From Bolinopsis microptera (lineage: Eukaryota; Ctenophora; Tentaculata; Lobata; Bolinopsidae), in the NCBI RefSeq assembly GCF_026151205.1, contig NC_087081.1, positions 17,964,859 through 18,028,858 of the forward strand: a stretch of 64,000 nt of DNA, written 5' to 3'. The notes under the pieces are model-generated. The model had not been told where the DNA came from. It saw only the letters and a program-made list of their open reading frames with translations, and did no database searches. Position numbers and translations under genes: made by a program. Position 1 is the stretch's first letter, and each line of letters opens with the position of its first letter. This document shows positions 1 to 64,000 of this stretch, piece after piece.

Positions 1-590
1 CGCTAGGTACATGAGATATGTTAGTTCCATCATTAATTTTCATGCATTTGTCTGACAGTTTTTTTTTTCAGACTGAAAAGTTAGAATACACTTGTCTGAT
101 TGTTGTGGCAATGTCCTCTCTACTCATTATGATTCAAAATGTATACTGTTTCAACCTGATCAGGAATCCTTTGTTTTGTGCGATTGATGCATCAAAATCA
201 ATAAAATGGGGATTCAAGTAAGTTTCAAGGAGAATATGTTTACGTACTCAAGTAAGCAAATAAATACTAACAAATAGCGGTCTCTGGAGGTGTGATTATC
301 AGAGCACCATTATCAGTATGATATATAATATATACGATGATATCGTGTAATGACATACTTAACAGTTAACGTATTTCAGGCTGTTGAATATGACAAAGTT
401 TTCAGTGTGCCCTGTTGTGTTATCCCTTTATTACAACCATTTATTTAAAAGCTATCATAGTTACACTTGGTTCCAAACCGTCCTTCTGGGCAGAGCATTC
501 AGGTAACTTTCTTTGTATATTAGATAATTCATCTTAAAAACTACATTCCCTGATAAGGCTCGAGATTATCACTGAGGCTCGTGCAGTGGC
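1..590. other. Unannotated AT-rich flank
   Basis: No exon, RNA gene or repeat unit could be supported here. Short open frames at 18-221 lack coding character and a recognisable family. The sequence ends where the first CCCTTAAT-type repeat block starts near position 590. Confidence 0.5.
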
Positions 591-810
591 CGCCCTTAAT
601 AATACCACCCTTAATAAAAATTTATCTTCTCCTACATTTTTTTCAGCAATCACCCTCAAACTTTTAGGATATGTTCTAGGGATCATTTAGAAGATTTGAC
701 TCGAGCCGAAATTTTATTCGAATTGAAAATCTTGGACCTCAAAAAATCGTCAAAAAACGAGGTCCAAGATTTTCAAAATCGAACAAAAAGTTTTTAAAGG
801 CCTCTCAAAT

Positions 811-976
811 TGCCGCCCTTAATGCCACCCTTAATTCCACCCTTAATGCCGCCCTTAATGCCGCCCTTAATGCCGCCCTTAATTCCACCCTTAATTCCAC
901 CCTTAATGCCGCCCCTAATGGCGCCCCCTTAATACCACTCTTAATGCCGCCCTTAATTCCACCCTTAATGCCGCCC
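811..976. repeat. 12-bp minisatellite (GCCGCCCTTAAT-type)
   Basis: Imperfect tandem copies of a 12-bp unit built on CCCTTAATGCCG, with variants ending in CCA, GCC or TCC. Sister arrays lie at 1674-1840, 2301-2625, 4851-5074 and 5544-5857. Every unit contains TTAA, the target tetranucleotide flanking the adjoining elements. Open frames across these arrays give only Leu/Pro/Ala repeats and are not genes. Confidence 0.9.
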
Positions 977-980
977 TTAA

Positions 981-1435
981 GGGGGCAGGGGGGGTCTTTA
1001 TGAAATACCTCTCGAAATTAATTTTATAGTTGTTTCTGATAGAGGGGAGTAATATCTACCAGATGCTTTTGGTCCCATGGACAAATTTTGTTCCTAGCCG
1101 AAATTATTGCCGATCAAAGGTCAGCGCTCATGTGTAATTGAATTGCGCGAGCGATTTTCAATCGCGCGCCCTGAAAATCGAGTCTAAAAATCTATCTTCT
1201 CCTACATTTTTTGAGCAATCACCTTGAAACTTTCAGGATATGTTTTAAGGACCATTTAAAAACTTCTGGTCTATCAGAATTTTAAAATAGGCCTTAGAAA
1301 AGTTTTTATTCGATTTTGAAAATCTTGGACCTCGTTTTTTGACGATTTTTTCAGGTCCAAGATTTTCAAAATCGAATAAAAACTTTTCTCAAAAGACCCC
1401 CCCCCCCCCCCCTAAAAAGACCCCCCCCTGCCCCC
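981..1435. mobile_element. TTAA-flanked G/C-tipped non-autonomous element, copy 1
   Basis: The element begins GGGGGCAGGGGGGGTCTT and ends with its approximate complement (AAGACC, C-run, TGCCCCC). It is bordered by TTAA at 977-980 and 1436-1439. An internal hairpin is built on TTGGACCTCG and its complement (about 1315-1380), followed by a C-run. A TTAA duplication is the hallmark of piggyBac-type transposition, so I infer a piggyBac-mobilised MITE. No transposase is present. Confidence 0.75.
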
Positions 1436-1673
1436 TTAATGGCGCCCTTAATGCCGCCCTTAATAATACCACCCTTAATAAAAATTTATCTTCTCCTACA
1501 TTTTTTTCAGCAATCACCCTCAAACTTTTAGGATATGTTCTAGGGATCATTTAGAAGATTTGACTCGAGCCGAAATTTTATTCGAATTGAAAATCTTGGA
1601 CCTCAAAAAATCGTCAAAAAACGAGGTCCAAGATTTTCAAAATCGAACAAAAAGTTTTTAAAGGCCTCTCAAA

Positions 1674-1840
1674 TTGCCGCCCTTAATGCCACCCTTAATT
1701 CCACCCTTAATGCCGCCCTTAATGCCGCCCTTAATGCCGCCCTTAATTCCACCCTTAATTCCACCCTTAATGCCGCCCCTAATGGCGCCCCCTTAATACC
1801 ACTCTTAATGCCGCCCTTAATTCCACCCTTAATGCCGCCC
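1674..1840. repeat. 12-bp minisatellite, second array
   Basis: Same CCCTTAAT-based unit and same variant order as the array at 811-976, as expected from the 864-bp block duplication. Confidence 0.88.
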
Positions 1841-1844
1841 TTAA

Positions 1845-2296
1845 GGGGGCAGGGGGGGTCTTTATGAAATACCTCTCGAAATTAATTTTATAGTTGTTTC
1901 TGATAGAGGGGAGTAATATCTACCAGATGCTTTTGGTCCCATGGACAAATTTTGTTCCTAGCCGAAATTATTGCCGATCAAAGGTTAGCGCTCATGTGTA
2001 ATTGAATTGCGCGAGCGATTTTCAATCGCGCGCCCTGAAAATCGAGTCTAAAAATCTATCTTCTCCTACATTTTTTGAGCAATCACCTTGAAACTTTCAG
2101 GATATGTTTTAAGGACCATTTAAAAACTTCTGGTCTATCAGAATTTTAAAATAGGCCTTAGAAAAGTTTTTATTCGATTTTGAAAATCTTGGACCTCGTT
2201 TTTTGACGATTTTTTCAGGTCCAAGATTTTCAAAATCGAATAAAAACTTTTCTCAAAAGACCCCCCCCCCCCCCTAAAAAGACCCTCCCTGCCCCC
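1845..2296. mobile_element. TTAA-flanked G/C-tipped element, copy 2
   Basis: Near-identical to the element at 981-1435, with TTAA at 1841-1844 and 2297-2300. The C-run near 2260-2275 differs in length from copy 1, as expected for slippage. Confidence 0.75.
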
Positions 2297-2300
2297 TTAA

Positions 2301-2625
2301 TGGCGCCCTTAATGCCGCCCTTAATGGCGCCCTTAATGCCGCCCTTAATGCCGCCCTTAATACCACCCTTAATTCCACCCTTAATGCCGCCCTTGATGCC
2401 GCCCTTAATATCACCCTTAATATCACCCTTAATGTCGCCCTTAATGCCGCCCTTAATGCCGCCCTTAATGCCACCCTTAATACCGCCCTTAATACCGCCC
2501 TTAATGCCACCCTTAATGCCGCACTTAATTCCACCCTTAATGCCGCCCTTAATGCCGCCCTTAATATCACCCTTAATATCACCCTTAATGTCGCCCTTAA
2601 TGCCGCCCTTAATGCCGCCCTTACA
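2301..2625. repeat. 12-bp minisatellite, long array
   Basis: About 27 imperfect copies of the CCCTTAAT-based 12-bp unit. It contains internal higher-order repetition: a run with two ATATCA-type units occurs near 2404-2430 and again near 2567-2590. Confidence 0.88.
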
Positions 2626-2840
2626 AAACCGGAAAAAGTTCAGGAGTTAATTAATAAATAATGATTTGGTGTATTCGTGTGGTGTTATTGAGTCTCATTC
2701 GATAGTTCTTTGATTCAAATTTTTGATTGTTTCTGAATAGACTCCGTGAAGACAGATTCTAATGGAAATAAATATCTGAATAACGTAATCGAGGCAATTT
2801 GGTAGTCTAGCTCTAGCTAGGCACACTTGGGGCACAAAAA
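2626..2840. repeat. Left arm of fold-back element B, truncated
   Basis: This sequence matches the left arm of the intact fold-back element at 5860-6375, including the AGTTCTTTGATTC region and the GGGGCAC tail. It ends abruptly at about 2840, where hairpin half-element sequence resumes. Confidence 0.75.
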
Positions 2841-2918
2841 TCGTCAAAAAACGAGGTCCAATATTTTCAAAATCGAACAAAAAGTTTTCAATTTACTTAC
2901 TTGAAAAGGTCTCCTCCT

Positions 2919-4081
2919 CACCGTCACCACTCCTGGAACTAACAACACTGAATACAGAACCGCACTCCAACACACCATCGACAACATTACCAGTGAAACG
3001 ATCACCTGCTACACAGACGGGTCTCTATCAGACTCCGGAAGTGGGGCTGGGTACATCATCACGACTGACAACAACAACACCACCCTGGAAGAGAGATCAT
3101 TCAAGCTCCCTGATTATTGTACTGTCTACCAGACAGAACTCACTGCAATCATTGAAGCCTGCAAGTATCTCTCATCCTACACCAATTCACACATCATTAT
3201 ATGGTCTGATAGTCTCTCCTCCATACAAGCTATTTCCTCGCTTTCAACGAGGAGCAGAACTACTAGAGACTGTTATGACACCCTTAACGCACTCGGATCG
3301 AACAACACTCTAGAGATCCGATGGATCGCAGCCCATATTGGGTTGTGGGGAAATGAAAAAGCGGATGAGCTGGCCAAGCTTGGCACGACCAGCGAACACG
3401 TTTTGAAATGCCCAATCCCTCAATCTTACATCAAACGACAAATCAACAACAAAGTCCACAGACTGAATCAGGATATCTGGTTAACGGATGGTCCTAGACA
3501 CACCAAACTAACACTTGGCCAAAAGCACACCAAAATAATCAATAATATAAACACGTCACTCATCAACAATAGACAAGACTATAGAACCGCAGTCCACCTA
3601 ATCACGGGCCACTGTGGCTTAAACAAACACCTCCACACCATCCGCAAATCAAGCACCAGTGCTTGTCCTATGTGCGGTGACGGAGAGGAAACTGTCTCAC
3701 ACTTTCTTGGACAGTGCCCAGCTATTGCCCAAATAAGAGGTCAATACTTTCGGGACTACTACCTCTCGGTCAACGACATATTCGACAACCACCACATTAC
3801 CACAATCGTCAACTTCACAAACCGCACCAAACGCTTAATAGTACCAGAAGAACTGGATCAGACTGGCGTAACTTAGCGCATTAACACATTACATATGCAG
3901 CCTTGCCTAACTGATTTATAAACTCATCTGGTACCAAAGCGCGGTATTCCCATTCAGATCATTACCACCACCGTCCTCCACAATTCACACTGTTGTCTCC
4001 GATAAACCCCCCCTCATCCCAGAGGTAGGCAAAGCATCTTAATGCTATCCTCTAGTGGGCTTTCTATGCCCAGCCTCTCTT

Positions 4082-4130
<49 letters not shown>
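2919..4130 (+). mobile_element. 5'-truncated I-like non-LTR retrotransposon with poly(A) tail
   Basis: A 3' fragment with an RNase H domain, a zinc-knuckle-like C-terminus, a 3' UTR and about 48 A residues at 4083-4130. It is bracketed by the target-site duplication GGTCTCCTCCT, at 2908-2918 and 4131-4141 (up to 15 bp counting adjoining A residues). It has inserted into the 3' UTR of the antisense retrotransposon at 2889-4827. A related copy lies on the - strand at 61255-62660. Confidence 0.88.
2930..3876 (+). pseudogene. RNase H domain and C-terminus of an I-like retrotransposon ORF2, frameshifted
   Basis: The product would be the C-terminal end of a retrotransposon polyprotein, degrading the RNA strand of RNA-DNA hybrids. 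Visible RNase H motifs are CYTDGS (first Asp), TELTAIIEA (Glu), IIIWSDS (Asp) and GNEKADELAK (last Asp region). Downstream is a Cys/His cluster of the form CPMCGDGEETVSHFLGQC. The reading frame changes at least twice between about 2993 and 3343, so the copy is dead. RT and endonuclease are missing through 5' truncation. Confidence 0.85.
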
Positions 4131-4132
<2 letters not shown>

Positions 4133-4139
4133 TCTCCTC

Positions 4140-4805
4140 CTAGTCGTTGGAGTGGCCTGCACCACATAGTAACTCCTTTCTCCGGTGTATTAGACCTCTC
4201 CAGTGAACCCTGTCTATAGCTTGTTGTTCTGCATCTTCTATCGTGATGTTATCGACACCTGTGAAGATTGCTGCATCCTCCCGGACACATGACAACCAGT
4301 TTTTCCGAGGTCTACCTCTTGACCTTTTACCATGCTTTGGGATCCAGTGCAGAAGATAATTGGGTATTCTTTCTTCTGGCATCCTCACCACATGGCCAAA
4401 CCATCGGAGTCTAGCTGCTCGTACGAAAGTATCAACAGGGGCGATGTTAGCCCGCTTAAGTACATCAGCATTAGAGACATGATAAAACCATTTGATTTTC
4501 AGGATTCTCCTCAGACATCTATGATGGAACACCTCAAATCTTTTCATCTGCGTCTGTGTGGTATTCCATACCTCACTTCCATAAAGCAGTATAGTGAGCA
4601 CAGCCGCTTTGTAAATCCTGATTTTAGTTGGAGTCTTAATGCTGCGACTGTACCATATACTGCTAAGCTGATAGAATGCCCCAGAGGCCTTTTGAATTCG
4701 AGCTGATAGTTCTTTGTCAATTGTTCCATTCGCACTGATGATTGCACCCAAGTAAGTGAAATTGCTGACCTGCTGTATTGGGAGACCTTCCACATTGATG
4801 TCCAT
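4140..4805 (-). pseudogene. C-terminal fragment of non-LTR reverse transcriptase
   Basis: About 221 residues ending GAGHSND, nearly identical to the end of the RT ORF at 31480-33387. It contains the thumb/C-terminal signature HHRCLRRILKIKW and RLRWFGHVVRMPEERIPNYL followed by a basic GKRSRGRPRK stretch. The catalytic YADD motif lies upstream and is lost by 5' truncation. High identity to the long copy suggests recent activity of the family. Confidence 0.88.
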
Positions 4806-4850
4806 AGTGTCGTCTTTAGACTTTTTAAAGTTTTTAAAGGCCTCTCAAAT

Positions 4851-5074
4851 TGCCGCCCTTAATGCCACCCTTAATTCCACCCTTAATGCCGCCCTTAATG
4901 CCGCCCTTAATGGCGCCCTTAATGCCGCCCTTAATACCACTCTTAATGCCGCCCTTAATTCCACCCTTAATTCCACCCTTAATGCCGCCCCTAATGGCGC
5001 CCTTAATGCCGCCCTTAATACCACTCTTAATGCCGCCCTTAATGCCGCCCTTAATTTCACCCTTAATGCCGCCC
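4851..5074. repeat. 12-bp minisatellite, third block
   Basis: CCCTTAAT-based 12-bp units continuing the composite block that was split by the retrotransposon at 2889-4827. Confidence 0.88.
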
Positions 5075-5078
5075 TTAA

Positions 5079-5539
5079 GGGGGCAGGGGGGGGGTCTTTA
5101 TGAAATTCCTCTCGAAATTAATTTTATAGTTGTTTCTGATAGAGGGGAGTAATATCTACCAGATGCTTTTGGTCCCATGGACAAATTTTGTTCCTAGCCG
5201 AAATTATTGCCGATCAAAGGTCAGCGCTCATGTGTAATTGTATTGCGCGAGCGATTTTCAATCGCGCGCCCTGAAAATCGAGTCTAAAAATCTATCTTCT
5301 CCTACATTTTTTGAGCAATCACCTTGAAACTTTCAGGATATGTTTTAAGGAACATTTAAAAACTTCTGGTCTATCAGAATTTTAAAATAGGCCTTAGAAA
5401 AGTTTTTATTCGATTTTGAAAATCTTGGACCTCGTTTTTTGACGATTTTTTCAGGTCCAAGATTTTCAAAATCGAATAAAAACTTTTCTCAAAAGACCCC
5501 CCCCCCCCCCCCCCCCCTAAAAAGACCCTCCCTGCCCCC
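5079..5539. mobile_element. TTAA-flanked G/C-tipped element, copy 3
   Basis: Same termini as copies 1 and 2, with TTAA at 5075-5078 and 5540-5543. The C-run at about 5497-5517 is the longest of the three. Confidence 0.75.
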
Positions 5540-5543
5540 TTAA

Positions 5544-5857
5544 TGGCGCCCTTAATGCCGCCCTTAATGGAGCCCTTAATGCCGCCCTTAATACCGCCCT
5601 TAATTCCACCCTTAATGCCGCCCTTAATGCCGCCCTTAATACCGCCCTTAATACCGCCCTTAATGCCGCCCTTAATGCCGCCCTTAATTCCACCCTTAAT
5701 GCCGCCCTTAATATCACCCTTAATATCACCCTTAATGTCGCCCTTAATGCCGCCCTTAATTCCACCCTTAATGCCGCCCTTAATGCCGCCCTTAATATCA
5801 CCCTTAATATCACCCTTAATGTCGCCCTTAATGCCGCCCTTAATGCCGCCCTTACAA
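5544..5857. repeat. 12-bp minisatellite, last array
   Basis: About 26 copies of the CCCTTAAT-based unit with the same terminal ATATCA-variant pair as the array at 2301-2625. Confidence 0.88.
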
Positions 5858-5859
5858 AA

Positions 5860-6375
5860 CCGGAAAAAGTTCAGGAGTTAATTAATAAATAATGATTTGG
5901 TGTATTCGTGTGGTGTTATTGAGTCTCATTCGATAGTTCTTTGATTCAAATTTTTGATTGTTTCTGAATAGACTCAGTGAAGACAGATTCTAATGGAAAT
6001 AAATATCTGAATAACGTAATCGAGGCAATTTGGTAGTCTAGCTCTAGCTATGCACACTTGGGGCACACTTGGGGCACAAAATTGTATTTCCTGGGGCACA
6101 GTTGGGGCATAAAGTGTGCCCCAGGGAAATACAATTTTGTGCCCCAAGTGTGCCCCAAGTGTGCCCCAAGTGTGCCTAGCTAGATTACCAAATTGCCCGT
6201 AATCGACATTTCTACGTCATACTCATAATTGTTATATGTTAACAAATAATTTGAGAAGATGAGTATGACGTAGAAATGTCCATACGTTATTCAGATATTT
6301 ATTTCCATTAGAATCTGTCTTCACTGAGTCTATTCAGAAACAATCATAAATTTGAATCAAAGAAATAATGATTTA
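5860..6375. mobile_element. Fold-back (long inverted repeat) element B
   Basis: The arm starting near 5934 (AGTTCTTTGATTC) is repeated in inverted orientation up to about 6366, over roughly 85 bp with few mismatches. A second inner palindrome of GTGCCCC/GGGGCAC repeats lies at 6050-6178, and a third at about 6203-6280 (GACATTTCTACGTCATACTC and its complement). No ORF or transposase is present. The left arm alone also occurs at 2640-2840. Confidence 0.75.
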
Positions 6376-6671
6376 TTACAATTGCAGGGAAATTTGGCAG
6401 AATAATCAGCACTGTCAGGCCGCTACGTCCTTATTTGTAATAATACGACTTTCCTCTGATTCTGTTCAGTTAACTAATACTGATCCTATCACTTCGCTGT
6501 GGCTGTGCAGTGTTTTCGTCTACTTCCTGAAGAAGGTCAGCAATAGCTGGACATTAATTGTTAATTAATATTAGCAAACTTATCGTCCATTGATATGAAT
6601 TTCTATTCATATTTGAATTGTGAGTACCATACCAGGACAAACTGTTACAATTAAGCATTTTTCTCGGTCGC
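6376..6671. other. No gene seen
   Basis: AT-rich sequence with a short open frame at 6368-6568 that has no recognisable motif. I see nothing supportable. Confidence 0.4.
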
Positions 6672-6998
6672 CAATAGAGTTATCGCTAAAATAGAGTTAT
6701 CGCTAAAATAGAGTTATCGCTAAAATAGAGTTATCGCTAAAATAGAGTTATCGCTAAAATAGAGTTATCGCTAAAATAGAGTTATCGCTAAAATAGAGTT
6801 ATCGCTAAAATAGAGTTATCGCTAAAATAGAGTTATCGCTAAAATAGAGTTATCGCTAAAATAGAGTTATCGCTAAAATAGAGTTATCGCTAAAATAGAG
6901 TTATCGCTAAAATAGAGTTATCGCTAAAATAGAGTTATCGCTAAAATAGAGTTATCGCTAAAATAGAGTTATCGCTAAAATAGAGTTATCGCTAAAAT
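6672..6998. repeat. 17-bp tandem array
   Basis: About 19 almost perfect copies of ATAGAGTTATCGCTAAA. The near absence of divergence points to recent expansion. Confidence 0.95.
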
Positions 6999-7759
6999 TT
7001 GCTACTTTAGAAATTAAGAAGACTTCTCTGTTAGAGAAAAAATTAGAAAAATTAGAAAAATTAGAAAAGTTAACTTATTTTTATTTAGGGTTAAGACAAC
7101 TTGATTTCTGTTTGTAACACTGTTTGACTGACTTTACCACTACCAGGGACTGAGAAGACTACACGTGTGTTTTAAACTGCAGTTCGATTTTGTTGCCCTA
7201 AAAAAACAGCGGCGGAAGGAAAGCCACCTCATAACAGCAGCGAATGTAATCTTCCTACCAGTTGTTATTTGCGTCGCCATGGTTACTGCTGGACTCAACA
7301 TACCCCTCCTACCTCTCTTTACGTATACAAAATTTGAATTATTTCCATCATATTGGTGCGCTGACCTTAAGCAATATAATATTTATAGTGTTTTGACCTT
7401 TATTTTTCAAAGCAATCTTAGTTTTAGAGGCATATTAATTTCCAAAAAGTATTAAATGGCTTTATCATTCTTGAATGTCGTATTTACACCTGCGTACCAC
7501 CATATTTCTACTCCTAATACCATTCTTTGAGTTTAAGCTTTCTTTTGCTTCGTCTTTGGCGATGAGGTCCTTATCAAATATGCTGCTACTCCACAGGCGA
7601 GAAAACTGCCTGTGGAGCATTTGAAATTATTTTGGAGTGGGGTGAAATATCGCGTTATGATATGATTCTTTATCTTGACTGTTAAGTTGCTATTGTAGCT
7701 TAAATTTAAAATTCGTATTCCTTGTATTTCTATACGAACCAATGATAAACTAAACAATC
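6999..7759. other. No supported gene
   Basis: An open frame at 7165-7455 has a hydrophobic stretch but no motif, no good splice context and no known family. An inverted pair of CCACAGGC/GCCTGTGG lies at 7591-7617. Nothing else stands out. Confidence 0.4.
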
Positions 7760-8238
7760 ACTCACCGACATGGGCCACAATGCAACAACAATCACTCATC
7801 GACATGGGCCACAATGCAACAACAATCACTCACCGACATGGGTCACAATGCAACAACAATCACTCACTGACATGGGCCACAAATACAATGCAACAACAAT
7901 CACTCATCGACATGGGCCACAATGCAACAACAATCACTCACCGACATGGGTCACAATGCAACAACAATCACTCACCGACATGTGTCACAATGCAACAACA
8001 ATCACTCACTGACATGGGCCACAAATACAATGCAACAACAATCACTCATCGACATGGGCCACAATGCAACAACAATCACTCACCGACATGTGTCACAATG
8101 CAACAACAATCACTCACCGACATGGGCTACAATGCAACAACAATCACTCACCGACATGTGTCACAATGCAACAACAATCACTCACCGACATGGGCCACAA
8201 TGCAACAACAAACACTCACCGACATGGGCCACAATGCT
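7760..8238. repeat. 34-bp minisatellite
   Basis: About 14 copies of a 34-bp unit containing GCAACAACAATCACTC and GACATGGGCCAC. Two copies carry an extra AAATAC-type insertion (near 7880 and 8022), marking a higher-order period of about 142 bp. Open frames here are by-products of the array. Confidence 0.93.
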
Positions 8239-8240
8239 CA

Positions 8241-9190
8241 CCGTTTGATGCGACAAGGAAAAGCTCTTATCAAGAAAGGAATTACTCAACGTTTCAATGT
8301 GACAACTTAACATCGTATTCATGATCTAAAAATATTTCTATAAAAATTCAAAAACATATAAAACATAAATCTGAGGAAAAATTAGTGTATAATTATTTAC
8401 CTTTAATTTTAAAACGGAAAGCAACACAACTAGAAGAAAGATTGCAGGGCAACGATTATTTTGAAATTCAAACTAGCATTAACAAGAGAGATGAGTTTGA
8501 AACCATCAAAAGAGTTTTAGTTACAAGTACATAATAACAGAGTGTAATATAATTTATACTTTGCAGACAGGGGATCGTCTACACGTCATGTAGTGATATT
8601 CAGTGATATTTATAGGTTTTTTTTACTTTCTCAGTACAGGGACCACCTCTCACACACGCACACTTCCGCCTCGCATTTAACACACTAACCCTTAACCCCA
8701 ATCAAACCATATTTGGCTCCCACTTTTCGCACTTCTCAGTTCTCATTGGTCAATGCCATTCCCTCCATTTTGCTCCACACTAGATACATACCTACACACT
8801 TCACATCATTCACCTGTTCACCGTTGTAGCATTCCACACTTATGTAATCATGTGTAGTATATTTAGTCGTTTAGTAGTTTTAGGATTGTACGCCATTTGC
8901 TTTAAAAGTTTTTTGTCGTATGAACTAATTTTTGTTATGAATTTTTATTATGACTTTTTGTATCGTATTTTTGGATAAAGCTGATTAAATTCAAAGTAAA
9001 TGATTATTGTATACAGTGCTATATTGTATACTATTACTGTACAGTAATTTTGCCTCAGATTTATGTTTTAAATACGTTTTCGAATTTTTGATAGAAATAT
9101 TTTTACACTACTATATAACAAACATTTTTAGATCATGAATACGATGTAGTCACATTAAAACGTTGAGTAATTCCTTGTCGCATCAAACGG
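8241..9190. mobile_element. 950-bp inverted-repeat (MITE-like) element
   Basis: The left end CCGTTTGATGCGACAAGGAA is matched in inverted orientation by the sequence ending at 9190. Homology extends inwards for more than 100 bp on each side (to about 8375 and 9055), with a small indel after the first 18 bp. The interior has no ORF. It lies directly against the 34-bp array on its left. A target duplication is not evident. Confidence 0.8.
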
Positions 9191-10059
9191 AATCAATAGA
9201 AATTTACCCAAGAATGCATTGCAAGTTGCAACCATGCGACTCATAAATAATATTCTAATCCGAATTTTACATTACTTACTTGTCTTAATAAGGTAGATCC
9301 CTAAATTGGAGAAAGTTTTATATCGTTTTTTTTGCAAATTCAGCAAGCATTTAAATTAAAAGAATTTTCGTAATTCAAGTTTTCAATTTTAATTTTTTTA
9401 ATTCAATTAATTCAAGTTTTATAAGTGTACTAGAAAGCCCGTGGTCACAGGGAGGACGCTAATAGTATTCTTTGGTAGTCAGTTTTCATAGCATCAACAA
9501 ATATCCGTCACAACCGAAGATACAGCCAATTAAAATGTAGCTCGTACTAAACACAGCGTGATATCAAAAAAACCGATCAAAATGACGTTAAAACAATCAT
9601 TGCACGTGCACGTAAAAACCCTCGTTACCATGGTTACTTTGCAACTTCATATTTCTCATCTATTTGCACGTGGGCGGTCGTACAGACATACAAAAATAAT
9701 TCTTTGAATTATAGTAGAGATACCTTTTAAATTTGGATTCTGGTAGGAAGATGAGGTATATTTTTGAGGCATATTTGTGTGGCAGTGTTTGTGTGGTATG
9801 ATAATATGTTCATTATATGCAAGCCTCTTGATTTATGATTGGTTAATTACTGTCACGTGTCTACAAAATATGTCTCACCTCTATATTCTTCTGAGGATTA
9901 GGTCACTTTGTAGTGTAACTATGGTAACTAGTAGCGTTACTATGGTCACTTTGCACATAAAATAGAACATAGACAGGAAAGAGTTGTTACATTGCATTTT
10001 TTATAATTGTAATTTAGAAAATTCCCTCATATTTGATGATTAAAATTAAACTTTCACAG
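9191..10059. other. Upstream region or intron of gene 1
   Basis: AT-rich and without a recognised exon. A stretch at 9440-9720, ending in ATTATAGTAGAGATACC, has the look of a dispersed short repeat but could not be classified. Earlier exons or the promoter of gene 1 may lie here or further upstream. Confidence 0.4.
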
Positions 10060-10307
10060 GTTACCAGTTTTCTGTATTTCATTTCCCCGTCCCACAAAAT
10101 TCTGGCCTGACGCCTCAACATCACACAGTTGTTCCAGAGATTCTGCTTTCTATAAACAAGTTACCCCTCACTATTTGTCGGCACTGGCTAGTGATGTGAA
10201 GCATAACCTCGCCTGCGGCTCTTTCTTCGTCTCCAGAGTAGAAAATCTGCTCATCTTTTCTCACGTTTTAGAGTCCGGATTTGGGTACGCTTCTCTGCTA
10301 ATGAAAG
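10060..10307 (+). CDS. Gene 1 exon a (first one seen)
   Basis: The acceptor CTTTCACAG precedes it and the donor GTGAAG follows. The frame is open with a helical, hydrophobic-patterned C-terminal half (for example NLLIFSHVLESGFGYASLL). It starts in phase 1, so at least one upstream exon is required. Confidence 0.75.
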
Positions 10308-13300
10308 GTGAAGATTTTTAAAAGTTTTATCGGGTCGATTTTTCTATTCATTCGGATAGACGTAAAAATATTGACAATTATTAAACACTTTCATAATATA
10401 CGTATGCCTTTCATTTATGCGATTCTTCATAGATATATACAGTTTATACTTTTCACCTGAACAAATTTTCAGAACCAGTCTGTTAACATATTGAGACTAG
10501 AAACCAGTCTGTTAACATATTGAGACTAGAAACCAGACTGTTAACATATTGAGACTAGAAACCAGTCTGTTAACATATTGAGACTAGAAACCAGTCTGTT
10601 AACATATTGAGACTAGAAACCAGTCTGTTAACATATTGAGACTAGAAACCAGTCTGTTAACATATTGAGACTAGAAACCAGTCTGTTAACATATTGAGAC
10701 TAGAAACCAGTCTGTTAACATATTGAGACTAGAAACCAGACTGTTAACATATTGAGACTAGAAACCAGTCTGTTAACATATTGAGACTAGAAACTAGACT
10801 GTTAACATATTGAGACTAGAAACCTTACATTTTGAAGGTCTGGAGCTACAGGAAACAAGTTGTCACACAGAAGAGGTAAATGTTGTGAAAGACATTTTTG
10901 ACAGAACGTTTGAAGGTACAAAATGTAAGTACATAATTAAGCTGTAACAGCTTCATTGGTATATTGTATTGTAATAATGCTATCAAGTAATAATAATAAG
11001 TATCAAGTCAGATTAATCTTTGTGTATAATTTCATCTAATACTGACCTCACAGGTTATAATGACTTCTTTATGCACATGCTCCAACCATTGTCTAAAACA
11101 AACGTACTGACTTACTCTGATGCCAAGAATGTGTTAACTGGAGTTCTAGGTAATTAATTAATTAGGAGTTCTAGGTAATTAATAGCGACACCTCATTAAC
11201 TGGAGTTCTAGGTAATTAATTAATTAGGAGTTCTAAGTAATTAATAGCGACACCTCATTAACTGGAGTTCTAGGTAATTAATAGCGACACCTCATTTGTT
11301 TATTTCAAATAGTGACCAAGCGTGCTTAATCACTCTACACTCGAACTTCAAGACTTTTCTAAAAGGGTCTCCGACAGTTGAAACTAACTTAAATACATAC
11401 ATTTTTTGAACGCTGATTCCCTAGGGGTCGTTCACATATTATTACGTAATCACTAATCAGTCAAGGGGGGAGGTGGGTTTATACAATAGCTATGTGCATA
11501 GTACCTACCCTAGTAATTATATTGTTTCACGAGTGAAGTTTTACGTACATTTTTAGCTTTGTAATTTTAATTTTAGTTCCTACCTCAGTTGTCACTGATG
11601 ATATCATGGTTTTGTATCATGATCGAAACATTTGTCTGACTCAACCGGTCGTTTCAATTTGTATCTAGCTCTCGGCTTGTCGATTGAGCACTGTCAGCAG
11701 ACGACGCCACCCACAATTATATATTATATATATATCATAGTTTAAGCTGTAGCTTGATAACATTTTTTCAGATTCGCCAACTTGTCTAGAACGACTAGCA
11801 GGAAACTTTAGAAAATGCTTGACATATTTTCTGTGTACGCAATACCCGAAATGTGGAGAAAGTATACAGTACGAGGGAACAGTTTTAGTGAGCAATCAGG
11901 CGACAACAACTTCAACCAGTACTGCTAAAGGAGCTGCACCCAGCACTTCAAGAGGGGGCGGCTTTGATTTCTCTGGGTTACATAATAAAGCTGCAACTGG
12001 TAAAAACATATGCAAACATATTTAAACATTATTGTGGCTATCCGTGTAACTAAAAACGAACCAATTAACTGCAACACAGCTCACTACCTACCTCCAAAAA
12101 TAATTTAATATTTTAAATTGAAAATGTTGTCCAGTTTTATGACCTTGAGAATTGCGAGTAGAGCACTAGAGGGCCTAATTCAATGTGAAGATCTGTGTGA
12201 AGTTCCCATACTTCTGGTATAAACGGATATGGAACTAGAGGGCCTAATTCAATGTGAAGATCTGTGTGAAGTTCCCATACTTCTGGTATAAACGGATATG
12301 GAACTAGAGGGCCTAATTCAATGTGAAGATCTGTGTGAAGTTCCCATACTTCTGGTATAAACGGATATGGAACTAGAGGGCCTAATTCAATGTGAAGATC
12401 TGTGTGAAGTTCCCATACTTCTGGTATAAACGGATATGGAACTAGAGGGCCTAATTCAATGTGAAGATCTGTGTGAAGTTCCCATACTTCTGGTATAAAC
12501 GGATATGGAACATGGTATTTAAACCAGATGACTTCATGTAACTCTCAATTACGTATACTTTATACTTACTTAATTATTTAGATACACATATTATATAAAA
12601 TAATAATTAGTTGTTGCTTGGTTTCCCAAAAAGAGTACTTAACAGCAAACAATCAGGAGCATTATATTTCGAACAATTGATACGATCAAGTTGGCGGGCA
12701 AACGAACCGTTTCATGGTATAGTAATAGAAAAAAAAATACCAGTCCTCAGTGTTTTTTTCAATAACATGAAATGAATCGTATGCCAACCAATTAACAGGG
12801 CACGGATCGAGCGGTTATAAGGCAATATTTCGTCAACTTTGTCACACTTTATCACAACTTGAGGTACTGATGATTATATATATATTATATCTAAATTATT
12901 AATGTGCTGAAACGATAGTTTAATACATTTTAATTATTTCAGGAGTTGGTGATGTGCTAGAGGATGCGACCAGTACAGCCACTCTTGTCTCCAACAATCG
13001 ATCAGAAGATTTTTTGGATAATTTATCTTTTAATTGTTCAGAAGGTTTGTTCTCAGTGGCTAGCTAACAGCAAAATTCTTTAGCAATTAATCAACAAAAC
13101 ACTTAGTTAGAGTTGATTGCTAGTTTGTGAGCTGTGCCTGCAAGTGTCAGAGTTGATTGCTAGTTTGTTGTGTGAGCTGTGCCTGTAAGTGTCAGAGTTG
13201 ATTGCTAGTTTGTTGTGTGAGCTGTGCCTGTAAGTGTCAGAGTTGATTGCTAGTTAGTTGTGTGAGCTGTGCCTGTAAGTGTCAGAGTTGATTGCTAGTT

Positions 13301-16300
13301 AGTTGTGTGAGCTGTGCCTGTAAGTGTCAGAGTTGATTGCTAGTTTGTTGTGTGAGCTGTGCCTGTAAGTGTCAGAGTTGATTGCCAGTTTGTTGTGTGA
13401 GCTGTGCCTGTAAGTGTCAGAGTTGATTGCTAGTTTGTTGTGTGAGCTGTGCCTGTAAGTGTCAGAGTTGATTGCTAGTTTGTTGTGTGAGCTGTGCCTG
13501 TAAGTGTCAGAGTTGATTGCTAGTTTGTTGTGTGAGCTGTGCCTGTAAGTGTCAGAGTTGATTGCTAGTTTGTTGTGTAAGCTGTGCTTGTAATCAGTAG
13601 CGGATACCAAGGTTGTAGTGTCAGAGTAAGTAAATTAACGCATCCTATCCTACGCAATGTCCTCATCATCTGATTCGTCAGTAAATCTAACTGCCTCTTC
13701 ATTAGAATCCGTAGCCATACTCTCGTCGTCCGAGTCGTTCTAATTCTAATTCTAATTCCTCGTTAAGATTGATAACCAATAACCATCAGGTGGGAACTTG
13801 AGCTGATATATTTCGTAGTTTATGGCTCTTCAGTTGTATTTGATAATTAAGTTGATTTCTAAGTATTCCGGAATCCGGCCGGAGGCTCATATCAGTCTGT
13901 TATCCCCTAAAATGTTTTTCGCCAACTTGAAAGACCTTTCACGTGCGACTGAGAAAGGAGGTGGACACATATTGCTATATTGATCCAGACAAGCTGGTTC
14001 AGATGGGATGGTTCAACTATAACACTCTACAGAATGTGATTTTTCCGCCAGAACTCCAGGTGATTACGTCTCTGGGGCTCCAGTTTGACCTTCAAGTATC
14101 TGGTAACCTTGTTTCATACCAAGTTGTTCGGAGATCTGGGCCCGTCTGAAGTACTGCGTAGGAGTTGGTCAGTTGGTTCCAAGTCGCTGCATCATCGTCA
14201 ATCTCTCTGACTGAGTTGTCAGTATCACTGTTTCTTCCCTTCTCAATATCACTGTCCGCACTGATTCTTGTACTCTTTCTTTGTCGGAAGCCCACCTCTC
14301 TCTTAGACTTTAAGGTCAGGAACTCTTTGGCGGATTGAGATTGCCTTGTATTGTATGTATAAATACCAGTAGTATGTTTAACGCTAAAATCAAATGTAGA
14401 ATATTTTAGGAATCCAATACACTGATCAACCAACTTGCTGACATAACATATCGTTTTTTCTTAGCTATGATCCCGGTCCCAATCCCGGCTTAATCTCGGT
14501 CCCGGTCGTATTCCCGATATTATTCCTGAACCCGGCCTTTTCCCGGTCACGGCATTTTTTTCCAGTCCTGGGACCGGCCAAAAAAGCGGTCCCGGTCGAT
14601 CCTTGGCCACAACCAAGAGATGAAACTTGACACAGTTATTTTTTGGGATGTCACGCAAAAACGTAATGTTTTAGAATTTAACGTGAGGTTGACGTGATCT
14701 TTGGAGTTAGTGTGCATGAACTCCATGCAACCAAAGAATCTTCCATTGATGCCTAGCTTCCAGAGTTTATAGAAGAGTGCCTCCCGGCAAACTGTATGAC
14801 TGTATCGAATGCCTTGGCATAGTCTACAAAACAGTAAGGCGCACTGCATTTTCTTTCCAGAGAGTTTAAAGAAATTTGTTCGGGATTAGGTCTTATGACA
14901 CTGCCTCCCCTTTCTTGAGCGATCGAGTGCAATCTAGCAGTTCTTCCAAGCTGATGTCTTGGTCCAGGATTTCTGTGAGTGTTTGCAATTAAATTGCTGG
15001 GTGGCCTAAAAAGCCTTATTAAAAGTGTAAAAAAGTGACATTTTTTTCTCACCTAAGGTATGTTTTACCTTTGGAAATGTACTATGTGAAGACTGAAGAC
15101 TGATCGGAAAATAATAGGAAAGAAGAAGATTTTTAGAAGATAATTTTGTTAAGTGTTATTAAAAGTGTAAACTAGTGTAAAATAGTGTAAAATAGTGTAA
15201 AATAGTGTAAAATAGTGTAAAATAGTGTAAAATAGTGTAAAAAATGGTACCTTATTTATTACACTTTTTACTACACCATACACAAAAAAAGGCAAAAGTG
15301 TAGTGTAAAATAGTGTAAAAAAGTGTAGTGTACTAATAAGATAAACCGTGCATCACGTGAGTTTCCCGGTCAGGTGCACCTATATGTGCCTCTGTTCATT
15401 CAAATATAAATAACGAAAATCTCGTGGGACTCCATATCTAAGTGGCTTTGTTTCTAAGTCAGTTCTATCTACTGTTACGAGTTCGGTAACATGATGCTGT
15501 GATCCACCATATCGGAAAATTTACTAAAATCTATAAGCAACAAGATATTTGTCTATTGTTCAGCGAGTCTAGTAAATGAGTGGTGAAGAAAGTCGGTGGC
15601 CAAGCTCTAAACCATGGGAAACTGATCGTTTTTAAAGTTTAGAAGCAATGTTAACACTTAAAAAGTTATTAATGGTTATTAATATACCTTCGATAATCCG
15701 TTGAGAAATTGGTGGGCACTCAATGTTTTGAATTTTACATGGGCCCTTAAATGATATGGTTGACAAGCAATGTATATAGATACAAATTCGGGGGTGAAAA
15801 GGAACTGGTATCAATCAAGGTTTTACTGTACTTCCCTCATAAGATAGATGCACGTTTGTTTTAAAATCAATGATATTTTGTACTATCAAGCACCTAAAAA
15901 TGTAATGTTGCACTCCTAGTTGCATTTCTAACTCTATACCAGATAACCCTTCAGAGAGTTGGTTCGAGCAGGTGTTGGTCAATAAAACCACACACTCCCC
16001 GGTAAAATCAGAAGATAACGAAATCAAACCTAAGTCTATTCGTGGCGATGAAACCACACACTCCTCGGTAAAATCAGAAGATAACGAAATCAAACCTAAG
16101 TCTATTCGTGCAGAGAACTGTAATGAGCTAGACAGTGACTCGAATAACTTTATTGACGAAGAAGAGAGAATAGTTTTAGAGGTGAAGAATGGGGGAGGAG
16201 AGGGAGGAGAAGAGTGTGGTGTTCCTGGAAATTGGTTAAAAGTACCCTTCTGTAGAGAGGAGGTAGAGAAGGAGTGTGAAAATTTCCCCCTCGATCTCTT

Positions 16301-19300
16301 CCGCAGCAAGTCTTCTGTTCATGGTAAGGGCACAAAAGAAATATTATTATTTATCAATCTTCGTTAAAAAATACGATCATAACTATATCAATCCAAGCAC
16401 TAACATGCTTGTCAATGGCCCACAGGTTGATGATCCGGAATTATATCATTAACTTAGGAACTATCATCAAATTGGAACGACAGTTTTCAAATCGTGGAAA
16501 TGTTTCGCATTACATCGTGAAACCTGTGTCGAGTCAATGTGAGAGACTCAGGCCAGCGATTTGAGCCAATATTATACATTTATCACATTCCTTCTCATGC
16601 GATATCAAAACTTTCGCCCACTAGGCTTGCCGAGTTATAGCGAAAGTTTATATCAAAATTTTCAAACCCGAGTTTTGAAAATGTTGATATTGCATGAGAT
16701 TTGAGAATGCATGTGAATAATCATTAATATTTTATCACACGTTCTTTGGAGCCAAATCTGGCCCGAAAAGCAGAATTTGATCAGACGATGGAGTAAACTA
16801 TACGTGTCACAGTTAATTTTGTAGAGTATTTAATTTCTATAGTTTCATCAGTACAGCATGAATAATTAAAACGAGTTAAAACGTGTTAACTTAGGTTTTC
16901 CCGTGCTCAATATTCTGTCGTAGTGAATGCTGGCGTAGTGTGATATATTGTCATGTATTACTCCGTGTTACTTAATTAAAAAGTAAACTTTATTTCTAAT
17001 ATCTCGGTCTGTTTCAGCCGGTCTGGAGACAGTATCCGGACTTGTGAGCAGTGCTTATCTTGCTTTACAGAACAGTAGCTCAGGTATGTGCCGGTATTTT
17101 GTTAGTATACATTTTTCGGAAATGGTGTTTTGATTGTGATTTTTCTGACGTTTTTTCGCCAAGTTTTTTATTGTTACATATTAATGCTTTTCATACAAAG
17201 TTGCAACAAATTCTTCATGTTATACATCCTGGGTATGACCCGTTTAATTTTTATTTTCCATCACGTTTCATAATTCTCAATAAATGTATCTATACATATT
17301 TTATAGATGTATAGATACATATAGATCTATAGATGTAATAGATTTGTAGTGTCAGGCACGTAGCCAGGGGGGCTGCAGCCCCCTAGTCCCCTGGTCGCCT
17401 GGTAACTGGGCTGTGTTTATGTCTGCAGTCTGTACTGTTTAAACGGCAGGCAATTGACGCGAGTACTTGATTTTTTTCAGTCCCAGTTTATTGCTATCCA
17501 ACAAATTTCTTTAATGCCAAATATCGTCTAAAACACCCTATTTCTCAAAATTTTCCATCTCGTTGAGCTTCAACCAATTGTGAAATTTGAAGAAAATCTG
17601 CGCTATTTACAGTAAATTGAGCATGGTTTTCTGGCGAATCTTGTTATGTGGTAAAATATTAAAAAGGCTAACAAGAGCGCGAACGACAAAACATTTAAAA
17701 AAGTAAAAACTAAATTAGCTAGCACTGAGTGTAACGCGCGCGGTCTTCGCGCCGTGCGGCAAGTTGTTATGATATTTGTAGCTCTGGAAACAAACATTGA
17801 ACAATTATCGGGAAAAAATGTCTACTATACAATTGCCGACAGCAAAAAATATCATATAATAGGGAATAAATGATCAGGTTTAGATACATGAAGTGGCCCG
17901 ACGGCGCTATATTGATGACAAAAGTCTGCTCGTTATTATTATTAAATCATTCTATCAAACAAGGCCAGGGATAGTTAAAAACAACGCCCAAGTCTAATCT
18001 TTGGCGTCTAAACTACGGAGATAATACAGATCAATACATCAAGAAATATAAAGATTTCTTTTACATAAATCATGCACAATCAGCGAGAATAGATTGATTT
18101 GGGGTCTTCCTCTTCTCACTGGTAAGTTCAGTGTATTGATGGCAAAAATGAGGGAAGAAAACACTGGTCCGTCAATAGGACCCCGCAAAACATGTTTTAA
18201 CATTCTCTGCACCGACTACGGGCCATTTTTTCTGACAATGGTTCATCATTGCAGCGTTTATTCAAGTTTTTGTTGGATATGACTCCTGGGTACTTTATAT
18301 TATAATCAAAATAGTGCGAAGTCTGCGGTGAACTGCATCATGCATGGATGATGATTAATCACTCTACACTCGACTGTCACGTGACTTTTTCAACTCGTTC
18401 TCTAGCTGGCCCTGAACGACTATTCGAAACTCTAACCCTCTAATCTGATCCCAACCCTAACCCTAACCCTATCCTTAACAAAAGCATATGCTGAAACCCT
18501 AACCCTGACGAGAAATTGGACTAACTTCCTTATACGGTCATGTCACGTGATCGAGACAGTTTTCGCCAATATCCCGTCAATACATACTCTTTTCATTTAT
18601 CCTCGGTCAAATCAGCCGAATGATTAGGAAACCGTGATTGAGTGTTGAATGAGTGTCATCAGATCAGGCCCTAGTTTCCACCTTTTTAAGAAACTACCGC
18701 CTTGTGTCCTATTCCCATGGAATGCACTTCCTTGACCATCGCTGGCCAAATTCATGATTGAACTTTTGGCTACTACTGGTTTATAGATTAAAACGTATCT
18801 TAATTAAAATGTTTTGCAAATCAAAATCAATCTGACCGTGTATAATGAAAACGTTTAGAAATGAATTTGAGACTCAGTTTTCAAATAAAACAATTATTGC
18901 GTAGATTACTGGTGACGCCTAAACGCCACTGAATTATTATATTTATGGTTAACCATTCTAAACTGCGGGACCAACTTTTAGCCAACATTAGTCAATGTTG
19001 GCGACAGTTATGTTAAGGCCGCTTCAAAATTGCAATTCTGATTTTGTTTGTGTAATTTGGAAATACGGTTAAATTTTAATATTATTACTCCAGGTGTGAA
19101 CAAATCTGCCAATCAAGTAGTAAAAACCTACAGTGGCAACGTTTACTTCGGCAAATGTAAACAGTGGATCGAAGAGAACAGCGAACTTAAAAGACTACTT
19201 ATAACTTCATACAGGTTGTTAATCTTTTTGTCACCCCTCTCCTTATCCTCCCCCACCTCTTTTATTCTTCCTCCTCCCTACTCTCTTCCTTATCCTCCCC

Positions 19301-22300
19301 CACCTCTTTTATTCTTCCTCCTCCCTACTCTCTTCCTTATCCTCCCCCACCTCTTTTATTCTTCCTCCTCCCTACTCTCTTCCTTATCCTCCCCCACCTT
19401 TTTTATTCTTCCTCCTCCCTACTCTCTTCCTTATCCTCCCCCACCTCTTTTATTCTTCCTCCTCCCTACTCTCTTCCTTATCCTCCCCCACCTTTTTTAT
19501 TCTTCCTCTTACCTACTCTCTTCATTATCCTCCCCCACCTCTTTTATTCTTCCTCCTCCCTACTCTCTTCCTTATCCTCCCCCACCTCTTCTTTTCTTCC
19601 TCCTCCCTACTCTCTTCCTTGTCCTCCACCACCTCTTTTATTCTTCCTCCTCCCTACCCTCTTCCTTATCCTCCCCCACCTCTTTTATTCTTCCTCCTCC
19701 CTACTCTCTTCCTTATCCTCCCCCACCTGTTTTATTCTACCTCCTCCCTACTCTCTTCCTTATCCTCCTTCACCTCTTTTATTCTTCCTCCTCCCTACTC
19801 TCTTCCTTATCCTCCCAAACCTCGTTTATTCTTCCTCCTCCCTACTCTCTTCCTTATCCTCCCCCACCTTTTTTATTCTTCCTCTTACCTACTCTCTTCC
19901 TTATCCTCCCCCACCTCTTTTATTCTTCCTCCTCCCTACTCTCTTCCTTATCCTCCCCCACCTCTTTTATTCTTCCTCCTCCCTACTCTCTTCCTTGTCT
20001 TCCACCACCTCTTTTATTCTTTGTCCTCCCTACTCTCTTCCTTATCCTCCCCCACCTCTTTTATTCTTCCTCCTCCCTACTCTCTTCCTTATCCTCCCCC
20101 ATCTCTTTTATTCTTCCTCCTCCCTACTCTCTTCCTTGTCCTCCACCACCTCTTTTATTCTTCCTCCTCCCTACTCTCTTCCTTATCCTCCCCCACCTCT
20201 TTTATTCTTCCTCCTCCCTACTCTCTTCCTTATCCTCCCCCACCTCTTTTATTCTTCCTCCTCCCTACTCTCTTCCTTGTCCTCCACCACCTCTTTTATT
20301 CTTCCTCCTCCCTACTCTCTTCCTTATCCTCCCCCACCTCTTTTATTCTTCCTCCTCCCTACTCTCTTCCTTATCCTCCCCCACCTCTTTTATTCTTCCT
20401 CCTCCCAACTCTCTTCCTTGTCCTCCACCACCTCTTTTATTCGTCCTCCTCCCTACTCTCTTCCTTATCCTCCCCCACCTTTTTTATTCTTCCTCCTCCC
20501 TACTCTCTTCCTTATCCTCTCCCACCTCTTTTATTCTTCCTCCTCCCTACTCTCTTATTTATCCTCCCTCACCTCTTTTATTCTTTCTCCTCCCTACACT
20601 CTTCCTTGTCCTCCACCACCTCTTTTATTCTTCCTCCTCCCTACTCTCTTCCTTATCCTCCCCCACCTCTTTTATTCTTCCTCCTCCCTACTCTCTTCCT
20701 TGTCCTCCACCACCTCTTTTATTCTTCCTCCTCCCTACTCTCTTCCTTATCCTCCCCCACCTCTTTTATTCTTCCTCCTCCCTACTCTCTTCCTTATCCT
20801 CCCCCACCTCTTTTATTCTTCCTCCTCCCTACTCTCTTCCTTGTCCTTTATTATTATTATTATCTAACTTTTAAAACAATCTCGAAATAGTAAAGAAACA
20901 TCTTAAGAGACTGATAAGTGCCCAAAAAAACATAACAGTTCTCTGAAAAAGAAAGGTTAATTATGAGGTAAATAATTTTCTCCACAAAACTCTGTTAGAG
21001 GCAGTAGCCCTAAGATCATAAAGATCATTAATATCACGTAATGGTAGGTTTCTTTTATTCAAATCATGTATAATAAACTTTAAAAGATTACTTTGGTGTC
21101 GACCAACACGTCCTTTCATGGTAAATAACGCATTAACAGCAAATTGAAGAGCTCTCTGAGCTGGTGATGAGCAGTCACTGCGAAGGACATGTCCAAGCAT
21201 TTTCCAGCGAGCATATGTCACTCGCTCTGACAACGGTGTTACACCACAGCGTTCATAGAGTGCTTTATTACTGATAATAATGGGATAAGTCATCTTCAAT
21301 ATTTGACGCAGGTGTCTTCTATGACATGCATCAAGTTTGTCAAATAGGTTCTGAGGGGTAGCCCAGCTATTGCAGTTATAGAGCATAACAGATGTAACGT
21401 ATGCTTCGTATATCTTAATCTTGGTCTTCAGATTAATCTTAGATCCTTGCATCCAAACTTTCTTGTATTTTTCGAATGCAACATTTCCAAGGATTATACG
21501 ATGCTGTATGTCTTCTTTACTACATAGCTTAGAGCCTAGGGACACACACTTCCTCCAAGGTTCTCTATTTCTTAGAGGTTCTCCTTTACCACCTCTTTTA
21601 TTCTTCCTCCTCACTACTCTCTTCCTTGTCCTCCCCCACCTCTTTTATTCTTCCTCCTCCCTAATCGCTTCCTTATCCTCCCCCACCTCTTTTATTCTTC
21701 CTACTCTCTTCCTTATCCTCCCCCACCTCTTTTATTCTTCCTCCTCCCTACTCTCTTACTTATCATCCCCCACCTCTTTTATTCTTCCTCCTCCCTACTC
21801 TCTTCCTTATCCTCCCCCACCTCTTTTATTCTTCCTCCTCCCTACTCGCTTCCTTATCCTCCCCCACCTCTTTTATTCTTCATCCTCCCTACTCTCTTCC
21901 TTATCCTCCCCCAGCTCTTTTATTCTTCCTCCTCCCTACTCTCTTCCTTGTCCTCCACCACCTCTTTTATTCTTTCTCCTCCCTACTCTATTCCTTATCC
22001 TCCCCCACCTCTTTTATTCTTCCTCCTCCCTACTCTCTTCCTTATCCTCCCCCACCTCTTTTATTCTTCCTCTTACCTACTCTCTTCCTTATCCTCCCCC
22101 ACTTCTTTTATTCTTCCTCCTCCCTACTCTCTTCCTTATCCTCCCCCACCTCTTTTATTCTTCCTCCTTCCTACTCTCTTCCTTGTCCTCCCCCACCTCT
22201 TTTATTCTTCCTCCTCCCTACTCTCTTCCTTGTCCTCCACCACCTCTTTTATTCTTCCTCCTCCCTACTCTCTTCCCTATCCTCCCCCACCTCTTTTATT

Positions 22301-25300
22301 CTTCCTCCTCCCTACTCTCTTCCTTATCCTCCCCCACCTCTTTTATTCTTCCTCCTCCCTACTCTCTTCCTTGTCCTCCACCACCTCTTTTATTCTTCCT
22401 CCTCCCTACTCTCTTCCTTGTCCTCCACCACCTCTTTTATTCTTCCTCCTCCCTACTCTCTTCCTTATCCTCCCCCACCTCTTTTATTCTTCTTCCTCCC
22501 TACTCTCTTCCTTATCGTCCCCCACCTCTTTTATTCTTCCTCCTCCCTACTCTCTTCCTTATCCTCCCCCACCTCTTTTATTCTTCCTCCTCCCTACTCT
22601 CTTCCTTATTCTCCCCCACCTCTTTTATTCTTCCTCCTCCCTACTCTCTTCCTTATCCTCCCCCACTTCTTTTATTCTTCCTCCTCCCTACTCTCTTCCT
22701 TGTCCTCCACCACCTCTTTTATTCTTCCTCCTCCCTACTCTCTTCCTTGTCCTCCACCACCTCTTTTATTCTTCCTCCTCCCTACTCTCTTCCTTATCCT
22801 CCCCCACCTCTTTTATTCTTCTTCCTCCCTACTCTCTTCCTTATCGTCCCCCACCTCTTTTATTCTTCCTCCTCCCTACTCTCTTCCTTATCCTCCCCCA
22901 CCTCTTTTATTCTTCCTCCTCCCTACTCTCTTCCTTATTCTCCCCCACCTCTTTTATTCTTCCTCCTCCCTACTCTCTTCCTTATCCTCCCCCACTTCTT
23001 TTATTCTTCCTCCTCCCTACTCTTTTCCTTATCCTCCCCCACGTCTTTTATTCTTCCTCCTCCCTACTCTCTTCCTTATCCTCCTTCACCTCTTTTATTC
23101 TTCCTCCTCCCTACTCTCTTCCTTATCCTCCCCCACCTGTTTTATTCTTCCTCCTCCCTACTCTCTTCCTTATCCTCCCCCACCTTTTTTATTCTTCCTC
23201 CTCCCTACTCTCTTCCTTGTCCTTTACCACCTCTTTTATTCTTCCTCCTCCCTACTCTCTACCTTGTCCTCCCCCACCTCTTTTATTCTTCCTCCTCCCT
23301 AATCGCTTCCTTATCCTCCCCCACCTCTTTTATTCTTCCTCCTCCCTACTCTCTTCCTTATCCTCCCCCACCTCTTTTATTCTTCCTCCTCCCTACTCTC
23401 TTACTTATCCTCCCCCACCTCTTTTATTCTTCCTCCTCCCTACTTTCTTCCTTATCCTCCCCCACCTCTTTTATTCTTCCTCCTCCCTACTCTCTTCCTT
23501 ATCCTCCCCCACCTCTTTTATTATTCCTCCTCCCTACTCTCTTCCTTATCCTCCCCCACCTCTTTTATTCTTCCTCCTCCCTACTCTCTTCCTTGTCCTC
23601 CCCCACCTCTTTTATTCTTCCTCCTCCCTACTCTCTTCATTATCCTCCCCCACCTCTTTTATTCTTCCTCCTCCCTACTCTCTTCCTTATCCTCCCCCAC
23701 CTCTTTTATTCTTCCTCCTCCCTACTCTCTTCCTTATCCTCCCCCACCTCTTTTATTCTTCCTCCTCCGTACTCTCTTCCTTATTCTCCCCCACCTCTTT
23801 TATTCTTCCTCCTCCCTACTCTCTTCCTTATCCTCCCCCACCTCTTTTATTCTTCCTCCTCCCTACTCTCTTCCTTATCCTCCCCCACCTCTTTTATTCT
23901 TCCTCCTCCCTACTCTCTTCCTTGTCCTCCCCCACCTCTTTTATTCTTCCTCCTCCCTACTCTCTTCCTTATCCTCCCCCACCTTTTTTATTTTTCCTCC
24001 TCCCTACTCTCTTCCTTGTCCTTTACCACCTCTTTTATTCTTCCTCCTCACTACTCTCTTCCTTGTCCTCCCCCACCTCTTTTATTCTTCCTCCTCCCTA
24101 ATCGCTTCCTTATCCTCTCCCACCTCTTTTATTCTTCCTACTCTCTTCCTTATCCTCCCCCACGTCTTTTATTCTTCCTCCTCCCTACTCTCTTACTTAT
24201 CCTCCCCCACCTCTTTTATTCTTCCTCCTCCCTACTCTCTTCCTTATCCTCCCCTACCTCTTTTATTCTTCATCCTCCCTACTCTCTTCCTTATCCTCCC
24301 CCACCTCTTTTATTCTTCATCCTCCCTACTCTCTTCCTTATCCTCCCCCACCTCTTTTATTCTTCCTCCTCCCTACTCTCTTCCTTATCCTCCCCCGCCT
24401 TTTTTATTCTTCCTCCTCCCTACTCTCTTCCTTATCCTCCCCCACCTCTTTTATTCTTCATCCTCACTACTCTCTTCCTTGTCCTCCCCCACCTCTTTTA
24501 TTCTTCCTCCTCCCTAATCGCTTCCTTATCCTCCCCCACCTCTTTTATTCTTCCTACTCTCTTCCTTATCCTCCCCCACCTCTTTTATTCTTCCTCCTCC
24601 CTACTCTCTTACTTATCATCCCCCACCTCTTTTATTCTTCCTCCTCCCTACTCTCTTCCTTATCCTCCCCCACCTCTTTTATTCTTCCTCCTCCCTACTC
24701 GCTTCCTTATCCTCCCCCAGCTCTTTTATTCTTCATCCTCCCTACTCTCTTCCTTATCCTCCCCCAGCTCTTTTATTCTTCCTCCTCCCTACTCTCTTCC
24801 TTGTCCTCCACCACCTCTTTTATTCTTTCTCCTCCCTACTCTATTCCTTATCCTCCCCCACCTCTTTTATTCTTCCTCCTCCCTACTCTCTTCCTTATCC
24901 TCCCCCACCTCTTTTATTCTTCCTCTTACCTACTCTCTTCCTTATCCTCCCCCACCTCTTTTATTCTTCCTCCTCCCTACTCTCTTCCTTATCCTCCCCC
25001 ACCTCTTTTATTCTTCCTCCTCCCTACTCTCTTCCTTGTCCTCCCCCACCTCTTTTATTCTTCCTCCTCCCTACTCTCTTCCTTGTCCTCCACCACCTCT
25101 TTTATTCTTCCTCCTCCCTACTCTCTTCCCTATCCTCCCCCACCTCTTTTATTCTTCCTCCTCCCTACTCTCTTCCTTATCCTCCCCCACCTCTTTTATT
25201 CTTCCTCCTCCCTACTCTCTTCCTTGTCCTCCACCACCTCTTTTATTCTTCCTCCTCACAACCCTCTTCCTTATCCTCCTTCACCTCTTTTATTCTTTGT

Positions 25301-25654
25301 CCTCCCTAACTAAGGCCTAAGTCTCTTAGTCTTAGGCCTTAAGTATTTTCATAGCACTAATATAAAAATTCATTTTGGTTCATGGCTTGAGGTCTTTGTT
25401 CATGGCTGAATCCGAAATAATTTACACTGGGGGTCGCGATATGGGTGTGGTCAAAAAGGGCGTGATTCCGAGAAATTGTGTTACTTAGGACCATATAAGT
25501 CGGATTACATTGAGAAACTTAGCAGACGTCCCAAATCCCAATGTGAGCGGGACTTTTGCCAGGTTCAGGATTACAGCGGTCGCTTAACCCTTATAATTTT
25601 ATTGACGAGGCATCCGCTGAAATTTCCAAAACCGTCCTGACCCCACCTCCCCCC

Positions 25655-25688
<34 letters not shown>

Positions 25689-26148
25689 GTTTGATTTCGT
25701 TTATCTTTTCAGATTCGCTGTGAAACTCTCTATTGATGAAACCGTATTTGGCGATAACGAGACTTTAGAGGAATATTTTGACAGTATGTTGGCACTGGAG
25801 AGAGACTGGTATATCGGGCTGGAAACTGATCCAGCATGGCAGAAAAGTTTAGAAGAAAGCAAACAATTTGTCTTTACCTTGGGGTTCAACAAGGAAGGGG
25901 TATATGCCAGTCGGACTCTCAGTCTTACTAAACTGCCAATGTTGACGGGGCAGCTGAATTCGGAAAATGTAAGATCTATCTGGAGTGCTCTCTCGTTAGA
26001 ACTGCTGTACTTGACCAATGATGACGAGGAAAGGTACAGTATTCAGGCCCACCCCAATATCCTAAGAAACATTGTCACTCAATCTGCTGACCTACCACTC
26101 GGATACCCTGTTTACTCTTCCGGACTGCAGCACGTATCAACTCTGTAA
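10060..26148 (+). CDS. Gene 1: nine-exon protein-coding gene of unrecognised family (5' incomplete)
   Basis: Nine exons join with consistent phases: 10060-10307, 10820-10924, 11054-11149, 11772-11999, 12943-13044, 15943-16323, 17018-17083, 19094-19214 and 25713-26148. Introns 1-7 are all phase 1, and the last is phase 2. The joined frame is open for about 593 codons and ends at TAA 26146-26148. The product looks soluble: I see no signal peptide or membrane segment. It has a conserved-looking N-terminal third, a Ser/Thr- and acid-rich low-complexity middle (exons 4-6) and a conserved-looking helical C-terminus. I do not recognise the family; a RUN-like or trafficking-related helical fold is only a weak guess. 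Two AATAAA signals at about 27186-27198 may serve its 3' UTR. Introns are loaded with minisatellites. Confidence 0.8.
10472..10819 (+). repeat. 29-bp intronic minisatellite abutting a splice acceptor
   Basis: Twelve copies of a 29-bp unit containing CTGTTAACATATTGAG and ending GACTAG. The last copy ends exactly at the AG that I infer to be the acceptor of the next exon. Each unit therefore carries a branch-site-like TTAAC and a copy of that AG. Confidence 0.93.
10820..10924 (+). CDS. Gene 1 exon b
   Basis: The acceptor is the TAG at 10817-10819, the end of the last 29-bp repeat. The donor is GTAAGT. Thirty-five codons are in phase with both neighbours. The acceptor choice is fixed by phase and the open frame. 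Confidence 0.75.
11054..11149 (+). CDS. Gene 1 exon c
   Basis: Acceptor CTCACAG, donor GTAATT. The peptide includes NDFFMHMLQPLSK. Its last bases and donor (GAGTTCTAGGTAATTAAT) are repeated several times in the following intron. Confidence 0.8.
11141..11295 (+). repeat. Tandem duplication of the exon c donor region
   Basis: GAGTTCTAGGTAATTAAT at the exon c boundary recurs at about 11166, 11203 and 11262, with a variant (AAGTAATT) at 11228. AGCGACACCTCATTAACTGG spacers lie between some copies. Each full copy recreates exon-end plus GT donor sequence. Confidence 0.9.
11772..11999 (+). CDS. Gene 1 exon d
   Basis: Acceptor TTTTTTCAG, donor GTAAAA. The first half is conserved-looking with four cysteines (TCLERL, KCLTYFLCTQYPKCG). 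The second half is Ser/Thr/Gly-rich low complexity. Confidence 0.8.
12165..12510. repeat. 69-bp intronic minisatellite, five copies
   Basis: Five essentially identical 69-bp units containing GAGGGCCTAATTCAATGTG and GGTATAAACGGATATGGAAC. It lies in the intron between exons d and e. Confidence 0.95.
12943..13044 (+). CDS. Gene 1 exon e
   Basis: Acceptor TTATTTCAG, donor GTTTGT, which is a weak donor. Thirty-four codons, acidic and Ser-rich, in phase with both neighbours. Confidence 0.75.
13109..13593. repeat. 45-bp intronic minisatellite containing GTAAGT
   Basis: About eleven copies of a 45-bp unit reading GTCAGAGTTGATTGCTAG then TTTGTTGTGTGAGCTGTGCC then TGTAAGT; the first copy is 40 bp. 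Nearly every copy carries a consensus-like 5' splice motif GTAAGT. The reverse-strand open frame (13299-13610) is a by-product. Confidence 0.93.
13594..14460. other. Unclassified intronic sequence with short open frames
   Basis: Open frames occur at 13943-14149 (+) and 14092-14433 (-). They look partly coding (for example DTYCYIDPDKLVQMGWFNYN), but neither fits the phase of gene 1 and no family is recognised. They may be remnants of a transposable element. Confidence 0.35.
14461..14640. repeat. CCCGGT-rich repeated sequence
   Basis: Multiple TCCCGGTCCC-like blocks, with GGGACCGG in inverted orientation near 14570. This resembles the terminus of a DNA transposon but is not classifiable by eye. 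Confidence 0.4.
14700..14910 (-). pseudogene. Degenerate reverse-transcriptase fragment
   Basis: Reverse-strand translation gives YCFVDYAKAFDTV, the RT motif around the first catalytic Asp. After a frameshift it continues with REALFYKLWKLGINGRFFG, the usual continuation in non-LTR RTs. Too short and broken to place in a clade. Confidence 0.7.
15167..15320. repeat. 10-bp tandem repeat (GTGTAAAATA) and related copies
   Basis: About seven copies of a GTGTAAAATA-type unit at 15167-15240, then scattered TAGTGTAAAA copies to 15320. Intronic. Confidence 0.85.
15321..15942. other. Intron e-f, distal part
   Basis: No gene or repeat family recognised. The acceptor of exon f is chosen at CTCTATACCAG because only that AG matches the phase of exon e. 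Confidence 0.4.
15943..16323 (+). CDS. Gene 1 exon f with an internal 22-residue duplication
   Basis: The donor is GTAAGG. Highly acidic, Ser/Asn-rich low-complexity segment. A 66-bp in-frame tandem duplication encodes TTHSPVKSEDNEIKPKSIR twice, with TTHSSVK in the second copy, and the nucleotide copies are almost identical. The reverse strand is also open but lacks codon-like structure. Confidence 0.75.
16324..17017. other. Intron f-g
   Basis: Contains an imperfect inverted repeat at about 16580-16740 (TTATCACATTC / ATATTTTATCACACG, with CTTTCGCCC and GCGAAAG inside), probably a small MITE. No coding sequence. Confidence 0.4.
17018..17083 (+). CDS. Gene 1 exon g
   Basis: Acceptor GTTTCAG and donor GTATGT, both strong. 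Twenty-two codons (ETVSGLVSSAYLALQNSSS) in phase with both neighbours. Confidence 0.75.
17340..17465. mobile_element. DNA-transposon terminal fragment
   Basis: GGCACGTAGCCAGGGGGGC and the following 100 bases (CCCCTAGTCCCCTGGTCGCC, then GGGCTGTGTTTATG) match, in inverted orientation, the sequence at about 35575-35700. It is therefore a dispersed repeat, probably a transposon end. Confidence 0.6.
17466..19093. other. Intron g-h, no gene
   Basis: AT-rich sequence with weak open frames only. A short interstitial telomere-like run, AACCCTAACCCTAACCCTA, lies at about 18452-18472 with degenerate copies around it. Confidence 0.5.
19094..19214 (+). CDS. Gene 1 exon h
   Basis: Acceptor ATTACTCCAG, donor GTTGTT, end phase 2. 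Peptide rich in Lys/Trp/Glu (CKQWIEENSELKRLLITSY). It joins in frame to the exon at 25713 across a 6.5-kb intron. Frames that read on from here into the CT array are artefactual. Confidence 0.8.
19228..20850 (+). repeat. 47-bp pyrimidine array, first part
   Basis: Tandem copies of a 47-bp unit, CTTCCTCCTCCCTACTCTC followed by TTCCTTATCCTCCCCCACC and TCTTTTATT. The plus strand is nearly all C/T with isolated A, and the unit contains no AA, AG or GA. Stop codons are therefore absent in all three frames, which explains the very long apparent open frames. Confidence 0.95.
20851..21581 (-). mobile_element. 5'-truncated non-LTR retrotransposon inserted in the 47-bp array
   Basis: On the - strand the fragment ends in an (ATA)-type microsatellite tail at 20851-20864. 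It is flanked by a 7-bp duplication TCCTTTA (20844-20850 and 21582-21588), which is array sequence. Only the end of the RT ORF and a short 3' UTR remain. Confidence 0.85.
20961..21581 (-). pseudogene. RT C-terminal fragment
   Basis: About 200 residues with the post-catalytic signature KIKIYEAYVTSVMLYNCNSW and CHRRHLRQILKMTYP, followed by RWKMLGHVLR. Catalytic YADD is missing by 5' truncation. The family differs from the RT at 31480-33387. Confidence 0.82.
21589..25315 (+). repeat. 47-bp pyrimidine array, second part
   Basis: Continuation of the 47-bp array, about 80 copies here and about 114 in total. A segment of some 780 bp at 21610-22390, with distinctive variants such as CCCTAATCGCTTCC and TTCATCCTCC, recurs at about 24464-25245, so there is higher-order duplication. 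A few copies carry CCCCCAGCTC (about 21910, 24715 and 24764), the only AG-containing variants noticed. Confidence 0.95.
25316..25712 (+). other. Intron h-i end with a homopolymer C tract
   Basis: Ordinary sequence at 25316-25640, then CCTCCCCCCTCC and about 38 consecutive C residues ending near 25686. This is followed by TTATCTTTTCAG, the acceptor of the last exon. The C run may be of uncertain length in the assembly. Confidence 0.7.
25713..26148 (+). CDS. Gene 1 terminal exon i
   Basis: Strong acceptor, 145 codons and TAA at 26146-26148. The peptide is dense in conserved-looking aromatic, acidic and helical segments (RDWYIGLETDPAWQKSLEES, SIWSALSLELLYLTNDDEER) and is the most gene-like stretch of the window. 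The final 19 codons and the stop are repeated downstream inside the 8-bp array. Confidence 0.85.
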
Positions 26149-26880
26149 ATACCAGGTAACCTGGTTACCTGGTTACCTGGTTACCTGGTTACCTGGTTAC
26201 CTGGTTACCTGGTTACCTGGTTACCTGGTTACCTGGTTACCTGGTTACCTGGTTACCTGGTTACCTGGTTACCTGGTTTCCTGGTTACCTGGTTACCTGG
26301 TTACCTGGTTACCTGGTTACCTGGTTACCTGGTTACCTGGTTACCTGGTTACCTGGTTTCCTGGTTACCTGGTTACCTGGTTACCTGGTTACCTGGTTAC
26401 CTGGTTTCCTGGTTACCTGGTTACCTGGTTTCCTGGTTACCTGGTTACCTGGTTACCACTCGGATACCCTGTTTACTCTTCCGGACTGCAGCACGTATCA
26501 ACTCTGTAAATACCAGGTAACCTGGTTACCTGGTTACCTGGTTACCTGGTTACCTGGTTACCAGGTTACCTGGTTACCTGGTTACCTGGTTACCTGGTTA
26601 CCTGGTTACCTGGTTACCTGGTTACCTGGTTACCTGGTTACCTGGTTACCACTCGGATACCCTGTCTACTCCTCCGGACTGCAGCACGTATCAACTCTGT
26701 AAATACCTGGTTACCTGGTTACCTGGTTACCTGGTTACATGGTTACCTGGTTACCTGGTTACCTGGTTACCTGGTTACCTGGTTACCTGGTTACCTGGTT
26801 TCCTGGTTACCTGGTTACCTGGTTACCTGGTTACCACTCGGATACCCTGTCTACGCAGCACGTATCAACTCTCTAAATAT
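26095..26880 (+). repeat. Composite repeat: 8-bp (TGGTTACC) array with four copies of the gene 1 terminal segment
   Basis: The 8-bp unit TGGTTACC is repeated about 70 times between 26156 and 26850. The last coding segment of gene 1 (ACTCGGATACCCTGTTTACT through CTGTAAATACC) occurs at 26098, then again near 26458, 26650 and 26835 between runs of the 8-bp unit. The later copies accumulate changes and a deletion. Confidence 0.93.
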
Positions 26881-27939
26881 TGCACAACTGCGGAAGGACA
26901 CAACAACACAAATGTTTTACTTTTAGACTAAAAGTATGTACTGGGGTCTGGGGTGAGGGGTACTGTAGGCTGTAGGCTGACTCAAACCCCACGAAATGTT
27001 TTGTAAGATACACATTTGAAAACGTTGAAATGAACCAATTCTTAATTGAAGTTTTTCATTTTAACAATTTTATCTAGTAATGGACCCAACGTTGTACAAG
27101 GTAAATATAATACCTCAGGATAACACGCCTTATAGCTGTAACGTGGATTTTTGGGCAACTTGTTTCCTCCCTCATTTACCGTATCTGCAAAATAAAAATA
27201 AAATGTTTAAACCTTAAAATTGTTCTGTGTCTGATTAATCGTGAATTTCTTCATGGTAAATCTTTCAGGTCGGCAGGTTATATTCATTATTTATAAACTT
27301 ACGATATTTTACTTAATAATAAATACATGACAATATATTTATTCAGTATTTGTATATAATATTGTATTTAATAATATGTACCAATAGTTTTTCAGATTAA
27401 TTTTATTTGGTTATCACAACTTATTTACTTATTGGTCACTGCACTGGCTAACTATTCCATCAATTTCTGTTCAGCAAATTGAAATATCATCTTCGAAAAT
27501 GGGACAGTAGTTAAAAAATATGAAATTTAAAAAAATTTCTCTTTCATCCTTCCTCTGACTAGAATCAAACTTCCAGCACCTCAATTGTTTCATATGTCAT
27601 CTATAGGCATAGCTCACGGACTAATTGGTTGCTGGAAACAAATTCAGTCGAAACAGTGAAATTTCGGTCCGATAAATTTCATCTTCAAAAACTGAAAATG
27701 GGACCGAGAAATGAACAACATTTTTTATTTATATGTAAATTTAAAAAATGTATTGATACATTTGACCAAAGAGATGTTGGCAAGAGATTATTATTAATCT
27801 CAGGGAATAGTGATCGTGTAACCATGATAACCTCTCCTATTTCAATGACCATAGTGCGTGATGAAGAATCACATCCTTTTCGAGGTGCTACTATTAAGCA
27901 TTGTAATCTGTCCTGGGTGACTCCAGTTTAAACAGATGA
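26881..27939 (+). other. Downstream region of gene 1
   Basis: Two overlapping AATAAA hexamers at about 27186-27198 are candidate polyadenylation signals for gene 1. A short open frame at 27629-27931 shows no recognised motif and may be a transposon remnant. Confidence 0.45.
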
Positions 27940-28067
27940 CGTGCAACAAAACACTATGGATCTAGACAGGCAAAGGTCGATAAAAAACCGGGTGCGAGAT
28001 GCTGGCAACTTCTCCTCTCTAAACATTTGCTGCAGAAATATCACAAAGTAACAACAAGAAACGGTGT

Positions 28068-28333
28068 GTGGCTCCCTCTGCAAGGACGGATGATACCAGT
28101 ATGAAGGTGGCGGGGCAAAGCCTAAGGGACCCCCGTGGCCAGATGAGTGTTGGGAGAACACGTCATTGTAGCAGATTTATTTCTCCACAGATCACCCATG
28201 TGGACTCTGACTCTAATAAGAAACAGCCAGCGAATTATTCTAAAACAGGTCTTACATTTGGGACATGGAATGTATTATCTCTGACAAGTAGTTCAAGTCA
28301 GTTGTTCCAGCTATCAGAGAATATCTCTGAGTA
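28068..28333 (+). pseudogene. N-terminal part of retrotransposon endonuclease
   Basis: Contains the first APE motif TFGTWNVLSL, where the Asn is the conserved metal/phosphate-contacting residue. The frame runs into the pogo-like insertion at SEY. The same frame resumes at 30473, directly after the duplicated TA. Confidence 0.8.
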
Positions 28334-28917
28334 TACCTTAGTTCCCAAAAATTTGTGTGCCATTATATTGAGCACAATTTATTTGAGCCCGAAAAATTTG
28401 GGCAGAAAATTTGAACTCATTTGGGCGACCGAAAATTTGGGCACAAATTCTTCGAAAAATGAACGATTTTCCACTAAAATTTCAGTTAGATATTTGCCTT
28501 AGTTCATTATTATTCCTTATTATTCCAGTCATTTTGCTTTCAATTTTAAGCATGTAGGTGGTAGTCTGAGTTGTTTCACATTATGAAATTTACGATCTGC
28601 CCAGTGCCCAGTAACTACTAAAAAATACAGTGATGATGGCACAGTACAAAATGATAGATATACAATAGTGATATTTAGTCTCTCAATCAGATAGTTTAGT
28701 CTACTTACACTCAGCATATCTTATCATACCCCTTTCACATACAATTATTATTATGACGCCTCACCAAATGGTCGAAAGGTTTGGAAGAAAATTAGAAGGT
28801 TTACATCATGATCTATCAAACTAAGCGGCACATACGCTTAGCTTTGGGGGAAACAAAGGTGTACATAATTGTGTGTAGCGAACTACTGTAAACCCGGACC
28901 AAAGGTCTTGAAGTCTA

Positions 28918-29476
28918 ATTCCAGTTATTTCTATTCATTTAAAATATAAGCCTTTTTACTTGGTCAAGCCATGAATGACAGATTAGAAAACTAAAATTTC
29001 AAATATTATTTCACTTGGATTATATGAAGAAAAAGCCATCTTTCTATAGATTTCAGGGCCACAGGCCAAATGCCAAAAGTTTGGTTAGCAAAAAATTTAG
29101 CAGACGGAAAAGATTTATGCAATTAATTTGGTCTGCAAAAAATTTGGGCGAGAGGCCCGCTCAAATTTTTTGTCGCCCAAATTTTTGGGAATTAAGGTAC
29201 CTTAATTCCCAAAAATTTGGGCGACAAAAAATTTGAGCGGGCCTCTCGCCCAAATTTTTTGCAGACCAAATTAATTGCATAAATCTTTTCCGTCTGCTAA
29301 ATTTTTTGCTAACCAAACTTTTGGCATTTGGCCTGTGGCCCTGAAATCTATAGAAAGATGGCTTTTTCTTCATATCCAAGTGAAATAATATTTTAAATTT
29401 TAGTTTTCTAATCTGTCATTCATGGCTTGACCAAGTAAAAAGGCTTACATTTTAAATGAATAGAAATAACTGGAAT
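28918..29476. repeat. Near-perfect zero-spacer palindrome, 280-bp arms
   Basis: The centre lies between 29198 and 29199, in GGGAATTAAGGTACCTTAAT. The arms are almost identical, differing by a few substitutions and small indels. Reading outward from the central TA, each arm starts CCTTAATTCCCAAAAATTTG, a relative of the host element's terminal sequence. Hence two transposon ends abut at one TA. Confidence 0.92.
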
Positions 29477-29528
29477 AGCTAACAGCTACTAATAAAACAA
29501 ATGGCTAGAGGTACGGATAGCTAGAGAT

Positions 29529-30032
29529 TTAAACAAGATCTGCAAATAGATTATCATCCACCGTAAAGTCTGATCTGCAAGCATCAGTTATACCCGAATT
29601 CTCAAAGCCTTTCCTTATGTCATCTGGCCTCCCTTTTAAATATACAAAAAGTTCGTTGATCCAACGAGCGTGTACTTCACGGATCACTGTCAAGCGGGTA
29701 TCGATTTTCACATTGTCTGATGAAACTCCTCCATTGAGCTGACACACTATGTTTTTCGCGTACCAATCTTCGTACTTATTGCGCATGAATTTCTTAGCTA
29801 GTCCATTGATAGATATGTCCAGGGGCTGTAGTCGTAGATGATGGGTCATATTAGCTGGAACTTTCTGTAGGATGCAGTTGTTGGCTGTCATCAGATCTTT
29901 TAGTGTCTGTGTGTGTTGGGCCCGAAACACATCTGATATCATTAGTGCTTTCTGCTCAGGGTTGTTGATGGAGGCTCGAACTGATTCTATGTGGGGAAGA
30001 AGGATTTTCTCAAAGAACTGGACACTGGTCAA
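29529..30032 (-). pseudogene. C-terminal part of a pogo-like DDE transposase
   Basis: About 167 residues with DDE_1-type landmarks: MISDVFRAQHT, carrying the second catalytic Asp, and VPANMTHHLRLQPLD, matching the pogo/Tigger pattern in which LQPLD carries the third acidic residue. The DNA-binding N-terminus and first catalytic Asp are missing. The frame begins at the inner edge of the right inverted repeat, so the loss is by internal deletion. Confidence 0.8.
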
Positions 30033-30472
30033 ACCTTTCGACCATCTGGTGAGGCGTCATAATGATAATTGTATGTGAAAGGGGTATGATAAGATATGCT
30101 GAGTGTAAGTAGACTAAACTATCTGATTGAGAGACTAAATATCACTATTGTATATCTATCATTTTTCACTGTGCCATCATCACTGTATTTTTTAGTAGTT
30201 ACTGGGCAGATCGTAAATTTCATAATGTGAAACAACTCAGACTACCACCTACATGCTTAAAATTGAAAGCAAAATGACTGGAATAATAAGGAATAATAAC
30301 GAACTAAGGCAAATATCTAACTGAAATTTTAGTGGAAAATCATTCATTTTTCGAAGAATTTGTGCCCAAATTTTCGGTCGCCCAAATGAGTTCAAATTTT
30401 CTGCCCAAATTTTTCGGGCTCAAATAAATTGTGCTCAATATAATGGCACACAAATTTTTGGGAACTAAGGTA

Positions 30473-31479
30473 AGTTGGACTTGCTGGGTATAACTGAGAC
30501 CCATATGCCTGGTACAGGATCAGAGCTACTGGATAATGGCTCCTTACTTATTTATTCAGGGAGGACGGACGGTATAAGAAGGCGAGGTGTCGGTCTTACC
30601 CTTTCAAAGAGGACTAAAAATTCATTAATTTCCTATCTACCAATATCTGACCGTTTGTTGAGTGCAAGGCTGCATAGTCAACACCTGAACATCTCTGTTG
30701 TTGTGGCATATGCGCCAACTGAGGGGGCTTCAGATAATGATAAGGATGAATTCTACCAGCAGTTGTCAAGTGCATTCGATGAGCTACCCCGACATGATTT
30801 AAAATTACTGCTCGGTGATCTTAATGCTAAGGTCACATCGGACTGCAGTTCTATGTCAGGTGTCATTGGTGGACACTCGCTTCACAGCTCATCAAATGAC
30901 AATGGTACCCGATTGTTGGACTTTTGCATTGCCCACCAACTTACCATCGGTGGCACTATGTTTCAGCAAAAGGATATACATAAAGGTACGTGGAGATCGT
31001 CTAATGGTCGTACTGTAAACCAAATAGACCACATCTGTATCAGTAAGAAGTTTGGAGGCTCTTTGCTAAATGTAAAAGTTTGTAGGGGGGCTGACATTGG
31101 GTCTGATCACTATTTGGTAAGAGCACGACTGAGAATGAAGCTTATGTCAGTGAAAAAGAAGCAGGAACGTAAGCTTGAGATTCCTGCTATTGAGCATCTG
31201 CGTGATCATTCACTTGTTTCCGAATACAATATTGTTCTGAGAAACAAATTTGACTGTTTGGAACCTGAGGTTGACCTGGAATCAATGTGGGACAACTTCA
31301 AGACAACTGTCCAACAAGTTTCCATGGAAATCCTTGGGCAAAGACCTCGAAAAAAGAAGGACAGGCACCAATCTCAGAAGACAAAAGAATTATTGAAGAA
31401 CCGTAAGGAATTTAAGCGTAAAGACCCTAATTCGAACGCTAACAGGTCAGAGTATTCTAGATTGAATAAGCTCTTTTAA
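30473..31479 (+). pseudogene. APE endonuclease domain of the retrotransposon, C-terminal part
   Basis: Endonuclease motifs in order: GITETHMPG (catalytic Glu), VVAYAPTEG, LLLGDLNAKV (catalytic Asp/Asn) and GSDHYLVRARL (catalytic Asp/His). The domain nicks target DNA to prime reverse transcription. The frame ends at TAA 31477-31479 in an A-rich stretch, immediately before the RT frame, which suggests a single small indel or substitution in a once continuous ORF. Confidence 0.87.
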
Positions 31480-33387
31480 AAAAGTAGCAAGGTGGACGAT
31501 AACAACTGGGCACGTAGAATGGCCAATGACTTGGAAGAAGCTGCGAGAAAAGGTCAGCAACGTGAGGTATGGCAGAAGATCAATGTCATATCTGGAAAGA
31601 AGAAGAAGCAGTCAACTGCAGTTAGAGACGTATCTGGCCAGTTGATTGCCGACCCACATGCCCAGAAAGAAAGGTGGAAAGAGCATTTCTCTAGGCTATT
31701 GAACCCTCCCCCGCAAGAGGCCAATATTTCTGACCTAGACAACATCCCTCCGCAACCCAGTTTTGACGACCTTTCCGATTCGGATGAAGCTCCTACAAGA
31801 AACGAGATTGTTGATGCCCTAAAAAAACTCAAGAATCACAAAAGTCCAGGAGTGGATGGTATCACCAACGAGCAACTTAAGTATGGACAGGATGGGTTGG
31901 TCGATCAACTAGTTGTGTTGTTCAAGAAAGTGTGGGAAGATGAGAAGATTCCTGAGGATTGGTCCAAAGGTGTTATCATCATCGTTGGAAAGAAAGGTGA
32001 CACCTCTCATTGCGCTAACAACAGAGGCATTACATTAAGATCCACAGCCTCGAAGCTCCTGCAAATGATACTCCTGCGGAGACTTAGCAATGGCATGGAA
32101 AAATTCCTCCGGGAGAATCAAAGTGGTTTTAGACAGAATCGCTCATGTATTGACCAGGATTATTCACTCTGCTGTATTATACACCAATGCATTGAGTATA
32201 ATATCCCTCTGTATATTAATTTTGTTGATTTCAAAGCAGCTTTTGATTCGATTGACAGGCAGTTCATTTGGAGAAGTATGCAGCACTACGGCTTACCTGA
32301 CAAGTACATTAGAATTATGAAGGCGTTCTTCACTCACACAGTTAGTGCTGTTAGGGTCAATGGAGAGGTTACAGGTTGGTTTGATGTCAACTCGGGTACT
32401 GGGCAAGGTGATATACAGGGACCACCAGTATTCAACTTTTGTTTGAATTTTTCGGCATACCTTATGGAACTAAACAAGGTCATTAGCAAGGGGGCTTTAT
32501 TACAGCTGCCAGCCCCCGGGGTAGAAGAGAAACATCTCTTGGACACTGATTACGCTGATGACATGGCCATGTTAGATAACTCAAAAGAGGGGCTGCAGGA
32601 AACCACTGACCTTCTCTGCAAATACAGTGCCTATGCGGGTCTGAAGATTAATGCTGGAAAAACACAGAGCATGGTTGTCAGCAAAAGTGCATCGCAGAGG
32701 CCGTATTCTAAAGACGACACTATGGACATCAATGTGGAAGGTCTCCCAATACAGCAGGTCAGCAATTTCACTTACTTGGGTGCAATCATCAGTGCAAATG
32801 GAACAATTGACAAAGAACTATCAGCTCGAATTCAAAAGGCCTCTGGGGCATTCTATCAGCTTAGCAGTATATGGTACAGTCGCAGCATCAAGACTCCAAC
32901 AAAAATCAGGATTTACAAAGCAGCTGTTCTCACTATACTGCTCTATGGAAGTGAGGTATGGAATACCACACAGACACAGATGAAAAGATTTGAGGTGTTC
33001 CATCATAGATGTCTGAGGAGAATCCTGAAAATCAAATGGTTTTATCATGTATCTAATGCTGATGTACTTAAGCGGGCTAACATCGCCCCTGTTGATACTT
33101 TCGTACGAGCAGCTAGACTCCGATGGTTTGGCCATGTGGTGAGGATGCCAGAAGAAAGAATACCAAACTATCTTCTGCACTGGATCCCAAAGCATGGTAA
33201 AAGGTCAAGAGGTAGACCTAGGAAAAACTGGTTGTCATGTGTCCGGGAGGATGCAGCAATCTTCACAGGTGTCGATAACATCACGATAGAAGATGCAGAA
33301 CAACAAGCTACAGACAGGGTTCACTGGAGAGGTCTAATACACCGGAGAAAGGAGTTACTATGTGGTGCAGGCCACTCCAACGACTAG
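31480..33387 (+). CDS. Reverse transcriptase of the non-LTR retrotransposon
   Basis: About 635 residues with intact RT blocks: KSPGVDGITNEQLKY, NNRGITLRSTASKLL, QSGFRQNRSCIDQ, INFVDFKAAFDSIDR (first catalytic Asp), GTGQGDIQGPPVFNF and TDYADDMAMLD (catalytic pair). Thumb and basic C-terminus follow (RLRWFGHVVRMPEE, GKRSRGRPRK). There is no internal stop, so the RT part could be intact even though the element as a whole is interrupted. A truncated sister copy lies at 4140-4805 on the opposite strand. Confidence 0.92.
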   Translation, partial: KSSKVDDNNWARRMANDLEEAARKGQQREVWQKINVISGKKKKQSTAVRDVSGQLIADPHAQKERWKEHFSRLLNPPPQEANISDLDNIPPQPSFDDLSDSDEAPTRNEIVDALKKLKNHKSPGVDGITNEQLKYGQDGLVDQLVVLFKKVWEDEKIPEDWSKGVIIIVGKKGDTSHCANNRGITLRSTASKLLQMILLRRLSNGMEKFLRENQSGFRQNRSCIDQDYSLCCIIHQCIEYNIPLYINFVDFKAAFDSIDRQFIWRSMQHYGLPDKYIRIMKAFFTHTVSAVRVNGEVTGWFDVNSGTGQGDIQGPPVFNFCLNFSAYLMELNKVISKGALLQLPAPGVEEKHLLDTDYADDMAMLDNSKEGLQETTDLLCKYSAYAGLKINAGKTQSMVVSKSASQRPYSKDDTMDINVEGLPIQQVSNFTYLGAIISANGTIDKELSARIQKASGAFYQLSSIWYSRSIKTPTKIRIYKAAVLTILLYGSEVWNTTQTQMKRFEVFHHRCLRRILKIKWFYHVSNADVLKRANIAPVDTFVRAARLRWFGHVVRMPEERIPNYLLHWIPKHGKRSRGRPRKNWLSCVREDAAIFTGVDNITIEDAEQQATDRVHWRGLIHRRKELLCGAGHSND

Positions 33388-33417
33388 GAGGAGACCTTTT
33401 CAAGTACAAGTAAGTAA

Positions 33418-33590
33418 GTACATTTGACCAAAACCAATAATCATGGGTAGAGTGGACCGCTACCAGTGTTTCTCTTTCCCAAACAAATTCAAAAGTAAAT
33501 GATATTAATTTAAATGACCGTCTGCATCGCTTACTTTTCCCATTCATTCACGGCTTACGAATTGTAATAAGTTTCGAATAATTGCATCAA
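33418..33590. mobile_element. Left half of MITE family C
   Basis: Matches the left arm of the palindromic elements at 47704-48038 and 49051-49410 (TTGACCAAAACC, ATAATCATGGGTAGAGTGG, CAGTGTTTCTCTTTCCC). The right half is found 8.8 kb away at 42387-42553, so a retrotransposon block appears to have inserted into the element. Confidence 0.75.
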
Positions 33591-33746
33591 TCACATGCTG
33601 TAAAATTATCTTTGGGTTGCTTTTGGTCGATATCTAGTATTTCGGGATAAGGGCGATATAGTGTCCAATTAGACACTTTTGTTTTGTTGGGTTTAGCGCA
33701 CTGCAACAGGGTCATCAACTATCTTGACCGCTCCATAGCTCCGATG

Positions 33747-34384
33747 TTACAGGATCTTTTCGCCATTCCAGGATGGAGTTGGTATTAGGGGATGTGTATC
33801 GCTTGACCGGAGGCTGGATGTGCCGGAGCAAGGATGTGAGTTGTATTTTGAAGGATTCAAATTCTTCCATCCTGTTGATGTAACCAGGAAGACAATTTCA
33901 GAGACGTGGGCCAATAACAGCGAATGAATCGTCATAGAGACTCTGGTGGTAAGCAGCAACACCCTTTGTAGGGAGGGTACAACTGCTTTAATGCCAGTTC
34001 GAGGTCTTGAAGTGAAGTTAATCTTCAGATCGTTGCTGATGGACCCATGGAGGATCTTCCACATGTGTAGCAGGATATAGCGTTCCCTTCGACGTTGTAG
34101 AGACATGAGTGAGAGTTGTTTAATCTCCCCCAGTAATCGAGGTGTTTGGTTCCTGGTATTCGAGATGTGAATGTCCGTTGAACTTCTTCCAGTTCTTGAC
34201 TCTTGTATATCTGACACTTTAGGTGGATTCCATAATGGGCAGCAGTATTCGAGTAAACTGCGTACCATGGACTTGTATAGTGTCAGCATGATAGTGGAGC
34301 TTCTGGTGTGGAAGACACTCAATACCCATGCGGCCTTTTGACGTGCCTTGTTTGCCATAACTTTGATTTGTAAAGCCCAGCTCA
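33747..34384 (-). pseudogene. C-terminal part of CR1-like ORF2
   Basis: Continuation of the RT ORF after the nested insertion. The pre-insertion frame reads LGVTVSSDLSWALQIKVMA across the target site, and the C-terminal region contains LYKSMVRSLLEYCCPLWNPP, a conserved post-RT motif. It ends at a stop near 33747. Confidence 0.85.
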
Positions 34385-34574
34385 AGTCAGAACTAAGGTT
34401 TTTTTTTTACAAATGTCTCAGACCCATAGCTAGATCTGTGAATTTTAGGCAGACCCACTCGACAGCGGCCAAATTTTGCGCATTATGAGCCCCAAGCCCG
34501 ATACCCACTTTGCCTCCCAATTATACTATCATCTCGTAACTTCATAATGAAGGTTCCGTTATTCATTTAAAGAT

Positions 34575-35520
34575 TAAGTTTTTTTGATTCTCGGCACGCA
34601 GCCCGACACGACACGTAGCCGGGGCGAAGCTCCTTTGGTTGGCTAGGGAGGGGGGAAGGCGCAGCCCCCCAGAAAATTTTTGAGAAATTATGTGTTTTAG
34701 ACGACATTTGGCATTAAAGAAATTTTTAGGACAGTAATAATCAGACATCACAATAATACAAAGTTGGGGGGCTAGGCTAGGGGGGCGCAGCCCTGGCCTT
34801 CGGAAAATTTTTGAGAAATAGGGTGTTCCAGACGACATTTGTAGGACAGCAATAATCAGACATTACAATAATACAAGGTTGGTGGGCTGGGGGGGGGGCG
34901 CAACCCCCGGAAAATTTTTGAGAAATAGGGTGATTCAGACGACATTAGGCATTAAAGAAATTAGTAGGGCAGTAATAATCCTGACACATCACAATAATAT
35001 AAAGTTGGTTGGCTAGGGAGGGGGGGGCGCAGCCAATCAGAAAATTTTTGAGAAATTATGTGTTTTAGACGACATTTGACATTAAAGAAATTTGTAGGAC
35101 AGTAATTATAATCAGACATCACAATAATACAAAGTTGGAGGGCTAGGCAGGCGCAGCCCTGGCCTTCGGAAACTTTTTGAGAAATAGGGTGTTCCAGACG
35201 ACATTTGTGAGACAGCAATAATCAGACATTACAATAATACAAGATTGGTGGGCTGGGGGGGGGGCGCAGTAATAATCAGACATCACAATAATATAAAGTT
35301 GGGGGACTGGGGGGGGGCGCAGCCCCCAAGAAAATTTTTAGAAATTATTTGTTTTAGACGACATTAGGCATTAAAGAAATTTGTAGGACGGCGATAATAC
35401 AAAGTTGGGGGTGCAGCCCCCGGAAAATTTTTGAGAAATAGGGTGTTTCACTGTTTCAGACGACATTTGGCATTAGAAATTTGTAATTTCAGACATCACA
35501 ATAATACAAAGTTGGGGACT
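34575..35520. repeat. Irregular 110-250 bp repeats with GCGCAGCCCCC
   Basis: Blocks built from CATCACAATAATACAAAGTT, GGGGGGCGCAGCC, GAAAATTTTTGAGAAATAGG and CAGACGACATTTGGCATTA recur about seven times with deletions. No coding sequence. Confidence 0.88.
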
Positions 35521-35749
35521 AGGGGGGAACTCAGTACTTGTCACATTGAATGGAATAAGTACATATTGTATAGTGGGATTTGGGAATAATTTACGAAATG
35601 CTAAAGTCGATTGCCTGTCGTGTCGTTTAATCAAACAGTCATAAACACAGCCCACTTACCAGGCGACCATGGGGACTAGGGGGCTTATTTTTTTTGGGGT
35701 TCAATTTTTTTCCGGGGGTCTTCCCCTTGGCTACGTGTCTGCATTCTAG

Positions 35750-37890
35750 TTGCCAGACCCACTCTATTAGAGTGCAGACTCAACATTTTGGTTGCCAGAC
35801 CCACTATTCTAGAGTCCAGACCCACAATTCTGGTTGTCATATCTCCTATATTCTAGTTCATAGACCCCCAATTCTGGTTGACAGAGTGAAGAATTACCAT
35901 TCTGGTTGCCAGATTCACTCTTCTAGAGAGGAGACCCACTCTTCTAGTAGGTACAGAGTCAAGACCCACTATTCTAAAATGCAGACCCACCATTCTGGTT
36001 GCCAGACCCACTCTTCTAAGGCGAAGACCTACCATTCTGGTTGCCAGCCCCACTCTTCTAGAGTGTAGACGCACCATTCCGACTGCCAGACCCACTATTC
36101 TTGAGTGAACACCCACCTTTCGGGTTGCCGGACCCACTATTCTAGACTCTAGACTCCAGACGCACAATTCTGGTTGCCATATATCCTATATTCTAGTTTA
36201 GACCCCCAATTCTGGTTGACACTTGACAGAGTGTAGACTTACCATTCTGGTTGCCAGACCCACTCTTCTAGAGTGAAGACCCACTATTCTAGAATTCTTA
36301 CCCACCATTCTTGTTGCCAGATCCACTCTTAGCTAGAGTGAAGACCCACTATTCAAGAATTCTGACCCACCATTCTTGTTTCCAGACCCACTACCCTAAG
36401 GTGCAGACCCACCATTCTGATTGCCAGACTCACTCATCTTGATTCCCTTGATTGCAGACCCACTATTCTGGTTGCCAGACCCACTCTTATAGATTGCAGA
36501 CACACCAATCTAGTTGCCGGACCCACTCTTCTAAAGTGTAGACCCACCAGACCTATTATTCTAGAGTGAAGACCCACTACTCTGGTTGTCAGACCCATTC
36601 TTCAAGGGTGTACGTACACCCACCATTCTGGTTGCCAGACCAACTTCTAGATTGCAGACCCAACATTCTAGCTGCCAGACCCACTCTTCTCAAGTGCAGA
36701 CCCACCACTCTGGTTGTCAGACCCACTCTTGATCTTGAAGCCTGAAGGGTGCAGACCCACCATTTTGGTTGCCAGACCAACTTCTAGATTGCAGACCCAC
36801 CATTCCAGCTGCCAGACCCACACTTCTCAAGTGCAGATCTACCACTCTGGTTGTCAGACCCACTCTTTAAGCCTGAAGGGTGCAGACCCACCATTCATGT
36901 TGCCAGACCCACATCTAGATTGCAGACCCACCATTCTAACTGCCAGACCCACTTCTAGATTGCAGACCCAACATTCTAGCTGCCAGACCCACTCTTCTCA
37001 AGTGCAGACCCACCACACTGGTTGTCAGACCCACTCTTCAAGGGTGTACGTACACCCACCATTCTGGTTGCCGGACCCACTTCTAGATTGCAGACCCACC
37101 ATTCCAGCTGCCAGACCCACTCTTCTCAAGTTCAGACCCACCACTCGGGTTGTCAGACCCACTCTTCAAGGGTGTACGTACACCCACCATTCTGGTTGCC
37201 AGACCAACTTATAGATTGCAGACCCACCATTCCAGCTGCCAGACCCACTCTTCTCAAGTCCAGACCCACCATTCTGGTTGTCAGACCCACTCTTAAAGGG
37301 TGCAGACTCACCATTTAGCGGCCAGACCCACGCGTCTCAAGTGCAGACCCACCACTCTGGTTGCCGGACCCACTCTTCTAGAGTGAAGACTCATTATTCT
37401 CGAATGCAGATCCACAATTCTGTTGCTAGACCAACTTCTAGATTGCAGACCCACCATTCCAGCCGCCAGACCCACTCTTCTCAAGTGCAGACCCACCATT
37501 CTGGTTGTCAGACCCACTCTTCTAGAGTGAAGACTCATTATTCTCGAATGCAGATCCACAATTCTGGTTGCTAGACCAACTTCTAGATTGCAGACCCACC
37601 ATTCCAGCCGCAAGAACCACTCTTCTCAAGTGCAGACCCACCATTCTGGTTGTCAGACCCACTCTTCAAGGGTGTAGACCCACAATTCTGGTTAACAGAC
37701 CCACTTCTAGATTGCATACCCACCATTCTAGCTGCCAGACCCACTATTCTCAAGTGCACACCCACCACTCTGGTTGTCAGACCACTCTTTAAGGGTACAG
37801 ACCCATCATTCTGGTTGCCAGACCCACTTCTAGATTGCAGACTCACCATTCTAGCGGCCAGACCCACTCTTCTCAAGTGCAGACCCACCA
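35750..37890. repeat. Degenerate ~38-bp minisatellite (CAGACCCACCATTCTGGTTGC)
   Basis: Roughly 55 diverged copies based on TGCAGACCCACCATTCTGG and TTGCCAGACCCACTCTTCTA. Higher-order copies with GTGTACGTACACCCACC occur at about 36607, 37043 and 37172. Open frames on both strands are by-products of the repeat. Confidence 0.9.
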
Positions 37891-38119
37891 CTCTAGGCAA
37901 CAGGGGTGAATAATATCAACAAATAAATATTGTTTAATTTTTGCAAAAAATTTCTCGTCATGTGACAACCCTTCCCAACCCCCCTCAACCCCCTACCCCT
38001 CCCCCCTAAAAAACTCATCGGATTTTTGCTTCCCGCGAACATGATTTTCTCTGAAAATTTTTGTCAAGCCAGATCTGTAAATCTATCAAATATGTAAAAA
38101 AAAAACCTTAGTCAGAACT

Positions 38120-39179
38120 GACAGTAACTCCAAGGTCCCGAAGTTGTTGGACAGGGCACAGGCGTAAGATTGCCTTTGGAGGTTGAATACTGGTTAACGG
38201 GTGATACTCGTAAAATATCTGTTCCAACTCGGCGCGCGTCCTGGTAGGTTGTAAACCTACAAGAATACTGGTATAAGACTTCACATGTAAATGGCAAGTG
38301 GTTCAATGAGTTAGACCGATTGACAGCATGGCTTAGAAACTCAAATTTGTCTTCATGAAGTGACATATTGTTTCTAATGGACCACTGAGTGATTCTGTCA
38401 AGGTCTTGCTGCAGCAGTGGCATATCCTGAGTCTTGGATATGGCTTTCATAATCCTTGTGTCATCTGCAAAGCAACGAATGACACTGTAATTAACGCAGA
38501 AGGTGATGTCGTTGATGAAGATAAGAAACAGGATAGGACCAAGAACTGTTCCTTGTGGGACACCACTAACGATTAAGGCTGTTACACTCAGCTGTCCCTC
38601 TACCACTACTTGTTGAGTACGGTCGTTCAGTAATGACTCTATCCACTTTATGATATTTGGGTGGATACCATACTTAGACAACTTCCTGATGAGTAGGGCA
38701 TGATCAACCTTGTCAAATGCTTTGGCATAATCCAAGTATATGCAGTCGGTGTCATTTCCACCAAGGAAGTTTTCTAGGATGTCGTCAAAGTGGTGGAGGA
38801 GCTGTGTTAGACAACTGTGACCTGACCTAAATCCGTGCTGCTGGCTACACAGTAGGTTGTTAGACTCAAGATGATGGACGAGTCGTTTCCTAATGAAACG
38901 CTCAAATATCTTAATGATATGGGAGGTCAAGGACACAGGGCGATAGTTTGACGCAGTTGCATGGCTCCCTTTCTTGTACAATGGGCAGATAAGAGATTTT
39001 TTGTAGAATGCCGGGACAGCACCTGAGTCAAACGACTTGGACCAGAGGATGTGTATTGGTCGTGCCAATGCATACTTGCAAGATTTGAGAAGTGTTGTAG
39101 GGATACCGTCAGGGCCAGGTGCAGCATCTGCTTTTATGTCATCAATGGCGGACACCACATCTCCCTCTGAGAATGACAA
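38120..39179 (-). pseudogene. CR1-like reverse transcriptase
   Basis: RT blocks on the - strand: PGPDGIPTTLLK, YRPVSLTSHIIKIFERF, QHGFRSGHSCLTQLL, YLDYAKAFDKVDH (first Asp), SGVPQGTVLGPILFL and RCFADDTRIM (catalytic FADD). After NHLPFTCEV the frame shifts; another frame continues to RDLGVTVSSD at the insertion site. Non-functional because of the shift and the 3.7-kb insertion. Confidence 0.88.
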
Positions 39180-39199
39180 TATGACAAGTCGGCATCTTA

Positions 39200-40480
39200 A
39201 AATATGCTTGCAATGGTTGGGGATGCAAAATCATCAGCAGTCATGTCAACAGCATCTGGGTTACTGAAGACAGATTTAAACTGGTTTTTCAGGATGTTTG
39301 CAATCTGCTGAGGATCAGTACATATTGTTCCTTTCATCGAAGAGCATGTTGATTGACTGTTTCTGCTTAAAAAATATCTTGGCGTAGCTATAGAAATACT
39401 TTGGGTTGGACTTAACTTTCCCTACAGCACGCTCTTCTCTGAAGTGTCTCTCACTGACAATGGTATCTCTAATGTCATAGTGAATTAAAGCAACACGGTT
39501 CTCGAGGACTGCAATGGATTCCTTGGAAGACGTGGGGTCAGCATTAGCTCTATCCTGATGTTTTTTGCAATCTCCGTTTCTTTCGTGAGAGAATGCGCAT
39601 CTTGCATGACATTTGTCCTTTTGGCGGTAGTTTTTGCAGACAATGGTCTTGGCAGATGCTTAGTAGGGTACTCTTAAAGAGCTCAGGAAATCTCTCTACC
39701 CCATTGGTGTCCAGAATATTGTCCCAGTCGAAGGACTCGATTCTGTCGCTGACACTAATGAAATCAGCTTGGTTGAAGTCCAGCCCCCGAAAGGATGCAG
39801 CTTCAAACAGAGGAGGGAGGTTGATGTTTGGCTGACAAAAATATCTCCACCAGATCAGACATCCTTGTGGGTTTGACGTTCACGTGGGTAACAATGGAGG
39901 CTGAATTTGTCATGAATATTTTTCCAGAATATTCATGACAAATTCAGAATATTTTTCTGCCTTGTTGGTTGAAGGATGTACTGACTATACAGGTGGTTAT
40001 TCATGAAATTCTCCATGAGTTCTGTAGATGGGCCGGGAGTGCCCACCGTTGGAGGATCCCATGAAATGCTAGGGAAATTGAAAGCATGTGTCGAAATCCT
40101 CTTTGCCGTTAGTGTACTCGTGTACAGCATCGGGGCAAGCTTTGAAATCAGTAAGTGGTGCTGAAGGTGGTCTGTAAAGCACACAGATAATTATCTTAGT
40201 AGTTAGTTGGTTCCGAAGTGCACATGAGAAGCTGACAGGAGTCTTTGTAAAGCGACTCAGTGTTTGTGATGTGCAGGTCACGGTGGGTGTAAAGGCGTAC
40301 CCCACCCCAACCCTGGTACTACGGTCACAACTGCAGGCACTCCTAGCACTAGGGTTGACTGACTGTACATTTAACAGCAGGCAGGATGAATAGGAGTCAC
40401 ATTCGGCGGGTAGAACATCTGTTGACTCTGAACTGGATCCGAATATTTCTCCATCCTCTGTTGGTACAGTTGATGACACT
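39200..40480 (-). pseudogene. Degenerate CR1-like endonuclease and linker
   Basis: Fragments in several frames, including RVGVGYAFTPTVTC, IICVLYRPPSAPLTDF and, closer to the RT, NILKNQFKSVFSNPDAVD. These are typical endonuclease and pre-RT linker signatures of CR1-like elements. Multiple stops. Confidence 0.65.
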
Positions 40481-40869
40481 GTTAGGTCCGTACGGCGTTG
40501 GATTGCAGGGACTGTACTGTGTTGCTGGCTGTTCCCGAGCTGAGTGGATTTTGTCGTTCATCAGTATATAACTAACTGATGCTTGCAAATACTCATATCT
40601 GTCCTCAGAGATTTGATCTCTCCTAGGACGGTTGTCATCGTTTCGTCCAGGAGAGATTTCATCTCTAAAAAAGAAGCTTCTTTTTTTGGACCACTCTGTC
40701 CACCTTTTTTCTGTTTCTGGACTGAGCTTGCTCCATTCTTTACAGGCTTTGGCTTGGCAGGGTTTTTTGCGGAGCCTGATCAGACGGAGTTTTTACTGTC
40801 TCTCCTGGCAGATTAACAGTCTTCTTCAGCATAGACTTAGGGCGCTTAGTGCCAGCTAGATGCATTAGT

Positions 40870-41803
40870 TAGCAGTTGACGTCCTTACATTTCTTTGTCT
40901 CTACTGAAGACATGCAAAGATTGACGTGCAAGTATGCACAGTTGTCTCCTTCTTTGCATCCTCTGGTATCATGAGTAAAGTGCCTCATGTACCGTATGCA
41001 TCGTTTGGGGTGGAATAGTTACTTGTCCTTTCCATCTGCTGCCTTCTTACCAGAAATGCCGTGAGGACATGTACCCTCACAAAATCTGGGGCAAACGTGA
41101 TTGCAAGTGTTTGGTTTTGACTCTGATTTTTCCTGTTCTTTCTTGGTTTTCTCTAACTCTTCAGCCAGTTTCACTACTTCAAGACTTGAAGCACTGTTGT
41201 TCTGATTAGTGCTGTTTTCTAGCGAAGTGTTGGTATCTGGTCGAGCCTGGTTGCTTTCCTTAGTGTGACCTGGCGTTCCCATTCCAGACGGTGGTTCATC
41301 ACACTCCCCAATGTTGTTGTTTTTGTTGACTGCTATGCAGTCTGAGCATAACCATACCAAACCACTGAGTTGGGCTGGGAGACTTTCGTAAAGCTTTATT
41401 CTGGCTGTGAAGTTTTAACAGTCGTGAGCTCCATCAAGACAACTCCAACATCTATTTTTGGGCTGGAAACCCAGCATCACTGTGTACTCTTCTGAACACT
41501 CGGAACAAACAGCAGGGTACAGAGAAATGATCTCTCAATCTCTGACACAATCCGTTTAGCTAGTTTCTCTCGTGAGCTGAAAAGTTTTTTCTTTAATCCT
41601 TTGGTAACTAGAGGCACCTTAAGGTAATTTCCAAGAGCGTCTAGATCGCTTCTCTCGACTTTGGCCAGTTTAGAGATGTTGACAGAAGAATCCAGGGAAG
41701 GATCAAATACAGTGAGTACTCGTTTCGAAATAGGGTCGGCATCCTTCAGCAGTTTCCCGATGACACTCTTTATCTTGTCACTCAGATTCTCGATGGCTGA
41801 CAT
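40870..41803 (-). pseudogene. CR1-like ORF1 with zinc-binding motifs, broken into pieces
   Basis: The piece at 41477-41803 begins MSAIENLSDKIKSVIGKLL. The piece at 41019-41360 holds WLCSDCIAVN and CNHVCPRFCEGTCPHG, two Cys/His clusters resembling PHD- or knuckle-type fingers. A further CCCH-like motif, GCKEGDNCAYLH, lies at about 40930-40975. ORF1 proteins of such elements bind their RNA. The frame is broken between the pieces. Confidence 0.65.
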
Positions 41804-41999
41804 GGTGATGTGAGGTTGTAGTGTAGAAAGAGGTATCCGAAGTTATCAGAATTCAGAAGCAATAGTAGTAGTAGCAGCGCCACACAACACAATAGTTACA
41901 GCACGGGTTACCTGGAATTGGAAGAAGCAATTATAGTAGTAGCAGCGCCACACAACACAATAGTTACAGCACGGGTTACCTGGACTTGGAAGAAGATTT

Positions 42000-42386
42000 C
42001 ACCCGGATAACCCGGCTGCTGAAAGTTTTTCTTCAAGTGTTCCGCTGTTACCACTGTTACCACTAGTCTGAAATGAGGAGTACAGCAGTAAATAGTTCAA
42101 CTTATGACGTTGAACTATAATTATAAAATGGAGAGCTGTATTGCCGTATTAGGCACTTGGATGGATCAAGCACAAAGGGAGCTTCTCAACGGGGAATTAA
42201 CTTGATCCTAAAGCTTGTGTTCAGCAGAGCACACGTATGGTGGTTCACCGATAGCCTAATGTACGTCTATCGGACTACCATCGTACACCTCGAATTATTT
42301 GTTATAATTAGCTGATGCTTATTTATTATTAAATCTTTATTGCCTTGTACAGCTGCCTTCGGGTAGTTCTTCTTAATCTGTTACAA
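42000..42386. other. Region between the CR1-like 5' end and MITE C
   Basis: No gene. A motif at about 42325-42370, reverse complement ACTACCCGAAGGC...AATAAAGATTTAATAATAAAT, resembles the 3' end of another non-LTR element on the - strand. A relative (CACTACCCGAAGGC) occurs at 53681. Confidence 0.5.
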
Positions 42387-42553
42387 TTGTAATTGTAAAT
42401 GAATGGGAAAAGCGATCTACCAATTTCATTCTCAGTATCATTTTGGCTTTGCAGACAGTTGTTCAAATTAATGTCATATCCTTTTGTTTGGGAAAGAGAG
42501 ACACTGGCAGCGGTCCACTCTACCCATGGTTATGGGTTTTGGTCTTTTTTTTA
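42387..42553. mobile_element. Right half of MITE family C
   Basis: Matches the right arm of the intact copies at 47704-48038 and 49051-49410, ending CCATGGTTATGGGTTTTGGTC. Pairs with the left half at 33418-33590. Confidence 0.75.
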
Positions 42554-42639
42554 TGTCAAGGTACGGAGGGTCAGCAACTCTCTCACCGTTCGGTATCTAC
42601 CGCTAAAGAAACAACACACATCAAATGGACGGTTTTTTG

Positions 42640-44286
42640 ATAGACCCTGAAATGACTCGTCCAGATCCAGTCATATCCTTAAATTTGAAATAACTCAATA
42701 GCTGAAATTTACTGATGACACTTTGTATAGTCTCCTCATTTCAGACTAGTGGTTAAAATGACTCGTCCAGATCCAGTTAAATCCTTAAATTTGAAATAAC
42801 TCAATAGCTGAAATTTATGATGATACTTTGTATGCTTGACCTCCAGTCCGCCAATTTTGAGATTCATAAAAATCGATTATGTTCAAAAGGTGTAGAATTA
42901 GATGGCGGTCAACATGGTGGTAACGATTTTTTGATAGACCTTAAAATGACTCGTCCAGATCCAGTCATATCCTTAAATTTGAAATAACTCAATAGCTGAA
43001 ATTTACTGATGACACTTTGTATGCTTGACCCCTAGTTCGGTATTTTTGAGACTCATAAAAATCGAGCATGTTTAAAAGGTGCAGAATTAAATGGCGGTCC
43101 AAACGGTCGTAACGATTTTTTGATAGACCCTAAAATGATTCGTCCAGATCCAGTCATATCCTTAAATTTGAAATAACTCAATAGCTGAAATTTACTGATG
43201 ACACTTTGTATGCTTGACCTCCAGAGTCCAGTCCGCCAATTTTGAGATTCATAAAAATCGATTATGTTCAAAAGGTGTAGAATTAAATGGCGGTCAACAT
43301 GGTGGTAACGATTTTTTGATAGACCTTAAAATGACTCGTCCAGATCCAGTTAAATCCTTAAATTTGAAATAACTCAATAGCTGAAATTTATGATGATACT
43401 TTGTATGCTTGACCTCCAGTCCGCCAATTTTGAGATTCATAAAAATCGATTATTTTCAAAAGGTGTAGAATTAGATGGCGGTCAACATGGTGGTAACGAT
43501 TTTTTGATAGACCTTAAAATGACTCGTCCAGATCCAGTCATATCCTTAAATTTGAAATAACTCAATAGCTGAAATTTACTGATGACACTTTGTATGCTTG
43601 ACCCACAGTCCGCCAATTTTGAGATTCATAAAAATCGATTATGTTCAAAAGGTGTAAAATTAAATGGCGGTCAACATGGTGGTATCGATTTTTTGATAGA
43701 TCTTAAAATGACTCGTCCAGATCCAGTTAAATCCTTAAATTTGAAATAACTCAATAGCTGAAATTTATGATGATACTTTGTATGCTTGACCTCCAGTCCG
43801 CCAATTTTGAGATTCATAAAAATCGATTATTTTCAAAAGGTGTAGAATTAGATGGCGGTCAACATGGTGGTAACGATTTTTTGATAGACCTTAAAATGAC
43901 TCGTCCAGATCCAGTCATATCCTTAAATTTGAAATAACTCAATAGCTGAAATTTACTGATGACACTTTGTATGCTTGACCCACAGTCCGCCAATTTTGAG
44001 ATTCATAAAAATCGATTATGTTCAAAAGGTGTAAAATTAAATGGCGGTCAACATGGTGGTATCGATTTTTTGATAGATCTTAAAATGACTCGTCCAGATC
44101 CAGTTAAATCCTTAAATTTCAAATAACTCAATAGCTGAAATTTATGATGACACTTTGTATGCTTGCCCTCCAGTCCGCCAATTTTGAGATTCATAAAAAT
44201 CGATTATGTTCAAAAGGTGTAGAATTAAATGGCGGTCAACATGGTGGTAACGATTTTTTGATAGACCTTAAAATGACTCGTCCAGA
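42640..44286. repeat. ~190-bp satellite with dimeric higher-order structure
   Basis: About nine units containing AAAATGACTCGTCCAGATCC, TTAAATTTGAAATAACTC, GAGATTCATAAAAATCGATT and AATGGCGGTCAACATGGTGG. Two unit types alternate over most of the array: one has CAGTCATATCC with ACTGATGACAC, the other CAGTTAAATCC with ATGATGATAC. The effective period is about 377 bp. Two more units lie at 53277-53637. Confidence 0.93.
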
Positions 44287-46648
44287 TCCTGCTGAATAGA
44301 GGCGCCACTTAAAACGTAAACAAATGTGTTTCACCTCTTTAACCTGCTGAATAGAGGCGCCACTTAAAACGTAAACAAATGTGTTTCACCTCTTTAACCT
44401 GCTGAATAGAGGCGCCACTTAAAACGTAAACAAATGTGTTTCACCTCTTTAACCTGCTGAATAGAGGTGCCACTTAAAACGTAAACAAATGTGTTTCACC
44501 ACTTTAACCTGCTGAATAGAGGCGCCACTTAAAACGTAAACAAATGTGTATCACCTCTTTAACCTGCTGAATAGAGGCGCCACTTAAAACGTAAACAAAT
44601 GTGTATCACCTCTTTAACCTGCTGAATAGAGGCGCCACTTAAAACGTAAACAAATGTGTTTCACCTCTTTAACCTGCTGAATAGAGGCGCCACTTAAAAC
44701 GTAAACAAATGTGTTTCACCTCTTTAACCTGCTGAATAGAGGTGCCACTTAAAACGTAAACAAATGTGTTTCACCACTTTAACCTGCTGAATAGAGGCGC
44801 CACTTAAAACGTAAACAAATGTGTTTCACCACTTTAACCTGCTGAATAGAGGCGCCACTTTAAACGTAAACAAATGTGTATCACCTCTTTAACCTGCTGA
44901 AAAGAGGCGCCACTTAAAACGTAAACAAATGTGTATCACCTCTTTAACCTGCTGAATAGAGGCGCCACTTAAAACGTAAACAAATGTGTATCACCTCTTT
45001 AACCTGCCGAATAGAGGCGCCACTTAAAACGTAAACAAATGTGCTTCACCTCTTTAACCTGCTGAATAGAGGCGCCACTTAAAACGTAAACAAATGTGTA
45101 TCACCTCTTTAACCTGCTGAATAGAGGCGCCACTTAAAACGTAAACAAATGTGTTTCACCTCTTTAACATGCTGAATAGAGGCGCCACTTAAAACGTAAA
45201 CAAATGTGTTTCACCTCTTTAACCTGCTGAATAGAGGTGCCACTTAAAACGTAAACAAATGTGTTTCACCACTTTAACCTGCTGAATAGAGGCGCCACTT
45301 AAAACGTAAACAAATGTGTATCACCTCTTTAACCTGCTGAATAGAGGCGCCACTTAAAACGTAAACAAATGTGTATCACCTCTTTAACCTGCTGAATAGA
45401 GGCGCCACTTAAAACGTAAACAAATGTGTATCACCTCTTTAACCTGCCGAATAGAGGCGCCACTTAAAACGTAAACAAATGTGTTTCACCTCTTTAACCT
45501 GCTGAATAGAGGCGCCACTTAAAACGTAAACAAATGTGTTTCACCTCTTTAACCTGCTGAATAGAGGTGCCACTTAAAACGTAAACAAATGTGTTTCACC
45601 ACTTTAACCTGCTGAATAGAGGCGCCACTTAAAACGTAAACAAATGTGTTTCACCACTTTAACCTGCTGAATAGAGGCGCCACTTTAAACGTAAACAAAT
45701 GTGTATCACCTCTTTAACCTGCTGAAAAGAGGCGCCACTTAAAACGTAAACAAATGTGTATCACCTCTTTAACCTGCTGAATAGAGGCGCCACTTAAAAC
45801 GTAAACAAATGTGTATCACCTCTTTAACCTGCCGAATAGAGGCGCCACTTAAAACGTAAACAAATGTGCTTCACCTCTTTAACCTGCTGAATAGAGGCGC
45901 CACTTAAAACGTAAACAAATGTGTATCACCTCTTTAACCTGCTGAATAGAGGCGCCACTTAAAACGTAAACAAATGTGTTTCACCTCTTTAACATGCTGA
46001 ATAGAGGCGCCACTTAAAACGTAAACAAATGTGTTTCACCTCTTTAACCTGCTGAATAGAGGTGCCACTTAAAACGTAAACAAATGTGTTTCACCACTTT
46101 AACCTGCTGAATAGAGGCGCCACTTAAAACGTAAACAAATGTGTATCACCTCTTTAACCTGCTGAATAGAGGCGCCACTTAAAACGTAAACAAATGTGTA
46201 TCACCTCTTTAACCTGCTGAATAGAGGCGCCACTTAAAACGTAAACAAATGTGTATCACCTCTTTAACCTGCCGAATAGAGGCGCCACTTAAAACGTAAA
46301 CAAATGTGCTTCACCTCTTTAACCTGCTGAATAGAGGCGCCACTTAAAACGTAAACAAATGTGTATCACCTCTTTAACCTGCTGAATAGAGGCGCCACTT
46401 AAAACGTAAACAAATGTGTTTCACCTCTTTAACCTGCCGAATAGAGGCGCCACTTAAAACGTAAACAAATGTGTATCACCTCTTTAACCTGCCGAATAGA
46501 GGCGCCACTTAAAACGTAAACAAATGTGCTTCACCTCTTTAACCTGCTGAATAGAGGCGCCACTTAAAACGTAAACAAATGTGTATCACCTCTTTAACCT
46601 GCTGAATAGAGGCGCCACTTAAAACGTAAACAAATGTGTTTCACCTCC
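44287..46648. repeat. 55-bp satellite, about 43 copies
   Basis: Unit: CCTGCTGAATAGAGGCGCC, ACTTAAAACGTAAACAAATG, TGTTTCACCTCTTTAA. Variants (GTGCC, CCGAAT, TATCACC, CACCACT, GCTTCACC, CTTTAAACGT) are not random: a 15-unit block of about 825 bp is repeated, with AAAGAGG at about 44899 and 45724. The array ends in TCACCTCCCCGCCAGTATCC and ACATCTAT, the terminus of the inverted-repeat element at 62760-63659. Confidence 0.95.
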
Positions 46649-46668
46649 CCGCCAGTATCCACATCTAT
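46649..46668. mobile_element. Transposon terminus at the end of the 55-bp satellite
   Basis: CCCGCCAGTATCCACATCTA at the right edge of the array is identical to the right end of the element at 62760-63659 (about 63639-63658). Confidence 0.85.
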
Positions 46669-47703
46669 ACAATACGTCAAAAAATCATATCAAAGAAACG
46701 TATCAAAGGGATCAAAGTCCATCATCAGTTAGTAACAGAGTAGAGATCAGAGCAGAACGAAGGAACATAATTGCTTGCGGGAATCTTTTTAGCGTGACCA
46801 TGTCAGTCGCCCAACTCACGTCTCACTTTGAACATTGGTAATTCTCATGGTGCTGTGCCTTGAATATATTCCTGTCCCGATTTTCTCGTGTTATATTAGT
46901 TAACATTTTCAATTCCCGAATTTTCCATCAACAGGGGTCGAACATAAACCATTGATTTAAAGCAACCGTCGCTCCTGTCTCTTGACATTGCTGATGATGA
47001 TCAGGAACACATGACGTATCATCACAACGATTATTGGTTAATGGTTATTCGAAATCGACCCGTTAAGAATACAATGTAGATGTGATGGTTGTTTCTGCGT
47101 ATTTGTTACTTGTTACTAATTAATTAATATGATCGAGATTTTGATTGGTAAAACATGGATTTTAAGGCATACGGAAGCATTGTTCAGTTCCGAAATCAAG
47201 TTTAATCGATTTCTCGTGCAATTTTAGGTGAGGAATGGTCATCAAAATAAGTTTATAACAAGGTCAATATTTTGGTACCTAAATTTCTAGCGTTTCTATA
47301 GAGGGTTATTGAATATAAACTACAGTACAGCTGTACACTTACATTCACAAGCATGCAAGCTCACCTGATCCAATGAGTGGGATCGGAAACGGAGAACAAG
47401 GGATCTGGTGAAGTGGTCTGCTTCTGAGGATATGAAGGATATGAAGAGCCGAAAACCAAGTCTACAGCAGGAGTTGGGGACGTAGGGACGCGTTGCGAAA
47501 GCCACCGTTTAGGCAGGCTTACAGTCGACGCCAACCAATAAGAAGAAGAACTCTGGATGTAGTGTAGGGTATAATTTAATGTTAACTCTAGATGTAAGGT
47601 ATATTGTATTCATGTTAAGTCTACTTCGAGATGTAAGAAACAAGCTAATGTTAACTCTAGATGTAAGACACTAGCTAATGTTAACTCTTATTGTTATTAG
47701 CTT
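46669..47703. other. Unclassified, with a possible retroelement 3' end and short repeats
   Basis: 46669-47310 holds nothing I recognise. 47320-47560 includes GACGCGTTGCGAAAGCCACC and CCAACCAATAAGAAGAAG, which looks like a retroelement 3' UTR with a short tail. 47575-47695 has several copies of a TTAACTCTAGATGTAAG-type repeat. Confidence 0.45.
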
Positions 47704-48038
47704 ATTTGACCAAAACCCATAATCATGGGTAGAGTGTACCGCTGCCAGTGTCTCTCTTTTCCAAACAAAAGGAAATGATATTAATTTGAATAACCGTCCG
47801 CAAATGCAAATTGATACCGAGAATGAAATCGGTCGCTCGCTTTTTCTAATCAATAAGCTTTATTACCAATTACAATTCGTAAGCCGTGATCGAATGGAAA
47901 AAGCGAGCGACCGATTTCATTCTCGGTATCAATTTGCATTTGCGGACGGTTATTCAAATTAATATCATTTCCTTTTGTTTGGAAAAGAGAGACACTGGCA
48001 GCGGTACACTCTACCCATGATTATGGGTTTTGGTCAAA
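47704..48038. mobile_element. MITE C, copy 1 (palindromic)
   Basis: Inverted arms of about 145 bp (TTGACCAAAACCCATAATC ... GATTATGGGTTTTGGTCAA) around a 40-bp loop containing ACAATTCGTAAGCCG. No ORF. Arms are nearly perfect complements, including GGTCGCTCGC/GCGAGCGACC. Confidence 0.88.
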
Positions 48039-50430
48039 TATCATCTCTTTTTGATTATAATGTCAGGATAATTTACAAAGCCGAAATGTAAACTCATAAC
48101 TTCATTAATATTTATATCAATAATTAGGAGGTAATTTCATCGATTTCGAAATTTTACCTGACTGAATATGGCACTTTTTACTCATTCAAGTTGGCATTAA
48201 ATTCATATATAATTCCATTTAAATATCGCGGGAAAGCAGAATTTATTCGAAATCACGAATGAGCAAAATTCTCACCTTTCGCACGTGCAAACTTTGAGCG
48301 GACGTTGCGTGCGCATACAATATTGAATCACCGTAAATCTTTGCATAGCAGTATTTTATATATAATTTAATAAGCATGCAAAGTTTCAGAAGATTTCATA
48401 TAGAACTTGGATCACAACGGGACTCCAAAGTTGATAAAAATGGTAAAAACAGCAATTTTCAGTAATTTTAGCAATTTTCTATCAATTTGGGCGTGTCCCC
48501 ACGTGTGCAACTTTTCGATTTTCAACTTTAAAACTAGCCTATAACACAATTTAGACCTTTAGGAAGCACAATCGAGCTCCACAACCCAAGGGATGGCCCA
48601 ACACCAGAGAATACTAATTCACAACTTTTGTATTTTTATAAAATTATTCTTCAAAAAAGCACTAACTTCAATAGCGAATATCTTTATGAAGGAGCAAGGT
48701 AGGAAAATTTTCCGGTAGATTTTCAGAATGCTTGAACAATTATCTAAGGTGAAAATATCCTCAGATTTTGAATAAAATTACTCCTTGATGGTTTAAAATC
48801 GATTTGAAAAGTTGTTATTTTGTTAAAAACCAAGTTTTAAAAACACTTAACTTGATGACGTCATCAAGTGATGATGATGACGTTAAATTACTTTTTAATA
48901 TAATGTAAACTGGAGTGTAAACGATTATCTTCAAGACCTGTGGTTCGAAATGGTTGTATCTTTTATACTTTTGAATCTACGGACACTTAAATGTAGGCTA
49001 TAATTGACTGCAAAAGCGTCTATATATATATATATATATAGTATATATATATTTTACCAAAACCCATAATCATGGGTAGAGTGGAGCGCTGCCAGTGTCT
49101 CTCTTTCCCAAACAAAAGGCAATGATATCAATTTGAATGACCGTTATCAAATGCAAAATGATACCGAGAATGAAATCGGTCGCTCGCTTTTCCCACTCAT
49201 TCATGGCTTACGAATTGTAATAAGTTTCGATTTATAACATGTAATCTATTTCAATTGTAAATGAATGGGAAAAGCGAGCGACCGATTTCATTCTCGGTAT
49301 CATTTTGCATTTGATAACGGTCATTCAAATTGATATCATTGCCTTTTGTTTGGGAAAGAGAGACACTGGCAGCGCTCCACTCTACCCATGATTATGGGTT
49401 TTGGTAAAATATCATCTCTTTTTTATTATAATGTCAGGGTACTTTACAAAGCCGAAATGTAAACTCATAACTTCATTAATATTAATAAGGAGGTTATTTC
49501 AACGATTTCGAAATTTTTCCTTTGAAAACATTTTCTTGTGTTTAGATAAGCATATCGGTCGATCACTGACTGAATATGCCACTTTATACTCATTGAAGTT
49601 GGCATTAAATTCATATATAATGACATTGAACTGTCGTGGCAAAGCAGAATTTGTTCAAAATCACGAATGAGCAAAATTTTAACCTTTCGCACGTGCAAAC
49701 CTTGAGCGGACGTTGCGTGCGCATCCAATATTGAATCACCGTAAATTTTTGCATGATGGTGTTTTATATATAGTTTGATAAGCATGCAAAGTTTCAAAGT
49801 ATTTTAAGAAGAACTGTAATCACAACGGCACTCCAAAGTTGACGGAAATTGGTGAAAACAGCAATTTTCAGTGATTTTAGCAATTTTCTATCAATTTGGG
49901 CGTGTCCCCACGTGTGCAACTTTTCGATTTTCAACTTTAAAACTAGCCTATGACACAATTTAGAGCTTTAGGAAGCAAAATTGAGCTCCACAACCCAAGG
50001 GATGGTGCAACACCAGAGAATACTAGAACGTAAAATTAGCGTTTTTATAAAATTATTCTTTAAAAAAGCACTAACTTCAATAGCGAATATCTTTATAAAG
50101 GAGCAAGCTAGAAAAACTTTCCGGTAGATTTTCAGAATGCTTAAACAATTATCTAACTTCAATACCCCCTCAAATTTTGAATAAAATTACTCCTTAATGG
50201 CGTAAAATCGATTTGAAAAATGATTACTTTGTGAAAAATCAAGTTTTAAAAATGGTTAACTTGATGACGTCATCAAGTGGTGATGATGACGTTGAATTAC
50301 TTTTTAACATAATGTAAACTAAAGTCTAAACAATTATCTTCAAGACCTGTGGTCCGAAATGGCTGTATCTTTTATACTTTAGAATCTACGGACACTTAAA
50401 TACAGGCTATAATTCACTGGCAAAGCGTCT
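48039..50430. repeat. Two ~1-kb tandem copies downstream of each MITE C copy
   Basis: 48039-49030 and 49411-50430 are clearly homologous (both start AATATCATCTCTTTTT, then TTTACAAAGCCGAAATGTAA; both contain GCGGACGTTGCGTGCGCAT and GATGACGTCATCAAG). Together with their MITE C copies they form a tandem duplication of about 1.36 kb. No gene is evident in either copy. Confidence 0.88.
49051..49410. mobile_element. MITE C, copy 2 (palindromic)
   Basis: Same family as 47704-48038, with ends TTTTACCAAAACCC and GGGTTTTGGTAAAA and inverted arms of about 150 bp. A TA microsatellite adjoins its left end (49020-49050). Confidence 0.88.
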
Positions 50431-50439
50431 ATCCCTGAA

Positions 50440-51690
50440 TATAAACGGATTTTAAACGGATTAAACATGAAATTACCAGAGAGAACACTAACGGACTCGT
50501 CTTGGCTATACAAGAATGAATAAATGAAAAAATGAATAAATAAAATTATCAAAACTGAATCATTTAAAAATAGTAAAATTTAACCGTTTACAATTTCACG
50601 AAAATAAAAGAAGATCGTCTATAATAATTTAAGGTAATCCAGTAAATAAAGTTCGAGTACTACATCTGTTTGCGAGGGTTAAGGGACGTTTTAGGAGGAT
50701 TACGTAGATTTGAGGAGTCTGTAAGGTACTTCCCGAACTCTTTTATATGGAGTGAGTTCATTATTGCTCCATATTCTTTTAGCATCAACAGGCTTTTGAG
50801 GTTGTCAGAGAGGTTGGACCTGAGTTGATGGTAGTAGGGGCACTCAGTTAGGACGTGGTCTTCGGTTTCTAGAATAGGAGTTTCAAAGAAGGGGAGCTCC
50901 TCTAAAAAACGTATGACATCCGTTTCTGAGGAGCAGCAGAAGCGACACGTTTTAAGAGCTGTGTTGAGTTGATCTTTGGTGTAGCGACCTTTTTCTATCC
51001 TAAGATCGTGACTGCTAGATCGGAGTTTAGCAATATTGACCCTTTTAAGCCGGCAGGGGAGCTTTAAATAGGGTTCTTCGCCAAACTCGAATTTAACCGC
51101 TGCGTAGAAAGACATTTTGGGCTGGTTGAGGAGATCTCTCTTCCAATGGTCAACAAATGTCTCATGTATGTACTCACAAGCGTCTAGGGTGGGTGATAAC
51201 TGCGGCTTGGAGACTGTACTCATCTTGGCAATAGTTGACCACGCATCATACCAGGTTAGATTCAGTAGCTTTTGCTCTTGAAAGGTGTGGTGCAAAAGAG
51301 TGTTCACGTTACCTTCTACCGCCAGGGATGCCCGATGGAAGTAAGCTAAACATTGGGGAATGACGGTAACTGTCCAGGGGGTTCTACCAGTGTCACCATA
51401 GCAGAAGTTGTTATTAGCTTTCTTGTGAACGCCTAGTATCCATTTGAGAATCTTCAGATGAGTTGTTTCGAGCGGATCTTTAGCTGCAGATTTAGGCAGG
51501 CTCACTTCTTCTTTTTTCGACAGGATAGCCTTTACGATGTTTGTTGATGAGAGCCAGACGGGACATGCATAGGTCGCTACAGGCTTTACTAGACTATCGA
51601 TGAGTTTAAGCATCGTGCTGGTAGTGAGCGCTTTCGTGTTGATAATTCGCCTCATTGAGAAGAATGAGCGTAGAGCTTTCTTCCTAAGTT
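50440..51690 (-). mobile_element. 5'-truncated non-LTR retrotransposon
   Basis: 3' fragment on the - strand containing the C-terminal part of an RT ORF and a 3' UTR reaching AATAAATGAAAAAATGAATA-type sequence near 50515-50545. The 5' break lies at a TATATG microsatellite (51695-51725). Confidence 0.75.
50660..51655 (-). pseudogene. C-terminal part of a non-LTR retrotransposon ORF2
   Basis: 331 residues open without a stop. Landmarks are MLKLIDSLVKPVATYACPVW (post-RT conserved region) and a C-terminal zinc-binding-like cluster, CRFCCSSETD and DHVLTECPYYHQLR. RT catalytic blocks are absent by truncation. The clade differs from the other elements in the window. The long intact frame suggests a young insertion. 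Confidence 0.82.
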
Positions 51691-51726
51691 CCTGAATATA
51701 TATATGTATATATATATGTATGTATA

Positions 51727-52690
51727 TATCACGACAATCTGTCGTAAAACAGGGGTTCTAGAAAACCAATTTCCCGATGCTCCTGAAACTTGAAACTTTT
51801 TTTACAGTCGATTAGGTCAACGTCTAGACGCCCTGCAAAGTTTCAGATCTCTAACTCAATTTTAACATGGTTTTTAAGGCACCTGAATATGGCGATTTCG
51901 GGTTTTTTACCGAATTTCGTATAACAGTGCTGGCGAGTATTTTATGCAAATTTTTTAAAAATCTCAACATAACTATTTCTTATTTCTGACATCTTTGACA
52001 TCAAATTAGAATATTTTGAACTAAAAATAAATCTGCTGAACGACTTCCGATGAGTCTTAATGCCTGAAAAACTCCTGCCGGAGGCGTCGGCCTTCGGCCG
52101 CCGCCTCCGGCCGGAGTGCACGCTTCGCGTGCACGAAAGAGGCTTCCGACGTGTACCAAAGGGGGTGTAAAGGGGGTATAATAGTAAAGGGGATAGAATA
52201 GTAAAGGGGGTACATAGTATACCCCCAATAAAGACACCGCTCGTGCTTGCCAGCACTGTGATACTTCACGACAATCTGTTGTAAAACAGGGGTTCCAGAA
52301 AACCCACTTCCCGATACTCCTGAAACATGAAATTTTTTTTACAGTCGATTTGGACAAGGTCTAGACGCCCTGCAAAGTTTCATATCTCTAACTCAATTTT
52401 AACATGGTTTTTAAGGCACCTGAATATGGCGATTTTGGGTTTTTTACCTAATTTCGTATAACATGCTGGCGCGTATTTTGCGCAAATTTCTTAAAAACCT
52501 CCACATAACTATTTCTTATTCCTGTCATCTTTAACATTGAATTAGAATGTTTTGAACTTAAAAATGCCTGCTGAACTACTTTCGATGAGTCTTAATGCCT
52601 GGAAAACAATTTAGGGGATATACTAGTATAGGGGGTAAATAGTATTGTGAATATAAGGGCGACGGTAATGCTTGCCAGCATTGTGATAAT
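51727..52690. repeat. Tandem duplication of a ~500-bp unit with GC-rich hairpins
   Basis: ATCACGACAATCTGTCGTAAAACAGG at 51727 recurs at about 52266 (CACGACAATCTGTTG), and both copies end near GCTTGCCAGCA[C/T]TGTGATA. The first copy additionally contains a compact GC-rich hairpin block at 52074-52140. Confidence 0.85.
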
Positions 52691-53276
52691 AACACATATG
52701 ACATTCAAGTGCATTTTTAAGCAATTTGCCCTGAAGTATGATAATTATAACCAGTTTTATCGTGTTCGCCGTCCTCGAAAACATAGGGTTACATGATTTT
52801 CACTTCGATTTTCATCAACAAATTATAATCCTTATATTTTCAAATCTCTGCTCTGGCCCAGCTCCATGCTGGGTTTCAGAAGGTGATATCATGCTGCGAT
52901 AATTGCGCAGCCCCTCTAATTGGATCCAATTACACTCAATACACTATATTATTCCATATAAGGCCTGATCAAGTAGCTTGAGCTCGGAGAACAAGCTCTG
53001 GTGACTTCATAGTCACGTGACCTCAGGCTCATAATCGGGTAAACCTCAGACCTAATCAATTGGGTTCTGGCCTGGTCAGCCCCGTGTCACCCGATCTTGA
53101 GGTGACGAACGACACCTCGTTGACCCAATCAATGTCTGGAAGGCTGCAAATTTTCACATGCCAAATCCCTAAGATTCATAAAGGGTTGTACGAGATGACG
53201 ATCCATAGAGGCCGCAGAATTATGAGGACTTCCAGATCCTGGTGGAACCTAAGCGATCCATGATATCACGACAGGC
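52691..53276. other. Unclassified repeat-like sequence
   Basis: An open frame at 53060-53263 ends in HRGRRIMRTSRSWWNLSDP, but no family is recognised. Possibly the 3' part of a transposable element. Confidence 0.35.
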
Positions 53277-53637
53277 CCTACCAAATCCAGTTAAATCCTT
53301 AAATTTGAAATAACTCAATAGCTGAAATTTATGATGACACTTTTTATGCTTGACCCCCAGACCGCCATTTTTGAGATTCATAAAAATCAATTGTTTCCAA
53401 AAGGTGTAGAATTAAATGGCGGTCAACATGGTGGTAACGATTTTTTAATAGACCTTAAAATGACTCGTCCAGATCCAGTTAAATCCTTAAATTTGAAATA
53501 ACTCAATAGCTGAAATTTATGATGACACTTTGTATGCTTGACCCCCAGACCGCCAATTTTGAGATTCATAAAAATCAATTGTTTCCAAAAGGTGTAGAAT
53601 TAAATGGCGGTCAACATGGTGGTAACGATTTTTTGAT
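53277..53637. repeat. Two dispersed units of the ~190-bp satellite
   Basis: Both units are of the CAGTTAAATCC type found at 42640-44286, with some private changes (AATCAATTGTTTCC). Confidence 0.9.
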
Positions 53638-56600
53638 AGTAAAACAAAGTATTTTTTTAGTTGATTGATTGATTGAGGAGCACTACCCGAAGGCATTACT
53701 CGGCACTAACGCCTTAAAATCTTTAATTACAATCAAATATAAATATATGCACACAATGTATAAAATATTAATAATGTATAAAATATGATTATGCTATTAG
53801 CAAATTTAAATAGTACTATTAAGAATTTTAAATAACTCTCTTGACATAAATTTAGAACAGCGACACAGGGTCTGAAGAATGCGCGGTGATATTTTTGTCT
53901 TTTAAAAGTTGTAAATGACAGTGAAATTGCGCGGTATCGATAGCATTGTAAAAAATGCTCGAAGATAGTCATATTTCGTTATGAGGTTAAAGTTTTGTTG
54001 CTCGTTATTATGATCAACGTATGTTGTACCAAATTATTTATCCTGCTTCATGTTGCTATTTTAATATATCCACATTCAATGTGGTTTTTCGGATATCTAC
54101 TTTCTTTGTGTCAGGAGAAAATGAGCAGGAGTTAGAGAACCATGTGTATTCACCTAGTTTTTTATATTCTTAAAGGGTTTGTTTTATATTAGGAGCTCAT
54201 TGCTATATTATGTGTTTATTTTTTCGAAATAATTTTATATTCTAGCTATTCTCCTAGTTTTCATAGCTTTTGAAAGAAGCTCGATTAACAAATTCTTATT
54301 TTCCCCAATGTTGTTAATAATAACAAATATAATTTCATACAGTTACATAATTGAAAACATTTATGCACCTTTTTGTGTTGGGAAGGATTTGGTCTTTGTT
54401 GAAGTGTTCATGGTATTTATAAATTATCTGAGTGACTACATCAATAATTATTTAATGAGAGTTTCTTAAAAATTTAAGAACTTAGGGATAATACTAGGAA
54501 CCTAATAAAAATCAAAACAACATGCAGGGCAATCCGATGTTGATTACATTTGATATGTTTACAGGCTAATTGTCTTATTTTAGTAAACTTATTTATGGGG
54601 AAGAACTAAACGGATTGTTAGACGTGAAATACCCACATCCAGGAAAGTTACATTATATTTCCTCGCAGATACAATTTTCTGTTTCTGTGGTTCGCTCGCG
54701 GAAATTTTCCAACTTGCGCAAATGTCAGGGCGAGTAGTGAAGCAGGACAGTTCTCTAAGCTATTTGGGAGCTATGGCCCATCAGAAAATTTTTTTGTTTT
54801 TTGCTCGGCCACATTAAAATCTACATTAACATATATCTGAAGCACTTAAAAAAAGTGGTGTTACAAAATGGCTTTCTCTACAACCAACAGTAAGGACATG
54901 GCTCCAGCTTGCCACCGTCTGTAGTAGTTCTCACAATTTATTATTTGTGCCTTGAAGAGTAGAGGCAACCTATCCTGAAAAATGTAGAGTGCATACAAAA
55001 TAAATTACACACTAGACAGGTATTGAATGATATGGTTTGCCGGCAGGCAAATAATTCCTAAACGGAAGGGCCTAGAAGCAATTCGGCAATTTAGTGATAT
55101 TTACAAACACAGAACTTCAAATATGATCCAAAAGAACTGTTAGTTTTTTCCTCCTTTCATTGTCAACAATTTTAAATTATTTATAGAAAAATTTCCTCTT
55201 CAACGAAAAAAAAACTTCGTATAAAAATTTTTCAAATTGAGATCGTTTAAACTTTTAAAATTTCCTTTGGGCAAGACCAATAAATTCCCTCCGAAATCGA
55301 AAATTTCCTTGCAGATTATCTGCCTATCTGCCAATGGTTTCTGGGAATATGGCGGTGCAGAGTAAGTGACCCATAAGCAGAATAACATAGGCTTTCCTAA
55401 CTTTCATTTTACGAGTGTAAAGTGTATGCACAGGCTTAAGTCTTAGTTAATTCTGAGTAAGCTACTTTTTTGTAAGACTCATTAAGGACAATTTACCTTT
55501 GACAGTGTCACCTTAGAATATAGATATTTTACGACTACAAAACTAACGGTTGTTGTACAATTTAAAATTCACGAGGCGTAAATCACAATTATAAAGTCAG
55601 CTGCCAGATGGTCAGATCATTAGTGAATTTTTGTCAATATTTTGCTACATTTTTCAATAAAATTTGTTCATTCTAACTCCATGTTTATCAGATGAAGCCT
55701 CCAGATTGCCATCAATGGGATGGGGTGAATGAGGACAGTCTATATTTCTTTATAAAATGATGGTTGTTGCTGTGTGGCAGACTTGATAACCATTCCCCCC
55801 TGAATTTTGACTCAGCAGATTCAGCATCTAACATAACTTGGGATGTTGAGACATCGATTGAGCTGTCTTCCATCATCTTGACATAAGCAAATAGAAAAAA
55901 TGTTATTGCTTTAAATCGACTTCATATAAAGATTTCAAAGACTTACAGACTCTGTGCGCTTTAAAGGATTTTTGGGAATATTTAAAATCCGAGCAAGAAA
56001 AGAAATGGAACAACTGTTTTTCTTACTTCAATAGCACTGAAAGGATCAAAAATACTTCTCCCCTACCTGTTTTACAATCAAGAGTGTCATTACTTTGGAT
56101 TTTCCATTACTTGAGGTTCAGAGTGAAACCAATCATTGAGTTATGTAATCAACATCCAAACTTATTGATTGATTGTCTGAAAGATGGTAAGCCACTCTCA
56201 TTGGCTAATGAACCACAATGATTCGCCTTGATGGCTTAGAAAAATTTGCTCTGCAAAGGCATTAATGACAGGAAAATTGTTTGTAAGAGAAGACCGAGGA
56301 GAAGGCCTGCTTAGCATCAACATTAGTCTGTTTTATAGCATGTGCAAGGTAATTATGTGTTTAAACTTGAAATTATAATTATATACAAATGTGAAAATTA
56401 TTTTACTTTCTTATTGAACTAATATTTTATATTAAATCCTTATATCATCATGGATTCTCATTTCAACACTTTTTTTCAGGGGTTCGATAAGGAATGTTGC
56501 TATATACACTTGCATAATAGTCAGAAATTAAACTGTCCAGATCTTGTTGTTTCAGCAGAATGTTTCTTTAAGAGAGCTTTTAGAGACGTGTGGTGGGCCG

Positions 56601-57128
56601 GGGGGTCCCAAACCTCGCTTTATGGGAGACATACATCTACCGTTGCGGGGTCTATAGTGATGTCATATCAAGTGCCGGATGATATCAAACCTCTGCTAAG
56701 AAAAATAGAACAAAATAGTTTGTTTCTTATTTTAATTAGTATTGTTTAATTAGTGGTAAAACATTTTCATATAGAGCCAAATAAAATTATTTTTTTGGAC
56801 TTAGGAAAGTTTCTATTGGAGTAAAAATCCCTCATATAAGAAAATTTTAATTAATTCGTGAAGATAAAGAATGTACCATAGAAATCTTGGGGACATGTTG
56901 GAATGTATCTCTAGGAAACTATTAGAACCAATCGCTGGCCCCCAGGAGTCCCCTTTTGGAACCGCCTTAAATATCAAAATTTGTCAAAAATGTGTCAAAA
57001 ATGCTTAAAAACCTCGGATTTTTTTAGTGGCACTTTTGTCAAAAAACGGCAGATATATAAGTTTATCATAACTGATTAATGGTGCAACTTAATTGATCGA
57101 TTTAACAAGAATTAATCATTATCCGCAG
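53638..57128. other. Long AT-rich stretch without a supported gene
   Basis: 53681-53735 has a retroelement-3'-end-like motif (CACTACCCGAAGGC ... AATCTTTAATT). 56470-56749 is an open frame behind a good acceptor (TTTTTTTCAG at 56470-56479), encoding peptides such as DVWWAGGSQTSLYGRHTS, but it matches no family I know and does not resemble the N-terminus of TTC29. First exons of TTC29 could lie in this stretch unseen. Confidence 0.45.
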
Positions 57129-57289
57129 CATAGGTAAGCTAGCAGGTATCGATCGAGCCGATGTGGGAGCGTACAGAAACACGTACAAACACAACCTCTC
57201 ACTAGAGATACTGCAAGAGGGATATGTATCCAGTTTTATTGAGCTGTTCGAACTATTCGACCAACAAGCTCAACTGAGAGAAAATGCTG
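57129..57289 (+). CDS. TTC29: TTC29 exon (AYRNTYK region)
   Basis: Acceptor ATCCGCAG, donor GTCAGT, end phase 1. The exact 5' edge is less sure, because CTAGCAG 12-18 bases downstream could also be used. Confidence 0.82.
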
Positions 57290-60200
57290 GTCAGTTTCTG
57301 ACGTCAATGTGTCATCATAATACGTGATTGTTGCTAATTGCTATGTTATGTCGTCTTTTTTCCGAGCATTTTTCATCATTTTTAATCATGAGATTACTTT
57401 CCGCCAACGAAATAGTTATTACGTTCAATTTAAGGGGGCAGGGGGGGGGGGGGGGTCTTCATGGAAATTTTCTCAAAATCGACTTTTTAGTTGTTTCCGA
57501 TAGATGGGAGTGATATCTATCAGATGCTTTTAATCCGATAGAAAAATATTGCTCCTAGCAGAAATTATCGCCGGTAGAAGGTCAGCGCTTGTGTGTAATT
57601 GTATTGCGCAAGCGATTTTTGATCGCGTGCCCTGAAAATCGAGTCTAAAAATCTACCTCCTCCTACAGTTTTTGAGCAATCTCCCTCAAACTTTCAGGAT
57701 ATGTTCTAGAGATCATTTAAAAGAGATTTTTCAGGCAAAATTTTGAGATAGGCCTTTAAACATTTTTTATTCGATTTTGAAAATCTTGGACCTGATTTTT
57801 TGACGATTTTTCGAGGTCCAAGATTTTAAAAATCGAATAAAAAATGTTTAAAGGCCTATCTCAAAATTTTGCCTGGACAATCCCTTCTAAATGATCCTTA
57901 GAACATATCCTGAAAGTTTGAGGGTGATTGCTCGAAAAATGTAGGAGAAGATAGATTTTTAGACTCGATTTTCAGGGCACGCGATCAAAAATTGCTCGCG
58001 CAATACAATTAAGCAATTACACACAAGCGCTGACCTTTTACCGGCGATAATTTCGGCTAGGAACAACATTTTTCTATCGGATTAAAAGCATCCCCTCTAT
58101 CAGAAACAACTAAAAAGTCGATTTTGAGAAAATTTCCATGAAGACCCCCCCGGCCCCGTTAACCGATCTTTCCGTCCACTTCCTTCAGTGTGAATTTATA
58201 TTGATACCTTTTGTAATTAGTAAGTTGATAAATCAATTAATAAATTGATAAGGTAGTGACTCTGGAGTACATGAAGTGCCACTATTAATTGACCAGCATG
58301 ACAAGTTAGATGTCCTTAAAAGTAAACTAATTGAAGCGGAGGAAGCTCGTCGTTCAGGTACGTCATTGAAACTAGTTTTATCCTAAAATCGATATGTTTT
58401 AAATTATTGCATATATAATAATGAAATATTCAATATCGATCTAAAATCTAAATATACAGTGAATAAATGGCGCGATCTAATAATTAGATTTCAGTCAATG
58501 GTTTCAGATTACATAAATAAAGATGGACGATAATATCGTTAATGTGAATTAGGGCGTATAGTATATACTATATAAACAGTAATTGATAAGTTGGATTGAT
58601 AAATAGGAACTCAAGTTACCACTGCTCCATCCAAATATAGAACCAGGAAATTCCTATACACCTTATCGCATAATATACTAATAATTAAACGATTTTAATT
58701 AAATAGACCTCATTACCCAGGGGCACCAGATAACTCCTACCAATCGTACTTGGAACTAGCGCAGTACTTTGAAAAGTTCCCATCAGACCAGTGGCTCATT
58801 GATCATTTCCACGAGAAATGCATGTCGGAGAGTAGCAAGGTAATATACTTGGTCTAATAACTCTACTTTTGCACTATTTGACGGCCACTTATTTTTTTCA
58901 TAATCACCCGCTGATATAGCCCGCATGAAATTTGACCAGTAGCGATATAGCCTGGAGACCAAATAACAGTTTCACTTTATTTTGTGTCCGGTAAGGCTGC
59001 CGGCTGATGATACAGCTCTAAAACTTTAACTATTGCAATGCACGTGCACCATATTTACGATGATCGATACACATTACCCAATTCACATCAGCACTATCCC
59101 CTACTATTTATCGTCACTGACATTCATTTTAATATTTCCCACGTAACGGCCCAGGAATGCAGTGCCAGTATAGATCACTTATCCCCAGCCCCTACATACG
59201 ACGCAGCCCAATATGATTGGCCCACATTGAACAAGTGACGTGTTATCATGGTTGCAACAATTAGTGGCGACTTTGTCTAGAGTTGATGTTTATACACGCT
59301 CCATGCATTGTTTATTTCAACTGATTCCCAATTCTATAATTGCTTAAGCTATTTCGAGTAATAAATCTTGAAATTTTAGACCGGAATTTTACGTGTAATT
59401 CTATTGTGTTCCCGAAAGAAATTGTGCCCTGTTTTTTTACCGTCTACCACTAAAATTGATGTTATGAATTTGTATTTGTATTGATCTTTTACTCAACGTA
59501 AAAGAATATATTCAATGTCCCTTCGTGATCTCGAGCTTTCTTGGTAACTGATGGCATTCATACAGTTGTTAAAGTCATGGCGAGCACTCTTTTTGATAGT
59601 TTAAGCTGAATTGATTGTTTGATCGGCCCTACACACTGTGCACTGATTAACTCCTTAACTCTCATTGTACATCTGACGTGTTGTCATGGTAACAGGAATT
59701 CTTTGTTACTCGTTGTATGGATTGACGGAGATACACAGTTTTTAATCTATGTTAATGATTAAGTGATAAAGGGGGCCGGGGGGTCTTCATCAAAATTATC
59801 TCAAAATTGACTTTTAAAACATATTGTTATTTAAGGTTGAAGAAGATGGAGGAAGAAAGCTGGCAGAAGCTAACTACAATATTGGTATCGCCCTGGAAAA
59901 GCGAGGTAAGTTTAAATAAACTAATCTAAATCAAAATAAAACTCCTTGGCATCGCGTGAAATAATAGTTTCGGAAGTTTTGTATCCATGTAAATGGCGAT
60001 CTTAAGCCTAGTGCCCAAATTTTAATTAATCATGACAGTGCAAAAAAATGTACACTGCTTATAACATTCAGAAAGATAAGGATACACTTCATAATCAAAT
60101 GTCAGAATAGAAATATGAAAGGCGATGCATTAAATATGCCAATTAAATGTGCCATCGATTTCACATCGATATCACATCAATTTGGTTTATTAATCAAGTA

Positions 60201-60616
60201 ATTAACACTTCATCATTCAGGTGATTTATCGTCAGCAGTTGATTATCTTGAGAAGTTTTACAATCTTACTACTGAACAAGAATGGCAGGATAAGATTGGA
60301 GACAACCTCCACGATATTGCCTCCCTTCAGGTTTAGTTACTTACACACCTTTAAATTAAGTAACAGTTATAATTGAATCCATATTAATTCTGACCTCAGT
60401 TTAGATTTAGGGTTGATTGGAATTATATGATATATATTATATAATATATAATATTATTGTTTAGTTAGTTGTCTCACCTCAGAATGTGCTTTATTTTAAT
60501 TTTGATGACTTTGCAGTTGTATCGGACGTATACTTGTTTGGCTGAAGAATTATACGAAGAAGCTCCGTCAGTTTCAATAGATTATCTCAAGAAAGCGTTT
60601 CATATGGCTAACGAAG
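57129..60616 (+). CDS. TTC29: TTC29 (tetratricopeptide repeat protein 29), six internal exons
   Basis: Exons 57129-57289, 58253-58357, 58721-58839, 59836-59905, 60221-60330 and 60517-60616 join with compatible phases into about 221 codons. Colinear similarity to vertebrate TTC29 is clear: DVGAYRNTYKHNL, GYVSSFIELFELF, DKLDVLKSKLIEAEEARR, DQWLIDHFHEKC, KLAEANYNIGIALEKRG, AVDYLEKFYNLT and LYRTYTCLAEELYE all have counterparts in order. TTC29 is an axonemal/transport-associated TPR protein needed for sperm flagella. The N-terminus and roughly the last 200 residues (remaining TPRs) are not seen; they should lie outside the window or beyond the repeats after 60616. Confidence 0.88.
57434..58158. 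mobile_element. Complete TTAA-flanked fold-back element in a TTC29 intron
   Basis: TTAA at 57430-57433 and 58159-58162. Ends are GGGGGCAGGGGGG and CCCCCCCGGCCCCG. Two arms of about 340 bp are inverted repeats meeting at the TTGGACCTGATTTTTTGACG loop near 57790-57810. It is the intact form of the elements at 981, 1845 and 5079, which have lost most of one arm. A further end fragment is at 59768-59815. Confidence 0.87.
58253..58357 (+). CDS. TTC29: TTC29 exon
   Basis: Acceptor TTGATAAG, donor GTACGT. Encodes VPLLIDQHDKLDVLKSKLIE, matching the PLEEQPDKLDYL region of the vertebrate protein. Confidence 0.87.
58721..58839 (+). CDS. TTC29: TTC29 exon (first TPR region)
   Basis: Acceptor CATTACCCAG, donor GTAATA, end phase 0. 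Encodes YLELAQYFEKFPSDQWLIDH. Confidence 0.87.
58840..59835 (+). other. TTC29 intron
   Basis: No coding sequence supported. A fragment of the G-rich TTAA-element end lies at 59768-59815 (GGGGGCCGGGGGGTCTTCAT), without a clear TTAA on its left. Confidence 0.55.
59836..59905 (+). CDS. TTC29: TTC29 exon (TPR)
   Basis: Acceptor TTTAAG, donor GTAAGT. Encodes RKLAEANYNIGIALEKR, a TPR helix A. Confidence 0.87.
60221..60330 (+). CDS. TTC29: TTC29 exon (TPR)
   Basis: Acceptor CATCATTCAG, donor GTTTAG. Encodes LSSAVDYLEKFYNLTTEQEW, corresponding to the second half of the TPR begun in the previous exon. Confidence 0.87.
60517..60616 (+). CDS. TTC29: TTC29 exon (TPR), last one visible
   Basis: Acceptor GACTTTGCAG, donor GTTCGT, end phase 1. 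Encodes LYRTYTCLAEELYEEAPSVS and AFHMANEG. The vertebrate protein continues with another TPR that I cannot find before the window ends. Confidence 0.85.
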
Positions 60617-61254
60617 GTTCGTTAATCATTAACCTGTTAAGATTGGCCGCTGTTTTATTGTTTTACTCTAAAAACTTTTTAAACAGCAATAAAATTAACG
60701 GACATTGTCCGGACAATTTATACGTGACCGGTCGTATTGCTGTATATTGTATAGTAAAAATGATAACACAGTTTGTTTTGCTGCGACCAATTTTGCAGCA
60801 ATTTTAGCCCAGAAGTGCTTTGCATTCCCTGTTCCCGTATTTTTGCTCTATTTGTTGACGAATTTAACTGCCCTAAAAATTATTGAACAATTTGTTGTCG
60901 TTTAGCCATTTTTGATTAATAAATTTTATGAGACAGTTTTCTCACATATTTACCAATTTTGTCAGCATGAATAAGAAGTTGTTACTTTGAAACGTCGTTT
61001 ATCCTAACAGTGCAATATCATTTGTCGCAAATCAGAATAATCAGAAACTATTTGGAAAAACCCAAAAACTGTCTAAAAATTAAGGTTGGAAATTTGGGTC
61101 TTTGATCGTGCACGTGATTCCCTGTTCCCGTATTTTTTGAAAAATTCCCCACTTTCTGGAGACAAATTCGTATGCGAACTTAATTGGAATAATACGCTAG
61201 TGCGAATTTAAGAGCAATGTTTTGTACAATTTACTTTAAAAACAAAACGCAAAA
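60617..61254 (+). other. TTC29 intron, proximal part
   Basis: AT-rich, no exon recognised. Two partly similar segments (near 60825 and 61120, both TTCCCTGTTCCCGTATTTTT) hint at a small duplication. Confidence 0.45.
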
Positions 61255-61472
61255 TTTTAAAGAGAGGCTGGGCCAAGATAGCTCACGAGAGGATAGCATG
61301 TGGATGCTTTGCCTACCTCTGGGGTATGGCAGTCCTATGGGAGGATGCCGGGGGAATCAGAATGTGTAATGTAGGATGATGGTAAGTTTTGTAAGATGTG
61401 TCATAAATGAACGGTGAAGTGGTAGCTGGGCGTGGAAGAGAAAGGTGAACTAAGACGATGTGTAAGTACTCG

Positions 61473-62475
61473 CTATGTCACACCAGTCTGGTCCAGCTCC
61501 TCTGGCACCACTAAGCGTTTAGTGTGGTTTGTAAAGTTGACAATAGTGGAGATGTGTTGGTTGTCGAATATGTCATTGACAGAGAGGTAATAGTCCTGGA
61601 AATATTGACCTCTTATTTGGGCAATAGCCGGACACTGTCCTAGAAAGTGTGAGACAGTTTCCTCTCCGTCGCCGCACATAATACAAGCACTGGTGCTTTG
61701 CGAATGGTGTGAAGGTGTTTGTTGAGGCCACAATGTCCCGTGATGAGGTGCACTGCAGTTCTGTAATTTTGTCTGTTGTTGCTGAGTGTAGAGTTAAGAT
61801 TCTTGACGATGTTGATGTGTTTGTGACCGAGTGTCAGTTTGGTGTGTCTGGGTCCATCAGTTAACCAGGTTTCCTGATTTAGTCTGGTGACTTTGTCGTC
61901 GATCAGGCGTTTGATGTAAGATTGTGGAATTGGGCACTTCAAAGTGGATTCACTGGTTGTGCCAATCTTGGCCAGCTCATCTGCTTTTTCGTTCCCCCCA
62001 CAATCCGATCTGTGCAGCGGATCTCTAGAGTGTTGGTGGATCCGAGTGCATTGAGGGTGTCTTAACAGTCTCTAGTAGTTATACTCTTCGTTGAGAGCGA
62101 GGATATAGCTTGTATAGAGGAGAGACTGTCAGACCATATGATGATGTGTGTGTGTGTGTTGGTATAAGTTGAGAGATATTTGAAAGCTTCGATGAGGGTT
62201 AGGGTTAGGGTTAGGGTTAGGGTTAGGGTTAGGGTTAGGGTTTGATAAACAGTGCAATAATCAGGAAGCTTGTATGATCTTTCCTCTAGGGTAGTGTTGT
62301 TATTGTAAGTGGTGATGATATAGCCAGCCCCGTTACCTGAGTCTGTGCGTGACCCGTCTGTGTAGCAGGTGATGGTTTCACTGGAGATGTTGTCGATGGT
62401 GTTTTGAAGTGAATCTCTATATTCAATGTTGTCAGCTCCAGGAGTGGTGACTGTGAATTGTGAAATGCTGTCCAA
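61473..62475 (-). pseudogene. RNase H and C-terminus of I-like ORF2
   Basis: Same motif order as the copy at 2930-3876: CYTDGSRTDSGNGAGY, IIIWSDSLSSIQAI and, at the end, CGDGEETVSHFLGQCPAIAQ. The Glu motif (TELTAIIEA in the other copy) is replaced by telomere-derived residues, LTLTLT..., before IEAFKYL. Several frameshifts. Confidence 0.85.
62197..62241 (+). repeat. Interstitial telomeric repeat (TTAGGG)n
   Basis: About seven perfect TTAGGG units lying exactly within the RNase H region of the I-like fragment, where the sister copy has unrelated sequence (AGAACTCACTGCAATC region at 3137-3152). Confidence 0.95.
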
Positions 62476-62759
62476 GCATCATGGTTGGTATTGAATTTAC
62501 TTACAAACGAAGGAATTTGGTTTGTCCAGTAAACTGAATACTTCCAGGCGGCAATAGAACAGAAGCAGGTCTCGCCAGTCACAGATTGGGAAACATATAC
62601 GAGGCTGTTGGCGACCCTGAGGTTGCTACCATGTATCACAAAGGTATTCGTCATTAATTATTATTTTTAATTAAAACGTCTTTGATATAACTAGTATAGC
62701 TGATTAATAAATCTTTATAGCATCTAATATTTTCTTGTGCTGAACTTTCGCGTCAGATC

Positions 62760-63659
62760 AATAGATGTGGATACTGGCGGGGAGGTGATAATTGTTTGTT
62801 TACATTTTAGGGCGAGTACATGTTCAGGAGGCTGAGGAGGTGATAATTGCTTGGTTACATTTAAGGGCGAGCACATGTTCAGGAGGCCGAAGAGACGCAT
62901 GTAACGCCTTCTTGTTAGCCCCCTTTGAGGGCCCCGAATTATTTTCTGAACGAAAGCTCAAAAATAACCGAGAAATCGACCTTCTTATTACCTTAGGGCC
63001 AATAAATTTGGTTCACAATAAATTTGAGAACTTTTCGAGACCATTTTCCATTCCATACGACGTAGTTTATGTCGATATGATCCTTCAGCCGTTTCAACAG
63101 ACCATGCATAATGGGCCGATGGATCGATTAAAAATGTAATGTCCAAGAGGAGCTCTATCACTTTAAGTGCAATAGGACTTTGGTACGGTTTTGTGCAGTA
63201 GGAACGGTGATGTCATTATATTAATTATAAAGCCCTATAAACAATGTAAGCTTAATAATATTTAATATTCATGTCATATAAATGCTCTACTGAAATTTTG
63301 GTATCCTTTAAAATTAGTCGCCGAAAAATTTAGTCTCACTAAATTTGGTTTACAACAATTTTAGTCAAAAGTTTGACTAAATTTATGGTTGACTAAAGTT
63401 GTCGTTCTTAAGGTAACTCATTTTGATGACCGTTTCTAACCAAAAATGGCACGAAAAATCGATTTAGCTACGTTTCAGAACCTATAAACACTTCAAAGGG
63501 GGTAACAAGAAGGCGTTACAAGCATCTCTTCAGCCTCCTGAACATGTACTCGCCCTAAAATGTAAACAAACAATTATCACCTCCTCAGCCTCCTGAACAT
63601 GTACTCGATATTAATGTAAACAAACAATTATCACCTCCCCGCCAGTATCCACATCTATT
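62760..63659. mobile_element. 900-bp inverted-repeat element D with 55-bp subterminal repeats
   Basis: Terminal inverted repeat of at least 150 bp: ATAGATGTGGATACTGGCGG at the left, CCGCCAGTATCCACATCTAT at the right. Each arm contains two tandem copies of a 55-bp unit (CCTCCTGAACATGTACTCGC, CCTAAAATGTAAACAAACAA, TTATCACCTCCTCAG on the right arm). The interior has no transposase; a frame at 62792-63139 is not convincing. Non-autonomous DNA transposon. Confidence 0.88.
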
Positions 63660-64000
63660 ATTTACTAAAATGTCTGGGGGGTCACGATTTGGAAACTCGA
63701 TTGGAAACAATTTGGAAACATTCATAATTTTTCACAATTTTTCACCATTTCAATTTTTAATTTCTAAATACCAAATTGAAATATTAAATGTGTATTCTGG
63801 TGCTATACGACAATACCAAGAGCTCTAAGAGGTTTAATTTTCTTACGAAAGTTCAGTTGCCTGTACGAGGTCTATACTACCTAGCTATGATCTTGAAGTA
63901 TTTCACTGTTGTAAAATTTAAATGCATGAATAATTGTATGTACATATGTACGATTATATTGTGCACAATTTATTTCGAAACTTAATGGTTTATTATTGCA
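63660..64000. other. No feature seen
   Basis: AT-rich end of window. The open frame at 63788-63985 has no recognisable motif. Confidence 0.4.

Follow-up and report, generated by a model that had tools for sequence, protein, structure and literature searches.

A 55-bp tandem array near a contig end of Bolinopsis microptera as the probable expanded arm of an ISL2EU-type DNA transposon

How did a 55-bp tandem array arise close to one end of C10, a contig of chromosome size in the assembly of the ctenophore Bolinopsis microptera? The stretch analyzed here, termed the window, comprises 64,000 nucleotides (C10:17964859-18028858) and was set against a searched genome of 264.65 Mb in 232 contigs. Among its glutamate receptors, one has its best matches in the ML032222a structures, from the ctenophore Mnemiopsis, and another in kainate receptors. 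TRF places the array on the forward strand at window positions 44288-46647 (period 55, 42.9 copies, 96% matches), corresponding to 43 units in the unit strings, with array copy numbers given throughout as assembled. A sequence-only reading had described an array of about 43 copies that runs into the exact terminus of a short transposon in the same window, element D, and this description holds at the right edge: the 28 bp TCACCTCCCCGCCAGTATCCACATCTAT (46641-46668, forward strand) directly continue the array and match each end of element D exactly, comprising its outer end and the flanking TAT. The last array unit, of type K, continues seamlessly into the terminus CACCTCCCCGCCAGTATCCACATC, with TATA next. 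The 22-bp core of this terminus has 209 exact genome copies (105 forward and 104 reverse), compared to 0 for the reversed control. The absence of a left terminus, also noted earlier, was confirmed, as no terminus besides the two of element D was found in the window with up to three mismatches allowed (chance expectation 0), indicating that the element carrying the array lacks its left end.

The explanation favored here, with a probability of roughly 0.8, is that the array represents the expanded right arm of a nonautonomous ISL2EU-type DNA transposon. The earlier proposal, in which a DNA transposon's subterminal repeat gave rise to the array and one arm was lost, is supported by a genuine family terminus, by membership of the array in one transposon subfamily, and by the existence of an intact element with two units per arm.

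A second array of 30 units, with the same terminus and the same right flank, is located 180 kb away on the same contig (C10:18189707-18191357). In a comparison covering 25.3 kb, window positions 33563-53661 correspond to C10:18182700-18193296 with 95.5-99.8% identity by block: the right flanks show 7 differences in 798 positions and 8 gap columns, the far left flanks 2 differences in 366, the leftward blocks 97.9%, 99.45%, and 99.76% identity, and the last right block (52686-53661) 95.5% identity. Right of position 53661, no homology of at least 250 bp was detected except for a 189-bp repeat. The other copy lacks two blocks of the window, 34395-38109 (which contains a 21/42-bp array) and 47706-52685 (about 5 kb). 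Between the 43- and 30-unit arrays, unit order and number have diverged much further than the flanking sequence, indicating that array turnover is fast. An error of assembly, for example a haplotype left unmerged within the same contig, might account for the second array or for the difference in copy number, given that the 99.5-99.8% identity of the leftmost blocks could be allelic and that no TTAGGG telomere run was present at any of the seven contig ends read, which are therefore unfinished. Such an artefact is nevertheless unlikely, since the homology decays to 95.5% and then stops, the two missing blocks are unlike a plain haplotig, and unit order differs throughout the arrays. The second array is thus assigned to a segmental duplicate, with an unmerged haplotype the less likely reading.

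These two arrays hold most close copies of the unit: in the full list of 79 genome matches to the array's own unit at one mismatch or fewer, 70 lie inside them, and the remaining 9 are single or double, with no run longer than two. Together the arrays span about 4 kb on one contig, and the locus therefore differs from a classical satellite, which forms long, abundant arrays in many places.

A short member of the family, element D (62760-63659), shows the structural plan. It has TIRs, and each of its arms bears two subterminal units, at 62781-62890 on the reverse strand (left arm) and 63523-63638 on the forward strand (right arm). Its inverted ends are 47 bp long and perfect (62760-62806/63613-63659), and its units are spaced by 55 and 54 bp. 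The D unit is 70% identical to the array unit over 55 bp, a score reached by 0 of 20,000 shuffles, and the array stretch with its terminus aligns to element D at E = 1.9e-13; the relatedness of the units claimed in the sequence-only reading is therefore beyond chance. Insertion of an element beside an unrelated satellite at a later time, which the same reading had named as fatal to its model, would be in keeping with the TAT flank at the array's right edge, as this flank is that of a normal insertion. This scenario is scarcely credible, because the last two array units are 93-96% identical to, and in phase with, the subterminal units of other elements bearing the same terminus, and because the final unit enters the terminus uninterrupted; homology and phase together exclude a coincidental junction.

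The idea that element D was the source of the array did not survive comparison with other elements: over 140 bp, the arms of D show 71.7% and 71.6% identity to the array end, as opposed to 93-96% for a sister subfamily, and D is placed elsewhere in the arm trees, apart from the arrays. Judged by its sequence, element D is a cousin of the array's element, showing its plan and not its source. It could not serve as an empty-site test in the paralogue, where homology ends at window position 53661, before D. An interstitial telomere-like run of eight AGGGTT repeats is located 0.5 kb to its left (62195-62242).

Among the best 40 of 343 candidates, the array end is 97-98% identical to other arms over 131 bp (C2:18426125, C2:23011751, C6:8526285, C1:10924317, and C1:7252155/7253081). 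Over 140 bp, identity is 96.4% for locus L024, 95.7% for L026 and L027, 95.0% for both arms of L023 and for L025, 94.3% for L028, and 92.9% for L029. Trees of the arms, in line with the check that had been recommended, joined the array to one subfamily, with D falling outside it. When 47 of 70 arms were chosen by a mechanical two-unit rule, the arrays fell in an 11-row set with all 8 subfamily arms (support 99/97); with 59 of the 70 arms, from which 11 were omitted by hand (including the two-unit L018) and in which several one-unit arms were kept, both arrays fell in a 21-row set with all eight subfamily arms (support 97/92). In the tree of all 70 arms, no small, firmly supported set holds the arrays, which counts against the favored explanation, and a fork uniting the arrays with L024 alone is firm in no tree. 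The array unit is thus homologous to a repeat inside element ends, and one member of the subfamily, L023, is an intact element of 921 bp with two units in each arm. On the strength of these alignments, L023-like elements are taken to be the parent subfamily of the array and a sister to that of D. Array units carry TTTAACC and most parent arms TTCAACC; the T is also found in L024 and L025, in one unit each.

Many of the listed terminus places form facing pairs approximately 0.17 to 15 kb apart. The first 20 listed termini, all on C1 and unselected, include 1 with no unit, 4 with one, 14 with two, and 1 with three. Among 57 terminus rows, 55 carry 0-4 units and the other two are the 30- and 43-unit arrays; this count requires one spelling of the terminus, so that variant-end arms (e.g., L023, L026, and L027) are left out, and it contains the duplicate rows L019/L020 and later loci mostly chosen for array likeness or length. 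The two-unit junction GTAAACAA-N7-TCACCTCYTYRRCC, a pattern that skips units in which CACATC occurs (L010, with its three units, gives one match), has 329 genome matches and none in the control. The 100 junctions listed (C1 to C5:5.61 Mb) include one run of three junctions, equivalent to four units, as the longest (C2:16637470-16637606), two arms with two junctions each, and 93 solitary places. Arrays of 5-29 units were found neither in the 57 terminus rows, nor in the 100 of 329 junctions listed, nor in the array-unit matches. The graded series of intermediates up to 50 copies anticipated by the sequence-only reading is consequently represented at its low end only; growth resembles a jump rather than a series, and this too counts against the favored explanation. 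The 551 bp read at locus L050 contain four near-identical units before giving way to other DNA, and the exact termini listed include no second one closer than 1.7 Mb (exact spelling only); it is apparently a one-armed four-unit copy of another subfamily, to judge from its sequence.

Across 59 distinct element units, the best conserved columns include all of GTAAACAA, which is exact in 52 of the 59, and parts of CACCTC. Such conservation fits protein-binding sites, most simply those of the transposase, and, by analogy with Galileo and Tetris (PMC4079207), transposase binding is the probable role of the subterminal units. This putative role would account for the retention of several copies in each arm and, hence, for the family's tendency toward such growth.

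The distribution of units also bears on the direction of descent. The unit alone would link array and elements either way, and a satellite that arose first could have supplied units to elements that captured them, as one review reports for miDNA4 in Xenopus (PMC12628747). Here, that order of events is very unlikely: arrays of the unit exist at only two places on one contig, divergent element subfamilies throughout the genome carry two-unit arms, and the array arms group with a single subfamily in the two-unit-rule tree. In addition, eight related two-unit arms share a difference between inner and terminal units that a homogeneous array would not have supplied.

The derivation of the array from a transposon arm raises the question of transposon class. 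An exon in L044 and L047 matches DDE_Tnp_4 (PF13359) at 7.1e-12, and PF13359 matches, compared by coordinate, are enclosed by 13 pairs of family ends. Seven are exact-terminus pairs (C1:8.30-8.32, C1:20.77, C2:14.52, C3:10.49, C4:0.74, C4:16.18, and C5:5.34 Mb), and six are unit-junction pairs (C2:20.67, C3:4.41, C3:14.01, C4:10.00, C4:14.23, and C5:3.55 Mb) that are absent from the exact termini listed and belong to a related subfamily. YqaJ (PF09588) has five matches: one at C1:8311267 within a terminus pair, one at C4:14234242 within a unit-junction pair, two on the same strand as, and 5.0-5.2 kb from, DDE_Tnp_4 pairs but outside the listed range, and a fifth, at C3:4458211, in no listed pair. 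The pairs at C1:8303707-8318992 and C4:14226702-14241235 enclose YqaJ approximately 5.2 kb from the transposase exon, and from their coordinates each such pair, including the 15-kb one, is inferred to be one element and not two neighbors. Elements are preceded by ATA and followed by TAT in 24 of 28 flank rows (L019 and L020 being one element and L025 supplying two rows), which fits an AT or TA duplication; no usable empty site for other elements was present within the fetched loci.

In PMC4482050, most autonomous ISL2EU elements, from the PHIS superfamily, are described as having a DDE transposase and YqaJ, with an AT target duplication in an A-AT-T-like site, and their TIRs as 6-259 bp long and usually, though not necessarily, beginning with GG. 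The family described here resembles that group in having a DDE_Tnp_4-type transposase and YqaJ between its termini, and its AT-rich target is compatible with, though no proof of, AT duplication. It differs in its longer inverted repeat (the arms of L044 form an 852-bp inverted repeat, 100% complementary), in ends that start with GATGTGG, AGATG, or TAGATG, depending on how the duplication is read, and not with GG, and in carrying subterminal repeats of 55 bp; neither "subterminal" nor "tandem" appears in the text of that source. The family is filed as ISL2EU-type on these sequence features, with a reservation because its TIR length and first bases fall outside the description in PMC4482050. Several family termini enclose other sequences. 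Within L044, a different element (3106-6619) is nested in the family member with 100% identical arms; its inverted ends, 347 bp long (94%), flank frames of 251, 343, 161, and 88 codons, none matching a Pfam family above cut-off. Family termini also enclose a LINE-like reverse transcriptase in L043 and a 218-aa C2H2 zinc-finger frame in L046.

The internal structure of the arrays suggests how growth could have begun. In 8 of 8 two-unit arms listed from the parent subfamily, the inner unit ends in TAT and the terminal unit in TTT; the three other arms listed have one unit each, and in other subfamilies the two units usually end alike. Nine consecutive units of the 30-unit array alternate at the TAT/TTT base, and, since the base that separates inner from terminal units alternates in part of this array, the arm from which growth began probably contained two units. 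In the 30-unit array, units an even number of steps apart are more alike than those an odd number apart, a difference equalled in 2 of 4000 shuffles, by a test devised after the alternation was noticed; at lag 2 alone, P is 0.064, and the 43-unit array has no overall dimer periodicity (P 0.37). The post hoc test and these two P values count against the favored explanation. In the 43-unit array, a 15-unit block is present twice, with 14 of 15 unit types alike, and no shuffle of 4000 reached the observed similarity at lag 15.

According to the favored explanation, an element with a two-unit arm would have inserted near the end of this chromosome, and its 110-bp arm would have been duplicated as a block, then enlarged by unequal exchange or slippage, and later scrambled by unequal exchange. 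Loss of the interior and left arm would have left the array against a 189-bp contig-end satellite; subsequently, the segment would have been duplicated, with each array continuing to turn over and the window array doubling a 15-unit block. The array itself would most likely be a passive by-product without function. No empty site for the array was found among the 43 matches shown (best 40 of 607 candidates), of which those besides the paralogue start at least about 130 bp from the insertion point, with one short match about 43 bp away, and the failure to find one counts against this explanation.

The 189-bp tandem array (42753-44289, forward strand; TRF and genome search) is the immediate left neighbor of the 55-bp array and was absent from the sequence-only reading. 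The same satellite recurs at window positions 53281-53639 and, among the matches listed (best 40 of 93), near the ends of C3, C5, C6, C9, C10, and C11, keeping one orientation toward the contig end, with the exception of a copy on C8 located 1.3 Mb from an end. As the seven contig ends read have no telomere run, "subtelomeric" is applicable to this repeat by inference. Both 55-bp arrays adjoin a 189-bp tandem array and lack the remainder of their element; however, the paralogue junction falls at a different point of the 189-bp unit, whereas its position in the 55-bp unit is almost unchanged. This combination is not accounted for by simple descent and counts against the favored explanation. The possibility that the two satellites moved as a joined composite was ruled out, as the junction in the window (44286-44290, forward strand) has one genome match at two or fewer mismatches and the paralogue join differs. 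Elsewhere in the window are a 47-bp strand-asymmetric polypyrimidine array of about 129 copies (19240-25308), within which GC skew reaches -0.967 at 22001-24000, and arrays of the 12-mer TGCCGCCCTTAA in several, seemingly duplicated, blocks (811-5854).

Other tandem growth occurs at the ends of this family. In L007, 12.3 copies of a 119-bp repeat run off the locus (array 1-1469) and precede a terminus, ending about half a subterminal unit before it; just to the left, L049 contains the repeat in both orientations (1-1404 and 3384-4101), so that L007 and L049 seem, from sequence, to belong to a single element whose two arms both contain arrays. The 119-bp repeat was considered as a piece of the family arms and rejected, having no match in other fetched loci. 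In L048 (1460-1579), 3.4 copies of a 35-bp unit consist of terminus plus flank. The apparent single element with oppositely oriented 119-bp arrays on both sides, along with the long near-identical inverted arms of some elements such as L044, could mean that the 55-bp array expanded while still part of a mobile element of foldback-like form, each arm of which bore a long array, and that the left arm was lost only afterwards. This is rather improbable, because no symmetrical 55-bp array was found and both large arrays point the same way with one terminus each. A broader idea is that ISL2EU-type family ends seed tandem arrays repeatedly, with aberrant transposition or repair at transposase-cut ends acting as a general satellite engine in this genome and the large array serving as a sink of putative transposase-binding sites. 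The arrays in L050, L048, and L007/L049 make recurrent growth at family ends a reasonable hypothesis, not a result, and the broader idea as a whole is held with little confidence.

Satellite birth from repeats in transposon ends is already known, and the present locus is a new case that adds an ISL2EU-type source. In PMC4079207, Tetris of Drosophila virilis is reported to have repeats inside its TIRs that change in copy number by unequal exchange, with arrays of up to 66 copies. The likeness to Tetris/TIR-220 extends to tandem repeats of variable copy number in transposon ends, to longer satellite-like arrays derived from them, and to two near-identical copies that differ in unit number, which in Tetris are alleles. 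The Tetris/TIR-220 unit is 220 bp long, in a foldback element of fly heterochromatin, whereas here the unit is 55 bp, the family is of ISL2EU type, and the element terminus is still present at the array's end. MITE-derived satellites are catalogued in two reviews (PMC12628747 and PMC9659126), the latter of which names terminal repeats as a common source. As described there, miDNA4 of Xenopus tropicalis is likewise a MITE with a tandem unit in one or many copies, yet it is a Tc1/mariner MITE whose internal repeat is thought to have been captured earlier; here, the unit is subterminal and present in the arms of several sampled subfamilies. The Xstir repeat of Xenopus MITEs also combines a MITE, a tandem array, and mixed structures in one genome; its source is given as internal MITE sequence by one review and as the TIR by the other, and, in contrast to the growth envisaged here, the mechanism proposed in those texts uses stem-loops of neighboring elements. 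No satellite arrays derived from ISL2EU, or in a ctenophore, were found in the open literature searched by title and abstract.

For most satellites, the traces of origin have been lost. In this case, a single assembly holds the likely starting form (two units in intact elements), a copy with four units and apparently one arm, and a pair of sister arrays that differ in length, which together make the first steps of satellite birth readable and testable, and the locus points to chromosome-end regions as a place for such growth.
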